The position numbers and the translations under genes are program-made. The notes below the pieces were generated by a model. The model saw only the letters and a list, made by a program, of their open reading frames with translations. It was not told the origin of the DNA and made no database searches. From the NCBI RefSeq assembly GCF_002278135.3, contig NZ_CP029425.2, positions 6,672,001-6,736,000 on the forward strand: a DNA stretch of 64,000 nucleotides. The letters run 5' to 3'. Of the stretch, positions 1 to 64,000 are shown piece after piece (position 1 is the stretch's first letter; every line of letters begins with the position of its first letter). Source of the DNA: Bradyrhizobium ottawaense (GTDB lineage: Bacteria; Pseudomonadota; Alphaproteobacteria; Rhizobiales; Xanthobacteraceae).

Positions 1-191
1 CGGGGTCTTTATCGTTCCGGTCCGCCAAGGAAACGAAGACCACGCGATTTGCAGTCGTAATGGTCCCCGGTAGCGGGGCAACGACCGCCCCCCGAGGCCG
101 CCGGCTGGGCCGACTGCAGCACGGCTGCAATTCCGCACATGCGCATCTCGACCGGTTGTCCGCTTCGTTCGCCATAGCACCCTATTCTACG

Positions 192-553
192 ATGAGGGCA
201 AAACAGACCTGCCCGAGCAGCTTCCGCGGTATATGTTGGGATGGCCTGGTGTTTGTCCGCGAGCAGCCCTGCCTGGTTTGCCGGCAAACCCCATGCGATG
301 CCCATCATCTGAAATGCGCTCAAGCCCGGGCGCTCGGCCGCAAGGTCAGCGATGAGTTCACTGTCCCCCTGTGCCGCGTCACCAGGAGCTGCATCGGCAC
401 GGCAATGAACGGGCGTGGTGGGCCAACCTGCAGATCTCGCCGCTGCCGGTGGCGCAGGAGCTGTGGGCGGCGAGCCCCGTCCACGATCCCGCCAACGTCG
501 CCGTCGGCGCCGCGTCGCCTGCGGCAAACCTGGATTCGGAGGCCGCCGGATGA
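192..553 (+). pseudogene. Frameshifted HNH-type (DUF968-like) protein
   Basis: Two overlapping frames read as one protein. The first runs from ATG 192 and contains CLVCRQTPCDAHHL followed by ALGRKVSDEFTVPLCR. The second continues as HQELHRHGNERAWWANLQ and ends at TGA 551-553. A Cys-x2-Cys, then His-His, then Cys followed by His is the layout of a small zinc-binding HNH-like fold. A loss of one base, or of about four, near position 380 within the CR-GHHQELH motif breaks the frame. The gene may begin further upstream, because codons before 192 are also open. The ATGA overlap at 550-553 shows it was once translationally coupled to the next gene. The family assignment is from memory. Confidence 0.6.
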
Positions 554-1098
554 ACGGTCTATTCCAAACCGCGCGCGCGCTAGCCATAACGGCGCTCCCG
601 GTCGAGTTTGAGTCCTTGGCGCCCCCGCCCCTGCTGCTGCCCGGCGAACAACTCGAACACTACCAGGCGCTCCGGCAGGCGGTCTTCACAGATCTTGCGC
701 CACGGTCCGCCATCGAGTGGCTGCTTGCGATCGATGTCGCCGAGCGGTCCTGGGACATCCAGCGCTACCGCATGTTGCGGCATAAATTGCTCGAGAGCTA
801 TCGCCAAAAGGCGGTTGAGGCGGCGCTGCGGCGCATCGATATAATCGGGATCGATCCCAACTTCGAAGATCAAGCCGAATACTACACCCAGCAAAATGCC
901 TTGAGTTGGCGCATTGATCCGGTCGCCGCGACCGAGATCGACGCCCGCCTTGCTGCCTATGGCTTCGATCAAGACGCGATCACTACCGAAGTCTACGTTC
1001 AGGCGCGTGAGGTCTTGGCTCTGTTCGAGGGCCTGCTCAATGCTGCTCAGACCAAACGAATGTTGCTGCTTCGTGAGATCAGGATCAGCGCTTCTTAA
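550..1098 (+). CDS. Conserved hypothetical protein, 182 aa
   Basis: The start ATG (550) overlaps the stop of the broken HNH-like gene as ATGA, so I choose it over a longer upstream reading whose first 45 residues are arginine-rich shadow sequence. The protein has no signal peptide or membrane segment and is predicted to be mostly helical, with a recognisable block IEWLLAIDVAERSWDIQRYR near residues 50-70. I recall proteins of this kind as common hypotheticals in Bradyrhizobium beside HNH-type genes. The function is unknown; the coupling suggests the two products act together, perhaps in a phage or defence context, but that is inference. Confidence 0.65.
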   Translation: MNGLFQTARALAITALPVEFESLAPPPLLLPGEQLEHYQALRQAVFTDLAPRSAIEWLLAIDVAERSWDIQRYRMLRHKLLESYRQKAVEAALRRIDIIGIDPNFEDQAEYYTQQNALSWRIDPVAATEIDARLAAYGFDQDAITTEVYVQAREVLALFEGLLNAAQTKRMLLLREIRISAS

Positions 1099-1438
1099 GT
1101 GGACCGATGCGCCGGCTGCGCTGAACGATTCATCAGCCTAAGGGGCCCGCCGTCGGTCGGCATCCGCCTGGCAGGTGTTCGACAGCGGCTATGTCGTCAT
1201 TGGCGTGGCATACGGACAGCATAAAAACAGAACGCGTTTGCCGCTTAGCAGCACTGACGTTTCCCGATATCAACAAGTCAGGCAGGTTCCCAGCCGACCT
1301 TGTGTCCGCAACGCCGGCGGGAGAAAACGTTGCCCAACATTACAAAGCTACCACCCGATTAGGATTTCAGCCACTAAACTAGAGCGGCTGTCACAAAACA
1401 ATTTTTGCTCTGATCAATATGAACTGCGGGGGTGAGAC
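1099..1438. other. Gap without a supported gene
   Basis: Short open frames exist on both strands, but none has a family pattern or a ribosome binding site I trust. The last 15 bases hold the GGGGGTGAG ribosome binding site of the next gene. Confidence 0.5.
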
Positions 1439-1651
1439 ATGTTTGATGTCTATTGCAACGGTAAGCGGGACTTTCTCGTCATAAGCAATGGCTCCCCAAT
1501 GCCCCAGCCCTACTCTTCCAAAAAATGGCGTAGGAGCAGAAGCAGAGTTCACAAGGTCAGCGACGAAATCAAGAAGGCCGTTCAGAGGCAGGGCTATTAT
1601 CTTCGCAGCTTGCGAAAGACTGAGAAGACTCGGGCGAATACGCATCGCTAG
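1439..1651 (+). CDS. Small basic hypothetical protein, 70 aa
   Basis: ATG 1439 follows a strong ribosome binding site (GGGGGTGAG) at good spacing. The protein is rich in Arg and Lys and has no signal peptide. It resembles small orphan Bradyrhizobium proteins carrying a KVSDEIKxAVQxQGYY core, here at residues 39-54. The role is unknown; the basic charge would allow nucleic-acid binding, but there is no recognised fold. Its 3' end overlaps the tail of the convergent gene on the minus strand by about 80 bases, so one of the two tails is probably extended by decay. Confidence 0.55.
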
Positions 1652-1847
1652 TCTGGAGCTCCTCTAGAATAGTGCGCCTCCGCAAGTCGTGCGCAGCAGC
1701 CGTCAGATGAGATCCCACCATCAGCCCGAGCCACTTTAACTTCAAGAGAACGATCGGATCACAAAGCTCGATAGAAAGTCCGGCCCCCAGTATCGCAATG
1801 GCGCGGCGCTCCTCCGCGTCGAGATCAGCCCAGGAAATGCCTTCCAT
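1569..1847 (-). CDS. Conserved hypothetical protein, 92 aa
   Basis: ATG 1847 is preferred over GTG 1850; GAGG lies upstream on the minus strand. The first 65 residues ([20 protein letters not shown], then [14 protein letters not shown] and [10 protein letters not shown]) look like a compact helical orphan protein frequent in Bradyrhizobium. The last 27 residues are low in pattern and overlap the convergent gene, so the original stop may have been lost. No function is known. Confidence 0.5.
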
Positions 1848-2416
1848 CACGCGACCTCAGAAGTTTTGTCAGCTAGAAGCAATGAGTGCATGATTTGCCA
1901 CAGCATATCCGCGGGGACGTCAATGTACCGACCGCTGGTTAGGTATCGATCCAATTGCGCTGTGCTACTCAGCGCCATAAGGCCACTGTGAGACCCCTAA
2001 ACATTGGCCTCTCTTCAACGAGAACCGCCAACCGGGCGTGTCGAAAATCTCTAACCTGCTCAGAACTCGCTGCCGCATACGCGACCTAAAACGTGCAAAT
2101 GGTCACATTGACGGGTAACGAGTTCCTTAACAGGCGCGATATCTGGATGCTGCGCCGTGGGACGAGGCGAATGCGTTGCGGGGCCCGTTACCGGATGATC
2201 TTTGAAGCACTCCATGACTTGGTCGAGTCAAGCAATTATGGAAAAGCCATTCCTGTGACTTTGGACAGAGCGCACGGTCCCGTCCTAGGCACTCGTGAAT
2301 TTGTGCTGACTTTGGGTGCCGCGCGGCGAACAGGATGGAAGTGCGTATTGCCTCACATATCGATGCTCCCGGGCGCGATCAGTTGCCTCATTTATTTTGC
2401 TCCTGGCCTGAGTTGA
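1848..2416. other. Gap without a supported gene
   Basis: An open frame of 107 codons at 2093-2416 on the plus strand has no recognisable domain, an unconvincing start and unusual codon use, so I do not call it. Nothing else is visible before the hairpin beside the insertion sequence. Confidence 0.45.
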
Positions 2417-2469
2417 GGAGGAGGCCGGGTGCGGAGATGGCCGGGGTTTCGGAGCGCCCGGCCTCCTCC
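2417..2469. repeat. Perfect 13-bp inverted repeat beside the IS
   Basis: GGAGGAGGCCGGG at 2417-2429 pairs exactly with CCCGGCCTCCTCC at 2457-2469 across a 27-base spacer. It lies just outside the 3' end of the transposase gene. It could be part of the IS end, a strong hairpin that blocks read-through, or an insertion target. No T-tract follows, so a classical intrinsic terminator is unlikely. Confidence 0.6.
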
Positions 2470-4050
2470 GCTGGCACCTCGCACGTCATTGGGGTGTTGT
2501 GACCTCATGCCCTGGCGGCATTTTTTCTGAAGCAAACAGCAGCGCATTCGCTTGCTCGCTGCGCCAGGATTTCAACCGACGTTGAAGGGTTCGAAGAAGC
2601 TTGTTCGGATAGTCTCCAGGATATTCCACCTGCAGGCGCGAGAGCAGTTCGCTGCCGGTCCGCCAAGGCTCGGCTTCAAACCATTTTCTCAAATCTGACG
2701 TTGCCCGGATAAGCGGATCGGGACGACGCCGGCCCCTTTTAGCCTTCACGATTGGCCGATCCGTCGGGCGCGTGGCGCCGTCCTTCCAGGCCGTTCGCAG
2801 GCTTGCCAGGAAGCGATCAATCGATTGTGATGCCGCAGCAGGATGGGCGGATGGTTGGATATCCGCGAGCGCCGCGAGGCGCTCCTGCACGTCGCGGATG
2901 TCGCGCAACAACGTGACCGGATCGAGAGCGGTATAGATTTCCTGGAGATGGTGGCGGACCGCATCAGGCGTGCGGGCGTCCGCTGACAGGCGCTGGTGGG
3001 GTGTTGCCGGCGCGCTGTATGTCTTACGTACACGAGCACCGTCGCGCTGCTTGGCTAACAGTTTGAACGAAGGTTGGAAGAAGTTTACGAACAGCCGCGC
3101 TGACCGATAGAGTTCCGCCAGTAGCTTGGCCGCCTCCAGGCCTTCGAACCTACGATAGCCGACCATCCTGCGCACGACGGCGCCGTTCTTTTGCTCGACG
3201 AACGCCTGGTCATTCTTCCGGTAGGGACGGCAACGCGTGAAGACAATGTTGGCCGCCTCGCAGTAGGCCTTCAACGTCTCATTCATGAACACGGTGTCAT
3301 TGTCCGTGTCGAAGCCGAGCAGCGCAAAAGGCAATTGCTTGCGCAATTCCGTCAGCACCGTGCTCACCAGCGTCTGTTCGCGCACGATCAGAGGTGCGCA
3401 CTCTGTCCAGCCGGTAGCAATGTCGGTGAGCACGAGGGTCTGGATGAAGCTGCCGCGCGCAGATGGACCGCTATGCGCTACAAGGTCGGCCTCGACGAAT
3501 CCCGGCGCCGGATCATTCCAATCTGCCGAAGTCCGTATTGGAATACTGCGACGCAGGGAATGCCCCGCGTGCCGCCGGCGCTTGCGACCCAATTTTTCTC
3601 GAACCCGCACCAAGGCGCGGTCGATCGTCGCAGCGCTCATCGCCAAAAGTTTGGTGCGAATCTCAGGGGCAAGGTCGAGGTGCCCGTACCGTTCCATCGC
3701 CTCAATCAGCGCGGGCATTAATGCTTTCAGTCGCTTCCCGCAGATGCGGTCTGACGCCTCCCAAAGCAGCACGAGTGCGGTGTGTTCTGCTTCATTATAT
3801 ATCCGACGTCGCGCCCGTCGGCCCGGATGTACGCCTTCCTGGTTTCGAAGTAGACGCATCGCATGCTTCCGATGGAATCCGGTGATGTCGACGAACTCGT
3901 CCAATATCCGCGCCTTCTTCGCGCGATCCGACCGCCGATAGCGCACGCCTGCCGCCGCCGTCAGTTCCTTCCGCGTTGCCATGCTTAGCCACCCCATCTC
4001 CGCCCCTCGCTCGTTCCCGGTCCAGGGGAGCAATTTACGTGAGGCAACGG
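2470..4050 (-). mobile_element. Insertion sequence with rve-type transposase (ISNCY-like)
   Basis: One transposase gene fills the element. Reading outward from each end, the sequences are similar: AATGACGTGCGAGGTGCCA (minus strand of 2473-2491) and AATTTACGTGAGGCAACGG (4032-4050). They share the order AAT, ACGTG, AGG, CA and CGG with small gaps. These are candidate terminal inverted repeats only, and no target duplication is visible. The element abuts the IS21-type element that follows. Confidence 0.5.
2486..3997 (-). CDS. Integrase-core transposase (ISNCY-like)
   Basis: This is a DDE/rve transposase of about 503 residues. The N-terminal part (RKELTAAAGVRYRRSDRAKK, then FVDITGFHRKHAMRLL) looks like an HTH DNA-binding region. 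The catalytic core has Asp in GFVEADLVAHSG, Asp in LLGFDTDNDTVFMN and Glu in YRKNDQAFVEQKNG, the expected D-D-E order. A basic C-terminal tail follows. I choose ATG 3997 because GAGGGGCGG precedes it; an in-frame upstream start at 4033 would add 12 residues. The core looks intact, so it may be active. The subfamily name is from memory of similar Bradyrhizobium annotations. Confidence 0.85.
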   Translation of the reverse strand: MGWLSMATRKELTAAAGVRYRRSDRAKKARILDEFVDITGFHRKHAMRLLRNQEGVHPGRRARRRIYNEAEHTALVLLWEASDRICGKRLKALMPALIEAMERYGHLDLAPEIRTKLLAMSAATIDRALVRVREKLGRKRRRHAGHSLRRSIPIRTSADWNDPAPGFVEADLVAHSGPSARGSFIQTLVLTDIATGWTECAPLIVREQTLVSTVLTELRKQLPFALLGFDTDNDTVFMNETLKAYCEAANIVFTRCRPYRKNDQAFVEQKNGAVVRRMVGYRRFEGLEAAKLLAELYRSARLFVNFFQPSFKLLAKQRDGARVRKTYSAPATPHQRLSADARTPDAVRHHLQEIYTALDPVTLLRDIRDVQERLAALADIQPSAHPAAASQSIDRFLASLRTAWKDGATRPTDRPIVKAKRGRRRPDPLIRATSDLRKWFEAEPWRTGSELLSRLQVEYPGDYPNKLLRTLQRRLKSWRSEQANALLFASEKMPPGHEVTTPQ

Positions 4051-4111
4051 CTTAGGATCCGGTAACAATTAAGGCGAGGCAATGCGAAGTGGAGCGTCGA
4101 CCATGATGAGA

Positions 4112-6581
<2,470 letters not shown>

Positions 6582-6816
6582 TTGACGCTCCGCGACAATC
6601 AAAGCAAACAAAACTCTTGCGCGCGACAATCATCGCGGCGATCATCATCGCGCCGCGACACTGACTCGCCATCCTGATCGCCGCGCTCTTCCGACCCAGA
6701 TCGTCGCGCTATACTTTGGGCATTGCCGATCAGACGAATGTCGCGGACCGTCGTGATACTGTTGAAGAAGAGCTGCCGCGGAGTATGCGCTAGCCCCACG
6801 AACGTAGGGCGCCGTT

Positions 6817-6951
6817 CTACAGCCCAAATCCGCGACCAATCTCTCGAGCAAGCCTGAACGCCGCGTCGGTATTGCTGCCACAGAAAAACGCTCGATCGAG
6901 CTGCGAAAAAATGCCCATTCCAAATAGCGCGGTGGCAATGCCTTTAAGCAT
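6817..6951 (-). CDS. Small hypothetical protein, 44 aa
   Basis: From ATG 6951 the frame reads MLKGIATALFGMGIFSQLDR and ends in FRLAREIGRGFGL. One hydrophobic helix (residues 5-18) would fit a single-pass membrane microprotein. I recall short Bradyrhizobium proteins with a similar SQLD...DAA...REIGRGFG pattern, but I cannot verify this. The ribosome binding site is weak. About 290 bases between it and the next gene hold nothing I can identify. Confidence 0.4.
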   Translation of the reverse strand: MLKGIATALFGMGIFSQLDRAFFCGSNTDAAFRLAREIGRGFGL

Positions 6952-7241
6952 GGCTGTGGACCGGGTTGAACGATACAGAAAAAAGTTCAAAACGGCCCCA
7001 GCCGCAGGTTGGGAGAACAGCCGGGGCCGACATTCCCATTCCATATGCCGTAATCAGCGGTAATCGGCACTCTGCCAGTTAGTCACATGAAAGCTAATGA
7101 ATTCTTTCGCTCATCACTGTTCAAGCCCCGAGCCGTTGGCTCCAGCTAAGGCGCGGCGATGGATCGCGTCCACCATACCAGACAGCCCCTCCATCGAGGC
7201 ATGGTGCGACGCGGGCAAGAGTTAGATCGCCATGAAATTAG

Positions 7242-7454
7242 CTAATCGGCCCATTGCGGGAACAAACGTCCGCTAGTGCGGCTTACTCGGCCTCGCTGCT
7301 TGTGGAAGCGCAGCAATCGACCGTAGACCGCCAAGCGAGTGCGTCCCAATTCCTGCCCAACCTCGCTCGCGGTCATGCCACTTTCGATGAGCCTCAGAAG
7401 GTGCGCTTCTTCTTCGGGTGACCACGGGCGTGTTTCAACTCTATTGTTGGACAT
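7242..7454 (-). CDS. Small SANT/HTH-like protein, 70 aa
   Basis: The pattern RPWSPEEEAHLLRLIESGMT, then SEVGQELGRTRLAVYGRLLR, resembles the short Myb/SANT-like or GcrA-like helical module: a Trp at the start, an acidic first helix and a basic third helix. A DNA-binding role is likely but unproven. ATG 7454 is the most natural start; in-frame starts at 7466 and 7493 would add residues without pattern. It lies 63 bases downstream of the PilZ gene and may share its transcript. A paralogue lies at 50686-50871. Confidence 0.65.
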   Translation of the reverse strand: MSNNRVETRPWSPEEEAHLLRLIESGMTASEVGQELGRTRLAVYGRLLRFHKQRGRVSRTSGRLFPQWAD

Positions 7455-7517
7455 CGTCGATCCCATGCCGGGGATAGCACCGTGAAAATCCATTTCTGAT
7501 CAGGGTTATCGTCAAGA

Positions 7518-7757
7518 CTATTCGAACGATACCCCAATGCGATTGTCATTCGACCAGATTAGTCGGCAACTATATACGGTGCGATCTTTCTCAAGCATCA
7601 ATTTGAATGTGGAATTCACGAAACGCTTCGACGGAAGTTCGATTGCCGCGCCATGTTCGGACATGTTGAGAACGCGGCAGCGTGAACTGGCGCCGTCGCC
7701 AAACATATAGGCGACCTCGTCCACATCAATGCGCTCAAGCTTCCGACGTTCTGTCAT
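7518..7757 (-). CDS. PilZ domain protein, 79 aa
   Basis: A stand-alone PilZ domain. The c-di-GMP-binding RxxxR motif is RKLER (residues 5-9) and the second motif, NxSxxG, is NMSEHG. The end, WSNDNRIGVSFE, is the usual last strand of the barrel. Both ligand motifs are intact, so it should bind c-di-GMP in the cytoplasm. It follows the 73-residue gene by 22 bases, which suggests a small operon. Confidence 0.85.
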   Translation of the reverse strand: MTERRKLERIDVDEVAYMFGDGASSRCRVLNMSEHGAAIELPSKRFVNSTFKLMLEKDRTVYSCRLIWSNDNRIGVSFE

Positions 7758-7779
7758 GTATGTTGCCTGCCAATGGGGC

Positions 7780-8001
7780 TCAATCTCCTGATGTACAGCT
7801 TTTCTCTAGCAACTGAAATTGTCGAGCGAATTGCGTTGCCAAGGCTGATCGCTCTCTGGCAAGGACCCTTCTTTGCTCATTCATGTCGTGTCCGTCACGT
7901 TCAAGCACCTCAATCAAGATCGCTTGGTTTTCAACGCTTAGTTGTTTCGCCGCAATTTCTCTTGAAATAACTGCTAATTCATCGTTGCAATCTGAGGTCA
8001 T
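7780..8001 (-). CDS. Helical hypothetical protein, 73 aa
   Basis: The sequence MTSDCNDELAVISREIAAKQ and the rest are almost entirely helix-forming with heptad character, and there is no signal peptide. It sits just upstream of the PilZ gene in the same direction. I do not recognise a family. A partner role for the PilZ protein is a guess from position. Confidence 0.5.
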   Translation of the reverse strand: MTSDCNDELAVISREIAAKQLSVENQAILIEVLERDGHDMNEQRRVLARERSALATQFARQFQLLEKSCTSGD

Positions 8002-8561
8002 GGTAATCCCAGGACTGATCTGTCGGTAAAGTAAAGCTACATCCTACCTGACTAACCCTGCTAGAATGTTACTTTGACTTTACAAGGCGCAGCTACTGGC
8101 TCTATCCAGGATGCATCCTGTTACCTTCGTCTCGAACCAGCGACCGTGCCGTCCGTGTTCATAGCCAGAGTTCAGCGACTTAGGCGTGAGAACTGGCAAG
8201 TGGCCGGATGAGGCTCAGCAGCAGCCGCCGAAAATGTGCCCATGCGGCTAGCCGGCTTCCCGCTTGCCCGGCTCTGCTCTAAGCTGGCTTGCGCCTCGCG
8301 AAGATCGGCACTACCGTCAGCGGGTTTGATTTCACAACAGCGCCGTCATGCCGGCCGTATCACTACTGAAGGCAGAGGCCCGCTGGTTCACCCCCGCGGG
8401 CCATCGCGCTACAATCCACAAGCGACAGGCAATGCTGAGCACTGCGTTTGAGAGCAGTGCTAAGGGGTTTGCAAGTCATCATTGCTGACACAGGCGTGAA
8501 ACATCCCGGTCAAAGCGGGGCTCATGCCATTCCTCTCCTGGTAAGACATGGGAGACTGGGA
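8002..8561. other. Gap without a supported gene
   Basis: A 71-codon frame at 8236-8451 has no convincing start or domain. A stretch near 8270-8350, read in another frame as LAKIGTTVSGFDFTTAP, faintly recalls IstB-like sequence, but stops interrupt it and I do not call it. The last 20 bases hold the ribosome binding site of the next gene. Confidence 0.4.
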
Positions 8562-8783
8562 ATGATCAGGTCTATTGTATTAGCTTCCGTGGCTTTGGCT
8601 TTGGCGGCCGGCGCTGTACAGGCTCAGCAGGGCATGTCTCGAAAAGCCTTTGTCCGAGGTCTCGACAGCTGCAGGCAACTCGCTAGCGAACGTGGTTTTT
8701 CGAGCGCCGGGGGAATTATGAAAGGGCAAGGTCGCGCAAAGCGAGAGTTTGTCATCAACTGCATGCGCGGCAAGCAAACCTGA
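8562..8783 (+). CDS. Small secreted protein, PsiF-like pattern, 73 aa
   Basis: ATG 8562 follows GGAGACTGGGA. The first 21 residues (MIRSIVLASVALALAAGAVQ, then A before QQG) form a clean Sec signal peptide. The mature part has SCRQLASERGF and RAKREFVINCM. Two cysteines about 37 residues apart, with an R-x2-F-x3-C pattern, recall the PsiF repeat of periplasmic proteins, but I cannot confirm the family. It probably forms one disulfide in the periplasm. Confidence 0.6.
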   Translation: MIRSIVLASVALALAAGAVQAQQGMSRKAFVRGLDSCRQLASERGFSSAGGIMKGQGRAKREFVINCMRGKQT

Positions 8784-9596
8784 GGAGCGATCTTGTGCTC
8801 GTCGGTTCAGAGTTGCGGGCCTCTAGGCGCGCGGCTCGCCCTCCTGCTCATTGCGTTTGGGGACTGCATAAGCAGGTGTGATGGTCGTCGACTCAGCTGG
8901 CGGGCCTACGTGCTAGCATCGCCGATCGTGCGGAACGTCGCGGCACCGGCCGCAGGAGCTGCTTCAGAGCGGCACCTTGCGTAGTAGGCCGCCCGCCATG
9001 CTCGAGTCCAGACTGAGTAAGGACGTCCTCGGCTGATTAGCTTTACTTAGTTTCTTGAGCCGCTAACGAGCATTACATGCCGCGCATAAGTTCGCCGCCT
9101 CTGCAGCCCCCATGACAATTCGACATGTGCTCACAATGTAGCGGCCGACTGAGCCGGGTGGAAGGCTAACACCCGCATCGACCAAGCCGGTTCGCATTTT
9201 CAAGCGCGCCGACTGCAGAAGCTCACTTGGGACGATTAAGACCGTTCCAGCTGGCAGACCCCGGTTCATGTCTCATTGGTCCCAAAACACAACGCTGCCG
9301 GGCTCGAAATACAGGTCCCGGCAGCGTTTCAGTCTCAAACTGAGCGCTGAAATCCCAGTTGGTTACGACAGTGCAATGGCCATGCCACAACCTTGTGACA
9401 CGACCGCCTGTTCACGCTGGCGCCGAGGATTAATATCCACGCTTCAGTCCTAGGAACGACCCCGGCCGTCGCGGGGGGCTGGCTGCGGACGCACCGGGGC
9501 CGCCCGACGCGCCACTCAGCGTGACACGCCCTTTGATAGCATCTCACCCAGATCGCGCAGATTAATTCTAGGAGGCATAACCCGTCCGACCGCCGG
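8784..9596. other. Gap holding a hairpin but no supported gene
   Basis: Open frames at 8793-8984 (plus) and 9063-9269 (minus) lack domains, ribosome binding sites and homologues I know. The only clear structure is the inverted repeat at 9291-9328. Confidence 0.45.
9291..9328. terminator. Strong 12-bp hairpin, possible terminator
   Basis: AACGCTGCCGGG (9291-9302) pairs perfectly with CCCGGCAGCGTT (9317-9328) over a 14-base loop. A-rich sequence precedes it and TTT overlaps and follows the second arm, so it could end transcription in either direction. No intact gene ends here; it may be left over from a lost neighbour. Confidence 0.5.
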
Positions 9597-9877
9597 CTAC
9601 CTCCGGTTCTTTACCTTGATCCAGTGATTCTGCCGGCCACCGCGGTACGCCGGCGCGATGTTTCGAGACTAGCCCCTCAAGCCCCATGCGGCACGCTGCC
9701 CGGAATAGATCCGCGATGTCGCCTCGCTCGAAGGGGGTACGCTGATCCCATCCGGCCGGCGTGCCAAGAGCTGTTGCAAGCTTGCTTTCCGCACGTGGAG
9801 CGGCAGCAACCGCACATCGTCGCCGCCCATCGCCAGCACATAAGGCGTATACTTCCCCTCATGATCCAGACTGAACT
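9597..9877 (-). pseudogene. Remnant of ATP-dependent DNA ligase (LigD type)
   Basis: Three successive minus-strand frames give one ligase segment. The first reads DDVRLLPLHVRKASLQQLLA then RRPDGISV. The second reads PFERGDIADLFRAACRMGLE then GLVSKHR. The third reads YRGGRQNHWIKVKNR and then stops. This is the region around ligase motifs IV and V of LigD-like enzymes (GLEGLVSKH, then the lysine-rich WIKVKN). At least two frameshifts and loss of both ends make it non-functional. The match is to remembered family sequence, and the order of blocks leaves little doubt. Confidence 0.8.
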
Positions 9878-9890
9878 TTACGACAACGTC

Positions 9891-10133
9891 TCAAGCTGAT
9901 ACAAAAGCGATCCCAATCCGCCTGTCGGAGCGCCACACCGCTCGGCACGGCCGGTGCGACTCTGCCGTCGGAATCCTCAGCATGAACTCATGCGGAATTC
10001 CAATCTGACTCGGTACCTCCAAATGTGCGCCGCTCTCCGACAGGTCACGTGCGACGCAGCTGAACGCGCCCCCGGGAAATTCGATCATAGCGGCTTTGAA
10101 GACGCGCCGCCGGCGTACCTTACGCTTTTCCAT
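9891..10133 (-). CDS. PilZ domain protein, 80 aa
   Basis: A second stand-alone PilZ domain. The N-terminus MEKRKVRRRRVFK contains the basic RxxxR site, and DLSESG matches DxSxxG. WRSDRRIGIAFVSA forms the last strand. ATG 10133 is chosen because the 26 upstream residues of the longer frame are not PilZ-like. It should bind c-di-GMP. It is a paralogue of the protein at 7518-7757, with low identity outside the motifs. It lies just upstream of the ligase remnant in its transcription direction. Confidence 0.85.
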   Translation of the reverse strand: MEKRKVRRRRVFKAAMIEFPGGAFSCVARDLSESGAHLEVPSQIGIPHEFMLRIPTAESHRPCRAVWRSDRRIGIAFVSA

Positions 10134-10668
10134 GACCGCGAGACTGCGGGACACATATGAGAAATTGTTGAAAATCGTCGCAGAAAGTCCCACTCGAATC
10201 CTAAGGCGCAATTAAGGATGCGCTAATCGCCGGGTTAGACCCCTCCATCTCCCGTTTGGTGGGAGTGGAAAGGGTATTGACAGACCGGCGGTCCCCGGCG
10301 AACGTTCGTCACCTCACGTCATGCCGCTTCGTCGTTAGGCAGTCCCTCCCACTTGGAGTTAAGGCTCGGGTCCTTTACGTCCGTGCCCGACCTTAGCGCA
10401 GAGCGTCACTCTGCTTCATGTAGGTCGCTCGAATAGAGCAGTCCAAGGCAGCCCCTAAGCAGATTCCGGCTGAGCGCCATTGCGGGGTCCCCGTGGCTCG
10501 TAATGCGCGAGGTTCGCAGCCGACCGCGACAACGGTAGACACCCGCGGGACGCCTGCTTTTGCAGTGAACGTCAGGAGTTGGCGGGCTCTGGGCTAAGTT
10601 GATTTTTTGAACTGACAAAGCTTAGATATTTGCCTAACTCTTACCCATAAACACCTCGGGGGGCCACG
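10134..10668. other. Gap without a supported gene
   Basis: No frame here has a family pattern. The 70-codon minus-strand frame at 10406-10618 has odd composition. I see no tRNA or repeat. Confidence 0.45.
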
Positions 10669-10839
10669 GTGGAGCTATTTAGAGCCGAAAAGATTGGCGA
10701 AATCGAAAGCCGGCCAAATAGAGTGTGTAGATTGTGCGGAAGAACGCTCCGCTTACTGAAGGCAGTGCATTTCCCAGATCGGGAAAAGACCGTGCGCTCA
10801 TTTGAGTGCGAGTGCGGCGACCGCACTTGGGACGATTAA
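10669..10839 (+). CDS. Zinc-ribbon-like microprotein, 56 aa
   Basis: Starting at GTG 10669, the frame contains CRLCG at residues 20-24 and FECECGDRTWDD at the C-terminus. Two Cys-x2-Cys or Cys-x-Cys knuckles about 28 residues apart are typical of a small treble-clef or zinc-ribbon fold. A run of G lies upstream, giving a weak ribosome binding site. I recall very short zinc-ribbon orphans like this in Bradyrhizobium. The function is unknown, with RNA, DNA or protein binding possible. It is easily missed because of its size and GTG start. Confidence 0.6.
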   Translation: MELFRAEKIGEIESRPNRVCRLCGRTLRLLKAVHFPDREKTVRSFECECGDRTWDD

Positions 10840-10923
10840 CTTTGGGCTTAGCGTTCGGCTTCGGGGAAATGGAGCAGCTGCGATATTTCGCGCCTGTTAT
10901 ATAGCGAGCATCCGGCTGTCGCT

Positions 10924-11142
10924 TCATAGGCCAAGGCGGCTGCGCAGAATGTCGCGTTCTTCGCGCAGTTCTCGGAGCCGCTGAGCATTATCAAATTGTA
11001 ACGCCTGCCACTCGACCCGATCCTCTGCAGTCCACAAGTAAGACTCGCGATTGAATCGATCTTTCTCTTCTTCATCGAACTCGACGTACGTTCTTATTTC
11101 GTGTTCCACTTGGTCCAGTTGTTCTCGTAGAGTTCCCGGCAT
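10924..11142 (-). CDS. Charged helical hypothetical protein, 72 aa
   Basis: ATG 11142 follows GAAGGAA at proper spacing. The protein is rich in Glu and Arg (DEEEKDRFNRE, then LREERDILRSRLGL) and is predicted to be one or two long helices, possibly a coiled coil. It has no signal peptide or known family. Codon use fits a real gene. Confidence 0.55.
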   Translation of the reverse strand: MPGTLREQLDQVEHEIRTYVEFDEEEKDRFNRESYLWTAEDRVEWQALQFDNAQRLRELREERDILRSRLGL

Positions 11143-11716
11143 TAGCCGTTCCTTCGGCTCTGCCTCCAGCCTGCCCTGATCTTCGACGAATGGGCGCGCT
11201 GATCAATGGATATTGGCCGAGCGGCTGATACGATCATCCTGCCTAAGATCACTATCGCCATTTCCCCGCCTGGGCACGAAATATCATCCGACACCCGGCG
11301 GTTCAATTTACTCGACTCCCTTAGATGTGCAGCAAACCGGAGTCCCCTAGTCGCATAGGGGCGCGAAGCGGTTCCTATTTCGGGATTTGAGCACGGTAGT
11401 GGCGTCTCTGATCATGTGCCGGAGGGCACATCTTCATGCAAGGGGGCGTTCGAATCCAAAAGCGCATAGGGGCCTTTACGCGATCACTTATTACGCCAAG
11501 CCTGGAGCTCTTATCATATCCAATCTGCTCTGTCCGCGAGGTTAGGATGAACGCGGTCGAAGATGGTTACACCTACGCACACGTCTGTCGGAAGTCTTTG
11601 CTCAACCATTACAGCCAAACGCCGTTATCTCAGCTCGATTCCTTTCGTTTTCACCAATCCCTAGCGAAGCAGATTTCGTGCAAGCACAAATTTTCTTTTT
11701 AGGGACTGATACGATA
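11143..11716. other. Gap, probably decayed DNA
   Basis: There is no supported gene. An 88-codon plus-strand frame at 11436-11702 lacks pattern. The region is moderately A+T-rich and leads directly into the gmd fragment, so it may once have been a promoter region of a polysaccharide operon. Confidence 0.4.
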
Positions 11717-11843
11717 GAAAAACGTGCACTTGCTACCGGCGTCACCGGACAGGAAGGCGCCTATTCGGCTGAACTTCTTCTGCAGAAGGAATACGAGGTC
11801 CACGGCATCAAGCGCCAGACCTCCCTCTTCAATACGGATCGCT
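11717..11843 (+). pseudogene. 5' fragment of a gmd paralogue
   Basis: The frame reads [20 protein letters not shown], then [20 protein letters not shown] and R. It corresponds to residues 4-44 of the intact GDP-mannose 4,6-dehydratase at 17679 and differs at scattered positions. The NAD-binding glycine motif is kept apart from D-to-E and L-to-S changes. Homology starts just after the ATG and stops abruptly after NTDR. The remainder of the enzyme is missing, so it cannot be active. Confidence 0.85.
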
Positions 11844-11847
11844 TTGA

Positions 11848-12028
11848 GCAATTGCGGCGATTATGCTGTTACCAAACGCCATCTGTTGCTCCGGGCCGGT
11901 TGGCCCAGCTAAGCTTTGCTCCTAGGGGAAGTCGTCATCCGATCGACCGCAGAGCAGCACCTCGTACTCCTGGTGCCGAGGCAAGAGCTGTCCTCGTCCT
12001 GGATAACGTGAGCCCAGTCGTCATGTGA
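11848..12028 (+). pseudogene. Fragment of a peptidase C93 (LapG-like) gene
   Basis: Just after the gmd fragment the DNA encodes [19 protein letters not shown] in one frame, [16 protein letters not shown] in a second and [11 protein letters not shown] in a third. These match [36 protein letters not shown] and DLVLDNLSGHI of the intact protease at 43100-43726, in the same order. They cover the regions around the catalytic Cys, His and Asp. Here the catalytic Cys is shifted (NCGDY), the catalytic His region reads EQHLV, and frameshifts and a stop intervene. It is a dead copy. Confidence 0.8.
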
Positions 12029-12288
12029 CTGTCTCACGCCTTAGACTGATACACTCTCCTGCGTGCCCAGGCTGGAGCAGATTTGCAGCGCTGGACGCGG
12101 AACGTTGCGGACTTCTAAAAAGGCGTGTCGCCACGAACGAATCGAAGTCAGCAAAGCTTCGAACGACATCAAGCCGGACCGACCATGGCACAGCCGCGAT
12201 CCTCCGGATGTTCTCCTGTTAAAGGCTTGGCTAGAAGGGCGTTCAATGCTGACACCCCATAGACGGCAGGACCAAGGAGATACATCAG

Positions 12289-12327
12289 ATGGCAGCCGGA
12301 AACAGAATTGTGCTGGTCACCGGTTGA
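12289..12327 (+). pseudogene. Start of a sugar-nucleotide epimerase, truncated
   Basis: After a near-perfect AAGGAG ribosome binding site the frame reads MAAGNRIVLVTG and then stops. This is the N-terminus of an extended SDR enzyme (epimerase or dehydratase), which would normally continue GGAGFIGSH. Nothing further downstream matches. The short length makes this a suggestion. Confidence 0.45.
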
Positions 12328-12406
12328 TTTAACCATCCATCAACCAATTTCGCTCAAGTTCCCCCTGCGGAACCGGGTGCCTTGTGCCGCTTGCATTAGG
12401 GCCCGC

Positions 12407-12769
12407 ATGTCTCGGCGACTTCTCATGACAGCCATTAGTGCCGCCTGTTTGCTCACAGGCTGCGCAACTGCGCCATTAGCGCCAAGCAGTGCGATCGCCT
12501 GGGATGGATTGGGCCGCAATCCCAATCTGTCTTCCACGGCGAGGCGCGGGACTAGTTCTCCTCTTGTCTACGAACACAACAAGGAACGAGAGAGAGTATT
12601 ACTCGCCCTTCGTCCCTATTCAGAGACGTGGTGGGCCGTGCACGACGAGATTGAAGCGGAAAACGATCGGCAGCTCAGCAAGAGGCTGGTGATCTGTCAT
12701 GGCTGTCTTACTCATCCGCCATCCGAATATTCAACTGGATCCATTTCGAAACAACAATCGACCAAGTGA
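12407..12769 (+). CDS. Small lipoprotein, 120 aa
   Basis: From ATG 12407 the protein begins MSRRLLMTAISAACLLTGCA, a lipoprotein signal peptide with lipobox LTGC (Cys19). The mature part has SSPLVYEHNKERERVLLALR and PYSETWWAVHDEIEAENDRQ. It ends with a polar tail containing CHGC. I know similar orphan lipoproteins near rhizobial polysaccharide genes, but no function. It should be anchored in the membrane facing the periplasm. Confidence 0.65.
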   Translation: MSRRLLMTAISAACLLTGCATAPLAPSSAIAWDGLGRNPNLSSTARRGTSSPLVYEHNKERERVLLALRPYSETWWAVHDEIEAENDRQLSKRLVICHGCLTHPPSEYSTGSISKQQSTK

Positions 12770-12942
12770 GGCGGCGCCTACCGGTTCGGCCTGCTCGAGC
12801 GAGCTCACGCAGGGGCCGCCCAACCGAAGAACGATGTTACGACAAAGCCCTGACGTGTAACGCGCCTAGTCGTCGAGCGTGCGCCCCGCCGCTAACCTTC
12901 AGACATCTTCCTAGTTAAGCCCAATTGAGAGGTCGATCAATG

Positions 12943-15900
12943 CTATGCAACAAATGAATAATCCAGGGCACCAAGATGTGTCACACCCACGATCGTAAGC
13001 TTATCGACTCCGCCAGCAAAGTGGACGGACCACTCGTCTCCCTCGACGGTCAGATACGCGCTTGCGTCATAACCCTTGAAAAGCAGCTTGTCATGCTCAG
13101 CTGTTGAGGTTGTATACACATGGAAGTCAGCGATCGTATCGTGTCCGCTCCCCTTTCCATAGACAAAGGTGTCGTTTCCTTCACCTCCAAACAGCCAATC
13201 GTCGCCTCCTGCCCCATTAAGAATGTCATTGCCACTTGACCCTACCATTCGATTTGCGAGATCGTTTCCGGTTCCTGTCAAGCCCCCCTGCATCAGGGTT
13301 AGATTCTCGACATTTGACGGGAGCGTATACGAAACGCCCCACACCTGAACCGTGTCGACACCTTCGCCCGGGTTCTCGATGATCGTCGTATTTGCAGCAC
13401 CGACGACATAGGTGTCGTCACCGGCGCCGCCGATAAGGGTGTTACCCGTCCCGCCCGCCTTGAGATTGTCGTTCATGGCGGTGCCATAGACGTACTGATC
13501 AGTAGCGGTGCCACTCCAATAACTGAGAGCGGTGCCGCTGGTCGGCAGAGCTCCTGGAAGCTGAAAGTTATCACTCACGAAATCGGAGATCGTTGTCCCG
13601 CGGAAGACCAGTGTCTCATAGGGCGTCAACGTCAGGTAGACGTCGAATCCGACCTGATCCATTTCTGCCTTGATTTCGCCAAACGAAGTGAAGCTAAAGC
13701 CATCCAGCTTGACTACGTCATGATCAATGACACTTCCTGAATGGAAATCGGTGATGATATCCGAGCCATCCCCGAGCTTGATGACAAAGGTGTCGCTCCC
13801 CCCGCCCCCGGTAAGGATATCGTTGCCCTGTCCTCCTGTGATGACGTTATTAGCTGAAGTGCCGATGATGATGTTAGCTTGGCTATTCGCGGTGCCATTG
13901 ATAGCAGCGCCCCCGGTCAAGATGAGGTTCTCAACGTAGTTGGAAAGGGTGTACGAGGTCGATGCCCGCACTGTATCCACTCCGCCCCCGGCGACCTCCA
14001 CGATTTGAGCGTTAGCATCCGTGACGATGTAGGTATCGTCACCAAGGCCGCCGATCATGATGTCGGCACCGCCATTACCTCCGATCAGATCGTTGCCGAC
14101 CGTTCCCGTGAGGGTTTCGGCACTGCTTGTTCCAGCGATCGTGACGGTGTGAGCACCGCTCGACAGAAGGGTGTAATTGGCCAGCGTGTATTCGGGTAGT
14201 TGGTAGGCCTCGATCGAATCGATGATCAGGGTTGCGTTGGATCCAGCGGCTGCGGCTCCAGCCCAGCCACCCATCGCGAGATTGGCAATCATGTACATCG
14301 CCGTATTCATATCTGCGGGCGTGGGAGCCTTGGCAATCTCAGCGCCATCGACAAAGAACGTCAGATCATAGGGTGTCCATTCGACCGCAAATGTATGCAT
14401 GCCCGAAGTGAGATCAGCCGTATTTGCCCAAGCACCCGGGGCGGCCGTCGATCCGGTCGACGAATGGACCTGCCAATGAGCCTGATCCGGGCTCTGCCCG
14501 AATGCCTCGAGAACGTCGAGTTCAGCGCTGTACTGCCCGTTGATCGGCAGCAACCAGAAGGCAGGCCAAGCCCCCGTTGTGCTTGGTAACGTGGCCGTCA
14601 TCTCGAAGTATCCGTAAGTCTGAACGAAGCTGTTTTCGCTCGAGATCATACCGGTGTAGAATTGAGCTCCTCCGACATACGGACTGATGGACGAGGAAAC
14701 CGGCTGAGCAGTGATGACCAATTCGCCATTCTTGATGGAGAACGGGTTGAGGCCGAGCGAACTCGATGCCTGCGTCCCCGGCAGGCCGGTGAAGCTGCTA
14801 TCGACGTAAACGCCCTGCTCCCCGCTCCCGCTCAGCAGATAGCTGGCTGAACCGCTCCATGCGTAGCTTGTCCGCCAAGTCAGACTAGGATCCTGACCGG
14901 CCGACAGCGAATTGAAATCATCGCCAAACGTCTTGATGAGACCCGACTGGGGCGTCACGATGTTGACGTTGGCTGCTACGAAGCTTTGAAGATTGGTGTG
15001 CTCAAGGGTAATCCTCTCGCCGTTTCCGAGGGCAAGGTATACATCCGTGCCTGCTTGCGTCATTGCAGCCTTGACATCGGCAAACGTCTTGAAATTCGTG
15101 CCGCTAATCTGAAGGATGTCCCCAGCCGCTCCAGCGGTAAAATCGATGATGACATCATTTCCATTTCCGGCCTTGATGACGAATGTGTCTATGCCGCCGC
15201 CTCCCAGGAGTACGTCGTTGCCGAGCCCTCCATCGATCATGTTGTTGCCGGCGTTACCGGTGATGATGTTGTTAAGCGCGTTGCCGGTGGCCGGCGCCCA
15301 GGCACTCCCGGTCAGCGTCAGATTCTCGACATTTGGCGCATTGACGAGGCTATAGCCGTCGTAGTTTCCAACCAGGATCGTATCGACGCCTTGGCCGGCC
15401 TGTTCGACGACCTTTGTCGTGCGATCGTAGATGACATAGGTGTCGTCGGCGGCGCCTCCAACGAGAGTCACCGCCGCGCCGCTGGCCTGCAGCTTGTCGT
15501 TTCCCAAAGTCCCGTACAACGTGCCGGTCCCAGCAGCGGCTGGCGCAAAGCTCGCGGTTGCGCTTGCGGGCAAAGGATTGTCGAGCTGGACATTGGCGGC
15601 AGCCAGCGACGTGAGCGTCGCGTTTTTCAATGTTACAGTCTCGGCGCTAGACAGCACTATGACCGTATCAGAGCCAACCTGCTTGGCAGCCGCCAGGAGA
15701 TTCGCAAAAGTTGCGAATCCGTAGTTCTGGACTCGCAGCACATCACCGCCAGCGCCGGCTTGGAAATCACTGACGACATCCGAGCCGTAGCCTTTGGAAA
15801 CCACGAATAAGTCGCTGGCTCCGCTTCCGGTCAACACATCGTTGCCGGAGCTTCCGAATACGATACGACCTGCCGCGACCGGAGCCGGCGGTTCTGTTGC

Positions 15901-17151
15901 TGCAATAGTCAGGCTAGCAGTGGATAGTGCGGTCAGCGATCCGTCGGACGCCGTGTAGTTGAAGCTCACCTGTCCGTAGTAATCCGCTGCCGGCGTATAC
16001 GTCCAGGTGCCATTGCCGTTGTTGACGATACTGCCACCACCGCTCGCCACACTGACCGAGGAGATCGAGAGCGACGAGCTGTCGACGTCCGTAACTCCAG
16101 CAAGCAAGGCCGCCGCACTGATCGTATAGGAGACATCCTCCGTACCTGCAGCAAGCGTTACCGGCTTGGCCACCGGCGCGTCGTTGACTGCCGCGAGCAT
16201 CAAACTGGCGGTCGATGTTGCAGTCAGCGATCCATCGGACGCAGTGTAGTTGAAGCTGACCTGTCCGTAGTAACCCGCTGCCGGCGTGTACGTCCAGGTG
16301 CCATTGCCGATGTTGACAATGCTGCCACCACCGCTCGCCACGCTGACCGAGGTGATCGAGAGCGAAGAGCTGTCGACGTCCGTGACTCCAGCAAGCAAGG
16401 TCGCCGCACTGATCGTATAGGAGACATCCTCCGTACCTGCAGCAAGCGTTACCGGCTTGGCCACCGGCGCGTCGTTGACTGCCGCGAGCATCAAGCTGGC
16501 AGCCGATGTTGCAGTCAGCGATCCATCGGACGCGATGTAGTTGAAGCTGACCTGTCCGTGGTAATCCGCTGCCGGCGTGTACGTCCAGGTGCCATTGCCG
16601 TTGTTGACGATGCTGCCACCACCGCCCGCCACGCTGACCGAGGTGATCGAGACCGAAGAGCTGTCGGCGTCCGTGACTCCACCAAGCAAGGTCGCCGCAC
16701 TGATCGTGTAGACAGTGTCCTCGATACCTGCGGCCAAGGCTATAGGGCTCGCCACTGGCGCATGATTGACAGCCTCATTGACGAGGAGGACATTCTCGGC
16801 TGTCAGCGAATTCAGCTTTATGTTGCTTAGAGTTAGAGATTCGCTATCTGAGAGATTAATGACGACATCAGATCCGACTTGCTTCGCTGCAGCCTTGAAG
16901 GCCGCGAAACTCGTAAAGCCATAATTCTCGATGCGCAGTATGTCTCCACCTGCGCCACTAGTAAAATCCCTAATCGTGTCGGAGCCAAATCCCTTGGAGA
17001 TTACAAACGTGTCGCTTCCGGCTCCCCCCGTCAGCAAATCGTTACCTGCGCCCCCAGAAAGCACGTCGTTCCCGGAAGTACCGATTACAATGCTCGCATA
17101 ATCGACCTTCTGGGTCTTCGTTGAGGTCGTCGAAATTGTTGATTTTGCCAT
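12943..17151 (-). CDS. RTX protein with GH16 glycanase and VCBS-like repeats
   Basis: A secreted protein of about 1402 residues. ATG 17151 (MAKSTISTTSTKTQKVDY) is chosen over 17202 because the acidic, signal-less N-terminus suits type I secretion. In order it has an RTX block with GGAGNDLLTGGAGSD (about residues 22-62), three VCBS/cadherin-like repeats (about 128-420), RTX-like blocks (about 430-720), a GH16 domain (about 742-982) with GAWPAFWLLP and the catalytic ELDVLEAFG, and four more RTX blocks to the C-terminus. GH16 enzymes cut beta-1,3/1,4-type glycans, and the layout recalls rhizobial ExsH/PlyA glycanases exported by PrsDE. No type I transporter is in the window. It is transcribed divergently from gmd, with EPS as the likely substrate. 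Confidence 0.88.
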   Translation of the reverse strand: MAKSTISTTSTKTQKVDYASIVIGTSGNDVLSGGAGNDLLTGGAGSDTFVISKGFGSDTIRDFTSGAGGDILRIENYGFTSFAAFKAAAKQVGSDVVINLSDSESLTLSNIKLNSLTAENVLLVNEAVNHAPVASPIALAAGIEDTVYTISAATLLGGVTDADSSSVSITSVSVAGGGGSIVNNGNGTWTYTPAADYHGQVSFNYIASDGSLTATSAASLMLAAVNDAPVAKPVTLAAGTEDVSYTISAATLLAGVTDVDSSSLSITSVSVASGGGSIVNIGNGTWTYTPAAGYYGQVSFNYTASDGSLTATSTASLMLAAVNDAPVAKPVTLAAGTEDVSYTISAAALLAGVTDVDSSSLSISSVSVASGGGSIVNNGNGTWTYTPAADYYGQVSFNYTASDGSLTALSTASLTIAATEPPAPVAAGRIVFGSSGNDVLTGSGASDLFVVSKGYGSDVVSDFQAGAGGDVLRVQNYGFATFANLLAAAKQVGSDTVIVLSSAETVTLKNATLTSLAAANVQLDNPLPASATASFAPAAAGTGTLYGTLGNDKLQASGAAVTLVGGAADDTYVIYDRTTKVVEQAGQGVDTILVGNYDGYSLVNAPNVENLTLTGSAWAPATGNALNNIITGNAGNNMIDGGLGNDVLLGGGGIDTFVIKAGNGNDVIIDFTAGAAGDILQISGTNFKTFADVKAAMTQAGTDVYLALGNGERITLEHTNLQSFVAANVNIVTPQSGLIKTFGDDFNSLSAGQDPSLTWRTSYAWSGSASYLLSGSGEQGVYVDSSFTGLPGTQASSSLGLNPFSIKNGELVITAQPVSSSISPYVGGAQFYTGMISSENSFVQTYGYFEMTATLPSTTGAWPAFWLLPINGQYSAELDVLEAFGQSPDQAHWQVHSSTGSTAAPGAWANTADLTSGMHTFAVEWTPYDLTFFVDGAEIAKAPTPADMNTAMYMIANLAMGGWAGAAAAGSNATLIIDSIEAYQLPEYTLANYTLLSSGAHTVTIAGTSSAETLTGTVGNDLIGGNGGADIMIGGLGDDTYIVTDANAQIVEVAGGGVDTVRASTSYTLSNYVENLILTGGAAINGTANSQANIIIGTSANNVITGGQGNDILTGGGGSDTFVIKLGDGSDIITDFHSGSVIDHDVVKLDGFSFTSFGEIKAEMDQVGFDVYLTLTPYETLVFRGTTISDFVSDNFQLPGALPTSGTALSYWSGTATDQYVYGTAMNDNLKAGGTGNTLIGGAGDDTYVVGAANTTIIENPGEGVDTVQVWGVSYTLPSNVENLTLMQGGLTGTGNDLANRMVGSSGNDILNGAGGDDWLFGGEGNDTFVYGKGSGHDTIADFHVYTTSTAEHDKLLFKGYDASAYLTVEGDEWSVHFAGGVDKLTIVGVTHLGALDYSFVA
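15890..16765 (-). repeat. Three 291-bp tandem repeats inside the RTX gene
   Basis: The DNA repeats with a period of exactly 291 bases (97 codons): TCGTTGACTG occurs at 16181 and 16472, and its diverged counterpart at 16763. Each unit encodes a VCBS/cadherin-like domain running from NDAPVAKPVTLAAGTEDV to DGSLTATSTASLMLAAV. The two C-terminal units are nearly identical at DNA level, so they duplicated or were homogenised recently. Such arrays can expand and contract by recombination. Confidence 0.9.
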
Positions 17152-17678
17152 GACCGTTCCGCCGTTAATGCGGCAACGATCCAAGCTTCGCCTCAAAATC
17201 AACTTACCGGGATCCAGACAAATTGAACGAGAGCTGGTCCAGGTCTTCGCTGGCTTAATGTTCGCTGAAAAATGCGAACTTCATAGATAGTTCACTTATT
17301 GCCCACGGTCAGCATTGCTGGAGGAATGTAGGCCGATCCAGGGGATTTGTTGATGCGTGTATTCATCGTCGGGATGATCCGCCGCAAATCCACTTGAGCA
17401 TGGGCCAGTGGGCCTGAATGCTGAAGCTATGGTTAGGGCTGACGCGGCGTTTCGGCACGACATGGTCGCGGCAAGCATGAGCACGACCACTGGTTTGCCC
17501 CTCCTTGCCCGAGGTCCGCACTGGGGCGATAATCATGAATTCAAGTTACGTTAGGACGACATCTCCGGCTCAACTGGAGGTCCCAAGAGCCGTTAATCTA
17601 AGCTTGATTTTTTGGACAGACGTCTCCCCATTGGCCTCGTTTTGGAGTACGAACGACGGATCAAAACAAGAGATTGCT
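17152..17678. promoter_or_regulatory. Divergent control region between RTX-GH16 and gmd
   Basis: About 527 bases without a supported gene separate two divergent EPS genes, so it should hold promoters for both. A small inverted repeat, GTTCGC (17260-17265) with GCGAAC (17274-17279), lies about 110 bases upstream of the RTX start and could be an operator. No sigma factor consensus is clear enough to call. Confidence 0.4.
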
Positions 17679-18770
17679 ATGGCAAAAAAACGTGCACTGA
17701 TTACCGGTGTGACTGGTCAAGATGGCGCCTATCTAGCTGAATTGCTTTTGGAGAAGGGGTATGAAGTCCACGGCATCAAACGCCGGACTTCGCTATTCAA
17801 TACTGATCGCATCGATCACCTCTACCTAGATCCTCATGAGACCAATCCAGCATTCGTCCTGCATTACGGGGACCTAACGGACTCTTCGAGCCTCATACGC
17901 ATTGTTGGTCAGATTCAGCCGCACGAGATCTACAATCTCGCCGCGCAAAGCCACGTGGCCGTTTCGTTCGAGGAGCCAGAATACACCGCGAACTCCGACG
18001 CCCTTGGTACGCTCCGAATTCTCGAAGCGATGCGGATCGTCGGACTCGAAAAGACCGCTCGGTTCTACCAAGCGTCAACGTCCGAACTTTACGGCATGGT
18101 CCAGGAGATCCCGCAAAAGGAGACCACTCCCTTTTACCCACGTTCGCCATATGCTGTCGCCAAGCTCTATGCCTATTGGATCACGGTCAATTACCGTGAG
18201 GCCTACGGAATGTACGCATGCAACGGCATCCTTTTTAACCATGAATCTCCGGTCCGCGGCGAAACCTTTGTCACCCGCAAAATCACTCGCGCGCTCGCGC
18301 GCATTCATTTGGGCCTGCAGGAACGGTTGTATCTCGGCAATCTGGACGCCCTGCGCGATTGGGGACACGCGCGTGACTATGTCGAGATGCAATGGCTGAT
18401 GCTGCAACAGGAAAAGCCAGAGGATTTCGTGATCGCTACCGGCGTGCAGCACTCCGTCAGGGACTTCGTCAACGTCGCCGCGAGCGAGGTAGGCATGACA
18501 ATTGGTTGGGAGGGAAGCGGCGCCGAAGAAAAAGGATACGATGCCGCCACAGGAAAGTGCGTTGTTTCGATCGATCCTCGCTATTTCCGTCCCACCGAGG
18601 TCGCCACGCTTCTTGGTGACCCGTCAAAGGCGAAGGAGAAACTCGGCTGGGAGCCCAAGACATCGTTTGAAAGTCTGGTTCGAGAAATGGTGAAGGAAGA
18701 TCTCGAATCCGCAAAGCGCGACGAACTGATCAAGCAGCACGGCTTCAGATATTATCCGCGCCATGAGTGA
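17679..18770 (+). CDS. gmd: GDP-mannose 4,6-dehydratase
   Basis: The 363-residue enzyme converts GDP-D-mannose to GDP-4-keto-6-deoxy-D-mannose, the first step to GDP-L-fucose. ATG 17679 begins [20 protein letters not shown] with the NAD(P)-binding GxxGxxG-type motif. The catalytic region has STSELYG and the Tyr-x3-Lys pair in [28 protein letters not shown] is a family signature. A longer upstream frame is rejected because the dead paralogue at 11717 aligns from residue 4 here. A terminator follows. The GDP-fucose synthase is encoded nearby on the other strand. Confidence 0.95.
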
Positions 18771-18793
18771 GCGGTGGCAAATGTAAAACGGAA

Positions 18794-18827
18794 GGGCGGG
18801 GAGCTTAAAATCGCTCCCGCCCTTTTT
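18794..18827 (+). terminator. Intrinsic terminator after gmd
   Basis: GGGCGGGGAGC (18794-18804) pairs with GCTCCCGCCC (18813-18822), with one bulged G and an 8-base loop, and is followed by TTTTT. It lies 24 bases after the gmd stop. A-rich sequence before the hairpin is short, so it mainly serves the plus strand but may also shield against the convergent glycosyltransferase transcript. Confidence 0.85.
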
Positions 18828-18859
18828 GATTCAAGACTTGGTATGCCGACCCGTTTTCA

Positions 18860-20164
18860 TCAAGGCAGAGGAACGCCATCCTTCACCGGAATTGGGACAT
18901 CCATAGCTCCAAGAGTGGGCTTTGGCGCTCGAGCAAATGGAGCCTTCATGGTTGCCATCTCCTCGATCCAGCGCCGGACGATTGTGCGACGATCCCAACG
19001 CTCGATGGAACGTCTTCGCCCCTCAGCGCCCAACTCTTCGCAAAGCGCGCGTTCGTCGCTCAGCTTCACAATTGCGGCGGCAAGCGCTCGTGAGTCGCCC
19101 GGAGGAATGACCAGCCCAGCGCCATCAACTTCCGCAGCGAGCCCAGTTCCTCGACTTGCCATTGCAATGACCGGCCTTCCGGATGCCAGGATTGCGCCGA
19201 GCTTTGAAGGCAGGACTAGGTCGGCCGCCTCAGCCTTCTGAGGAATGAGATGAAAGTCAGCGGTCGCCATCAACTCATTGAAGCTCTCATTGGGCTGCAA
19301 ATCCAAAAAGTGAACACTTGAATGACCCTCCGCCATTTCGACCAACTTAGCCTTGTGAGGTCCCTCACCAGCGAGAATGAGATGAATATTGGCACGACTA
19401 TCTTCCAAAGCTGCAGCCGCACTGATTGCAAGATCTAGACCCTGCTTGTTCGACATCGTGCCTGAGTAGAGCCCAACAGTCGCCGTGTCGGGAATGCCCA
19501 GTTGTCGACGATAGCTTGTCTGCCTGGATGCGGGAAAGATAGCACTCGTATCGATCCAATTCCTGACCTCGCTTGTGCGTCCCATCTCCAAACCCTTGCC
19601 ATGCAGACGAGCAACCATCTGCAGAGAGATCGATGAAACCCTGTCAAACGAGCGGATGATGGTGGCTTCCGCCTTGAGCATCCCCCTACGCAGATTCTCA
19701 TTCTGAAGCAATCCCAGATCGAAGGCCGCGTCGACCTCGAAATCCTGCACATGCAGCCAAGACTTGGCGCGAATCCGGCGAGCCATGAAGGAGACGAATG
19801 CAGCTGACATCAATGAGGGCGCCACCGAGAGCATGATGTCAGGGCGCCAGCTAAATGCCTCTTTCGCAACGGGCAGCACACTGCTCAATGCGAAGGATGC
19901 ATGATGAATCAAACGCTTCCCGCCCGATGGCTGCGCAGGGACGTAAATCGGCGTGCGCGTGACGCGGACACCGTTGATGTCCGTTGCCCTGAAATATGAC
20001 GCACTAAAGTTCGTCGGGATGTGCCAGGTGGGATAATAGGGTGGCGCGGTGATCACCCTAACTTCGTGACCTTCGTCGACGAGGGCTTCGCACAACTCCG
20101 TATTATACTTCGCCACCCCAATTAGGTCGGGCGCGTAATTGATACCGACTAGCAGAATACGCAT
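18860..20164 (-). CDS. WcaI-like glycosyltransferase (GT4 type)
   Basis: A 434-residue glycosyltransferase of GT-B fold, closest in layout to WcaI of colanic acid synthesis. The N-terminus MRILLVGINYAPDLIGVAKY and TAPPYYPTWHIP are WcaI hallmarks. The C-terminal nucleotide-sugar-binding half has GLYSGTMSNKQGLDLAI and LVLPSKLGAILASGRPVIAM. WcaI-type enzymes transfer a hexose or fucose residue in colanic acid; the sugar used here is unknown. It lies 57 bases downstream of fcl, so the two are probably one operon, in line with use of GDP-fucose. The protein is cytoplasmic or membrane-associated. Confidence 0.88.
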   Translation of the reverse strand: MRILLVGINYAPDLIGVAKYNTELCEALVDEGHEVRVITAPPYYPTWHIPTNFSASYFRATDINGVRVTRTPIYVPAQPSGGKRLIHHASFALSSVLPVAKEAFSWRPDIMLSVAPSLMSAAFVSFMARRIRAKSWLHVQDFEVDAAFDLGLLQNENLRRGMLKAEATIIRSFDRVSSISLQMVARLHGKGLEMGRTSEVRNWIDTSAIFPASRQTSYRRQLGIPDTATVGLYSGTMSNKQGLDLAISAAAALEDSRANIHLILAGEGPHKAKLVEMAEGHSSVHFLDLQPNESFNELMATADFHLIPQKAEAADLVLPSKLGAILASGRPVIAMASRGTGLAAEVDGAGLVIPPGDSRALAAAIVKLSDERALCEELGAEGRRRSIERWDRRTIVRRWIEEMATMKAPFARAPKPTLGAMDVPIPVKDGVPLP

Positions 20165-20221
20165 TGATACAATCCAATGAAAAACGGTTCAAAAAACTTA
20201 GCAATCGAAGTATTGGGCTGC

Positions 20222-21196
20222 TCAACTCGCCCGGCTGACTTCCAGGTGACGGCCATGACCCTGAAGGAAATCTTCAAAGGCCAAAGCAATTCCCGCCCGA
20301 AGCGAAGTGGTGGCGCGCCACCCGAGGGCGTGGATCCGTGAGCTATCCAGGAGCTTGCGGGGGGCACCATCAGGCTTGGAAGTATCGAAAATCAACCTGC
20401 CCTCGTAACCGACGACCTCGGCTACAGCCATCGCGAATTCGGCGATCGATAGCTCGTCGCCGCTACCGACGTTAATTGGCAGGTCGCTTGAATAGTTCTT
20501 CAAAAGGAAGACGCAGGCGTCTGCAAAGTCGTCCACGTTGAGAAATTCTCGGAGCGGCGTGCCGGTACCCCACACGGAGACGCTGGGCGCATTGGCCATC
20601 TTGGCTTCATGGAAGCGCCGGATCAATGCTGCAGGGACATGGCTATGATCCGGGTGGTAGTTGTCTCCGCGGCCGTAGAGATTGGTCGGCATCACCGAGA
20701 TGAAGTCATCGCCATATTGCCGACGATAAGCCTGGCACATCTTTAGGCCGGCAATTTTGGCGATCGCATACCACTCGTTGGTCGGCTCGAGGGGCCCCGT
20801 CAACAATTCACTTTCGGCGATCGGCTGCTTGGCGTGCTTGGGATAAATACAGGATGAGCCCAGAAACAGCAGGCGCTGCACGCCAACCGTATGGCTTGCG
20901 CGGATGACGTTCAATTCCAGTGCAAGATTGTCGCAAAGAAAATCGACCGGGAAATTGTTGTTGGCCGCGATACCGCCGACCTTGGCAGCGGCGTGAACCA
21001 AGACGTCGGGACGATTGGCTTCGAGCCATCTCAGCGTGGGCTCCTCTTTCGTGAGGTCCAACTCACGTCGATCGGCAACCAGCAGGGTGCAATTCTCTGA
21101 TGCAAGCCTTCGGACGACAGCTGATCCGACCATGCCGCGGTGACCCGCGACAAAGACGCGCTTGCCCGCGAGATCGTAGGCTGAGACCCCTGTCAT
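20222..21196 (-). CDS. fcl: GDP-L-fucose synthase
   Basis: The 324-residue enzyme epimerises and reduces GDP-4-keto-6-deoxymannose to GDP-L-fucose with NADPH. It has the dinucleotide motif FVAGHRGMVGSA, the strand LLFLGSSCIYPK with catalytic Ser and Cys, and NEWYAIAKIAGLK with the catalytic Tyr-x3-Lys. ATG 21196 is preceded by AGAGGATACG, and 24 extra residues of a longer frame lack pattern. It completes the pathway started by Gmd. It is the first gene of a minus-strand pair with the WcaI-like transferase. Confidence 0.93.
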   Translation of the reverse strand: MTGVSAYDLAGKRVFVAGHRGMVGSAVVRRLASENCTLLVADRRELDLTKEEPTLRWLEANRPDVLVHAAAKVGGIAANNNFPVDFLCDNLALELNVIRASHTVGVQRLLFLGSSCIYPKHAKQPIAESELLTGPLEPTNEWYAIAKIAGLKMCQAYRRQYGDDFISVMPTNLYGRGDNYHPDHSHVPAALIRRFHEAKMANAPSVSVWGTGTPLREFLNVDDFADACVFLLKNYSSDLPINVGSGDELSIAEFAMAVAEVVGYEGRLIFDTSKPDGAPRKLLDSSRIHALGWRATTSLRAGIALAFEDFLQGHGRHLEVSRAS

Positions 21197-21405
21197 CGTA
21201 TCCTCTATCGACGTCCGGCTTGCCGAATCACCACTCCGAGGAGATCCGGTCACCGCCGCCTTACGCAATCACGCTGCCGATGCAGCCCCGTCAGTCTGGT
21301 AACACAATCTTCACCATGGGACAGCCTATCCAGATCCGACAAAGATATTCATGGTGAACTCGTGCTGGATGCACAAGAAAGCAGCACTCAGTGAAACAAA
21401 ATAAG

Positions 21406-21440
21406 AAAGGCAGCCGCATGCTAGGTATGCGGCTGCCTTT
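21406..21440 (-). terminator. Intrinsic terminator, 14-bp perfect stem
   Basis: AAAGGCAGCCGCAT (21406-21419) pairs fully with ATGCGGCTGCCTTT (21427-21440) around a 7-base loop. On the minus strand it is followed by CTTATTTTGTTTC. It lies 46 bases past the stop of the 90-residue gene and isolates it from fcl. Confidence 0.85.
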
Positions 21441-21486
21441 GAAGAGATCCTTCGAAGAACGGCGGGGCCGCTCGAATAGCTCAACC

Positions 21487-21759
21487 TCAGTACGCCCGAC
21501 GCAGGACAGGACCGACAGACGCGCAAACGCGGTCCATATACCAGCCATAAGGTGTCTCGACCCGCACGAGGGGGCAACGACGCCACGGCACATACCGATA
21601 TGGGTACGGCTGAGCCCAGAACGTAACGGGAGTGACCTGGCTCTCGCCCGTGAGCAGGGCCGCCGGTGCTGGCATTTGCATTGCCGCATTTGCTCCCCTC
21701 GCGGCGCCGAGGGAAACGATCGCAGCCAGAAAACCTGCTCGCATCAACGTCTTGAACAT
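21487..21759 (-). CDS. Small secreted protein, 90 aa
   Basis: ATG 21759 follows AGGAG. The signal peptide (MFKTLMRAGFLAAIVSLGAA, then RGANA) ends near residue 26. The mature part is aromatic and Pro-rich (FWAQPYPYRYVPWRRCPLVR), then has GWYMDRVC, with two cysteines that could pair. I do not recognise a named family, but similar short exported proteins are common in Bradyrhizobium. It has its own strong terminator, so it is monocistronic. Confidence 0.65.
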   Translation of the reverse strand: MFKTLMRAGFLAAIVSLGAARGANAAMQMPAPAALLTGESQVTPVTFWAQPYPYRYVPWRRCPLVRVETPYGWYMDRVCASVGPVLRRAY

Positions 21760-21960
21760 TCCAAAAAGCTCCTGGCCCCTGCTTGAAGCCCGACTTGCAT
21801 CGTCAGACCCTGGCGTGCCGACGGCACAGTCCGGAAACCGCCCCTCGCGCTAATCTAACGATAAGTCCAAGTTTACCAAGGACGCCGGCAGAAAAGCAAC
21901 CGATGCCGCGGCGGCTAAAGGGCCTTTGTGTCGATATGGCATAAGTGTGGCTTCTCGGTC

Positions 21961-23049
21961 CTATTTTTCCGCGCTCCAGGCTCCCGGGGCAGCCAGATCC
22001 GGTGAACGGCGGTACAGATCCCGAAGGAACTGGTAGTTGACCGTTTGAGCCAGCGGCACACCCTCCTCGCCGAGTTTGGCGAACAAGAGGATATCTCGAA
22101 GCGTCCGCCAGCGGCTCTCGTCGTAATCTGCGATACGGCTGCCGGTAGGCAAGACCAAGCTGCGCTGCTGCTGAAGCTCGAATATCAGACGCCCGGATTT
22201 CAATCTTGAAGGGTCAAAGCTGGAAAGAACAGCCTCGCTACGTGCATAGTCGGCATACACGAACTGCCAGCCCCGGATGATGCCCTGGAGCACGTCGGCA
22301 ACGATGGACGGCTGGTGACGTATGAGCTCATTGCTGGAGAAATAGACCAGCCCTGGAACGTGAATGCCGTAGTCCTGCGGCTTGATAACGTTGAGTCGTA
22401 CATAACCGACGGCGGATGGATCGGGCTGTTGGTCGATCGGAGCGATGATGGCATCGACCTCGCGAGTGTAGAGAAATTCGAAGCTGTAGCGATCGGGCAC
22501 CTTCGTGATCTGGCTGCGGGGCAGTCCGAGTTGGGCAATCATGGCGTCGAAGACCACCTCGCCCTCACTGCCCTTGCGGTAGCCAACTTGCCTGCCAACC
22601 AAATCCTGGGGTCGGCGCAGGCCGGAGCTTTCCAAGGTGAATATCGCAAGCGAAGTATCGAGGAAACTTGCGGCGAAAGCTGTCACAGGGATGCCGCGCC
22701 AGGCCGCCAACAGGAATTTCTGGCCGCTCGTCACGCCAATAGCATGGTCCCGTGCGACGGTCTCGACAAAGCTGGGGTCGTCCGGGTTGGGGCGAAGCGT
22801 GATCGGGGTCGCGAAAAAGCCCTGCTTCGCAGCTGCCAACTCGCCGGCGAATCGCGCGTCATATCGTCCGTCAATATAGAGATTTGCCATGGCCGCATAG
22901 CTTGATGGCTGCTGCGGCGGCGCCCGATCCGAACGAAGCGCAAGGGCCGCCAAGCCGAGCAGAGCTACTGCGGCAAGGCCGATCGATACAAACCGGCGAA
23001 GTAGCCCTCTGCGCCGGCGTCCGGATTGGCTTCGAAGCACCTCGAGCAT
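21961..23049 (-). CDS. NMT1-like ABC substrate-binding protein, orphan
   Basis: A 362-residue protein with an N-terminal basic stretch and a single hydrophobic segment (about residues 20-41), followed by a periplasmic-binding-protein type II fold of the nitrate/taurine/thiamine-precursor class: ANLYIDGRYDARFAGELAAA, then FVETVARDHAIGVTSG, DLVGRQVGYRKGSEGEVVFD and DAIIAPIDQQPDPSAVGYVR. It lacks a lipobox, so it is probably anchored by its N-terminal helix. No permease or ATPase gene lies nearby. It is divergent from the initiating transferase of the EPS pathway. The ligand is unknown. Confidence 0.8.
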   Translation of the reverse strand: MLEVLRSQSGRRRRGLLRRFVSIGLAAVALLGLAALALRSDRAPPQQPSSYAAMANLYIDGRYDARFAGELAAAKQGFFATPITLRPNPDDPSFVETVARDHAIGVTSGQKFLLAAWRGIPVTAFAASFLDTSLAIFTLESSGLRRPQDLVGRQVGYRKGSEGEVVFDAMIAQLGLPRSQITKVPDRYSFEFLYTREVDAIIAPIDQQPDPSAVGYVRLNVIKPQDYGIHVPGLVYFSSNELIRHQPSIVADVLQGIIRGWQFVYADYARSEAVLSSFDPSRLKSGRLIFELQQQRSLVLPTGSRIADYDESRWRTLRDILLFAKLGEEGVPLAQTVNYQFLRDLYRRSPDLAAPGAWSAEK

Positions 23050-23206
23050 CCTAACGAACTAGAAAATTGACATATCCTCAAAGATACATTGTAAGCTACA
23101 ATTCTCCCTAGGAGGGTAAGGTTACTTTTCCCTTCTTCTTGTTTTAATTACAGTTTCGCCTGATAGCTCGGCACGTTCGGATAGCTAAGTTATTTTTGAT
23201 TGAGTT
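23050..23206. promoter_or_regulatory. Divergent promoter region
   Basis: This A+T-richer 157-base interval separates the binding-protein gene from the EPS-initiating transferase gene, so promoters for both should lie here. I cannot assign boxes. Confidence 0.35.
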
Positions 23207-24715
23207 GTGGATACGATGACGATTTTATGGACTGAACGGACGTCCTCTCGTGATTCGTCGGCGGACACTCGCAATCCAGAACAAGCCCCTCCTTCGCCCT
23301 TTGGTTCAGGGTATAGCTGGCTTCGTCCTTCGGTTGTCGAACGGTTGGTGATGCTGACCGACGCAGCCCTGGTGATAATCGCCGGGATCGGCTGCGCAGT
23401 AGTTTACCACCTTCACGTGCACGCTGAAGTTGCCAAGATCAATCAATATGCCGCCGGGAGCCTCTTGGTCGCGCTCAATTTCGTCCTCCTTACCACCGTC
23501 CAGCACGGCTACCGCATCAAGACAATCACCAATTTGTTGCGTAGCTTCCGCCTGACGGTGTCAACTTGGACGGGCTTGTTCGGCGCTCTGCTCGCCATCG
23601 CCTTCACTATGAAGGTGAGCGAGGAATTTTCCCGCGCGACCACGATCTCGTTCTATTTGCTGGGCCTTGCCATGCTCTTGGCTTGGAAAACCGTCGCCGC
23701 GCGGGCGATCGCACGTGGCTTGCGCAGCGGCGCTTTCGCCAACAGTCCCGCCGTGATGATTGCTGAATTCGGCCTACCGGCCTCGTCCAACGCAATCCAG
23801 GACCTCGCCCAGCATGGCTATCGTCTGAGGCGCATCATGGAGATTCGCTCCAACGAGCTTGCATCGCCCCTTCTGCTTTCGGCGATCGCGCCCCGGCTCG
23901 ACGAACTGGTCGGTTTTGCGCGGGAGAACCGGATCGAGCACGTCTTCCTGCTGATGAGCTGGAACCGTCAGCACGCGATCGACAGCATTCTAGACGCACT
24001 AAAAATCCTGCCCGTTCCCGTGCATCTGGTGCCAGACGCACATGCTGCGCGCTTCTTACGCCATCCGCTGCAAAGTACCGGCAACACCTGGACGGCCGAA
24101 CTGCGCCGCGCACCGCTATCCTGGAAGGAACGAACGGTTAAGCGCACGCTAGACCTCCTGGGTGCCGGCCTTGCCCTGATCGTCTTCACCCCCGTGATGC
24201 TGATGACCGCCCTCCTCATCAAACTGACATCGAGAGGCCCGGTGTTCTTTCGCCAGACTCGCAATGGCTTCAACGGACGCGCCTTCAAGATCATCAAATT
24301 CCGCACCATGCGCGTCCTGGAGGACGGCCCGACCGTTCGCCAGGCGGAGAAGGACGATCCGCGCGTAACCCGCATCGGGAGGTGGCTGCGAAAGACGTCG
24401 ATCGATGAGTTGCCACAGCTGTTCAACGTACTGAATGGCGACATGTCGCTGGTCGGTCCCCGTCCCCACGCTACCGCTCACAACACCAAATATGAGCAGA
24501 TCATCGGCAATTACGCCTTCCGCCATCATGTGAAGCCCGGTATCACCGGCTGGGCGCAAGTTAATGGTTACCGTGGAGAAACCCGCGCCATCGAGCTGAT
24601 GGAGAAGCGCGTGGAGCACGATTTGTGGTACGTCAACAATTGGAGCTTAAGGTTGGATGTTTGGATTCTGGCACGGACAGCCATCCTCACTCTGTTCAAG
24701 CCGAGTGCCTACTAA
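23207..24715 (+). CDS. EPS-initiating polyprenyl-phosphate sugar transferase
   Basis: A 502-residue polyprenyl glycosylphosphotransferase of the WcaJ/CpsE class, which loads the first sugar phosphate, usually glucose-1-P, onto undecaprenyl phosphate at the inner membrane. The N-terminal half has four or five membrane segments (about 35-165) and a nucleotide-binding-like region. After one more segment (about 325-345) comes the catalytic sugar-transferase domain with FKIIKFRTMRV, KTSIDELPQLFNVLNGDMSL with VGPRPH, and KPGITGWAQVNGYRGET. The start is GTG 23207; ATG 23216 is an alternative. The Wzx-like gene follows in the same direction. Confidence 0.92.
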   Translation: MDTMTILWTERTSSRDSSADTRNPEQAPPSPFGSGYSWLRPSVVERLVMLTDAALVIIAGIGCAVVYHLHVHAEVAKINQYAAGSLLVALNFVLLTTVQHGYRIKTITNLLRSFRLTVSTWTGLFGALLAIAFTMKVSEEFSRATTISFYLLGLAMLLAWKTVAARAIARGLRSGAFANSPAVMIAEFGLPASSNAIQDLAQHGYRLRRIMEIRSNELASPLLLSAIAPRLDELVGFARENRIEHVFLLMSWNRQHAIDSILDALKILPVPVHLVPDAHAARFLRHPLQSTGNTWTAELRRAPLSWKERTVKRTLDLLGAGLALIVFTPVMLMTALLIKLTSRGPVFFRQTRNGFNGRAFKIIKFRTMRVLEDGPTVRQAEKDDPRVTRIGRWLRKTSIDELPQLFNVLNGDMSLVGPRPHATAHNTKYEQIIGNYAFRHHVKPGITGWAQVNGYRGETRAIELMEKRVEHDLWYVNNWSLRLDVWILARTAILTLFKPSAY

Positions 24716-24838
24716 AGGTTCACGGAATCCCGTTCACTGAGTGAAAACCTTACACGCTGGATTTGCTATGCGATGGATGCTAGATTTGAGGGCGGCAGCG
24801 CTAGCACTGACCGGTGCCCATCCTAGCCTGATAGACAC

Positions 24839-26314
24839 TTGAGTGCTCCAGCTTTGTCGCTCGCACGCACCGCAATTGGTTCTATCTGGTGGAGCATAGT
24901 GGAAAACGGCAGCTTGACTGCAGTTTCCTTTGTGACCCTTATCATCTTTGCCAAACTTCTCGAACCCAATGACTTCGGCTCTTACGCAGTAGCAGTGTCG
25001 GTAATCGAGGTCGCTGGCATCTTCACCAACATGCTGTTCCATGACGCCCTGGTGCGAGAGCCCAAGGCAAGCGACTCACACTTCAACGCGGCATTCACAG
25101 TATCGCTTCTCGTCAGCATTGTAGTCTTTGTCATCTTGCTGACCATATTCCCGCTTCTGGCGACCCTTGTGGGTGATTCGAGAATTGGCGACATCGGCCG
25201 CGTGCTCGGAGTTGGACTACTAATCGAAGCTCCAACGAGCATCTTGAACGCACGTCTGAGGAAAGAGTTCGGATTTCGACTTCTCGCAATTCGTACGCTG
25301 ATTGGCCGAACTGCTGGAGCAGCAATCGGAATACTGGTAGCCTTGCAAGGATTTGGTATCTGGTCTTTGGTTATCCAATCGCTTTCGATGACGATCTTGG
25401 GCTGTGCCACCTTGGTTGTGTTGTCTGCGTGGCGCCCTCGTATGACAAGAGAACTGCGACCTCTGGCCGATGTGCTCAACTACAGCGTTGGAGCAGTCAC
25501 GTCACTCGCAACCAACTTTGCTACCAAACGCGCTTTCATCTTCTTTGCGGGAGTATTTCTCGGGGTCGAAACAGTCGGTTTCCTTAACATCGCTTTTCGA
25601 CTTGTCGATACGGTCTGGGCGATCTCTGCAACTGCCATTTCACAAGTAATGCTCCCTTTGATGGCTCGATTGCAAGACGAGCGGGAGCGACTTCTTAATT
25701 CATACAAAATCGTTCTCGGGATAGGGTGCAGTCTCATATATCCGCTCTTCGTAGGGATCGGCTGCGAAGCACGTGAACTGATCAGCGTAATCTTTGGAAA
25801 TAAATGGCTGCCCGCGGCTGAGCCGGCGCTCTGGTTAAGTCTGCTGGTTTTTGTTCAAGCTCCTCGCCTATTCATGACATCGCTGTTGAGCGCCATCGGC
25901 GAGATCAAAGGTATCCGCTCTGCGAACCTCATAGCCCTTGCGTTTATGGCCGTAGCTATTGCCGTTACACGCCTAGCCGATACGAACTATGCACTATCAG
26001 TCTGGTCAAGCTGTGAATGCTTGGCGCTCGCAATGTTGATCATGCTTGTTTATCGCAAGTGCGGCCTCTCTCCGCACGAACATCTTCGGATCGTTATCCC
26101 CCCCGCGATCGCGTCGTGTCTGATGGCTGTCGCAATCAGCCTCACGCGACACCTCTTGCCAGATACACAGGCCGGCTTGAATATTCTACTTCTCTCGGTT
26201 GTCGGTTTCTTGGCTTACGCAGGACTGTCATTGCTCCACGCCAAGGATTCTCTGATGCTCGCAGTTGGGCTTTGGCGTACACATAAATATCGCCCGCCTA
26301 CAACGGATTCATAA
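24839..26314 (+). CDS. Wzx-like lipid-linked oligosaccharide flippase
   Basis: About 491 residues with 12-14 hydrophobic segments and the polysaccharide-transporter pattern ARTAIGSIWWSIVENGSLTA, then FAKLLEPNDFGSYAVAVS, typical of RfbX/Wzx proteins of the MOP superfamily. It would move the lipid-linked repeat unit across the inner membrane. The start is TTG 24839 with no clear ribosome binding site; the next TTG, five codons on, is possible. It ends 12 bases before the GT2 gene, so the two are cotranscribed. G+C is visibly lower than in the export genes. Confidence 0.88.
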   Translation: MSAPALSLARTAIGSIWWSIVENGSLTAVSFVTLIIFAKLLEPNDFGSYAVAVSVIEVAGIFTNMLFHDALVREPKASDSHFNAAFTVSLLVSIVVFVILLTIFPLLATLVGDSRIGDIGRVLGVGLLIEAPTSILNARLRKEFGFRLLAIRTLIGRTAGAAIGILVALQGFGIWSLVIQSLSMTILGCATLVVLSAWRPRMTRELRPLADVLNYSVGAVTSLATNFATKRAFIFFAGVFLGVETVGFLNIAFRLVDTVWAISATAISQVMLPLMARLQDERERLLNSYKIVLGIGCSLIYPLFVGIGCEARELISVIFGNKWLPAAEPALWLSLLVFVQAPRLFMTSLLSAIGEIKGIRSANLIALAFMAVAIAVTRLADTNYALSVWSSCECLALAMLIMLVYRKCGLSPHEHLRIVIPPAIASCLMAVAISLTRHLLPDTQAGLNILLLSVVGFLAYAGLSLLHAKDSLMLAVGLWRTHKYRPPTTDS

Positions 26315-26326
26315 GGGCGTCGCGCC

Positions 26327-27406
26327 ATGGCAACTCTCAGCAGCGCTCACCTTCAGGTGGCACCAGATCCCTCGGAACTGGCTTCCGTGATAATCTGTAA
26401 CTACAACTATGAGAAATTTGTCGGAGAAGCCATTTCGAGTGCTCTCAACCTCGATTGGCCTCGCGTGGAAGTGATCGTCGTCGATGACGGCTCAACGGAT
26501 CGGTCTCGAACCGTCATTGAATCATTTGCATCTCGCGGCATCAAAATGATTTTCCGAGCTAATCGAGGCCAAGCGAGCGCTGCTGAAGAAGGCTATCGCA
26601 ATAGCCAAGGCAAGTGGATTCTTTTTCTCGATGCGGACGATACGGTCCATCCATCCCTGATCCGCGAAGCTCAGGCTGTGATGAGACCCGGCTGGTCGAT
26701 GATCCAGTTTCAGATGAAACTGATGGACGAGACCGGCCGATTTCTCGGAAGCGTCTTCCCAAAGTACAATAAGCACACCACACCTGAGAAGATCAGGAGG
26801 TCGTTGGCCACCACGGCCAGCTATCCGACCCCCCCCGCGTCGGGAAACCTGCTTTCAAGACAGTTCCTCGACAAGATTATGCCGTTGCAACAAGATATGG
26901 ATAGATTCATCGATAGCTATTTTTTGGCAACAGCCCCCTTACTGGGCGATGTAATAACGGTCCGCAAACCGTTGATTTCATACCGAATGCACGGCAAAAA
27001 CGATGGAGCTCAACTGACTCTGGATGTCGCCCGCATAACACGCGATTTGCGAAAACACATCACGCGCACTGGTTACGGAGCCGAGCTCGCGCGCAACTTT
27101 GGCATCGAAGTCGCCCCCGACCGATGGCGTTACGGATTCTATAATCTTGCAATGCGTATCGCGTCTCTGCGGCTCGCCCGTGAAAACCATCCGGTTCAAA
27201 ACGATACAATCTTGAGATGCCTGAGAGATGGTGTAGTTGCTACCTGCAGTCTGCAGGGGCTCACCCCGTCGAGACATGTGGCAATGTCACTTTGGCTCGT
27301 ATGTGTTGCCTTGGCGCCGAAAAGGATTGCCACCGTTCTCGTTTCTTGGCGCTTCGCCCCCATGTCTCGTCCCCGATTTGTGCAGCGAACGGTTCAGTCG
27401 GCCTGA
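26327..27406 (+). CDS. GT2-family glycosyltransferase
   Basis: A 359-residue GT-A enzyme. The opening SVIICNYNYEKFVGEAISSA, the VIVVDDGSTDRS nucleotide-binding motif and the metal-binding FLDADDT are all intact. The C-terminal part has a short amphipathic region near residues 300-340 that may attach it to the membrane. It adds one sugar, identity unknown, to the EPS repeat. ATG 26327 follows AAGGGCG, 12 bases after the flippase stop. It is related along its length to the GT2 enzyme at 30040-31095. Confidence 0.9.
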   Translation: MATLSSAHLQVAPDPSELASVIICNYNYEKFVGEAISSALNLDWPRVEVIVVDDGSTDRSRTVIESFASRGIKMIFRANRGQASAAEEGYRNSQGKWILFLDADDTVHPSLIREAQAVMRPGWSMIQFQMKLMDETGRFLGSVFPKYNKHTTPEKIRRSLATTASYPTPPASGNLLSRQFLDKIMPLQQDMDRFIDSYFLATAPLLGDVITVRKPLISYRMHGKNDGAQLTLDVARITRDLRKHITRTGYGAELARNFGIEVAPDRWRYGFYNLAMRIASLRLARENHPVQNDTILRCLRDGVVATCSLQGLTPSRHVAMSLWLVCVALAPKRIATVLVSWRFAPMSRPRFVQRTVQSA

Positions 27407-27423
27407 GCAATCAGAGGCTGAAT

Positions 27424-28716
27424 TCAGCACCTCTGTCTGGGTTGATCGCGCAAATTTGCGGGAACCAACGACCGTCGGTCCTTATGCACTAGGCTCAACA
27501 TCCAAACCAACAGCACGAAGTCAGGTTTCAAGATATTTCCAGCACTGATCCAAGCATATAGAACAGCGTTGCAAATCTCGGGGCGAAGCCGACTTGAATA
27601 CAGCCGGCCGGCAAAGAGCGCTACGACGACGCAAAAGCCGGCCACACCATACTCGTAGATCAGCTTTGCCCAAGTTGGATCGTTGATTTCATACTTCAGT
27701 TGAAGAGCGGCAACCGTACGAAGGTAACTTCCGCTCCCGTTTCCAAGCCAGATCGCAGCGCTGCCCTTCTCAACGCTCCGCTCCAGCATCTGAAGCGGAG
27801 CCACAAATCGCGCATAGCCGCTTGAGCCCCGGCTGTCGAGTTCTGATAAACGATCAAGCCACAAGCTCAATCCAGGAATCTCGGACCCGTACGCGAGCAA
27901 CGCAAAAAGAACCACGAGTGCGGCTACGAAAAGCGGCGCTTTTCTGAGAGAGGTCGGCACGAGAAAGGCCACTATGACAATCAGGATACCCGAGCCGGAG
28001 ATCGACGATAGCAGACCCCCGAGCAGGAGAACGATCAGAAACAACCTTCGCCTGGAATGATATTCAAGCAAGAAGCCAATTGCGGTCAGAATCGAAAGCG
28101 TCGCCGATTCTCTTAGGAAGAAGCCATTGGCCTTGACGATGCCGCCGCTCTCTCTGAAAAATGAGTAAGTGCCAGCTCCACGGATTTCGTCGGGCAAGAT
28201 GAAAGCAATATTGGTCAAGCCCGAGGCCTTGAATATATTCACTGCCAGCAGCTGAAGAACGGCTATTGCGGCTATGACCGCTACTAGAAGAATGAATGTG
28301 GATTGAACGTATTCGCTGACACGCTCCATTTTCTCGCGGTGAGCTAGTCTGACAGAAAACGGAGCATAGAGGCAAAGGAGCAAAAAGAGCGAACTCCACG
28401 AGGTCGGCTCCGCCGAATAGACTATACGACTTGAGCCGACCGTCGCGATAGCCAGCCAAAGTACAGCAATCGAAACTTCCAGCGCCGCAAAGCCAGAACC
28501 CAGAAGATAGACACTTAACGCTAGATAGCAAAATAGATCGGTCGAGGCGGGAAAGTCGCCAATATTGATGGCAATCTGTGAGAGGAATAGCAGCGAAGCA
28601 ACGGAGCACCAGATTGCGAACTTCGCGAGCCGGGTCAGTTCCGTCCCGGCTCGACCTTGCACGGATTGATATTGGCTCTCCCAAGATGTCGAAGAGGCCT
28701 GAACTCTTGCTATCAT
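27424..28716 (-). CDS. Wzy-like polysaccharide polymerase
   Basis: A 430-residue polytopic protein with about 10-11 membrane segments and a large external loop between about residues 290 and 360 that contains AIWLGNGSGSYLRTVAALQL. That loop position and the G-x-G-x-G motif are typical of Wzy/WaaL-type proteins, which join repeat units on the periplasmic side. It follows the GT4-type gene by 67 bases on the minus strand and ends 17 bases from the convergent GT2 gene. Sequence families here are very divergent, so the call rests on topology and context. Confidence 0.75.
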   Translation of the reverse strand: MIARVQASSTSWESQYQSVQGRAGTELTRLAKFAIWCSVASLLFLSQIAINIGDFPASTDLFCYLALSVYLLGSGFAALEVSIAVLWLAIATVGSSRIVYSAEPTSWSSLFLLLCLYAPFSVRLAHREKMERVSEYVQSTFILLVAVIAAIAVLQLLAVNIFKASGLTNIAFILPDEIRGAGTYSFFRESGGIVKANGFFLRESATLSILTAIGFLLEYHSRRRLFLIVLLLGGLLSSISGSGILIVIVAFLVPTSLRKAPLFVAALVVLFALLAYGSEIPGLSLWLDRLSELDSRGSSGYARFVAPLQMLERSVEKGSAAIWLGNGSGSYLRTVAALQLKYEINDPTWAKLIYEYGVAGFCVVVALFAGRLYSSRLRPEICNAVLYAWISAGNILKPDFVLLVWMLSLVHKDRRSLVPANLRDQPRQRC

Positions 28717-28783
28717 TTCACGGCGCCAAGTTCGACAAGCAGTGGCCTAGTGTACTGAAAACCTGCCAGCGGTCTCAACTCCA

Positions 28784-29947
28784 TTACCTCAAAAAGACGC
28801 GGCTCATCCGCTCTGTTCCCGCGGCCAACCCAAACCGTTGCGCCGCCAAGCTTTGAAGTTCAATTTGACTAGCGTTGAGAGCTTCCAGATCATCGATGTT
28901 GCGCACTATGAGGTCGCCAATCTCACTGAGATTCTCGGCCTCAAACATCGCTGAGCGCTCCTCTGGCGCCATGCCCGTCAGAGCGGGTCGCAAGCCAAAG
29001 ATTGGCAAGCCGGCAAAGGCATAGTCGAGAATCTTCAATTTGAAACCTCCTCCCAAAACCTCGGCGACCAACCCGCCCCTACACTTGTCAAGGAGCGGCC
29101 GCACATCGGGCATGCGGCCATGGAAAGTCACAAAAGGATCCCCCTCATGCCTCGCTCGAATGGCTTCCGGCACCGCACCAACAACTTGAAGGCTGATTGT
29201 ATTCCGCCGGAGAGTTGGGACAAGCCCGTCCAGTATCTGTTGCAAGTTTCGCTGCTTTGCAGCCCATTCGAAAGATCCCAGCAGCACCAGAGCTCGCGGA
29301 CAGGTCTCAACAATAGTGCGGCGAGGGTTCACCGGACCGAGATGGACGGGGGGAATGACATGGATATTGCGGGAGAACCGATCAAAGTACGAAGCATCGT
29401 CGCTCGTAATACAAATCACTGCATCGGCAAGCTCTACAATCTTCCGCTCTAGCCGCCGATACTTCTCAGCATCCAGTCTCATGACGACTCGTCGAGCGAG
29501 GCCCTCGAACTCTTGCGCGACCAGCGGGCGAACCAAGCCCTCCGCGTTGTGCGCTATATAGCAGATCGGTACACGGCAATCCTCCAACATATCTAGAACG
29601 CCGGCCGAATTTGCGTGATCGATGACGATCCAGTCCCAAGTCCTGCCCAAGAGATTGCCTAGATCTTTCCGAACTTGCGCAGAGGCAAGCTGGTATGCGT
29701 CTCTGGGCAGTGAAGAGATGAGGCTTCCGAGACCCAACCCGGGTGTAGGTCGGACCATACTGCACGTTACCCCGGGCAGGCCAAACAGCTTATCGTCGCT
29801 TCTGTGACCATCTCGTTGGGTGCCGAAGACATGAACAGCCGCTTGTCGGGAAGTGACAAGAGCCTCAAGTAGCCCGGCCGAATAGAGCGCGTCGCCACTG
29901 TAGAGTGGCGATGGGACACGTCCAGAAATCCAGAGAATTTGCTTCAA
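28784..29947 (-). CDS. Glycosyltransferase, GT4-like
   Basis: The 387-residue protein starts at TTG 29947 behind AGGGG and reads MKQILWISGRVPSPLYSGDA, the N-terminus of a GT-B glycosyltransferase. A conserved DWIVIDHANSAG and NAEGLVRPLV follow. The C-terminal domain has VVGAVPE, FHGRMPDVRPLLDKCRGGLV and GGGFKLKILDYAFAGLPIFG, where Lys and Glu/Asp positions bind the nucleotide sugar. It is part of a minus-strand run from the GT2 gene to the polymerase. Donor and acceptor are unknown. Confidence 0.82.
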   Translation of the reverse strand: MKQILWISGRVPSPLYSGDALYSAGLLEALVTSRQAAVHVFGTQRDGHRSDDKLFGLPGVTCSMVRPTPGLGLGSLISSLPRDAYQLASAQVRKDLGNLLGRTWDWIVIDHANSAGVLDMLEDCRVPICYIAHNAEGLVRPLVAQEFEGLARRVVMRLDAEKYRRLERKIVELADAVICITSDDASYFDRFSRNIHVIPPVHLGPVNPRRTIVETCPRALVLLGSFEWAAKQRNLQQILDGLVPTLRRNTISLQVVGAVPEAIRARHEGDPFVTFHGRMPDVRPLLDKCRGGLVAEVLGGGFKLKILDYAFAGLPIFGLRPALTGMAPEERSAMFEAENLSEIGDLIVRNIDDLEALNASQIELQSLAAQRFGLAAGTERMSRVFLR

Positions 29948-30039
29948 GAACAGCCCCTCACGAATGTGACCCCGCCCGGCCGCCTACTCCCGCAGCGAAA
30001 CACGCTGTGATTGCTCCTGAAGCAGACAAGTTCATTCAA

Positions 30040-31095
30040 CTACGAAATGCCCCCCCCGAGACGGCTCCGAACATTCGACCACCATTGCGTCCTCGAGAAA
30101 CGTATTTCGATTAATCTCCGCACCAACCAAGCAGGCAGTAGCGTTATACTGCATATCCAGGTCGCGTGTTTGAGGGCGACGCTCGGTCGAAAGTGACCAC
30201 GACCTATCGCGATTATGCCCTTGGCCCACAGGTCGAAGAGAGATCTGTTTCGATCACTCTCATCCTCGCGCGATAACTTACGCGCCATGATCCGATAGTT
30301 CACAAACACCAATTCGTTGTCGAGCAAGTCCCCGGTCGGCAGTTGATGTCCAAGACGATCTGCATGCTCCCGCAAAATGTCGAACTCCTGCTTGCGATAC
30401 CTGATTCTAGATGCAAAATCCGGAATGAAAGCAACCTTGCCGCTGCTATTCTTTCGACTGTTATTGCGTTGATGCACGCGGTACTGCCCTTGCGGATCTG
30501 AGATAGTGACAATCCTTCCGTAGAGCGGAGCGATGGTGTTGAGAACCCCATCCAAGGAGACCGGCGGGCTGACCGGCATCACTTGTTTCAGAAAATCGCG
30601 GGAGTATGCGTTTCCCGAAGTCACTGGCCAACGATACGTACCCGTTTCATTGAACTCGCGAGCCAGCTCTACCTCTGTTATGGCCCTGCGGGAAAAGTCT
30701 GGCATACGCCTACCGAGGCGACGACCGCGCTCATCGACAACATCCAGGTCGAATTGAACCTTTACAACGCCAGAACGTAAGGCCTTTTCCACGCGCTCCA
30801 CGGCCATTGGATAAAACGTATCGTCGGCGTCCAGGTACATAACAATTTGGCCGGTGGAGCTGGCATAACCGCTATTCGTGACGCTCCTTATACCTTGGTT
30901 GGATTGAAACACCGACTGAACGCGCTCTCCGTAGGAGCGAATGATGTCACGGGATGAATCGGTGGACCCGTCATCGATCACGATAATTTCGTCCGGCAGA
31001 CGGGTCTGTGACAGCACGCTTTCGATGGCGTGCCCGACGTATTCCTCGTAATTATAGTTCGTTATGATAACGCTGATTGTTGGTCGAAGAGTCAT
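30040..31095 (-). CDS. GT2-family glycosyltransferase
   Basis: A 351-residue GT-A transferase with SVIITNYNYEEYVGHAIESV, EIIVIDDGSTDSSRDI and MYLDADDTFYPMAVE, so the nucleotide and metal sites are present. The last 50 residues contain a hydrophobic stretch (SITLLPAWLVRRLIEI) that may bind the membrane. It is a paralogue of the enzyme at 26327. Its start lies only 45 bases from the divergent GH16 gene. It heads the minus-strand GT2-GT4-polymerase group. Confidence 0.88.
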   Translation of the reverse strand: MTLRPTISVIITNYNYEEYVGHAIESVLSQTRLPDEIIVIDDGSTDSSRDIIRSYGERVQSVFQSNQGIRSVTNSGYASSTGQIVMYLDADDTFYPMAVERVEKALRSGVVKVQFDLDVVDERGRRLGRRMPDFSRRAITEVELAREFNETGTYRWPVTSGNAYSRDFLKQVMPVSPPVSLDGVLNTIAPLYGRIVTISDPQGQYRVHQRNNSRKNSSGKVAFIPDFASRIRYRKQEFDILREHADRLGHQLPTGDLLDNELVFVNYRIMARKLSREDESDRNRSLFDLWAKGIIAIGRGHFRPSVALKHATWICSITLLPAWLVRRLIEIRFSRTQWWSNVRSRLGGGIS

Positions 31096-31140
31096 TCGAA
31101 TCCCTGGTCTCGCTGACAGCGCCGGAAGGAAAATCAGGAA

Positions 31141-32487
31141 ATGGCCTCTGAGAGCTACCGTTCTATTGCTTCATTCAAAACCGCGGTCAGAATTCTGACG
31201 TCAATCTTAATTCTCATTTCGCTCGCGACGGGGTCGGCTACCGCAGGCGGCTGGAAGCTGGTATTTGCGGATGAGTTCAGCACCGACACCCTGGACAGGG
31301 ACAAATGGGCCACTCGTTATATTTACGAAAATGAAACGTTGGATCACTTCAAGGACGAGGTTCAGCGCTATCGAGATAGTCACCTTCTCTCGGATGGCGT
31401 TCTGAGCTTGATCGCCAAGAAGGGAAGTTCGAGCCGCTTCGATTCTGGTATGATCCGGACATATCAAACCTTTTACTATGGATATTTCGAAGCCCGCGTT
31501 TTCCTGCCCAAAGGAAAGGGGATCTGGCCAGCCTTTTGGCTGCTAGGCGACTATGATCGGGACGGACAAACCTGGCACCCACCGGAAATCGATATCTTTG
31601 AATACGTCATAAACGAGCACGACGACAAAGATACGATGTTGCACTCAGGAGCTCAAGATAAGGCTCCAGCGAGCGTGTACACGTACGTTGACTCCTCCTT
31701 CGATGCCCGCCGCAATCAGATGCGTGTGGACGCTCCTCTGAACGCAGGATGGCACACCGCGGGCTTGGTTTGGGCCCCCGAGAGGATTTCGTTCTTTTGG
31801 GACGGACGACTGATTTATTCTCGCCCCTACCGTTGGCTACGTCCTGACGGCGTACTAGGTCCGCCAGCCCAGGTAATCTTGAATTTTGCAATAGGTGGTG
31901 CCGGATGGGCCGGCCGGCACGGGATCGACGAGTCCGCGTTCCCCCAGGCGTTCAAAATAGACTACGTTCACGTTTGCCAATTCACTGCCTCAAACGAAGG
32001 CTCCCGACTTTGTGGTGGAAGCGAAGCCACTCCTGATCCAGTTCAGTTTTCGTACGAAACTGAGCATAGCGATATGCCAAAGCCAACGTTTTTGCCTCCT
32101 CGAGCCACTCTTGCACGCTATTCGTTGGGGGCTACTCTCTTGTCTGACGAGGGCCCCACCGAGCTCGAAGTCCCCATTAGACTGCCGGACGATACATGGC
32201 GAGATGAGACGATTAACATCTTTCTGCTTGATGAGACCACCAATGCTCGTAGTACATTGTATGCGAAACAAGCGAGGCATCTTGGACAGCGTGGCGCGGA
32301 TGGTACCAACACAATTCGCTTGTCACTTCCGACACTTCCTCAACGGGGGGATTTCGCACTGTTGGCGGAAATATCGTCGAGCGGAAAGGAAACGCAAGGT
32401 TGGCACGTTCCGCTGGCCTGTGACACCGGGATTAAGCAACCGCTCAAGTTCAAGACCTGTCGCCTACTAAGCCTGCGGCGGCGATAA
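31141..32487 (+). CDS. Secreted GH16 glycanase
   Basis: A 448-residue protein with an N-terminal signal or anchor (about residues 15-36: ILTSILILISLATGSATA). The GH16 domain (about 38-285) begins WKLVFADEFSTDTLDRDKW and has GIWPAFWLLGDY and the catalytic PEIDIFEYV (ExDxxE). A C-terminal domain of about 160 residues with several cysteines is not recognised. ATG 31141 follows AAGGAAA. GH16 enzymes hydrolyse or transglycosylate beta-glucans; among the transferase genes the natural role is trimming the nascent EPS, as ExoK does for succinoglycan. Unlike the RTX protein it uses the Sec route. Confidence 0.87.
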   Translation: MASESYRSIASFKTAVRILTSILILISLATGSATAGGWKLVFADEFSTDTLDRDKWATRYIYENETLDHFKDEVQRYRDSHLLSDGVLSLIAKKGSSSRFDSGMIRTYQTFYYGYFEARVFLPKGKGIWPAFWLLGDYDRDGQTWHPPEIDIFEYVINEHDDKDTMLHSGAQDKAPASVYTYVDSSFDARRNQMRVDAPLNAGWHTAGLVWAPERISFFWDGRLIYSRPYRWLRPDGVLGPPAQVILNFAIGGAGWAGRHGIDESAFPQAFKIDYVHVCQFTASNEGSRLCGGSEATPDPVQFSYETEHSDMPKPTFLPPRATLARYSLGATLLSDEGPTELEVPIRLPDDTWRDETINIFLLDETTNARSTLYAKQARHLGQRGADGTNTIRLSLPTLPQRGDFALLAEISSSGKETQGWHVPLACDTGIKQPLKFKTCRLLSLRRR

Positions 32488-32493
32488 CAAGCG

Positions 32494-32895
32494 CTATCGT
32501 TGCCTCATTGAATACTTAAACAGCTTTACGCCTGTCATCGTCCCTAGGATCACGTCGGACCTGGCATAGCTGGCAAGGGTTGTGTCCATACATCTATCAG
32601 AACTCGCGTAGCATACAGTCACCTTCACCAGCCGAGGGCAGTTGTTTTTAATACTGACGACGTGATCAAAGACACTGGGTTGGGTTACATGCGCCCTTGC
32701 CGCTGCTTCAACATCCAAACAGGGTCTACCAAGCGCATCCCGTATTACTGTCGATCCTGATTGCTCAGCAGGTCCTTGAAAAGTCAATCTCGGCGGATTG
32801 TGTGAGGGCGTTTGCGCATACCCAACAGACGGAAACGACAGCAGCAGACCGACTGCAGCCGCCATCCATGATATGTCCATCGTCATTGACGCCAT
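32494..32895 (-). CDS. Secreted hypothetical protein, 133 aa
   Basis: The signal peptide covers about residues 7-27 (MDISWMAAAVGLLLSFPSVG, then YAQ). The mature part has GRPCLDVEAAARAHV, SIKNNCPRLVKVTVCYASSD and RCMDTTLA: four cysteines in two likely disulfides, and a strand-rich SIKNNC..VKVTVCY core. ATG 32895 overlaps the upstream gene by 13 bases, which suggests coupling; starts at residues 4 and 6 are possible. It is probably periplasmic and unknown in function, in the Wza/Wzc transcription unit. Confidence 0.7.
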   Translation of the reverse strand: MASMTMDISWMAAAVGLLLSFPSVGYAQTPSHNPPRLTFQGPAEQSGSTVIRDALGRPCLDVEAAARAHVTQPSVFDHVVSIKNNCPRLVKVTVCYASSDRCMDTTLASYARSDVILGTMTGVKLFKYSMRQR

Positions 32896-33635
32896 GTCCT
32901 CTCATCGATTTCAACCCCCGGAACACGGACCTTCAGTCCCTCTTTGGCTAACCGTCTTGCAAAAGACTCGCGTGGAACGACGTTTACAATTGCAATGCTG
33001 GCTAGCAGGCGCTCCCTTTGCATCCAACCCACGCCCATCAGGTTCAGTGCGGCGGCATCCGTAAATTCGCTATCCACCATGCCAGTAAACTCCGAGACCA
33101 CTCTTTGTTGCATGGTCCCGGTCAAATTCGAAAAGGTGGCGAGAGCCAGCGTGTTTCGTCGAAGCGCGATCCAGCCCTCGATGGGACCAGTGGCGTAAGA
33201 TTGGGAGAGATATTCAAGGGTCTTCTCATCAAAACCGCGATGAGCGGTATCCATGGAGTACAGCATCAGCCAAAGAAAGGAATCGGCTGGGTTGAACTCG
33301 AGTGAAGACCTAATCTTTGTATCTGCCACGGCTGCTTCGTGGTCGGCCTCCTCCGCGCTCATTCGCCCTGTTGCTTCTTCAGCAATCCGCAGCCGGATCA
33401 GTGCTTCCGCGCGTGCGACATCATTGCGCGCGATCGTTGGCCTAGCTTGAGCTTGCAGCAAGGCCCCCATCCCATTCACCGCACCCGGCTTGAAGCGGTC
33501 ACCAGCAAGTATGCGCGCTATTGGCTCCTTGGCTGGTACCGCCGCCCAAAACGCGGGCAGCGCTTCGAGGGGCCAGATGACCCCAATAATACCCAACAAC
33601 AACAGCAAGGACCTCAGACACGCAAAAAAAGGCAT
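32883..33635 (-). CDS. EPS-cluster protein of unknown function, 250 aa
   Basis: One N-terminal membrane segment (residues 8-30) anchors a helical periplasmic domain. ARNDVARAEALIRLRIAEEA and HRGFDEKTLEYLSQSYATGP, with GWIALRRNTLALATF, have a TPR-like helix-pair character. It sits 69 bases downstream of the Wzc-type kinase gene and overlaps the next small secreted gene. A structural or assembly role in EPS export is a fair guess. I know homologues only as unnamed proteins beside rhizobial EPS genes. Confidence 0.7.
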   Translation of the reverse strand: MPFFACLRSLLLLLGIIGVIWPLEALPAFWAAVPAKEPIARILAGDRFKPGAVNGMGALLQAQARPTIARNDVARAEALIRLRIAEEATGRMSAEEADHEAAVADTKIRSSLEFNPADSFLWLMLYSMDTAHRGFDEKTLEYLSQSYATGPIEGWIALRRNTLALATFSNLTGTMQQRVVSEFTGMVDSEFTDAAALNLMGVGWMQRERLLASIAIVNVVPRESFARRLAKEGLKVRVPGVEIDERTWRQ

Positions 33636-33704
33636 TCTCGCACGACGTCTATCGAGGCAATAACGCAGCCCTTAGACCAGAGCAGCACGACCGCACCGGG
33701 CTCG

Positions 33705-35960
33705 CTATTCCACATACCCATAACGGGCATAATATTTTTGATAGTAATAGCGCCCATGATAGGACTCATAGCGTGATAGGAGCTTGGTATCGGCCTTGTT
33801 CAGCACTACGCCCAAAAGCTTGTCCTGGATCTCCGGCGCTCCACGCAAATTGTGCCGTACGACGTCGATCTTGGTCTTGCCCCACTCCACGACGAAAATG
33901 TACGAATCGACGAAGTGGGTAGTGACACGCACGTCCACCACGGGCGCCATCGGCGGCATGTCGAGTACCACGTAATCATACTTCGTACGCAGCGCCGCGA
34001 CGAGATCGCGCATCGGCTTGGAGGCTAGAATCTCGTTGGTATGCAGGAGCCTCGAAGTTGCGCCGGCGGGTAAGATCGCGAGCTGGGTTTGAGGATCGAC
34101 GGCGACGACATCCTCGAGTCGAGCCTTGTTCGCAACCACGTCGACTAGACCGGCCTGCGCGTCCGGGATCAAGGCGCGGGACAGCGAGGGGTTGCGCAGA
34201 TCTGCATCGATCAGAATCACCCTCGCTCCACCATGGGCAATGAGCTGCGCAAGGTTGGTCGAAAGGGTGCTCTTGCCCTCGTTAGGCAGGGTCGAGGTCA
34301 CCGCCAGCACGCGGTTGTCGCGCACGATGGAGTTTAAGTCTATGGCAACTTTCAGCGATCGCACCGCCTCCGAGAAGCGTGATAAAGGATTGTCGACGAC
34401 AAAGCGCAGGAAGTCCGGCTGCGGATTGCTATTCCTCCGGCTGAGCTTGCCGCCTAATACTGGCGTCGACACGGCACTGCCGAGCGCCGGAACGATCGCC
34501 ACGCAGTTGGCTCCCAGCTGCTCCTCGACTTGCGCGGTCGTACGGAACACGCTGTCAGCGTACTCGCGAGCCACGGCGACCCCGAAGCTCAGCATCAAGC
34601 CGGCAAGCAAGCTTGCCGCGAGAATGACCAGTGTCTTTGGAGCGCTTTTGACCAGCGGTGTAGTCGCCGCACTAATCACACGGGCCTCGGTGATCGGAAA
34701 CGACTGCTGTTGTACGCTCTCCATGTAACGCTGGAGGAAATTATCATACATCGCCTGGTAGCTCTGCGCGCTGCTCTCGAGTTCGCGGAGTTGCACCTGT
34801 GCTTGGTTGGTAAGCTGCGACTCCGACACGACATTGGCGAGGCTGGACTTGATCGCCTCTTCGCGGGTCATCGCGATGTCGTAATCGCTCTTGTACGATT
34901 CCTGGATGCGCTTCAGCTCGTCGATGACATTCTTCTTGATCTCGGCCATCTGCCGACGCAGGTTGACCGCGGCAAGGTGCTCGGAGCCGTACTTCATTGA
35001 CCAGATCGACTCTTTGGAGGCCATGTCGACATATTGCCCGCGCAGCTTGACGATGGTGTCGTTCTTCAGTGCATCGGCGACGTTGGCGTCCGGGATCTCC
35101 TGCTTGAGGATGTCGTTGATGCGGTCAAGCCGGGCCTTGGCCTCAGCAGTGGAGGCATGCGCCAGCACCAGCTGGCTGTTGACCTCCGCGAGTTGCTGTT
35201 CATTCATCAGCCGCCCGCCGGTGTCGACGATATTGTTCGCAGTCTTGAAGTCCACCACCGCCCTCTGCGCGGCTGAGGCTTGTGTGCGCAACTCCTTGAT
35301 GCGGTCCTGTAGCCAGACGCTTGCGCGGCGAGTCGCTTGATACTTAGCCTCGAGCTGGTCGACAATGTACGCGTCCGCGATCGCATTCGTAATCCGAGCG
35401 GCCTTTTGCGGATCGCGCGAGGTGAAGCCGATTTCCATCACATAGGTAACACCGATGCGCTTGATGTATCGGTTGCTCTCGAAACGCTGAAGGGCTTTAC
35501 GCGTGAGCTCGAACTCAGAAGGGGCGAGGCCCGAGGAGAACAGGCTGGTCACCGAGCCGAGGATAACGCCGAGCAGGCCCGCACCGCTGCCCGCGAATTC
35601 GGGATCCTCCGTGAGATGAAGATCCCGGATCACACTCAGGCTGATGTTTTCGGATTTCAGGATTTCGACCTGGGTTTCCACCGTAGCCGAGTCGATGGCC
35701 ACGTCGCCTAGCACCGACTGCTGCTGAAAGAGCTGGACCTTGCGGGTGTCAATCACCATCGAGGCGCTTGAGGTGAACAACGGCGCGGCGGTGAAGAGAT
35801 AAAGCAGCGCCAGGATCACGCAGGCCGACACGATCGCAAGCATCGTCGGAAATTGACGGCGAACAATGTCGAGATATGAGGTCAGCGTGTGGGAAGAGTA
35901 CCCGCTCAACTCGGCGAAATCGCGGTTGATCTCCGAGCCCGGCCTATTTACCTGCAGCAT
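33705..35960 (-). CDS. Wzc-type EPS chain-length protein / tyrosine autokinase
   Basis: About 751 residues, with ATG 35960 chosen because upstream codons lack pattern. An N-terminal Wzz domain has two membrane segments (about 36-58 and 440-465) flanking a coiled-coil periplasmic part. The cytoplasmic BY-kinase has Walker A STLPNEGKSTLSTNLA, Walker A' VILIDADLR and Walker B YVVLDMPP. The C-terminus has nine tyrosines in its last 21 residues, the autophosphorylation cluster. It partners with the Wza-type channel and controls polymer length and export. Similar rhizobial proteins are called ExoP. Confidence 0.92.
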   Translation of the reverse strand: MLQVNRPGSEINRDFAELSGYSSHTLTSYLDIVRRQFPTMLAIVSACVILALLYLFTAAPLFTSSASMVIDTRKVQLFQQQSVLGDVAIDSATVETQVEILKSENISLSVIRDLHLTEDPEFAGSGAGLLGVILGSVTSLFSSGLAPSEFELTRKALQRFESNRYIKRIGVTYVMEIGFTSRDPQKAARITNAIADAYIVDQLEAKYQATRRASVWLQDRIKELRTQASAAQRAVVDFKTANNIVDTGGRLMNEQQLAEVNSQLVLAHASTAEAKARLDRINDILKQEIPDANVADALKNDTIVKLRGQYVDMASKESIWSMKYGSEHLAAVNLRRQMAEIKKNVIDELKRIQESYKSDYDIAMTREEAIKSSLANVVSESQLTNQAQVQLRELESSAQSYQAMYDNFLQRYMESVQQQSFPITEARVISAATTPLVKSAPKTLVILAASLLAGLMLSFGVAVAREYADSVFRTTAQVEEQLGANCVAIVPALGSAVSTPVLGGKLSRRNSNPQPDFLRFVVDNPLSRFSEAVRSLKVAIDLNSIVRDNRVLAVTSTLPNEGKSTLSTNLAQLIAHGGARVILIDADLRNPSLSRALIPDAQAGLVDVVANKARLEDVVAVDPQTQLAILPAGATSRLLHTNEILASKPMRDLVAALRTKYDYVVLDMPPMAPVVDVRVTTHFVDSYIFVVEWGKTKIDVVRHNLRGAPEIQDKLLGVVLNKADTKLLSRYESYHGRYYYQKYYARYGYVE

Positions 35961-36222
35961 CAAGCAAATTCCTGAAGAAAAATCGATGGTTCTCAAGGGC
36001 CGGAAAGTCTGCCAACTACACCGGAGGGGGCGGAACGAACCAGATCCTAAAGCCAACAAGTAGAGACTATCACATTGTCGATTGCAGTTGAACGTGGTTG
36101 ATATCGCGCGAAGCGCGACCGACGCAGCATCTGTCGTGAACCTTAACAGCGCAAAAGCAAAGCGGCGCCCAATGGCGCCGCTGCCGTCAAGTCTCAAAGG
36201 GCCGGCCGCAGAACCAGACCGG

Positions 36223-36837
36223 TCAGCGCGGGCTCACACTGTTCGTGGAGCTGCCGACGCCGCCATTGCCGGGGTTGGGTGCGTTGTTAGCGGTCGTGTT
36301 ACTGCCGAACGTCGTGCCGCCCCCGCCGTTGCCACCGCTGGCCAAGCCGCTAGTGCCGGTTGGGCCGCCGGCGCCGGTGCCGCCGCCGCCCGCGCCGCCG
36401 GTCGCAGCGATCGCAACGTCGCCGGTCGCGGCCTGATAGGCAGCGATCACGTCGGGATTACCAGTGCCGGCGATAGCGGCCTGAATCTCGTTGCCATAGG
36501 CCTGGTCCTGCTGCGCCGCCATACGGGCGACCAGTGCGAGGCCTCCAACGATCGCGCGCATCTGATCCTTGGTGGTCGCGGGGTCCTTCAGCAGTGCGAT
36601 CAGGCCCGGCAGCGTAGTCGGATCGGAGGCGCCGAGGTCGCGTACGCGCGAGATAAGCTGCGGGCCGCCGGTCGCATATTGCTGCAACAGGCTAGTGGGG
36701 GATGCCTTGAAGTCGGAAATGACGGTGGCCGGCAGCTGGCGCTGCGGCGGGTAAATGGCGGCGCTGGCGGCCGACGAAATCGTCGCGGCGAGGGCCGCAG
36801 CGGCAGCCACGCGAAGCGCAATCCTGATAACGCTCAT
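36223..36837 (-). CDS. Secreted protein with Gly/Asn-rich tail, 204 aa
   Basis: ATG 36837 follows GGAGGTTG. A signal peptide (residues 1-27, ending SAASA) precedes a helical domain with LPATVISDFKASPTSLLQQY and DQMRAIVGGLALVARMAAQQ. The last 65 residues are almost only Gly, Thr, Ala, Asn and Ser. It lies between the second Wzy-like gene and the Wzc gene in the same direction. The low-complexity tail could be a surface or matrix segment. There is no named family. Confidence 0.75.
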   Translation of the reverse strand: MSVIRIALRVAAAAALAATISSAASAAIYPPQRQLPATVISDFKASPTSLLQQYATGGPQLISRVRDLGASDPTTLPGLIALLKDPATTKDQMRAIVGGLALVARMAAQQDQAYGNEIQAAIAGTGNPDVIAAYQAATGDVAIAATGGAGGGGTGAGGPTGTSGLASGGNGGGGTTFGSNTTANNAPNPGNGGVGSSTNSVSPR

Positions 36838-36937
36838 AAATCAACCTCCAAAAAATCAGCTGCCCCGATTTGCTTCCTCGCCCGGGCAAATGGCCATGCA
36901 GTGCAGGAACCTATCCGAAGTGAAAAGGGCTGTCCAT

Positions 36938-38479
36938 TTATTCTAAAGACTTCGTAAACGACGCGACTGCTTCAAATCTAGACACTTTTGTGAAGCTGGC
37001 GCACCCGAGCCGGGGCAGCGTCAGCGGTTGTCGGACGGCCCTCGCCTCGCCGCCTGGTAGCGCCCGCCTCCGCCATCGCCCGACCCTCCTGGTGCGGAAG
37101 GACTGCGCCAGGCCCGCGCCAAAAAGCGCAAAGAATGGAATGCTGTAGCCCGGCACCTGCAGCGTGAAGTCGAGGCACGAATGCAGCAGCGACAGCGTCG
37201 CGGTCGCCACCGCCGCCAGCGGGATGATGGCATCGCGCCGGCGTCCGAACACGCCCCTGGCCAGGACGAGCAGCATGATGGCCCAGCCGAGCGCCACCAG
37301 CAGCGCCATCGGAATGCCCACCTCGGAGGCAAGCTCCAGCGGCGTCGAATGCGCGGCGTCCCAAACGCCGCGAATCGAGATGTTGGGGCTGCGATACGGC
37401 GGAAAGGCCCATTGGAAGGTGCCCATGCCGGTGCCGAACCAGGGATTGTCGCCGATGATCCGCAGCGTCGATTTCCAGGCCTCGATGCGGCCTTCGTCGA
37501 CCAGGCCCTGGCTGTCGAAGCGGCTGGAGACGCGGCCGCCGAGCAGCTGCAAGAGGCCGAGCGCGACGGTGAGGCCCGAGCCCAGCGAGATCCAGATGCC
37601 GGTGCGCGGCGGCAGGTCTTTCCTCAGGAACAGCGTGAACGCGACGATCATCGCGAGCAGCGACAGCCCGACGCCGGCGCGCGAGGTCGTCATGAACATC
37701 GCCATCAGGCAGATGAGCAGGCAGCCAAGCTGCGGCAGGATCTCTTTTGGCAGGATCGTGCGCACATCGAGCGACAGGCGTTTCCATTCGATGTGCCGCT
37801 CAGGGAGGCGGCGCCGAACATCCTCCAGGATCAGCAGCATCCAGATCACCGCGCAGGAGCCGAAATAGGCCGCCGCCGTGTTACGGTTGATGAAGGTGCC
37901 GGTGACGCTGCCGAGATAGGCCGTCTTGTCCCGCCACAGGATCATGGTGGGCTCGATCAGGAACGAGAGCACGCCGTAGAGGGCGTAGGCCGCACCCGAG
38001 ATCGCGATCACCCACAGCATGCGGCGTGCGCGGTCGCGGTTCGCTCCGACAGTGATGCCGAGAACGACGGCGAGGATGTTGGCGAGCGGCGCACCGAGCG
38101 CAAAGAACGCCTCGTTCTTCACGATGGAAGCAGACGGGGCGATCGGCAGGCCCAGCAGCTCCGCGGCCTGTTTCCAGATCGGCTGGAATGTCGCGACCCA
38201 GGGATGGTCGGAGAGCTGCTCATGCAGCACGAAGGCGTAAGCGGCGACGATCACGCCGATGCCGGCGAGCAGCCACAGATGCGGTGCCCGCAGATCGCGC
38301 GTCGGCGCGAAGATCACCGCGATCCCGAGGCACAGGCACCAGAACGCGATCGACAGATCATTGGTCGAGCCGAACGGAAACGGCGCGCCGGCCACCACAG
38401 AGAACAGGATGAAGGTCGCGGGCAGGCTCCATGACCAACGAATCCTGAACCAGTCTATGTTGGGAGGCCAAAGGCGCAT
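36938..38479 (-). CDS. O-antigen ligase / Wzy-like membrane protein
   Basis: A 513-residue polytopic protein with about 11-12 membrane segments and a Wzy_C-type loop (about residues 330-400) containing DNPWFGTGMGTFQWAFPPYR and HSTPLELASEVG. The WFGTGxGTF and H-x3-LE patterns are the O-antigen ligase signature. It lies in the Wza-Wzc unit and has the high G+C of that block, unlike the Wzy-like protein at 27424. It may polymerise EPS or attach polymer to a carrier. The last 30 residues are basic and cytoplasmic. Confidence 0.82.
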   Translation of the reverse strand: MRLWPPNIDWFRIRWSWSLPATFILFSVVAGAPFPFGSTNDLSIAFWCLCLGIAVIFAPTRDLRAPHLWLLAGIGVIVAAYAFVLHEQLSDHPWVATFQPIWKQAAELLGLPIAPSASIVKNEAFFALGAPLANILAVVLGITVGANRDRARRMLWVIAISGAAYALYGVLSFLIEPTMILWRDKTAYLGSVTGTFINRNTAAAYFGSCAVIWMLLILEDVRRRLPERHIEWKRLSLDVRTILPKEILPQLGCLLICLMAMFMTTSRAGVGLSLLAMIVAFTLFLRKDLPPRTGIWISLGSGLTVALGLLQLLGGRVSSRFDSQGLVDEGRIEAWKSTLRIIGDNPWFGTGMGTFQWAFPPYRSPNISIRGVWDAAHSTPLELASEVGIPMALLVALGWAIMLLVLARGVFGRRRDAIIPLAAVATATLSLLHSCLDFTLQVPGYSIPFFALFGAGLAQSFRTRRVGRWRRRALPGGEARAVRQPLTLPRLGCASFTKVSRFEAVASFTKSLE

Positions 38480-38510
38480 CGTGCTGTCTTAAGGCGGGCC
38501 TTGCTTGAGC

Positions 38511-39092
38511 TTAGAGGAAGCAATCGATCGGATAGATCTTCAGATCCACGTTGAGGCGGCTGTTCCGGGTCTGCGCCCGGAATGCCAAGAATACCCCAAA
38601 GCTATCACTGCCCGGATCGAGTTTTATTCCAGGGGTTAATTCGTCGGGCGGGACCAGGACGCCGATGTGCCGGTTGATGGCCAAAATCTCGATCCGCCCC
38701 TCCCCCTCGCCGAAATGCCCGCCGAGCTGCGTCACCGTGACTTTGGGCAGGCCGCGGCGCTGATGACAGACCTCCTCCTCCCATAGCTTGGTCTGCTGGA
38801 CCAGCGGCTTTCCCGCACCATCGGGGACAACGATATCCGGGAAGGACGGGCGCAGCATTCCGAAGAACTTGCTCTCCTTGGAGTTCGCCGACAGCCGGAC
38901 CGTGAACGACAGCTCGCCCTTGGCTCCCTTGAGGCGCGACAAGACAGGAGCGTCAGGCTCCGCGGAGACCATCACGTCGATGCGGTGGCGGACGCCCAGC
39001 TCTGCAGCGGCGCCGAGAGCCTGCCCGAGCGGTGCAAGCCCGAAGCCGACGGGGACGAGAGCCAAAAGACGGCAAAGTGTCCGAAAGCGCAT
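38511..39092 (-). CDS. Secreted hypothetical protein, 193 aa
   Basis: A signal peptide (about residues 1-29, ending GAAAE) precedes a strand-rich domain: IDVMVSAEPDAPVLSRLKGA, ELSFTVRLSANSKESKFFGM and GVFLAFRAQTRNSRLNVDLK. Cysteines near residues 109 and 191 may pair. It lies between the Wza and Wzy-like genes and is separated from Wza by a hairpin. The function is unknown; a periplasmic assembly or export factor fits the location. Confidence 0.7.
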   Translation of the reverse strand: MRFRTLCRLLALVPVGFGLAPLGQALGAAAELGVRHRIDVMVSAEPDAPVLSRLKGAKGELSFTVRLSANSKESKFFGMLRPSFPDIVVPDGAGKPLVQQTKLWEEEVCHQRRGLPKVTVTQLGGHFGEGEGRIEILAINRHIGVLVPPDELTPGIKLDPGSDSFGVFLAFRAQTRNSRLNVDLKIYPIDCFL

Positions 39093-39201
39093 GAAGCCCC
39101 TTGCAACAGTGCGGGGTGCCCGATGACCGGCGCCTGCCCAGTGGCGCCTTGATCTTTCCCGAACTCGTAGCCGCAGCAGAACCGCTTCGATCTAAACGAA
39201 A

Positions 39202-39230
39202 ATGGCACCGGGACAAAGCCCCGGTGCCAT
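39202..39230 (-). terminator. Hairpin between the Wza gene and downstream EPS genes
   Basis: ATGGCACCGGG (39202-39212) pairs perfectly with CCCGGTGCCAT (39220-39230), with a 7-base loop. On the minus strand it is followed by TTTCGTTTAG, so it can terminate transcription after the Wza gene. If termination is partial, it would lower expression of the Wzy-like and kinase genes relative to Wza. Confidence 0.8.
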
Positions 39231-39256
39231 CGGTTTCGCTGGATCAAGTCGGCGTC

Positions 39257-40459
39257 TTACGGCGCCAGCTTGACGTTGTTGCGGAAGATCAGGGCGTCGT
39301 TGGAGAGATTCACCGCATCCGAGCCGGTGGCCATGATCACGCGCAGGAACTGCAGGAATTTCGTAACTTCGACGTTGCGGGAGTTCGAGACGTAGATCAC
39401 GTCGCCGTTCTTCATCATGACCTTGGTGGTAAGGAAGAAGCCACCGGGATCGCGGAGGTTCACGTTGAAGATGACCGGAACGGTTTCGGAAGTGTACTTG
39501 CTGACGTCAATGCCGAGCTGGGCCGCAACCTCGCGCGGCTCGCGGCGATAGAGATAGACGGCGGCCGGATCGGCCTGACCATCCAGAAGACCACCGGCCT
39601 TGCCGACGGCTTCGCCGAGATTGATGCGCCAGGCATCGAAGTTGAACTCGCCGCTCTGGCCGCTGGCGCCGAACGCCAGGAACTTCTGCTGCTCGCGATA
39701 GACGTAGATGCTGTCGTCGGGGCGAACATAAACGTTGTTCTCGGGCGCCATCACGAGATTTTCGAACGGCACGGTGGCCCGCCGTCCGCCACGCTCCAGC
39801 ATGACCCAGGTCTCGAAGCCCTGGCCCTTGATGCCGCCGGCGCGGGTGATCGCATCGAGCACGCGATCCTTCGCACCCGCCGCGCTGGCGGGATAACGCG
39901 CCGGCGAATTGACTTCGCCGAGCACGCTGATGAGCTGGGTGCGCTGCGAGGACATCGCCACGACCGCCTGCGGCTCGATCGCGCGGTTGCCGATCTTGTC
40001 GACGATCGCGCGCTGAATTTGGACCGCCGTAAGCCCCGCAGCCTTGATCTGGCCGGCATAGGGCACGGTGATGAAGCCGTCATTGTCGACCGACTGATCG
40101 GGGATCGTCACATAGTTACCCGGACGGACGCCGGCTTCCGCCGGGATAAACAGACCGCCTGCTGCGGCTTCGAAGATGGTGACGCTGACGACGTCGCCGA
40201 TGCCGAACACGATGCTGGCGGGCGGACGGCGGTCGGTGAACACACCGGCGAGGCCCTTGGGCTCATGGGTGTGCAGGATCTTCACGGTGGCCGGATTGAG
40301 CGGCACCAGCTCGTAGGCCGGAGCGTTTTCAGTCTGAATCTTGTTGTTGACGTCGTCCGTCAGCGGACCCGAGCCGGGATTGGTCGAGCACGCTCCGAGC
40401 GCCAAAGCGGCGGCCAGCAACGCTGGCTTCAACACATAGGTCTTAGCAATAAATGACAT
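39257..40459 (-). CDS. Wza-type polysaccharide export lipoprotein
   Basis: A 400-residue outer-membrane export protein. The lipoprotein signal ends LALGACSTN with Cys24 as the acylation site. The Poly_export domain follows (FGIGDVVSVTIFEAAAGGLF, then VDNDGFITVPYAGQIKAAGL with TAVQIQ), with SLBB-like repeats around VSVLGEV-type sequence (ISVLGEVNSPARYP) and FLAFGASGQSGEFNF. It forms the channel through which Wzc-type kinases export polymer. It is the first gene of the minus-strand export unit, and a divergent gene starts 276 bases away. Confidence 0.92.
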   Translation of the reverse strand: MSFIAKTYVLKPALLAAALALGACSTNPGSGPLTDDVNNKIQTENAPAYELVPLNPATVKILHTHEPKGLAGVFTDRRPPASIVFGIGDVVSVTIFEAAAGGLFIPAEAGVRPGNYVTIPDQSVDNDGFITVPYAGQIKAAGLTAVQIQRAIVDKIGNRAIEPQAVVAMSSQRTQLISVLGEVNSPARYPASAAGAKDRVLDAITRAGGIKGQGFETWVMLERGGRRATVPFENLVMAPENNVYVRPDDSIYVYREQQKFLAFGASGQSGEFNFDAWRINLGEAVGKAGGLLDGQADPAAVYLYRREPREVAAQLGIDVSKYTSETVPVIFNVNLRDPGGFFLTTKVMMKNGDVIYVSNSRNVEVTKFLQFLRVIMATGSDAVNLSNDALIFRNNVKLAP

Positions 40460-40735
40460 GAATCGCGCCCGAGGGTCCCCAAGTGACGTAGATTGGTACG
40501 GCCTAGGGGGTGGTGCGACAAGGGTTCCCGGTGGTTAATGGAGCAATCGGTCGGCTACTGTTGCGTGCGGGCCACTCTTTGGGGCTTGGTTTAACCCTTT
40601 GTGACTATTTGTTGTATTTCGTGTGCCCGGTCGGCGAGCAAACGGCCCAACTCAAGGGCTCCGTGTGTCGAGCGCGAGGCTTCTTGACCTCTCTCCGCTC
40701 TGCTAAGTCTGGGCCGTTAAGGATAGGAACTCCCA
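40460..40735. promoter_or_regulatory. Divergent promoter region of the export genes
   Basis: The region has lower G+C than its neighbours and separates two outward-reading genes. It must carry the promoter of the Wza unit. I see no convincing operator or sigma-factor consensus. Confidence 0.4.
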
Positions 40736-41308
40736 TTGTCTGGCCTCCTTCTTGTCCCGCTGTTGGCAGGCTCCCTCCTTGGCGCGGCTGATCGCCCCTG
40801 GGGCTCTGCTACCTCCTGCGCTGGCAGCGCGCGGTCCTCGTGCCAGGGCGCACCCATTGTCGAGGTGGCCGCCCCCGCCCCCTCCTCCGTCTGGAAGTTC
40901 AGCCGCACGCAAGGGGGCAAGGATGGCGAAAGCTTCGCGGCCATCACGAAGACCGCGGATACCACTCAATCCGACCCGGACTTTGCCGGCCTCATCGTCC
41001 GCTGTGCGCCAAAGGGCAAGATCGACGTGCTGGTGGCCCTGATCCGGCCCTTCCCGCCGCGGAGCCGCCCCAAGGTCACCATCGCCGCGAGCGGCGGCGG
41101 TACCCTGACCTTTGACGCCAGCATGGCGGCCGCAGGCGCCGCGGTGCTGCTGCCCGACGAGGTTTCGGCCTTTGCCGCCGGCAAGTGGCAGACGACGGCC
41201 TCGCTGTCGGTGGTGGTCAGGGAAAGCGACAGCGAGATCAAGGGCGTGGTGGCCCTGAACGGCTTGCGGGAGGCCTATCATTCGCTGCTGGCAAATTGCA
41301 GCCAATAG
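40736..41308 (+). CDS. Periplasmic hypothetical protein, 190 aa
   Basis: The start TTG 40736 is supported by AAGGATAGGA upstream. The first 18 residues (SGLLLVPLLAGSLLGAA) form a signal peptide. The mature domain reads SSVWKFSRTQGGKDGESFAA and DPDFAGLIVRCAPKGKIDVL, with strand-rich repeats TLTFDASMAAAG and TASLSVVVRE. The VWxxS, GLIVRC pattern recalls proteins that compare stained or bound substrate in the periplasm, but I cannot name a family. It is divergent from the Wza gene. Confidence 0.65.
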   Translation: MSGLLLVPLLAGSLLGAADRPWGSATSCAGSARSSCQGAPIVEVAAPAPSSVWKFSRTQGGKDGESFAAITKTADTTQSDPDFAGLIVRCAPKGKIDVLVALIRPFPPRSRPKVTIAASGGGTLTFDASMAAAGAAVLLPDEVSAFAAGKWQTTASLSVVVRESDSEIKGVVALNGLREAYHSLLANCSQ

Positions 41309-41384
41309 GCCAAATTTAGCCATACAGCTTAAGGGTCTTTTTAGGGTGGGGAACCTAGGGTCCGAAGCACGGAGAGTGTTTCGG

Positions 41385-41660
41385 ATGACCGCGCTTTTGA
41401 TTTTCAGCTTTCTCGTAGGTGCCGTACTGGGCCAACGCTTTCGCGTCTTGGTCCTGCTGCCGTTGACCTTCGTCATGGTGCTCACCGCCGTCCCGGTCGG
41501 CTTGATGCTCGATCTCACGTTGCTCGAGAGCCTCAAAGGCGTGGCACTCGCGGCCATCGCCCTTCAGGGCGGCTATCTCTTCGGCTCGGCGGCGCGCTTT
41601 GGCCTTGCCGCCGCACGTGCCGCCCGCGTCTTCGGCCGTCCGATCAAGGCCACCCGCTGA
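41385..41660 (+). CDS. Small membrane protein, 91 aa
   Basis: From ATG 41385 (MTALLIFSFLVGAVLGQRFR) there are three hydrophobic segments (about 1-14, 20-42 and 48-70) and a basic C-terminus (RAARVFGRPIKATR). It is an inner-membrane protein of unknown role. An upstream in-frame start at 41346 would add 13 residues before the first membrane segment. It lies between two EPS-region genes in the same direction. Confidence 0.6.
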   Translation: MTALLIFSFLVGAVLGQRFRVLVLLPLTFVMVLTAVPVGLMLDLTLLESLKGVALAAIALQGGYLFGSAARFGLAAARAARVFGRPIKATR

Positions 41661-41816
41661 TCTCGCCGATCAACGCCGCGACGAGCCCGCGCGCAAATGG
41701 CCCAAGGTTCACGGTTTAAGGTTTAAGCGTTGGACCGAGGCAGGCCTCTGTTTGAAAACCACCCGCTCGCTTGTATGGTGACCTGACCGTTTCAGGATTC
41801 CCTTCGAGCGCGCCGT

Positions 41817-43088
41817 TTGTCCCTCGCTTATTTTGCCCTCATCGTTTCCATCGTCTCCGCTTCCGCTCTCGAAATCGCCGGCGCCAAGTTCGGTGCGTAT
41901 CTCGGGACGATGGCCGCCGCGCTAAGCTTGTTGGCGGCCACCACGAGCGCGCGAAAAGCCGATTACGACCACTATGTCCGCGCGACCTCCTGGGGCCGCT
42001 GGATCCCGATCGCCATTCCGCTGTCCATCGCGGCCCAACTCGCCCCTCTTCCACTGAGCTTTGCCCATCCGATCTGGGCCAGCACGCACGATGCCGTAGG
42101 TGGCCTGCCGTTCGGACCGATCACGGCCGATATCGGCCTGACCGTCAGCGCGCTGCTGCTGGCGCTTGCGGCGATCTCGTTGCTCGGCGTCACCATCCTG
42201 GTGGTCCGCAACCGCAGCCGTGCCGAGCTGGTTCTCTTTGTGCTGAGCGGCGTAACCGCGGTCTCCGCCTTGATGTTGGACCTGCATCGGCTGTCGCCGG
42301 CGCTTGCGGCGACCGTTCCCGCTGATCTCACGGCAACCATGGCCGGCCTCGGTCTCATGCTCAATCTGGCGGTGATGCAGCTCGCTGCCGAACGGGCCGA
42401 GACGCATCACTCGGTCCTTCGCTCGGTGGCGATCGGCCTTTGCGGGCTTATGGGCACACTGGCAAGCGCGCTTGCGGTGTTCGGCCTGTCGGGCACGAAC
42501 AGCGCGATCGCAGCAAGCTTTGGCATTGTGCTGATCCTGCTGATCCTCGTCATTCGCAGGCTCGATCTATCACCGCTCGCAGCGGGCGCCTTGTCGGCCG
42601 CCGCCTTGATCGGGGCTGCGATCGTCCTGTCATTCCTGTTCGAAAAGGGCTCCGGACCGGTCCTCTTGCGGCTCGTCCCGGATGTGGGGGCTGAAACGCG
42701 GGCCGCGCTGGAGCGGATGTTGACCGACACGCGCTGGTTCGGCGCGGGCGCCGGGACCTTTGCTGCGGTGGGCCGGATCTACCAGAGCGATGTCGGAGCC
42801 GCTTTGACCGCGCCGTCGACAGCCACGGCGGTCTTTGCTGGCACGGGATGGATCGGCCTGGCGGCCGCTCTGGCGGTGAGCTCGATCGCGCTGTTGCGCC
42901 TGTTCTTCGGCGCCTTGCAGCGCGGACGCGACTCGTTCTTCCCTGCGGCCGCCGCAGCCTGTGTTTTGTTTGCGCTGGTTCAGAGCTTCGCAGGGCCCGG
43001 ATTGCTGCGGCCCGCAGCAATCCTGTGCCTTGCAGTGATCGTGGGACTGGGGCTGTCGCAGAGCGTCAGCCAATCCGGATCACGATAG
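41817..43088 (+). CDS. Polytopic membrane protein, ligase-like loop
   Basis: About 423 residues from TTG 41817, with ten or so hydrophobic segments. Near residues 300-325 it has TDTRWFGAGAGTFAAVGRIY, which resembles the WFGTGMGTFQWAFPPY loop of the O-antigen ligase-like protein at 36938, followed by TGWIGLAAAL. This suggests a distant member of the Wzy/WaaL group. The His of the classical H-x3-LE motif is absent, so catalysis is doubtful. It ends 11 bases from the convergent C93 protease gene. Confidence 0.65.
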   Translation: MSLAYFALIVSIVSASALEIAGAKFGAYLGTMAAALSLLAATTSARKADYDHYVRATSWGRWIPIAIPLSIAAQLAPLPLSFAHPIWASTHDAVGGLPFGPITADIGLTVSALLLALAAISLLGVTILVVRNRSRAELVLFVLSGVTAVSALMLDLHRLSPALAATVPADLTATMAGLGLMLNLAVMQLAAERAETHHSVLRSVAIGLCGLMGTLASALAVFGLSGTNSAIAASFGIVLILLILVIRRLDLSPLAAGALSAAALIGAAIVLSFLFEKGSGPVLLRLVPDVGAETRAALERMLTDTRWFGAGAGTFAAVGRIYQSDVGAALTAPSTATAVFAGTGWIGLAAALAVSSIALLRLFFGALQRGRDSFFPAAAAACVLFALVQSFAGPGLLRPAAILCLAVIVGLGLSQSVSQSGSR

Positions 43089-43099
43089 AGCGCGGGTGA

Positions 43100-43726
43100 T
43101 CAGACCGCGCGATCGCCGAGTGAGGCCCAATAGTTCGGGTTCTTGGGCGACTGAATGCGGACCCAGCGATAGGGCTTCTTCGACCACGGCAGAATGTGGC
43201 CGGAGAGATTGTCCAGCACGAGATCGCCGGCGAAGGTGCGAACCACGACCACGAGATGATGCTCGCCCCAGGTGGTCACGACCTCGCTGAGCAGCACCGA
43301 GCGCGCCGGAAAGCCCTTGGCGATCAGTTCGTGGCGTTTTGTCACAGCGTAATCGTTGCAGTCGCCGCTGGTCGGATGCAGCAGCCACTTCTCGCCGCGC
43401 AGCCCTTCCAGATTGGCCTCGGGACGGATGGCGGTATTGACCTTCTGGTTGACCTCTTGCATCTGCGCCAGCCGCTCCGCCGTAAGCTTCAGGCGCCCGC
43501 CCCTGAACACGATGTGCTGCGGCCGCGGCTTGCACTCGTCCTTGTACTTCAGGCAAAACAGCGTGAACGCCATTGGCGCCAGCGTCGGCTGGTCGAACTT
43601 GATGTACTGGATGGCCCCGCGCAGCCCCAAAGGCGCACCGACGAATGCGGCTTCAGCGCGCTGCTGCACCCCCGCAGCAACGACGATGGCGGCCACGGCC
43701 GCCAGGAACTTTACAACTTTGCGCAT
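43100..43726 (-). CDS. Transglutaminase-like cysteine protease, peptidase C93 (LapG family)
   Basis: A 208-residue protein with a signal peptide (residues 1-26, ending RAEA) and strong ribosome binding site GGGGAGCG. The bacterial transglutaminase-like domain has the triad in order: Cys in TSGDCNDYAVTKR, His in TTWGEHHLVVVVR and Asp in DLVLDNLSGHI. The family includes LapG, a periplasmic protease that releases RTX-type adhesins when c-di-GMP is low. No LapD homologue is evident here. A dead partial copy lies at 11848-12028. Its substrate is unknown; the RTX protein is a candidate. Confidence 0.88.
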   Translation of the reverse strand: MRKVVKFLAAVAAIVVAAGVQQRAEAAFVGAPLGLRGAIQYIKFDQPTLAPMAFTLFCLKYKDECKPRPQHIVFRGGRLKLTAERLAQMQEVNQKVNTAIRPEANLEGLRGEKWLLHPTSGDCNDYAVTKRHELIAKGFPARSVLLSEVVTTWGEHHLVVVVRTFAGDLVLDNLSGHILPWSKKPYRWVRIQSPKNPNYWASLGDRAV

Positions 43727-43919
43727 GTCGCGCTCCCCGTTCTTGTTGGGGAGACGCTACGCGGGACGTCTTGAAATACGGCTCAAAAGCCGCGCGATCC
43801 TTTAATCAAAATGCGGGCGCCTTGGTCGGAAACAATTAAGAATACCGATGTGTGACTTGTTCTGCTAAGAGCCATCGCGACGTTCCGCTCGTGACGCTGG
43901 AAGCGATTCGACCGACCTG
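43727..43919. promoter_or_regulatory. Divergent promoter region
   Basis: This 193-base, relatively A+T-rich interval lies between the C93 protease and the phosphatase genes, which read outward from it. No box is assigned. Confidence 0.35.
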
Positions 43920-44657
43920 ATGGGCCTTTCCTCACGCTTTCGAAAGAAGACCAAGCCTCGGCTTCCCGACGGCGTTCGCGTCTATGCCATCGGCGACGTG
44001 CACGGCCGCGCCGATCTGCTTCAATCGCTGTTAACCGTCATCGACGTCGATCTGGCCCGCTCGGCCCCCGAACGGGCCATCCAGGTCTTTCTCGGCGACT
44101 ACGTCGACCGCGGCCCGGACTCGCGCGCCGTTCTTGATCTGTTGATCGAACGCTCGAAAACACACGAGACGGTTTGCCTCAAGGGCAACCACGAAATCTT
44201 CCTGCTCGAGGTCCTCAAGGATCCGGCCCGCCTGCAGGAGTGGCGCCACTATGGCGGCCTGCTGACGCTGGTCTCCTACGGCATCACGCCGACCATGAAT
44301 CCGTCCGCGGAGCAGCAGGTCGAGCTGATCGAAGGACTGAGGCGCGCACTACCGCCCGAGCACCTGGCGTTCCTGCAGCAATTGCCTTCGTCCTTTACCT
44401 GCGGCGACTTCTTCTTCGTCCATGCCGGCGTCAAGCCTGGCGTGCCGCTCGAACGCCAGAAGGATGAAGATATGCTCTGGATCCGCGAGGAATTCCTGGC
44501 GTCCGAGGAGCGCTTCGGCAAATATATCGTCCACGGTCACACGCCGGTCAGCGTGCCCGATATTCGCCCGAACCGCATCAACATCGACACCGGCGCCTAT
44601 GCGACCGGAAACTTGACGCTGCTGACGATCCAAGGTGATAGTCTGCTCGCAATTTAA
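43920..44657 (+). CDS. PPP-family serine/threonine phosphatase
   Basis: A 245-residue metallophosphoesterase with all signature motifs: YAIGDVHGRADLL (GDxHG), FLGDYVDRGPDS (GDxVDRG) and LKGNHE (GNHE). Further metal-binding His residues are in FFVHAGVKPG and YIVHGHTPV. It binds two metal ions and acts on phosphoprotein or small phosphate esters in the cytoplasm. It is shorter than eukaryotic PPPs and similar to bacterial PrpA/ApaH-like enzymes. It might oppose kinase activity in EPS export, but nothing in the sequence shows this. Confidence 0.9.
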   Translation: MGLSSRFRKKTKPRLPDGVRVYAIGDVHGRADLLQSLLTVIDVDLARSAPERAIQVFLGDYVDRGPDSRAVLDLLIERSKTHETVCLKGNHEIFLLEVLKDPARLQEWRHYGGLLTLVSYGITPTMNPSAEQQVELIEGLRRALPPEHLAFLQQLPSSFTCGDFFFVHAGVKPGVPLERQKDEDMLWIREEFLASEERFGKYIVHGHTPVSVPDIRPNRINIDTGAYATGNLTLLTIQGDSLLAI

Positions 44658-44719
44658 GAGCCCTGCTCTCGTTTCAATCCCGTGCTCGCTTCGCCCTCAC
44701 AGGCCTCGTCGATTTCATC

Positions 44720-45382
44720 ATGAACCGCATGTTCCTGCTTCGCGTCATCGGCATCTGCACCGCGATCGTGCTGGCGCTTCATGCCGGCATGGAATTCTAC
44801 GGCGATCTCGTCCGACCGAACTTTCGCGCGAGTGATTTGTTCTCGGGCGAGATTCCGCCCGAGAAGGCCAAGCTGGCCGCCGGCGGTGTCTTGGCATCGG
44901 TTTCGCTGGATGGGGACCTGCTCGCGAACTACGCGGCGGCACTGGCCGCTGACGTTCTGCACCGTCCTTCAACCGATGCGGCCGGGCGGGCCAGCGAGAA
45001 CAAGGCCGCCCAAGGCGCCGTCGTCGCTGCCTTGAAAGTATCACCAATCAGGCCCGCGCTCTGGCTCACGCTCGGCACGCTGCAGGCGCAGGCTGGCGAA
45101 GCGGCGACGCCGGCTGTGAAGATGTCCTACTTGACCGGATCGGTGCCGATCGACGTCGCCTTCGCTCGCGTCCGGACCGTGACCTCGGGCGCGGCTGCAA
45201 CGGACGAGGAGATCAAGCTGCTGGCGCAATCCGACATCCGCGCGGCGCTAGCCAATCGCTCGCGTTACGAGCCGCTGCTGATCGCGGCCTATGTGCAGGC
45301 AACTCCGCAAGGCAAGGCGCTGCTGCTCGACACCACGAAAGTGACCGATCCCAAGTTCAACGAGATCTTGCGGCGGTACTGA
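44720..45382 (+). CDS. Hypothetical exported or anchored protein, 220 aa
   Basis: One N-terminal hydrophobic segment (residues 5-23, FLLRVIGICTAIVLALHAGM) precedes a helical, Ala-rich domain with LLANYAAALAADVLHRPST and SPIRPALWLTLGTLQAQAGE. The pattern of short helix pairs looks TPR-like. It has no named family. It follows the phosphatase by 62 bases and may be cotranscribed. The stop lies 3 bases from the convergent gene. Confidence 0.65.
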   Translation: MNRMFLLRVIGICTAIVLALHAGMEFYGDLVRPNFRASDLFSGEIPPEKAKLAAGGVLASVSLDGDLLANYAAALAADVLHRPSTDAAGRASENKAAQGAVVAALKVSPIRPALWLTLGTLQAQAGEAATPAVKMSYLTGSVPIDVAFARVRTVTSGAAATDEEIKLLAQSDIRAALANRSRYEPLLIAAYVQATPQGKALLLDTTKVTDPKFNEILRRY

Positions 45383-45385
45383 ATT

Positions 45386-45847
45386 TCAGCGCACCGATTT
45401 CGGGTTGACCGGCACGAAGTCCTGATCGCGGCGCGGTTGGTCGGATCGCCCCTGATAGACGAACATGCCCTTCTTGGTCGTGACGATATCGCCTCGCTGC
45501 AGGCTATCGTCGCGGAGAAGGCGTTCGGTCGCGACAAGGTCCGGATCTTCCGGAATCGGCTTGTAGAGTTCGGGATGCTCCCGCCGCTCGCGCGAAGCTT
45601 CCTTGGCTCGGCGCCGTGCGTCCTCGATCCGCTGCCGCCATTCGTCGCGCGTCACTTCCGGCTCGCTTGGTGGAAGATAGTCGTTGATGGATGGCTCCGG
45701 CTCAGTCTGAGCACGACATGAGAGCGGGTAGGCAGAGAGGGCGAATCCGACAGCGGCGGCCACGGCCGCCTGAACCGGCGCGCGCCCGGATATCCAGCGA
45801 TCCGATGTGGACTTGCCGCGAATGTATCGCACTCCGATGACTCCCAA
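45386..45847 (-). CDS. Secreted hypothetical protein, about 153 aa
   Basis: The longest frame starts at TTG 45847; GTG 45832 is another option. A signal-like stretch (VQAAVAAAVGFALSAYPLSC, then RAQ) is followed by a charged, disordered mature part: ITEP-type acidic start, RDEWRQRIEDARRRAKEASR and DIVTTKKGMFVYQGRSDQPR. It is probably periplasmic. The start and function are uncertain. Confidence 0.55.
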   Translation of the reverse strand: MGVIGVRYIRGKSTSDRWISGRAPVQAAVAAAVGFALSAYPLSCRAQTEPEPSINDYLPPSEPEVTRDEWRQRIEDARRRAKEASRERREHPELYKPIPEDPDLVATERLLRDDSLQRGDIVTTKKGMFVYQGRSDQPRRDQDFVPVNPKSVR

Positions 45848-46186
45848 ACGGGCCGAGCAGCATCCAGCGGCCCCCTCAACTTCAGCTCATGCGGCTGCCA
45901 ATTGCAAGATTTTAGGAACGCTGCGCCGTCCCATCAAAAGTCGAAAACAACCCCATGCACAGTAGCCGGCGCCAACCATTTCAATCAGTTACGCCTTTCC
46001 CGAAATCCGATTTGATCCGTCGGGCAAAACAGAGGTAGGATGGCAGGATCTGGAGAGAGCCGACCGGATGATCGCGCTTTCCGAGATCCACGTGTGATGA
46101 GCGGCTCAAAGGCAAACAGCTGCGTTCCAAGACCACGTTAAATCGTCGCCGTTAGATTTCGGCATAAGCTGGCGGAGTTGCCGAGA
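45848..46186. other. Gap without a supported gene
   Basis: There is no frame with family pattern on either strand. It lies between two outward-reading genes, so promoters are expected. GGCGGAG near the right end is the ribosome binding site of the next gene. Confidence 0.45.
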
Positions 46187-46564
46187 ATGCGTACAGGACC
46201 GGTATTGCTGTCAGGTGTTGTCCTCGCGGCGTCCGCCATGTCTGGCCTCGCGGCGCAGGCGAGCCCCATCTGCATCAAGGAACGGACGCCGTTCGCGTTG
46301 TCGCACGATACGGTGAAATGGACGATGTCGATCGCGCCTGGCGCGGAGTGCATCCAGGGCCTGCGCTGGTCGTACATGCAGATCTTCAAGGTATCGGTCG
46401 TGAGCGGGCCATCACGGGGACAATTGGCGGTGGTTGGGTCCGGCTTCCGCTATTCGGCAGAAGCCGGGGCGCCCGGCAGCGACAAGTTCACGCTGCTGAT
46501 CTCGGGCAAGAACCGTCAGGTTGCGGGGACATCGACACTGGAGGTCGAGGTCAATCCGCAATAG
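46187..46564 (+). CDS. Secreted hypothetical protein, 125 aa
   Basis: ATG 46187 (MRTGPVLLSGVVLAASAMSG, then LAAQAS) is preceded by GGCGGAG; TTG 46178 is less likely. After the signal peptide come two cysteines (ASPICIKERTPF and GAECIQGLRW) and a strand-rich region, FRYSAEAGAPGSDKFTLLIS and STLEVEVNPQ. The second half has the look of a small Ig-like or cadherin-like domain. It is periplasmic or extracellular, of unknown role. Confidence 0.65.
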   Translation: MRTGPVLLSGVVLAASAMSGLAAQASPICIKERTPFALSHDTVKWTMSIAPGAECIQGLRWSYMQIFKVSVVSGPSRGQLAVVGSGFRYSAEAGAPGSDKFTLLISGKNRQVAGTSTLEVEVNPQ

Positions 46565-46596
46565 CCGGCCCTGCGTCTTGGCGGTGTTCAGCGCGA

Positions 46597-46839
46597 CTAA
46601 CGGCGGCTAGAGCCACTGCCCCGGGTTCTATTCCCGTGATAGGGTCGGGCGTATCCGCCGCCCCTCGTCACGGGGGGCTCGATCCGGCTCGGGATGTTAC
46701 GCGTCGCGTTGGGCGGCGCGGGCTGCGACGGATTGACAATGGTCACGTTGCGGTTGGGCGTCGAAGGATCGTTGACGCCCTGGGCCCAGGCAGCGGCGGG
46801 CACAAGCAACGCAATGGCGATCAGAACTGGTCGTTTCAT
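46597..46839 (-). CDS. Small secreted Pro/Asn-rich protein, 80 aa
   Basis: ATG 46839 starts MKRPVLIAIALLVPAAAWAQ, a signal peptide cut after AWA. The mature part (QGVNDPSTPNRNVTIVNPSQ, then RGGGYARPYHGNRTRGSGSS) is disordered and basic. Its mature start resembles the QGTKDQ start of two other small exported proteins in this window. The function is unknown. Confidence 0.65.
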   Translation of the reverse strand: MKRPVLIAIALLVPAAAWAQGVNDPSTPNRNVTIVNPSQPAPPNATRNIPSRIEPPVTRGGGYARPYHGNRTRGSGSSRR

Positions 46840-46906
46840 ACGATATCTCCCGAGCATGAACGTCAGGGAGGCGATCACCGTTCCTTCACGGTTCGTTGGG
46901 TGAACC

Positions 46907-47152
46907 TTAGCGGGGGACGGCAACCAGCTTGCCGTCCCGCCAGACACCCTGGGCCGACTTTCCAGCAGGCAGCCTGCCTGAAAGGTTCCGAACGGCGGTC
47001 GGCCGCGAGGCAGCCTGATTGGTCTGCGCCTTTTTCGTGGGGGTCGTGATGATGCTCGAGCTCGTGGTGTTGGCCTGATCCTTGGTCCCTTGCGCAACGG
47101 CAGGCGAAACCACGAAGGTCAAAACCGTGAGGACTGCTAGAACGCCGCGCAT
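46907..47152 (-). CDS. Small secreted protein, QGTKDQ type, 81 aa
   Basis: The signal peptide MRGVLAVLTVLTFVVSPAVA is followed by QGTKDQANTTSSSIITTPTK. The mature part has no cysteine and is Ser/Thr-rich, ending GVWRDGKLVAVPR. It shares the motif AQGTKDQ at the cleavage site with the protein at 51175-51396. It lies 67 bases upstream of the previous gene in transcription direction and could share its transcript. It is probably periplasmic. Confidence 0.65.
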   Translation of the reverse strand: MRGVLAVLTVLTFVVSPAVAQGTKDQANTTSSSIITTPTKKAQTNQAASRPTAVRNLSGRLPAGKSAQGVWRDGKLVAVPR

Positions 47153-47338
47153 GGTCGAGCACCAGAAAGAGAAGAGCTTGGCGAAATGTCACAGGTTCTC
47201 GCCCAAAAGCAAGCACCTTCGAACACCGCGCGAGGCCTTTGCGGACCCGCCAATCGAAGCCAAACCGGCTCAACTCGAGACGTTTGAAGCGGAAAGACCT
47301 AGCGAAATAGCCCTATCCGGGCTACTTGATCGGCCTTG

Positions 47339-48538
47339 ATGACCGACTCCGGTGAAACTGCAGCCAACGCTCCCTCGGCGCAACAGATCAAAGCCGGGTT
47401 TATCCGTCTCCTGTCGAGCCGCATCCGCGCCGTATCCGACGATCCCCGGCAGATGCGGGAGATTGTCTATGAGCTGGCGCGCGTCAAGCTTATGGAGCAA
47501 TTTACGCATGCCGACGCGCGGGAATCGCGCGAGTTTCAGCAAGTCCTCGAACGTGCCATCAAGGAGGTCGAGCGTTCCTTCGAGCGTAGCGCCGCGTCTG
47601 AGCCGCAAAAAATTGCGGCAACCGCAGCTCCGGTTCCCCCGTCCGTCCAGACCCCCGCTCCCCCGCCTATTCCGATATCGTCACCCGTTTCCGCTTCGCC
47701 GCCTGCTGCGAAGGACGCGGAAGCCGCGCGCCGTCCCGTGGCTTCGCAGCCCAAGCGGAGCGGCGCCTTCACTTTCCTGGTTCGACTGGCCGGCATTCTC
47801 CTGCTCATGGCCGGCGCCAGCAGCGCGGTGATCTATTGGCCGCGTTTGAGGACGCAAGTGGCCGCACTGTCACAGTTGGTGCTGCCATCCGAGCGCGCGC
47901 CGGGCAGCCCCGAGCCCCGGCCGGCCCCCGTCCCGACCCCGTCGGAGAGCGCGAGTGTCGAACGATCGCCCGACAGCGCAAAGGAGCCGGCGCCACCTGC
48001 ACACCCCTCCATGCCTTTGCCGACGACCTTCGGCGTCTACGCGCTGAACGAGGGGCAACTCCAGGAACTGAAGCCGGTCCCCGGGAAGATTCCAGACCGC
48101 CGCGTTGCGATCTCGGCGGCCATCAACACGCCGAGTGCAACGACCCTGACAAGCGGAGATGTCAACTTCATCGTGTTCAGGCCGGACGGAAGCATTGAGG
48201 CAAGCGTGACCGAGGTTCGAGTCGTCGCGAAGGTGTCCCGGTCAATGGGCGTCGATGCCTCCGGCAAGGCCGCCATAGTCAGCGCGGGCGATTCCTGGGT
48301 CATTCGCAGCATGTCCTACCCCTACAAAGTGGGGCCGGTCGAGGATCAGCAGAGGATGCTGTTGCTGCAACCGGAGCAGGACGGCTTCACGCTTTCGCCG
48401 GGCCGCTACATCGTCGTCGTCAAAGGCATCGGCTACGATTTCACCGTGGCCGGGACGATCACCGATCCCAACCAATGCGTCGAACGCATCAACGCGGCGA
48501 ACGGCGCGTTCTATTCTCCCTGCCCGCCGCCGCGTTAG
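47339..48538 (+). CDS. Bitopic membrane protein of unknown function, 399 aa
   Basis: ATG 47339 is chosen over TTG 47336. The cytoplasmic part (residues 1-140) is helical (IVYELARVKLMEQFTHADAR) and then Pro-rich. One membrane segment (about 142-164: FLVRLAGILLLMAGASSAVI) leads to a Pro/Ser linker and a periplasmic domain with FGVYALNEGQLQELKPVPGK and DRRVAISAAINTP. ITDPNQCVERINAANGAFYS ends the protein. It spans the inner membrane and could link cytoplasmic and periplasmic factors. I know no named family. Confidence 0.7.
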   Translation: MTDSGETAANAPSAQQIKAGFIRLLSSRIRAVSDDPRQMREIVYELARVKLMEQFTHADARESREFQQVLERAIKEVERSFERSAASEPQKIAATAAPVPPSVQTPAPPPIPISSPVSASPPAAKDAEAARRPVASQPKRSGAFTFLVRLAGILLLMAGASSAVIYWPRLRTQVAALSQLVLPSERAPGSPEPRPAPVPTPSESASVERSPDSAKEPAPPAHPSMPLPTTFGVYALNEGQLQELKPVPGKIPDRRVAISAAINTPSATTLTSGDVNFIVFRPDGSIEASVTEVRVVAKVSRSMGVDASGKAAIVSAGDSWVIRSMSYPYKVGPVEDQQRMLLLQPEQDGFTLSPGRYIVVVKGIGYDFTVAGTITDPNQCVERINAANGAFYSPCPPPR

Positions 48539-48549
48539 ATCGACGGCCG

Positions 48550-48813
48550 CTACTTACTAGGCTTGCCGTCCTTGGCCGCCTCCGCCGGCACGTCGTCGAC
48601 CTTACCGTTGTTCGCGACGCATTTTTGGAAATATGCGCGCTGATCCTTGGCCGTTCCCTTGGCACTCCCGGCCGCCGGGTTGCCGATTTGCCTGGGCGGA
48701 AAGGCCTTGGCCACCGCCGCTTCGCATGCGCGCGCCACTTCGGCAGTGATGGCCGACGCCGTCGCCGGCGCAGCCAACGTCAACACGCATGCCAATCCAA
48801 CCAACCTTCGCAT
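48550..48813 (-). CDS. Small secreted protein, 87 aa
   Basis: From ATG 48813, MRRLVGLACVLTLAAPATAS ends in a signal peptidase site near ASA. The mature part contains ARACEAAVAKAFPPRQIGNP and QRAYFQKCVANNGKV. Two cysteines about 40 residues apart and an amphipathic helix pair give a PsiF-like layout similar to the protein at 8562. A 26-residue upstream extension lacks pattern and is left out. The function is unknown. Confidence 0.65.
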   Translation of the reverse strand: MRRLVGLACVLTLAAPATASAITAEVARACEAAVAKAFPPRQIGNPAAGSAKGTAKDQRAYFQKCVANNGKVDDVPAEAAKDGKPSK

Positions 48814-48975
48814 ATTCCTGACCGGCACCTTGCTGCTCCCTCGAAGCGTGAATGCTTGCCGGGACCATAGCAAAAAGGATCGACGCGCCAAACGGCAAAG
48901 CGGCGCCGAATTGTCACGCGGTCTGCCCTGGGCGTCTCGAAGGATGGCCGAGCGCGCGCAGCAAGAACTCCAATA

Positions 48976-49407
48976 CTAGCTGTTGAGCTGCGGCGGCTTG
49001 AAATTCGGAAAACGCGTGAGCATTGCGGTCTTGACGAACTTCAAATGAGCAATGGTGCTTGCCAGCTCCTTGAGCCGCCGCTGGCCATTGGAGATGTCCG
49101 CCGCGAAGAGATCCTGGTGATGATTGTCGAGCGCCTCCCGCTCGAGGTACTCGTCGGTGCCGTTTCCAAAGGTGACGGATGCTCGCGCCAGCGCGTCATC
49201 GACACGTCGACTAAGGCCGACCTGCTCCCTCTCCGCATCTCGTAGCGCGGTGTCGATGGCGACCATAACGGCGTCGACCCTCGCGCGGTCTGTCTCCGCA
49301 TCACGCTCGGCGGAGCGGGCTTTGAAGCCCTTGTCCTCACGGCGGGAGCCGAGGAGGTTGTGCGCGCGTGCTCTCAGGAACAGCTGAAACATGTGGGCCA
49401 TCCCCAT
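48976..49407 (-). CDS. Coiled-coil hypothetical protein, 143 aa
   Basis: The start is uncertain among ATG 49407, 49401 and 49392. The protein is nearly all helix with charged heptads (RRVDDALARASVTFGNGTDE, and later RRLKELASTIAHLKFVKTAM). No signal peptide is certain. It resembles orphan coiled-coil proteins located near motility genes, but the family is not known to me. Confidence 0.6.
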   Translation of the reverse strand: MGMAHMFQLFLRARAHNLLGSRREDKGFKARSAERDAETDRARVDAVMVAIDTALRDAEREQVGLSRRVDDALARASVTFGNGTDEYLEREALDNHHQDLFAADISNGQRRLKELASTIAHLKFVKTAMLTRFPNFKPPQLNS

Positions 49408-49434
49408 TTTCGAGATCTAAGCCGCTACCATCGG

Positions 49435-49725
49435 TCAGGCATAGTTAACAAAGCCTAAATCCTGCGTCCGCCCCGCCTGGCTTTGTGCGATCCAGGCCCG
49501 CCAGGCTCCTTCGTGCTTGGAATAGAGCTCGAGCCACCGAACGTCGTCAACCGCGGCCGCTCCCGTGCCTGCGCGGGCTTCGGCCACGATTTGCACCGTT
49601 TCCTTCGGTGCAAGATCCAGCGCCTCGAATTCCGCCGTCTCCTCCAGCGACAGGCCTATCAGAACACGATGCCCTTGCGCGTCAACAAAATATCTGCGCG
49701 GCGCGTTCTGCCGTTGATCAATCAT
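49435..49725 (-). CDS. Hypothetical protein, 96 aa
   Basis: A cytoplasmic protein with RYFVDAQGHRVLIGLSLEET, AEFEALDLAPKE and DDVRWLELYSKHEGAWRAWI. The last block is an amphipathic helix. Its start ATG 49725 overlaps the stop of the 44-residue membrane protein upstream by 8 bases, which suggests coupling. No function is known. Confidence 0.65.
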   Translation of the reverse strand: MIDQRQNAPRRYFVDAQGHRVLIGLSLEETAEFEALDLAPKETVQIVAEARAGTGAAAVDDVRWLELYSKHEGAWRAWIAQSQAGRTQDLGFVNYA

Positions 49726-49852
49726 TTGAATGACCCTCGCTCATGATCCAAGGACCTGGAAGATCTCTCAGATGCCGGCCATAGCTACAAACAAACGCAA
49801 TCAAAATAAGAGCGCAAGTCGTCGCGCCCAGCAACGCAATCAGCCACGTCAT
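49718..49852 (-). CDS. Single-pass membrane microprotein, 44 aa
   Basis: ATG 49852 begins MTWLIALLGATTCALILIAF, one clear membrane helix, followed by VCSYGRHLRDLPGPWIMSEG and a short polar tail. The stop TGA (49718-49720) lies inside the start region of the next gene, so translation is likely coupled. I call it because of the perfect overlap and the membrane helix; the family is not known to me. Confidence 0.6.
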   Translation of the reverse strand: MTWLIALLGATTCALILIAFVCSYGRHLRDLPGPWIMSEGHSND

Positions 49853-50022
49853 CTACGCCTACCCGCGCGCCCTCCGGAAATAGAGGACTCGAATTCGCAA
49901 TGAACTGATCCGTCTTAGGTTGCCTTTCCTGGGCCCTCAAGGACGGCGACAGATTAACCTAACCGCACATGGTTATTTCGACTTCGCCACGACCATGGGG
50001 CAATACGCGCGCAGTCCCGCGG

Positions 50023-50184
50023 TTACGATGGCCGCTGGGTACGACCGGCTTCCATCGAGGCGGGGGTATAGGGTGCGTAAAGACGATATCGTGCCGATCG
50101 CTTCCGCGAACGCCACGCCCGTACGCCATAGCCGCAGCCAAAGCCCGCGGCGAAAATCGAAATCAAAACCAAGGCAGCTAACAT
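50023..50184 (-). CDS. Small membrane protein, 53 aa
   Basis: From ATG 50184 the frame reads MLAALVLISIFAAGFGCGYG, then VRAWRSRKRSARYRLYAPYT. It has one hydrophobic helix with a Gly-rich end and a basic cytoplasmic tail. I recall short Bradyrhizobium proteins with this MLA...GYGVRAWRS...Y.YAPY layout. TGGGAA lies upstream. The opposite-strand and out-of-frame readings here are shadows. Confidence 0.5.
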   Translation of the reverse strand: MLAALVLISIFAAGFGCGYGVRAWRSRKRSARYRLYAPYTPASMEAGRTQRPS

Positions 50185-50685
50185 TGGAATGTTCCCACGT
50201 TTGCCGGAACGTTCCTCCCGCGCTCATTTTCATCTTTTCGTTGTGTCGACTTCAAGATCGTCACCGCTGAAACTTTTGTCAGACGAAGATGAAGTTTGTG
50301 CAACGTGATGCTTGAAGATTGGTCGGCACGCGAGGGCACAGAGCGCGGAGAAGAGGCTCAGTTCTTTTTACCAGAACTCGACAGGCCGACACCATGAACC
50401 CTCGTTCATTTGGCGCTTCAAACGTTGGACCGGCGCGGCTGAAAGCGACCGTCGGAAGGCGCGCATCGGATTCGCCAGCGAAACACCGTGGTTATACGGA
50501 GCGTCGCGCGTCGATTTCATCGCGGTAAGGTTGAGCAGTTAGCTTAATCCGCGTTGTTTGTTGCGAAGTCTCACCGATCGCATATCCATCTTCGCACCGG
50601 GCTCCCCCAAGCCCGGCCCCACCCAAGCAAAGCCGTCGAGCGAACATGGGTCGCTTGGCGGCTTTGTCGTTGTGTCGACAAGAGG
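50185..50685. other. Gap without a supported gene
   Basis: Two related palindromes (GGAACGTTCC and GGAACATTCC) lie within the first 35 bases, upstream of the 53-residue gene, and might bind a regulator. A 44-codon frame from ATG 50394 (MNPRSFGASNVGPARLKATV) is possible but unsupported. Nothing else is visible. Confidence 0.4.
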
Positions 50686-50871
50686 ATGATTTCGGTTATG
50701 GCGCGCAAGCCCTGGTCGTTCAAAGAAGACCGCCGGCTCATGGAGCTGGCCAAGTCTTCGGCTTCGCTGGAAGAGGCGGCGAAGGTTCTCGGACGCTCGC
50801 CTGATGCGATCAAGCGCATGGCATTGCGGCTTGGTCTTTCGCTGAAGCCTAAGACCGGGAAGAAGGGCTAG
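50686..50871 (+). CDS. Small SANT/HTH-like protein, 61 aa
   Basis: The sequence MISVMARKPWSFKEDRRLME, then ASLEEAAKVLGRSPDAIKRM and ALRLGLSLKPKTGKKG, has the Trp-led helix, acidic first helix and basic third helix of SANT/Myb-like or GcrA-like modules. The alternative start ATG 50698 (MARKPWSF) has AGAGG about 12 bases upstream. It is a paralogue of the protein at 7242-7454. Nucleic-acid binding is likely but not shown. Confidence 0.65.
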   Translation: MISVMARKPWSFKEDRRLMELAKSSASLEEAAKVLGRSPDAIKRMALRLGLSLKPKTGKKG

Positions 50872-51174
50872 TCTTGGAAACAGTTCGTCGAGGACCCGTC
50901 CAGCTTTTCACAATGCAGGACGGAACCAAAGCAATCACTGGGTGTTATCCAGACTTCGCAGTGAGGTCTGGCAGTGGTCCATTTTGCCATTTCCGCAATG
51001 TTGATTTGGCTGGCGATTAACATCGCTTTTGTGGTGCTTCGGCTGCGGGTCGCCAGTGATCCCGCCGCGCCCCACACCGACAGGTCAGGCAGAGCTTATC
51101 CAGAGGCCGTCTCCGCCCGCCCCCGATGAGCGCGACCAAGCGTCCTGCCTTCAGTCCGCCCGGCCTATTCAGAC
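50872..51174. other. Gap without a supported gene
   Basis: No frame with a domain, no hairpin with a T-tract and no RNA gene are visible. Confidence 0.45.
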
Positions 51175-51396
51175 CTAGTTGCGCGTCTTCTTCTGGGAAC
51201 CCATCCCGGGGCTGGTGCCGTAGTTGGGTGTCCCCGTCCCCTTGAAAGCACCACCCATGCTGTCCGAACCGGAATTCGTCGCCGTGCCGCTGCGGGTAGT
51301 GGGCTGATTGCCCGATGGCTGGTCTTTGGTTCCCTGCGCCCAAGCCACGGAGATTCCGACGACCAACGACAGGAGGAGGCTTAACGTCCTGATCAT
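51175..51396 (-). CDS. Small secreted protein, QGTKDQ type, 73 aa
   Basis: ATG 51396 starts MIRTLSLLLSLVVGISVAWA, cut before QGTKDQPSGNQPTTRSGTAT. The mature part is a disordered Gly/Ser/Thr-rich chain ending GMGSQKKTRN. The residues at and after the cleavage site match those of the protein at 46907, although the rest is different. The role is unknown, probably periplasmic. Confidence 0.65.
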   Translation of the reverse strand: MIRTLSLLLSLVVGISVAWAQGTKDQPSGNQPTTRSGTATNSGSDSMGGAFKGTGTPNYGTSPGMGSQKKTRN

Positions 51397-51572
51397 ACTG
51401 CTCAACTTTCAATGCTCGGGCCGCGCGACCATCAGTCAGGCAACCACTCGGTAGCCCTTCCGGACCGGTCCGCCCGTTAAACCCTATCTTAGCCCCCGCT
51501 GGCTAGAATCAATTCCCAAAATCAATTCCCAAGATCAGTCACGAAGCCTCTCCTGATTTCCGCCTGGACCGG

Positions 51573-53159
51573 ATGAGATTACAGCGGCCGAACCTCTCGT
51601 TTGCGGCGCTCGTTATTGCGAGCACGATGGCGTTCGGGCTGGCGGGCCATTTTGCGGCAGACGGCGTCATTCGCCACCAGCAGGCGCACCAACTGAACGA
51701 GCTGACCGAGGTCGTTCTGCGCCGCTCCGAGTTTGCGGTCGATTTCGCCGCGGCCAGCCTCGACGAACTCGCCAACCGTGATCTTGCCAGCTGCGCGCCG
51801 GCAGCGCTGCAAGCCATCCGGCTCCACGTTTACCAGCGCTCGGCGATCAAGGACGTCCGTCTCGTCAACCCGGACGGATCGGTGATCTGCTCGGCCTATT
51901 CCGAGACGCTGGAGTTCGACAAGGGATGGGCGGATCGCCGCGACATGCTGCCCTCGCACGACAAGACGCTCTCGCTGTTCCGCGTGGAGCAGTTCGGCGG
52001 CGACGCATTGGGCGTGCTCAGGGACGTCAATCGCAGCTCCGCGCTGGTCGCCATCGTCGGCATCAACGCCGGCCTGTTCGATCTCATGCCCGCCGAGCTG
52101 CGCGCACACAGCGAGGTGATCCTCGCCTTGAGCAATGGCGAGAAGCTCGGCGAATTCCGGCTCGACGCCGACAGGCCCCTGTCAGAGCCGATCAGCTTCG
52201 ACAGGCATTCCACGCGCTTCCCGCTTCACGCCACGATCCGGCTCGAGCACGCCGTGCTTTCGAGCTGGAACAGCGAGGCCTATTGGCCGGCGCTCGCGGT
52301 GGCCCTTGGGCTTGGCGCACTGTTCGGCATCCTGCTGGCACGCAGCCGCCGGATGGAAGGACCGGTCGCCGATCTCGATCGCGGCCTCGCGGCCGGCGAA
52401 TTCAAACCATACTACCAACCCATCTTCGACCTCAGGACGGGCCGGATCACGGGCTGCGAGATTCTGGCGCGCTGGGTTCGTCGGGACGGCTCGGTGGTGC
52501 CGCCGATGAACTTCATTCCGCTGGCCGAATCCAGCGGGCGCATCCAGGTGATGACCTGGCAGATCCTGAAATCGGCACTCGCCGACCTGCAGGGCGTGCT
52601 GAAGGCGGACAAGACCTTCGAGATGTCCGTGAATGTCGTGCCCAAGCACCTGCTGAGTGCCGGCTTCGTCGAGACGCTGCGTCGCACGGTCCTGGCGGCG
52701 AGAATCTCCGCACGCCAGATCGTGGTTGAAGTCACCGAACGCGACGAGCTCGACGATCTCGCGCACGCCGCGACCGTCGTGGCCGAATTGCGCGACCACG
52801 GCTTCCGCGTCGCAATCGACGACGTCGGCGTGGGTCACAGCGGTCTGTCGCGGCTGAAGGGGCTCGGCGCCAACACGATCAAGATCGACAAGTTCTTCGT
52901 CGACACCATCACCGTGGATGCATCGACCACGACGATCGTCGAGATGTTGGTCGCGCTGGCCAAGGACTTCCGCATGACGGTCGTAGCAGAAGGAATCGAG
53001 ACCGAGGAGCAGCGCCGCGCCCTGATCGCCTCCGGCGTCGAGGAAGGACAGGGCTATCTCGTCGCCGCACCGCTGCCCTATGCGAAATTCAGCGAGTTGG
53101 TCGATTCACGCCGCCACTCCGCATCCGCAGCGCCGGCCGGCGGCGTCCTGGTGGCCTGA
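51573..53159 (+). CDS. CSS-motif EAL c-di-GMP phosphodiesterase
   Basis: A 528-residue inner-membrane protein. After one membrane helix (about 9-27), the periplasmic CSS-motif domain has Cys74 (LASCAPAAL) and Cys106 (DGSVICSAY), whose disulfide is known in this family to set activity. A second helix (about 238-258) leads to the EAL domain. There CEILARW replaces the usual EAL triplet by EIL with the catalytic Glu kept, and MSVNV, VEVTER, IDDVG and VAEGIET are all intact. It should cleave c-di-GMP. Targets could include the PilZ proteins here. Confidence 0.9.
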   Translation: MRLQRPNLSFAALVIASTMAFGLAGHFAADGVIRHQQAHQLNELTEVVLRRSEFAVDFAAASLDELANRDLASCAPAALQAIRLHVYQRSAIKDVRLVNPDGSVICSAYSETLEFDKGWADRRDMLPSHDKTLSLFRVEQFGGDALGVLRDVNRSSALVAIVGINAGLFDLMPAELRAHSEVILALSNGEKLGEFRLDADRPLSEPISFDRHSTRFPLHATIRLEHAVLSSWNSEAYWPALAVALGLGALFGILLARSRRMEGPVADLDRGLAAGEFKPYYQPIFDLRTGRITGCEILARWVRRDGSVVPPMNFIPLAESSGRIQVMTWQILKSALADLQGVLKADKTFEMSVNVVPKHLLSAGFVETLRRTVLAARISARQIVVEVTERDELDDLAHAATVVAELRDHGFRVAIDDVGVGHSGLSRLKGLGANTIKIDKFFVDTITVDASTTTIVEMLVALAKDFRMTVVAEGIETEEQRRALIASGVEEGQGYLVAAPLPYAKFSELVDSRRHSASAAPAGGVLVA

Positions 53160-53297
53160 CCATCTTCGCTGCACGGCCTCCCGGCCGGCGATGGCGGCCA
53201 GGTTTTGGGCAGTCCTTGCCCCGGAAGAACGACGAGGCGCTTTAACGATATTCTCGTCTTTCGAAGCGGAATGGCCCTCGAGCCGCTATGGTGGGCC

Positions 53298-53663
53298 ATG
53301 CGTCGAAATCACCTCATCGCAGCCGCGGGAATCTGCCTTGCCCTCATCGCCTATGCCACCCTGGCAAGGCTGGCGGGGCGGCCGGCGCTGATGGGGCATC
53401 ACGAGGCCTACTGGATCGTCGTCATCGAGCGCTTCAGCGCCTATGGCCTGTTGGGCTTCCTGCTGGCCTTCCTGTTGCCCGGCCGGCTCGCTTTGGCCTG
53501 CTCGCTCGTCATCGCAGTCGCAATGGGACTGGAAGTCCTGCAAACGCTGACCCCCGATCGTGATCCGGGTTTCCTGGACGTGCTGCAGAAGGCGGCAGGA
53601 GGCACCGTCGGCGTCATCCTCGCCCAGACGATCCTGGCCTTCTTACCTCGGCCGCCAGCCTGA
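53298..53663 (+). CDS. VanZ-like membrane protein, 121 aa
   Basis: ATG 53298 begins MRRNHLIAAAGICLALIAYA. Three or four hydrophobic segments surround the VanZ-like pattern of PDRDPGFLDVLQKAAGGTVG and VILAQTILAF at the C-terminus, with conserved Asp and a Gly-x2-Gly helix. Upstream starts (53271 or TTG 53205) would add residues without pattern. Small VanZ-like proteins are of unknown function in Gram-negative bacteria. Confidence 0.7.
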   Translation: MRRNHLIAAAGICLALIAYATLARLAGRPALMGHHEAYWIVVIERFSAYGLLGFLLAFLLPGRLALACSLVIAVAMGLEVLQTLTPDRDPGFLDVLQKAAGGTVGVILAQTILAFLPRPPA

Positions 53664-53670
53664 GGCCCAC

Positions 53671-53694
53671 GGCGCTGACAAATTCGTCAGCGCC
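53671..53694 (+). terminator. Short hairpin after the VanZ-like gene
   Basis: GGCGCTGAC (53671-53679) pairs with GTCAGCGCC (53686-53694), with a 6-base loop, 8 bases after the stop. No T-tract follows, so termination would be weak or Rho-assisted. Confidence 0.5.
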
Positions 53695-53797
53695 AAAGCA
53701 TGATCCGGAAAAGTGCGCAGCGGTTTTCCGAAAGATCATGCGTAAGCAACAACCTAAAGCGTGATGACGATCCATCCTAATCGCATCGCGCTTTAGG
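53695..53797. repeat. Bradyrhizobium-type intergenic palindromic repeat
   Basis: The unit begins AAAGCATGATCCGGAAAAGT and has the mirrored part GGTTTTCCGAAAGATCATGC, so the first 45 bases fold into an imperfect hairpin. The unit continues ACAACCTAAAGCGTGATGAC and closes with CATCGCGCTTTAG, a second hairpin. I recall this as a highly repeated intergenic element in Bradyrhizobium and relatives; no other copy is visible in the window. Confidence 0.75.
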
Positions 53798-53807
53798 GCG
53801 ACATCCC

Positions 53808-54254
53808 CTACTTCATCATCTGCCCGCGCAATTCGCCGCCTGGGTTCGCGGCCGTATGAATGTTCGCGTACCATTTGCCGGCCAACAGGTCCGCCGCCTG
53901 GGCATCCGTGAGCGTGGCGCTGCCCTGGATAGGACTCTGGACCGTCTTGAAGGGCAAAGCGATGCCGGCGTTCTTGCCCGCATCACCGGGGCCATGAAAA
54001 TGGGCGCCCATCGCCGGACCAGTCAGATTGGCAAACGTAATCGTATAGGTCAGAACTTTGGTCTGGGTGTCGAACGCGGCCTCGGCCTTGCCCGAACCGG
54101 ACGAGCCGTTCGGAGGCACTTCATTGCTGCCCTTGAGGTCGGCCTGCAGCTTGACGACCTCCGCACGTGACGGCGCGGTTGTGACGATCAGCAGCCCACC
54201 GAGCATCACCGTTCCCAACAGCGTCACGCCGACCCAATACTTGGCTTTCCTCAT
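53808..54254 (-). CDS. Secreted CHRD-domain protein, 148 aa
   Basis: A signal peptide (about residues 1-31) is followed by a CHRD domain: KLQADLKGSNEVPPNGSSGS, TYTITFANLTGPAMGAHFHG and GKWYANIHTAANPGGELRGQ. The HxHGP and YxNxHT-x3-PxGExRGQ patterns define the family. The domain binds unknown ligands in exported bacterial proteins. It is one of the clearer periplasmic assignments here. The intergenic palindrome lies beyond its stop. Confidence 0.9.
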   Translation of the reverse strand: MRKAKYWVGVTLLGTVMLGGLLIVTTAPSRAEVVKLQADLKGSNEVPPNGSSGSGKAEAAFDTQTKVLTYTITFANLTGPAMGAHFHGPGDAGKNAGIALPFKTVQSPIQGSATLTDAQAADLLAGKWYANIHTAANPGGELRGQMMK

Positions 54255-54409
54255 GGCATTCTCCTACAGGCTCTACGGCCCGATGCGGTTGAAACCCCGG
54301 CCCCGGCTTGAAATTCCGGAGACGAGTCTATGCCTGATTCGCCAAAGGCTATCGGAGATACCACCGGCGTCGCTGTCGCCGCCGGTCCGAGGATATCGCG
54401 CGAAGCGGG

Positions 54410-54691
54410 CTACGCTGCCCCGCGCTCGCGGAACCCGGTCGGGGCCAGGAGTTCGGCCATCTGCCTGTGCGTGCTCTGGAGCGCGGCGATGGCGCCGTCG
54501 AGATCGAAATCCGCCTCGCGAACGGACGCGAAGAACCTGGCCGTCAGCGCGAGGTCAAGCTTGACGCGCGTTGCGCCGTCGCGGCTCTTGCGACGGTCGA
54601 GCGACAGATGGATGGCCCGCATTCTGGCTTCTGCCGGCGTACAGCCGCTGAGTGTCGCCAGTTCGTCGTATGTCATCCAGATCTGAGGCAT
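54410..54691 (-). CDS. Small HTH-like hypothetical protein, 93 aa
   Basis: ATG 54691 (MPQIWMTYDELATLSGCTPA) is chosen over 54721. The first 55 residues resemble a winged-helix or excisionase-like module: a Y-x-E-L-A-x-L-x-G-C turn, then ARMRAIHLSLDRRKSRDGAT with RVKL. The rest is a charged helix (LDLALTARFFASVREADFDL). A DNA-binding role is possible. I have seen this as a common unnamed protein in Bradyrhizobium. Confidence 0.65.
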   Translation of the reverse strand: MPQIWMTYDELATLSGCTPAEARMRAIHLSLDRRKSRDGATRVKLDLALTARFFASVREADFDLDGAIAALQSTHRQMAELLAPTGFRERGAA

Positions 54692-54799
54692 GTTCTCGTC
54701 CGTCCCTGATTGCCGCCTCATCCTAGATCTCTGCGCCTAAATGCACCGTTGCCGCGCCGCGGTCGCAGCCCGCTTCGCTGCGATAGCGTCAACGCAAGA

Positions 54800-55246
54800 C
54801 TAAGATGCGGGAGGCCTGGAAGGCGCGGGAAATTGGCGCGGCCGCGAACGGCTGTCGAGGCCCTTGGGCAATTTGTCATTGAGCTTCACGACGGCGCCTC
54901 GAGCCTCCGTCGCCGGCGCATCCTCCTGGCTGTAGATCAGCGTCACCTCGAACATCACGTCGGGCGCTTCCCTGGCCGTTCCGGAGCAGGTCGCCATCGC
55001 ACCGCTGCACACGCCGGCGAGGCGGACCTCGACCTCGTCCAGACCGAACACGGTCGGCGGCCCCTCGGCATAGCGCCGCGTGGTCAGGACGGCCGTGAAG
55101 CGCTGGTCGTCACCGAACTGATAGGAGCCGCCATAGGTAAAGAAGCTGTCGCTGCCGGAAATCCGTCCGTCCGCCAGATGCACGATGCCCGTACCCTGGC
55201 CGCGCGGGGTCCTGAACCAGGCCGCATATTTGCCGTCTCTCATCAT
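54800..55246 (-). CDS. GrlR-like protein, 148 aa
   Basis: From ATG 55246 (MMRDGKYAAWFRTPRGQGTG, then IVHLADGRISGSDSFFTYGG), the core is a beta-rich barrel of the GrlR type with RFTAVLTTRRYAEGPPTVFG. GrlR proteins in enteric pathogens bind a regulator of type III secretion; in rhizobia the family is widespread with unknown function. Two cysteines (residues 80 and 87 region) and the last 25 charged residues are not part of the core. A longer start at 55375 is rejected. Confidence 0.7.
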   Translation of the reverse strand: MMRDGKYAAWFRTPRGQGTGIVHLADGRISGSDSFFTYGGSYQFGDDQRFTAVLTTRRYAEGPPTVFGLDEVEVRLAGVCSGAMATCSGTAREAPDVMFEVTLIYSQEDAPATEARGAVVKLNDKLPKGLDSRSRPRQFPAPSRPPAS

Positions 55247-55387
55247 GGAAATGTCCGCCGTAGAATTCACTGGTATTTGCAACCAACTCTGGGGCGCGAC
55301 AATGACCGACGCGGCGAGTATTCCGCGACGGTTAACGCCCTGCAAAGCCAACCCGTCAAATTGCCACCGCAGCACGCGGCGACGCCG

Positions 55388-57121
55388 TCAGAACAATTCT
55401 ATGCCGTCATCCGCGGTCTCGACCGCCTCGACGCGGCGCGTCGCGGCGATCGACTTAAGTCCTACCGCTTGCAGGAATTCACGATGAACGTCCCGCTCAC
55501 GCTCCATCGTGTAGCGCGCGAAGAGATCGTCGAGGATCGCCTGATCCCGCAGCTCCGGCTGTAGCAGCTGCGCCCCGGTGCTCGCAGTCTCGAGCCGCGC
55601 GGCGACCGCAGGCAAGGCTGCGGAGCTTTCGCCGAGCCTGGTCATCAGACCCTGGGCCGAATTCATCAGCCTCTCGAACTCCGCGCCTTCGTCGACGAGC
55701 CGGCTCATCAGCTTGCCGAGCCGTTCATTGCCGGCCTCGACCTCGCGCAGGGCCTGAAGGATTTGCGGCTCGAGCTTGGCAAGCTGGGTGGGATCACCCT
55801 GCACGCGGAGCTCCTTCAGCTCATTGGCCGAGCGCTCGATGCCATCGAGCACGGGCCTCAGGCGCCCCGCCCCCGCGGAGACCTGGTCGGCGGTCGCCTT
55901 GAGCTCGTTGGCGATGACGACGAAGGCGCTGCCGCGGCTGCCGAGATGGCTCGCCTTGAGGCCGGCATTCATTCCGATCAGCGTGATGTCGACGGTCGCC
56001 TCGGCAAGCCCGGCGATCGCCTGGCGAAATTTCGTCAGCGTGTCCTCGACGATCGCGAGCGCATCGTCGACCGAGCGGCCGGCACTCTCGCAGGTGGCGA
56101 TCAGGGTCGATGCGTGTGCCAGCGTCTGCTTGATGCGCGTCAGGAACGACGACGAGCCGCCCTCCTCGCCGCCGAACAGCGTGCGGCCGTGGCCGACGAC
56201 GCTGCCAGCATCGTGCAGGATCGCCGTCAGTGCGCCGACGATCTGACCGACGTCACCGCCGAACTCGCGCTGGGCATCCCTGAGCTGGGCCGCCTGCAAC
56301 CGGCAAATCGCACCCACGCCGTCATCGCTCGGCATCGTTTCAGGAACGAGGCTCGGCGCGGATTCCGACGCAAGGCCGAGGCCATGGGACACGTGCTCGA
56401 GACGCTGACGCGTGCTGTCGCCCGCCTGCAGCGAGATGATCGCGCTGCCGACCGCCTCGGCGATCTTCCTGGTGCTGGCACTGGCGCGGTCGGCCAAATG
56501 GCTGCTCTTGCTGCGCTGGTCGCGTAACCCCGAATAGGCCGCGCCGAGCTCGGCGCTTTCCGACACCAATTGGGCCCGATACCGGCTCTCGAACTCCTTC
56601 TGCCGGCCGGAGGCGGTGGCAACCGCTTCGGACAGGCGCTGCTGGTCCCGCGCGCAGCCTTCGATCGAGCGCTGCACGGCCCTGCCGAGATCGTAGGCTT
56701 CCTGGGTGAAGGCGAGAAAGCCCTCGCGGTCGCCGTCGAGCGAGGCCGCCTCGATCCGCGCGCTGCGCGCGATGATGGTGATCATCCCGATGTGCTTAAA
56801 CAGCGGCTTGAGCAACGAAGACGCCTCTGCCGTGCTCTTGCCGATCGTCTCCAGCAGCGCGCTCTCCGCCGGCAGCGCCTGCGCCAACTCGCTCAACCGC
56901 GCCGCGATCTCCTGCAGCGCCGTTGCGGCGCCCTCGATCTCGGCGCCGGAAAGCTCACCTGAGAGCGTAGCTAAGCCCTGGTTCAGCTCCTTGAAGATGA
57001 GGTGGCCGCGTCCGAGTTCCTGACCGACGCGCGCAAAGACGTCCTCGATGCGCGAGGAGACGTCCTCGATCGCGGTGGTTGCCTCGGTGAGTGTGTTGGC
57101 CGGAACGGGCGACATGGCCAT
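55388..57121 (-). CDS. Soluble MCP-like protein with two degenerate signalling tips
   Basis: A 577-residue all-helical protein with no membrane segment. ATG 57121 overlaps the cheB stop as TGATG. Two regions copy the MCP hairpin tip: residues 110-150 (IGMITIIARSARIEAASLDG then DREGFLAFTQEAYDLGRAVQ) and 377-416 (VDITLIGMNAGLKASHLGSR then GSAFVVIANELKATADQVS). The canonical tip in the MCPs of this operon is [20 protein letters not shown] then [15 protein letters not shown]. Both copies lose the key Glu residues that bind CheA and CheW. It could be a scaffold or antagonist of the receptor array, or a separate sensor. The role is inference. Confidence 0.75.
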   Translation of the reverse strand: MAMSPVPANTLTEATTAIEDVSSRIEDVFARVGQELGRGHLIFKELNQGLATLSGELSGAEIEGAATALQEIAARLSELAQALPAESALLETIGKSTAEASSLLKPLFKHIGMITIIARSARIEAASLDGDREGFLAFTQEAYDLGRAVQRSIEGCARDQQRLSEAVATASGRQKEFESRYRAQLVSESAELGAAYSGLRDQRSKSSHLADRASASTRKIAEAVGSAIISLQAGDSTRQRLEHVSHGLGLASESAPSLVPETMPSDDGVGAICRLQAAQLRDAQREFGGDVGQIVGALTAILHDAGSVVGHGRTLFGGEEGGSSSFLTRIKQTLAHASTLIATCESAGRSVDDALAIVEDTLTKFRQAIAGLAEATVDITLIGMNAGLKASHLGSRGSAFVVIANELKATADQVSAGAGRLRPVLDGIERSANELKELRVQGDPTQLAKLEPQILQALREVEAGNERLGKLMSRLVDEGAEFERLMNSAQGLMTRLGESSAALPAVAARLETASTGAQLLQPELRDQAILDDLFARYTMERERDVHREFLQAVGLKSIAATRRVEAVETADDGIELF

Positions 57122-58212
57122 CAACCTGCCACCGCGGCGTGCCCGGCCTGATACCAGAGCATGATCTCCCGCGGGATGTGATGCAGCGAAACGACCTTTT
57201 CGACGCCGCCATGGGCGATGGCTTCCTTGGGCATGCCGAACACCACGCAGCTCTCTTCGTCCTGCGCCCGCGTTGAGGCGCCGAGCTTGCGCATCTCCAG
57301 CATCCCGCGCGCGCCGTCGTCGCCCATCCCCGTCATGATGACGCCGAGCGCGTTGGCGCCGGCATGCTGGGCCGCCGAGCGGAACAACACGTCGACTGAG
57401 GGGCGATGCCGCGACACCGGCGGACCGTCCTTGATCGCGATCTGGTAGCGCAGACCGATGCGCTGGAGCAGCATGTGGCGGGCGCCGGGCGCGATATAGG
57501 CGCAGCCCGGCAACACCGGCTCACCGTCCTCGGCTTCCTTGACCTTGATCTGGCAGACGCCGTCGAGACGCTTGGCAAAGGCCGCGGTGAAGCCTGCCGG
57601 CATGTGCTGGACGATGAGAAGCGGCGGACAGTGCGCCGGCAGCATCTCGAGGACATCGTTGAGCGCCTCGGTCCCGCCGGTCGACGCACCGATACAGACG
57701 ATGCGCTCCGTCGTCGGCCGGACCCTGCCCTGCACCGGCGGCGGGATGATGGCGTCGGCGGTCAGCTTCTTCTCGATGGACCGGCGTTCCGCACGCGGGC
57801 GCACCCGCGCGCGCGCAGCCGACTTCACCGCCTCGCGCAGCCGTGTCGAGCATTCGAGCAGCGCCTGCCGCGTATCGATCTTCGGCTTCGGCACGATGTC
57901 GACCGCGCCCGCCTCGAACGCCTCGAACATCACGTTCGAGCCCTCTTCGGTCAGCGAGGAGCAGATGATCACCGGGATCGGGCGCTGCGCCATGATCTTG
58001 CGCAGGAACGTCATGCCGTCCATGCGCGGCATTTCCAGGTCGAGGATCATCACGTCGGGGATCTCGTTCTGGAGGCGCTTCGCCGCCACGAAAGGATCGG
58101 AGGCCGCTCCCATCACCTCGATATCGGGATCGTCGTTGAGAATCGTCTGCAGGATTTGGCGCACCGACGCCGAATCGTCCACGATCAGTACGCGAACCTT
58201 CTCCCTCGGCAT
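57121..58212 (-). CDS. cheB: Chemotaxis methylesterase/deamidase CheB
   Basis: A 363-residue response regulator. The receiver domain (residues 1-125) has [14 protein letters not shown] and the phospho-acceptor Asp in [13 protein letters not shown]. The esterase domain (about 165-355) has the triad Ser in [11 protein letters not shown], His in [11 protein letters not shown] and Asp in [13 protein letters not shown]. It removes methyl groups from MCPs when phosphorylated by CheA. It ends as TGATG with the next gene and lies 16 bases after cheR. Confidence 0.95.
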
Positions 58213-58228
58213 CTTGGTTGCGCTCCGG

Positions 58229-59083
58229 CTAGACCTGGAAAATGGTTGGCTGAACCTGCTTCAGCCCGGGCACGGCACTGTGAATCATCGATTCCGAATG
58301 TCCGACCAGCAAATAGCCGCCCGGACGCAAATGGCTGCACAGTTGCTCGACCACCTTGCGCTGGGTCTCGCGCTCGAAATAGATCAGGACGTTGCGGCAG
58401 AAGATGATGTCGACATCGCGATCGACCGGATAGGACTTGTCCATGAGGTTCATCCTCATGAAATGTGTCGCGCGCCGCAGCTCGGGTACGACCCGCACCT
58501 CACCGCGCGACTTGTCCCGCGACGTCGAAAAATATCGTTTCACGAATTGCTCCGGCACCGGGCCGAGCACGTCGCGCGTGTAGATCGCCGTCTTGGCGAG
58601 GCGCAGCACCGCGGTCGAGATGTCGGTCCCGAGAATGCGGTACTGGAAGCGCGATCCGTTCCGCGTCATGTCGTCCAGCACCATCGCGGTGGTGTAGGCC
58701 TCCATGCCGGTGGAGCTCGCCGAGCTCCAGATCTTCAGGTTCGCGTTCTTGCGTCCATGCGACTTGAGCAGGCCGGGGATCGCGACGTCGCGCATGAAGG
58801 TGAAGTGCTGCGGCTCGCGGAAGAAGTCGGTCTTGTTGGTCGTCACCACATCGATGAGATGGGTGAGCTCGGTATCGAAATGATCCGCCTCAAACAGGTT
58901 CTCGACATATTCGTTGAGACCGGTGAAGTTGAGCGCGCGCACGCGCTTGTGCAGCCGCCCCTCCAGCATCAGCCGCTTGCCCTGCGGCAGCTTGATGCCG
59001 ACCTGGCCCTCGATCAGTTCGGCGATGGTGCGGAAGTGGCGGTCCGATAGATGCTCGGCCGTATCCTGTGCAGCGGGCATCAT
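58229..59083 (-). CDS. cheR: Chemotaxis methyltransferase CheR
   Basis: A 284-residue enzyme that methylates MCP glutamates using S-adenosylmethionine. The N-terminal helical domain (about 1-85) has [20 protein letters not shown]. The Rossmann domain has [33 protein letters not shown] (SAM motif), [14 protein letters not shown] and [12 protein letters not shown]. The C-terminus ends [20 protein letters not shown]. It pairs with CheB in the adaptation system. Confidence 0.95.
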
Positions 59084-59219
59084 GGCCGCCAGCCCCGGTC
59101 CGCAACGGCCACCTGCACTGAATGTCGGGCCGTACGGGCCATCTCGAATCCTACGCGTTTAAACAACCGCTGAAAGAAGACCGGTCCACCGTCCCGGGGC
59201 AGACCGGCCCGCAAAAGTC

Positions 59220-61025
59220 CTAGCGCTGGAAATCGGCGTCCCGATCGTCCTCGCCGTCATGCATGTCGAAGGCAAAACCGCCGCCACCGGCAACCTTCAC
59301 GGCGCGGGCCGGCCTGGCCTGCACGACCTTTTTCGCCGGACGCTCGGCAGCCGCCATGGTGGCCGCCTTGGCGCGCAGCTGGCTCACAGCCCGGTCGATC
59401 GGCGCCGGTGCCTGGCTCTTCACGCCGTGCTCGATGCGGAAATAGGCGATGGTGGACTGAAGCTGTTCGGCCTGCGAAGCGAGCTCCTCAGAGGTCGACG
59501 ACACCTGCTCGGACGCGCTGGCGTTCTGCTGGCCGACCTTGTCGAGCTGCTGGATCGCCTGGTTGATCTGAGCCGATCCGACGTCCTGCTCGCGGCAGGC
59601 CGCGGTGATCTCCTCAACGAGCTCGGCGGTCTTCTTGATGTCAGGGACCAGCTTGGAGAGCATGGAGCCCGCCTCCTGCGCCACCTTGACGGTGTCGGCC
59701 GAGAGCGTGCCGATCTCGGCCGCGGCGGCCTGGCTGCGCTCGGCGAGCTTGCGCACTTCGGAGGCGACCACCGCAAAGCCCTTGCCGTGCTCGCCGGCGC
59801 GCGCGGCCTCGACCGCGGCGTTGAGCGCGAGCAGATCGGTCTGGCGTGCGATCTCCTGCACGATCGTGATCTTCTCGGCGATGGTCTGCATCGCGTTGAC
59901 GGCGCGGCCAACGGCAGCGCCGCTTGCCTCCGCGTCCTTGGCGGATTGCGCGGCGATCTTCTCGGTCTGGTTGGCGTTGTCGGCGTTCTGCTTCACGTTC
60001 GAGGCCATCTCCTCCATCGAGGAGGACGCTTCCTCGGCGGACGAGGCCTGCTCGGTCGCGCCCTGCGACAGCTGCTCGGCGCTCGCCGAGAGCTCCTGGC
60101 TGCCGGCCGAGACGTTCTGCGCCGCGGTCAGCGCTTCGGACACGATCTGGCGAAGCTTCTCCACCATGCGCTCGAGCGCAAGGCCCAGCGTGTCCTTGTC
60201 CGACAGCGGCTTGGCTTCGATCGTGAGGTTGCCCTGCGCGATCTCGTTGGCGACGGCCGCGGTGGAGTTCAGATTGGCGGTCATCGCGTTCAGAGATTTC
60301 ACGAGATCGCCGATCTCGTCGTTGCTGGACGTATCGATCTTGTGGCTGAGATCGCCGATCGCGACGGCATCCGCCAGCCCGACCGCCTTGGCGAGGGACC
60401 GGCTGATATTGATCGAGATCCAGACTGCGCCGATCGCGGCAACGATGAGCGAGACGATGACGAGGACGATCAGAACCAACTGGGCGCGACGGCTGTCTTC
60501 GTTGGACTGCACGGCCTGCTCGGCCATCTGCCTCTTCGTATTGGCGACATAGGCTCCCATCGCCTCCGTCGCATCTGCAACCACCTTGCGCCCGTCACCC
60601 ATCGAGCGCTCGGTTGCCTTGGTCTTATCGGTCTTTGCCAGCCTGATCGTCTCTTCCTGATAGACGTTCATTCGGGCGTAGGCGCTGGCGAAGTTGTCGA
60701 GCAGCTTCTTGCCGCCTTCGCTGGCGAGGGCATGGACCTCGTCCCTGATCTTCATGGCCTCATCGCGGAGCTTGGCCGCGTTCACCGCGAATTCCTCGGC
60801 CTCGCCTGGCGTTCCCAGAATTGCGTTCTTTTCCGCCCTGACCTGCTGCCAGATGATCTTCTCGACCTCGGCTGCTTTCTCCATCCGCTTGGCGCGAAGC
60901 ACCATGGAATCTGCGGTCGCGGCCATGTCGGACAACTTCATGTAGCTCACGGCGCCTGCTACCATGAACAGAAGAATGACGACGCCAAACGCGCTGGCGA
61001 GCTTGGCTTTGACGGTGAATCTCAT
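59220..61025 (-). CDS. Methyl-accepting chemotaxis protein, 601 aa
   Basis: Membrane helices at about 10-30 and 186-208 enclose a four-helix periplasmic sensor. A HAMP domain (about 209-262) is followed by a second HAMP-like segment ([20 protein letters not shown]), absent from the other MCP here. The signalling tip is [20 protein letters not shown] with [13 protein letters not shown]. It ends [20 protein letters not shown] followed by R, a tail shared with the second MCP. The ligand is unknown. It lies between cheR and a cheW gene. Confidence 0.95.
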
Positions 61026-61086
61026 TTTCAGTCTCGTTGGTTCGAATTGGGGTGATTACGCGTGACCACGCTTCACTCTTGCAAAC

Positions 61087-61575
61087 TCAGGCGGCGCGAG
61101 GCGCATCTGTAGCCGTGTCGCGGCCTTCCGGAACTTTGTCATTGGCCATCAGCTTGGCGAGATCGAAAATCACGACGAACTTCTCGCCCTTGCGGCCGAT
61201 GCCGGCGGCATAGTCCGATTGCCATTTCCCGCCGACCTCTGGCACGGGCTCGATCGCCTGCTCGTCGATGTCGGTGACCTCGAACACGCAATCGGCGACG
61301 AAGCCGACGCCGACGAGGCGGTCCTTCATCGGCACGTCGAGGATGATGATGCGGGTCGCTTCGGTGGCGGCCACGCTGGGCAGGCCGAGCTTGTTCCTGA
61401 GATCGACGATCGGATAGCCGCTGCCGCGCACGTCGATCATGCCGAGCAGAAAGTTCGGCGCGTGCGGGAGCCGCGAGATCGGCCGCATGTCGAGAATCTC
61501 CCGGACGTTGCGGATGCTGATGCCGAACGTCTCGCCGGCGAGCCCGAGCGTCAGATATTGCGAGGTTGCGGCCAT
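61087..61575 (-). CDS. cheW: CheW adaptor, 162 aa
   Basis: From ATG 61575 (MAATSQYLTLGLAGETFGIS) the SH3-like CheW domain runs to about residue 145, with IRNVREILDMRPISRLPHAP, FLLGMIDVRGSGYPIVDLRN and KFVVIFDLAKLM. It couples MCPs to CheA. The longer upstream reading overlaps intergenic sequence and is not used. The last 15 residues are an extra polar tail. A second cheW is at 63373. Confidence 0.93.
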   Translation of the reverse strand: MAATSQYLTLGLAGETFGISIRNVREILDMRPISRLPHAPNFLLGMIDVRGSGYPIVDLRNKLGLPSVAATEATRIIILDVPMKDRLVGVGFVADCVFEVTDIDEQAIEPVPEVGGKWQSDYAAGIGRKGEKFVVIFDLAKLMANDKVPEGRDTATDAPRAA

Positions 61576-61637
61576 GATGCAGTCCAGGATTCCAGATTGG
61601 GAATGGGCACGGTCCGGCATAAGGCCGGACCGGTTGA

Positions 61638-63335
61638 TCAGCGTTGGAACTCGGCGTCGCGATCGTCTTCGCCGTCATTCATGTCGAAGGCGAAGCCACC
61701 GCCACCGGCGACTTTCATCGCACGTGCCGGCTTGCGGGCAGGCACCGGCTTCTTCATGCCGCGATCAGCGGCCGCCATGTGCGCAGCCTTGGCCCGGAGC
61801 TGACCGACGGCGCGGTCGATCGGCTCGGCTGCCGCTTTCTCTCGGCGCGCAGCTTGCTCGATCCGGAAGAACGAGATGGTGGACTGCAGCTGCTCGGCTT
61901 GCGAGGCGAGCTCCTCCGAGGTCGAGGACACCTGCTCGGAGGCGCTGGCGTTCTGCTGGCCGACCTTGTCGAGCTGCTGGATCGCCTGGTTGATCTGGGC
62001 CGAGCCGACGTCCTGCTCGCGGCAGGCCGCGGTGATCTCCTGCACCAGCTCAGCGGTCTTCTTGATGTCGGGCACGAGCTTGGACAGCATCTGGCCGGCT
62101 TCCTGGGCGACCTTCACGCTCTCCGTGGACAGCGTCCCGATGTCGGCTGCGGCGGCCTGGCTGCGCTCGGCAAGCTTACGCACTTCGGAGGCGACCACCG
62201 CAAAGCCCTTGCCGTGCTCGCCTGCGCGCGCGGCTTCCACGGCCGCGTTGAGCGCGAGCAGGTCGGTCTGGCGTGCGATCTCCTGCACGATCGTGATCTT
62301 CTCGGCGATGGTCTGCATCGCCTCGACGGCACGGCCCACGGCGACACCGCTGGCTTCGGCGTCCTTGGCCGACTGCCCCGCAATCTTCTCGGTCTGGTTG
62401 GCGTTGTCGGCATTCTGCTTCACGTTCGAGGCCATCTCCTCCATCGAGGAGGAGGCTTCCTCGGCGGACGAAGCCTGCTCGGTCGCGCCTTGCGAGAGCT
62501 GCTCGGCGCTCGCGGACAGCTCCTGGCTTCCGGCGGAGACGTTCTGCGCCGCAGTGATTGCCTCGGCGACGATCTGCCGGAGCTTTTCGACCATCCCATT
62601 CAGCGACTTGATGAGATCTCCGATCTCGTCGTTGCTCGCCGAAGGAATGGTCTGGCTGAGATCGCCCTCAGCGACCGCACCTGCAAGGCCAACGGCCCTT
62701 CCGAGCGAACGGCTGATCGAGATGGAAATCCAGAGCGCAGCCCCGATCGCGACCGCCAGCGAGATGCCGATCAGCGTCATCAGCAGGAATTGGGCCTGGT
62801 GCCCCTCTGCCTTGGACTGGACAGCCTGCTCTGCCATCTGCTTCTTCGTATTGGCGACATAGGCGCCCATGGATTCCATCGCGTCTGCGACGACCTTGCG
62901 GCCGTCACCCATCGAGCGCTCCATGGCCTTCGTCTTGTCGGTCTTCGCCAGCCGGATCGTTTCTTCCTGGTAGGTATTCATCTTCGCGTATGTGGCTGCG
63001 AAGCTGTCGAGCAGCTTCCTGCCGCCCTCGCTCGCCAGCGCGTAGACTTCGTCCCTGGTCTTCATCGCTTCCTCGCGAAGCCTGGCGGCCTCGGCGGCAA
63101 ACTGGTCGGCCTGAGCCTCCGTGCCGAGCACCGAGTTCTTCTCGGCGCGCAGCTGAAGCAGGATGTCCTTTTCGATCTGCGTCGCCTTTTCCATGCGGTT
63201 TGCGCGCAGAACCATGCTGTCGGCGGTCGCCATCATGTCGCCGAGCTTCATGTAAGCCACGCCGCCCGCGATCCCGGACAGGACGATGATCACGCCGAAC
63301 GCACTGGCAAGCTTTGCCTTGACGGTAAATCTCAT
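61638..63335 (-). CDS. Methyl-accepting chemotaxis protein, 565 aa
   Basis: A paralogue of the 601-residue [23 protein letters not shown], a four-helix sensor between two membrane helices (about 10-30 and 186-205), one HAMP domain and the same signalling hairpin. It is shorter because the second HAMP-like segment is missing. The tail [20 protein letters not shown] with R matches the other MCP at all but two positions. Sensor regions differ mainly in the periplasmic part. It is flanked by two cheW genes. Confidence 0.95.
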
Positions 63336-63372
63336 TTCCAGCCCCTACCCCGGTCTCGCCCGAGACCTCATC

Positions 63373-63834
63373 TCAGTTTAGAATGCGTTCCATGTTCGGA
63401 ACGATGACGAACTCTTCACGCCACTTGGCAATGAAGCGAATGAACTCCGGCTTCCAGTGCATGCCGACGCGCGGTGTCTGCTGCACGTCGGTCTGGGAGA
63501 TCTCCGTGACCTCGTAGACCTTGTCGGCGGTGACGCCGACCAGAACCGGCTCGCCGTCGAGCTCGAGCTCGATGACCACGATGCGCGTATCGGCGGAATC
63601 ATCGAGCTGCGGCATGCCGAAGCGGATGCGCAGGTCGGCGAGCGGAATGACGTTGCCGCGCACGTTGATCACGCTGGGAACGAAGGCGCGCGCGCCTGCC
63701 ACCTTGGTCACGGGGACGGGATCGATGATCTCGCGCACGAGGCCGGCGTCGAGCGCGAACTTCTCCTCGCCAAGGCCGATCATCACAACTTGCATCGCGT
63801 CAGCCTGCCGTTCGCCAGCCAAACCATCGTTCAT
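63373..63834 (-). CDS. cheW: CheW adaptor, 153 aa
   Basis: ATG 63834 overlaps the upstream cheA stop as TGATG; GTG 63837 is a less likely start. The CheW domain has QVVMIGLGEEKFALDAGLVR, ARAFVPSVINVRGNVIPLAD and LRIRFGMPQ. It is a divergent paralogue of the protein at 61087. Two CheW proteins suggest separate adaptor roles or arrays. Confidence 0.93.
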   Translation of the reverse strand: MNDGLAGERQADAMQVVMIGLGEEKFALDAGLVREIIDPVPVTKVAGARAFVPSVINVRGNVIPLADLRIRFGMPQLDDSADTRIVVIELELDGEPVLVGVTADKVYEVTEISQTDVQQTPRVGMHWKPEFIRFIAKWREEFVIVPNMERILN

Positions 63835-64000
63835 CACGCCGCCTCGCTGATATGCTGCTTCTCGACCTTCGACTGCGCCAACGCGACGAGCTGCGCGACG
63901 TCGAGGATCAATGCCGCCGTGCCATCGCCCAGGATGGTCGCGCCCGAGAACATCGTGACATCCGAATGCAGCTTTGAGAGCGACTTGATCACGGTCTGGT
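63834..64000 (-). CDS. cheA: CheA histidine kinase, C-terminal end (partial)
   Basis: Only the last 55 codons are in the window. The minus frame reads QTVIKSLSKLHSDVTMFSGA, then TILGDGTAALILDVAQLVAL and ends ISEAA. GATILGDGTxALILDV is the conserved end of the CheW-like regulatory domain of CheA. The stop TGA overlaps the start of cheW. The gene continues past the right edge. Confidence 0.9.
   Translation of the reverse strand, partial: QTVIKSLSKLHSDVTMFSGATILGDGTAALILDVAQLVALAQSKVEKQHISEAA

Follow-up and report, generated by a model that had tools for sequence, protein, structure and literature searches.

What does a soluble, receptor-like protein do directly behind cheB, where a chemotaxis operon ends? 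The question is raised by a gene of Bradyrhizobium ottawaense that lies in a 64,000-nucleotide stretch of DNA (the window) from a genome consisting of a single contig of 8.59 Mb. A sequence-only reading had taken its product for a membrane-free, MCP-like protein with two signalling tips, coupled to cheB, and had suggested a non-signalling or inhibitory place in the receptor array, a bridge between receptors, or a scaffold for CheB/CheR. What it observed is partly confirmed below, with corrections, and its interpretation is partly supported. Three features absent from it, a DxxxQ block, a YTM block and an acidic tail ending in Phe, were found to be more informative than the tips.

The gene and its operon

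The gene and the operon genes in the window are as follows:

55388..57121, minus strand: the gene, encoding a 577-residue protein with two MCP-like hairpins, the DxxxQ and YTM blocks and the acidic tail
57121..58212, minus strand: cheB (receiver plus methylesterase), whose stop has one base in common with the start of the gene
58229..59083, minus strand: cheR
59220..61025, minus strand: transmembrane MCP (4HB, HAMP, MCPsignal)
61087..61620, minus strand: cheW
61638..63335, minus strand: transmembrane MCP (4HB, HAMP, MCPsignal)
63373..63837, minus strand: cheW
63834..64000, minus strand: 3' end of cheA; cheA, cheY and a STAS gene run on past the window (L050)

In the direction of transcription the order is STAS-cheY-cheA-cheW-mcp-cheW-mcp-cheR-cheB-gene, and the two cheW genes encode one CheW domain apiece. 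The two MCPs (59220-61025 and 61638-63335, minus strand) are alike, stand in tandem on either side of a cheW and probably arose by duplication. The che operons of B. diazoefficiens were described in 2026, with CheA proteins of 949, 949 and 636 aa versus 691 aa for the CheA here; in the available part of that report 'CheZ' occurs in the reference list only (PMC13390405). An F8 system has been described in a plant pathogen (PMC11253619). Downstream of the gene, in most Bradyrhizobium loci, is a 191-aa ORF without a Pfam match (54800-55375, minus strand); a CHRD-domain protein (53808-54254, minus strand) and a CSS-motif EAL membrane protein (51573-53159, plus strand) are encoded near the operon.

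The start of the gene does lie on the cheB stop as had been noticed, TGA 57123-57121 and ATG 57121-57119 having one base in common. This tie to cheB holds in other genomes. A scan of named genomes with the pattern DxTRQR[LI]EH, from which the best 80 of 477 relatives were retained (mostly Bradyrhizobium), placed cheB on the same strand no more than 150 bases upstream in 79/80 loci; at the 80th (L183) the contig begins ~109 bases upstream of the gene. These loci are mostly from Bradyrhizobium or Rhodopseudomonas, with others from Devosia, Alsobacter, Azospirillum and Lichenibacterium. A whole-sequence search at the level of the order gave 12 homologues. Seven lie directly behind a called cheB (L034-L040), one has cheR upstream and a cheB uncalled by the gene picker (L041), two adjoin STAS-cheY-cheA (L042, L044), one has a cheB-like fragment close by (L043) and one has no labelled chemotaxis neighbour (L045). 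The nearest named proteins are from Bradyrhizobium, many of them titled 'chemotaxis protein'. Other homologue names ('MlaD', 'YhgE', 'phage shock protein A', 'chromosome segregation ATPase') and the SMC models that match the protein look like coiled-coil artefacts and were set aside.

Two receptor-type hairpins with unequal tips

The two halves of the protein divide as follows:

56366..57100, minus strand: hairpin 1 (residues 8-252), of receptor signalling-domain origin
56681..56788, minus strand: tip 1 (residues 112-147), E124 and E141 kept, turn at 127-131
55622..56326, minus strand: hairpin 2 (residues 266-500), a second copy with no DxxxQ at the corresponding place
55886..55993, minus strand: tip 2 (residues 377-412), with K389 at the central Glu site and E406 retained

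The protein is soluble by hydropathy, its Kyte-Doolittle maximum over 19 residues being 1.36 versus 3.29 and 2.44 in the two operon MCPs. An AlphaFold2 model of the whole protein, made with 24 sequences (mean pLDDT 83.1, pTM 0.60), shows two helical, antiparallel hairpins that turn at 127-131 and 392-393, and the N-half modelled alone forms one hairpin (pLDDT 86.1, pTM 0.53). All ten PDB chains matched by the N-half model at Foldseek E<0.001 are chemoreceptors, some of these chains sharing entries and two coming from integrative models. Residues 79-180 of that model superpose on residues 340-441 of an E. coli core-unit receptor fragment (6s1k) over 102 residues at 1.9 Å; the receptor tip, which we take to be at ~390 in this numbering, places residue 129 near the tip. 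In profile comparisons the C-half matched ordinary MCPs (Prob 96.6, E 6e-10) and the N-half gave Prob 3.1. The reading of a soluble, MCP-derived protein with two hairpins is thus right, since two hairpins are modelled, the N-half resembles chemoreceptors in structure and the C-half resembles MCPs in profile. Whole-model searches with Foldseek and VIA-align 2 also returned chemoreceptors and were left out as family evidence because diverse long helical bundles score alike. A sequence search of solved structures with the C-terminal piece of a relative gave nothing useful.

The tips themselves are degenerate to different degrees. Against MCPsignal (PF00015), tip 2 matched weakly (E 0.0023, 18.2 bits, under the curated cutoff of 34.6) and tip 1 did not match. 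It had been claimed that both tips lack the conserved Glu residues. For tip 1, ARIEAASLDGDREGFLAFTQEAYDL, this is incorrect, the Glu of 'IEAAR' (E124) and that of 'xEVRxL' (E141) both being present; for tip 2, NAGLKASHLGSRGSAFVVIANEL, it stands for the first Glu site only, which has Lys, and E406 is present. This central site of tip 2 is K/R in 14/15 aligned members and L in one (the window's protein included), and tip 1 carries a 4-residue deletion in 4/15.

An internal duplication of a single-tip family

A family of MCP-like proteins of ~330-450 aa has one intact MCP tip, a QFQDxxxQ motif ~110 residues beyond it and a tail ending in F, and is encoded beside cheB or cheY. Both halves of the protein were compared with this family using hhalign, with reversed profiles as controls. 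The N-half matched it with tip and DxxxQ in register (Prob 98.4, E 7e-15, 190 columns; reversed 1.8), and the C-half with the tip, the YTM block and the tail all aligned in register (Prob 99.0, E 9e-18, 296 columns; reversed 1.0). Similar values were obtained with the gamma/beta branch of the family (N-half Prob 97.2, reversed 0.6; C-half 99.3, reversed 6.1), and the halves matched each other (Prob 77, reversed 3.0). Because both halves match the family in register and match each other, the protein is, by profile comparison, an internal duplication of the single-tip family with split retention: copy 1 retained DxxxQ; copy 2, which has no DxxxQ, retained the YTM block, the tail and the tip that is closer to that of an MCP.

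Single-tip proteins were found in 17/190 alphaproteobacterial class genomes (E<=1e-20). The gene lies directly behind cheB at L046, L047, L049, L228 and L230, and a STAS gene follows it at L233 (by Pfam) and at L230 and L231 (by eye); receiver-SpoIIE phosphatase genes lie near it at L228. It stands immediately before cheY in 4/7 gamma/beta loci (L219, twice; L221; L222; L225), the gene picker having left it uncalled in the other three; cheA, cheR and other che genes lie behind cheY, with STAS and CheD recognised by eye. At L219, two adjacent pairs of single-tip (McpA-like) gene plus cheY (1661-3285 and 14572-16154) flank one chemosensory cluster. One 696-aa ORF of another genome (L128/L130, G208) has two tandem single-tip matches, perhaps an independent, parallel duplication.

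Had the homologues been ordinary soluble MCPs with intact Glu residues, the idea of a special role would have lost its ground. The single-tip relatives do have intact tips; nearly all of those listed also have DxxxQ, and most the F-ending tail, which sets them apart from ordinary MCPs. In two sets of 112 proteins of at least 330 aa, taken from 120 listed of 676 hits and from 119 others listed out of 7995, 105/112 and 108/112 have an FQD-type DxxxQ at 90-140 residues beyond the tip, versus 0/22 ordinary MCPs with DxxxQ at that distance. F is the last residue in 101/112 and 112/112, and a YT[MTLV]-type string occurs near the end in 52/112 and 105/112.

The DxxxQ block is the most conserved part of the protein

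The conserved elements outside the tips are these:

56393..56431, minus strand: LQAGDSTRQRLEH (residues 231-243), CheZ-like DxxxQ block with D235 and Q239, the most conserved stretch of the family
55481..55519, minus strand: ARYTMERERDVHR (residues 535-547), YTMxxERxxH block, common to many single-tip relatives
55391..55420, minus strand: acidic tail ETADDGIELF (residues 568-577), a candidate for binding CheY

Conservation was ranked over 569 nine-residue windows in 12 non-redundant members (mean entropy 2.01). The top window is GDSTRQRLE (234-242, entropy 0.40), within the consensus LQxGDxTRQR[LI]EHV at 231-244, and the next separate block is YTMERERDV (537-545, entropy 0.94), within YTMxxERxxH at 537-546. 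The windows of tips 1 and 2 rank 28th and 25th (entropy 1.28 and 1.27); they are conserved above average, so the tips may have some role. The DxxxQ block ranks first, above the tips, and an inhibitory array member or receptor bridge is unsupported as the main role.

The DxxxQ of the protein is D235-S-T-R-Q239. Its conservation in the 79 aligned loci of named genomes was discounted as circular, the scan pattern having been DxTRQR[LI]EH, and only searches free of the motif were counted. In the 15 relatives from whole-sequence or whole-profile searches (12, plus L084, L085 and L086), D and Q are kept in 15/15, and D.[TA].QR[IL] is present in 15/15 aligned members. Among 267 genes at 17 loci, D.T.QR[IL] occurs in 11, all of them family members.

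Resemblance to CheZ

CheZ, the phosphatase that acts on CheY-P, has DxxxQ as its catalytic motif; its C-terminal region binds CheY-P, and the Gln right before the Asp is the most conserved site of its AXXFQ motif, according to the available part of PMC7750401. The protein reads LQAGDSTRQRLEHV at the motif and has Gly at the AXXFQ Gln site (SLQAGD), where single-tip relatives mostly read QFQD. Alphaproteobacterial CheZ proteins mostly carry FQD[LI]TGQR[IV] and end in QDDIDALF or similar, and the single-tip family mostly QFQDRxxQ with ends DDIELF or EITFF. The end of the protein, DDGIELF, and those of its relatives, GEDLDSLLF or DDMDLDALMF, resemble the CheZ tails QDDIDALF and VDDLLDSLGF in sequence. 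The pattern D.[TS].QR[ILV] is present in 24/24 alphaproteobacterial CheZ proteins, of which only the R and the next residue are independent because these proteins were selected by [FY][QE]D[LIM][TS]GQ.

Matches to CheZ models are found in the relatives. The Pfam CheZ model (PF04344; cutoff 30.7 bits, reached by none) matched 4/10 scanned single-tip proteins at E<0.001: P0217 (25.7 bits, E 1.2e-5) and P0239 (24.8), both selected for the scan by a precomputed CheZ label, P0223 (21.9) and P0228 (21.4). These four also match MCPsignal at ~99 bits. Of the remaining six, none matching CheZ at E<0.001, one had a weak match (14.4 bits) and five none; the precomputed Pfam column names CheZ for 2/120 and 1/120 listed single-tip relatives. 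The protein itself has no Pfam CheZ match. When all ORFs of 112 loci were searched with a combined alpha and gamma CheZ profile, the one match at E<1e-3 was a single-tip member (23.1 bits, E 3.4e-5), which was also the sole match of the gamma profile (E 8e-4); the alphaproteobacterial profile alone matched nothing in these loci.

Profile-profile comparison of the single-tip family with CheZ gave Prob 63.9, 11.5, 73.6, 54.8, 30.2, 20.7, 7.5, 5.6 and 1.9, a spread that depends on the alignments used, with reversed controls below 10 except one at 19.6. The N-half gave Prob 0.4-8.5 and its DxxxQ piece alone 0.5-24.7. With the combined CheZ profile it was the C-half, which is without DxxxQ, that scored best (Prob 48.5, reversed 9.9); part of the CheZ signal is therefore a shared helical background. 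Wherever a printed alignment covers the motif, its D and Q are paired with those of CheZ. In a CheZ-profile scan of 2865 ORFs the top match was a family member (E 7.5e-4) aligned off the motif; weak matches were enriched in family members, but the scan is not used as main evidence, since the database itself is rich in the family and the motif lies outside many of the local alignments. CheZ was absent from the matches listed (50 rows each) of every structure search.

The geometry differs as well: CheZ has its motif ~45 residues away from the turn of its hairpin, and the distance from tip to DxxxQ in the protein is ~105 residues. CheZ has one short hairpin versus two long MCP hairpins per chain here; in both, DxxxQ sits on a hairpin's second helix, and the acidic tail that follows has Phe as its last residue or beside it. 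No CheZ was found in the cluster of the gene. With the alphaproteobacterial CheZ profile, no CheZ at E<1e-4 was found in 113 sources, the positive control of 26/26 being so by construction, as the profile was built from the CheZ proteins of those loci. The B. ottawaense genome has another CheZ, and 8/12 genomes of the order that encode a full-length homologue, that of the window left aside, are not among the CheZ-positive genomes; this genome-level absence is not used because other CheZ genes may serve other systems. We conclude that motif, tail and context show a real resemblance to CheZ, and that descent from a common ancestor is possible, the profile comparisons being suggestive and short of proof.

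A putative phosphatase for the CheY-P of the operon

We propose that the gene product is a putative receptor-derived, CheZ-type phosphatase for the CheY-P of its own operon, with a probability of roughly 0.55. Points for this reading are the top conservation of DxxxQ, the CheZ-like motif and tail, the DxxxQ past the tip in single-tip relatives, the Pfam CheZ matches among these relatives, their adjacency to cheY, the lack of a CheZ match in the 113 sources and the published F7 clusters with cheY but no cheZ; against it are the Gly before the Asp, the lack of a Pfam CheZ match in the protein, the weak profile scores, the longer distance from tip to motif and the other CheZ in the genome. The two hairpins would pack as a pseudo-dimer in one chain. 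The acidic, F-ending tail would catch CheY-P, as the C-terminal helix of CheZ does, and D235 and Q239 would then speed hydrolysis of the aspartyl phosphate. This would end the signal of the operon, and further receivers of the same system may be dephosphorylated too. Those single-tip relatives whose tips are intact would act likewise from inside the array, and the soluble protein with its degenerate tips off the array or loosely attached to it.

The strongest rival, though we consider it rather unlikely, is an adaptor or sink in which the tail and the DxxxQ face bind and buffer phosphorylated receivers (CheY, CheB, the HD-type regulator) without catalysis. The conserved face and the tail speak for it equally, Gly-Asp in place of Gln-Asp could mean that catalysis has been lost, and a receiver-HD gene lies just past the STAS gene here and recurs at homologue clusters. 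However, D and Q are strict in 15/15 relatives found by motif-free searches, and a pure binder need not retain both.

A slightly poorer candidate is an array member that joins one or more CheA/CheW baseplates through its two degenerate tips, bridging layers in the manner of DosM or diluting receptors as a decoy. DosM, an F9 receptor with two signalling domains, bridges two baseplates (PMC7534058, PMC9321776, as far as the available text goes), and the two MCP-like hairpins with tips conserved above average would fit such a role. Both proteins have two signalling-type hairpins in one soluble chain (here modelled), those of DosM being placed at the two ends of a single rod. DosM, however, has recognised signalling domains and F9 partners including a triple CheW (PMC9321776, available part), whereas here the tips are degenerate and the two cheW genes separate. 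The K/R at the central Glu site of tip 2 and the deletion in tip 1 weigh against tips that work in an array, and the better-conserved DxxxQ and YTM blocks, together with the tail, would go unexplained. Bridging is thus less likely than the phosphatase reading; the conserved though degenerate tips may still have some role in the array. Least probable by far is a tether or scaffold for CheR/CheB acting through a C-terminal pentapeptide (for that of CheB, see the available part of PMC7698151), which the place beside cheB and the final F might suggest, but the tail GIELF has I at the second position of the last five residues where the tether rule x-[HFYW]-x2-[HFYW] asks for H, F, Y or W, and in McpA a V at that position blocks binding to each of four CheR proteins (PMC7184735, available part).

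McpA-like receptors of F7 systems

The single-tip family matches the McpA-like receptors (CttP/PA0180, VCA1088) by position, conserved C-terminus and an N-terminal hydrophobic stretch, the last measured in two gamma/beta members (P0217, P0326); the comparison took in relatives, some named Pseudomonas, and the family was matched to these receptors by their published description. As far as that source is available (PMC7184735, 2020), McpA-like receptors of F7 systems have a strikingly conserved C-terminus whose role is 'important yet unclear', are dispensable for the F7 array, and belong to clusters that have cheY at stages 1 and 2, with cheZ confined to F6 systems. The stage-1 order given there is STAS-cheY-cheA-cheW-cheW-aer2-cheR-cheD-cheB-mcpA-STAS-phosphatase. 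The gene studied here occupies the same slot, at the cheB end of STAS-cheY-cheA-cheW-mcp-cheR-cheB, a likeness of gene order, though cheR and cheB have no cheD between them. With the single-tip family, which is homologous to both halves, the protein shares DxxxQ, the YTM block and the tail; unlike in McpA-like receptors, there are two tandem copies with degenerate tips and no membrane segment (maximum hydropathy 1.36).

A wider reading, to which we give somewhat less than even odds on these comparisons, is that McpA-like and duplicated alphaproteobacterial 'chemoreceptors' are CheY-P phosphatases built on a receptor hairpin, terminators within or derived from the array that would supply the phosphatase F7-type systems apparently lack and with which CheZ may share ancestry. 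What has been filed under 'receptors of unclear role' may then be a family that switches the signal off. If the conserved parts are an active site of the CheZ type and a tail that binds CheY, the conserved C-terminus, the dispensability for the array and cheY without cheZ, all puzzles of F7 systems, would share one answer; receptors would have been turned into signal terminators, and CheZ might have originated in this way. The soluble protein with its duplication is the informative case, keeping the proposed enzyme (DxxxQ intact) and having partly lost the receptor (tips degenerate). In the openly licensed literature, no CheZ-MCP hybrid and no named role or CheZ function for McpA-like proteins was found among the matches listed.

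Receiver-HD neighbours

Just past the window a receiver-HD gene (L050:3825-4988), which we take to be of the HD-GYP type, points away from the operon's STAS gene in divergent orientation. Such a gene recurs at or near the homologue or its cluster at L042, L203, L206, L208, L226 and L227. This recurrence suggests that the system may feed cyclic-di-GMP control.
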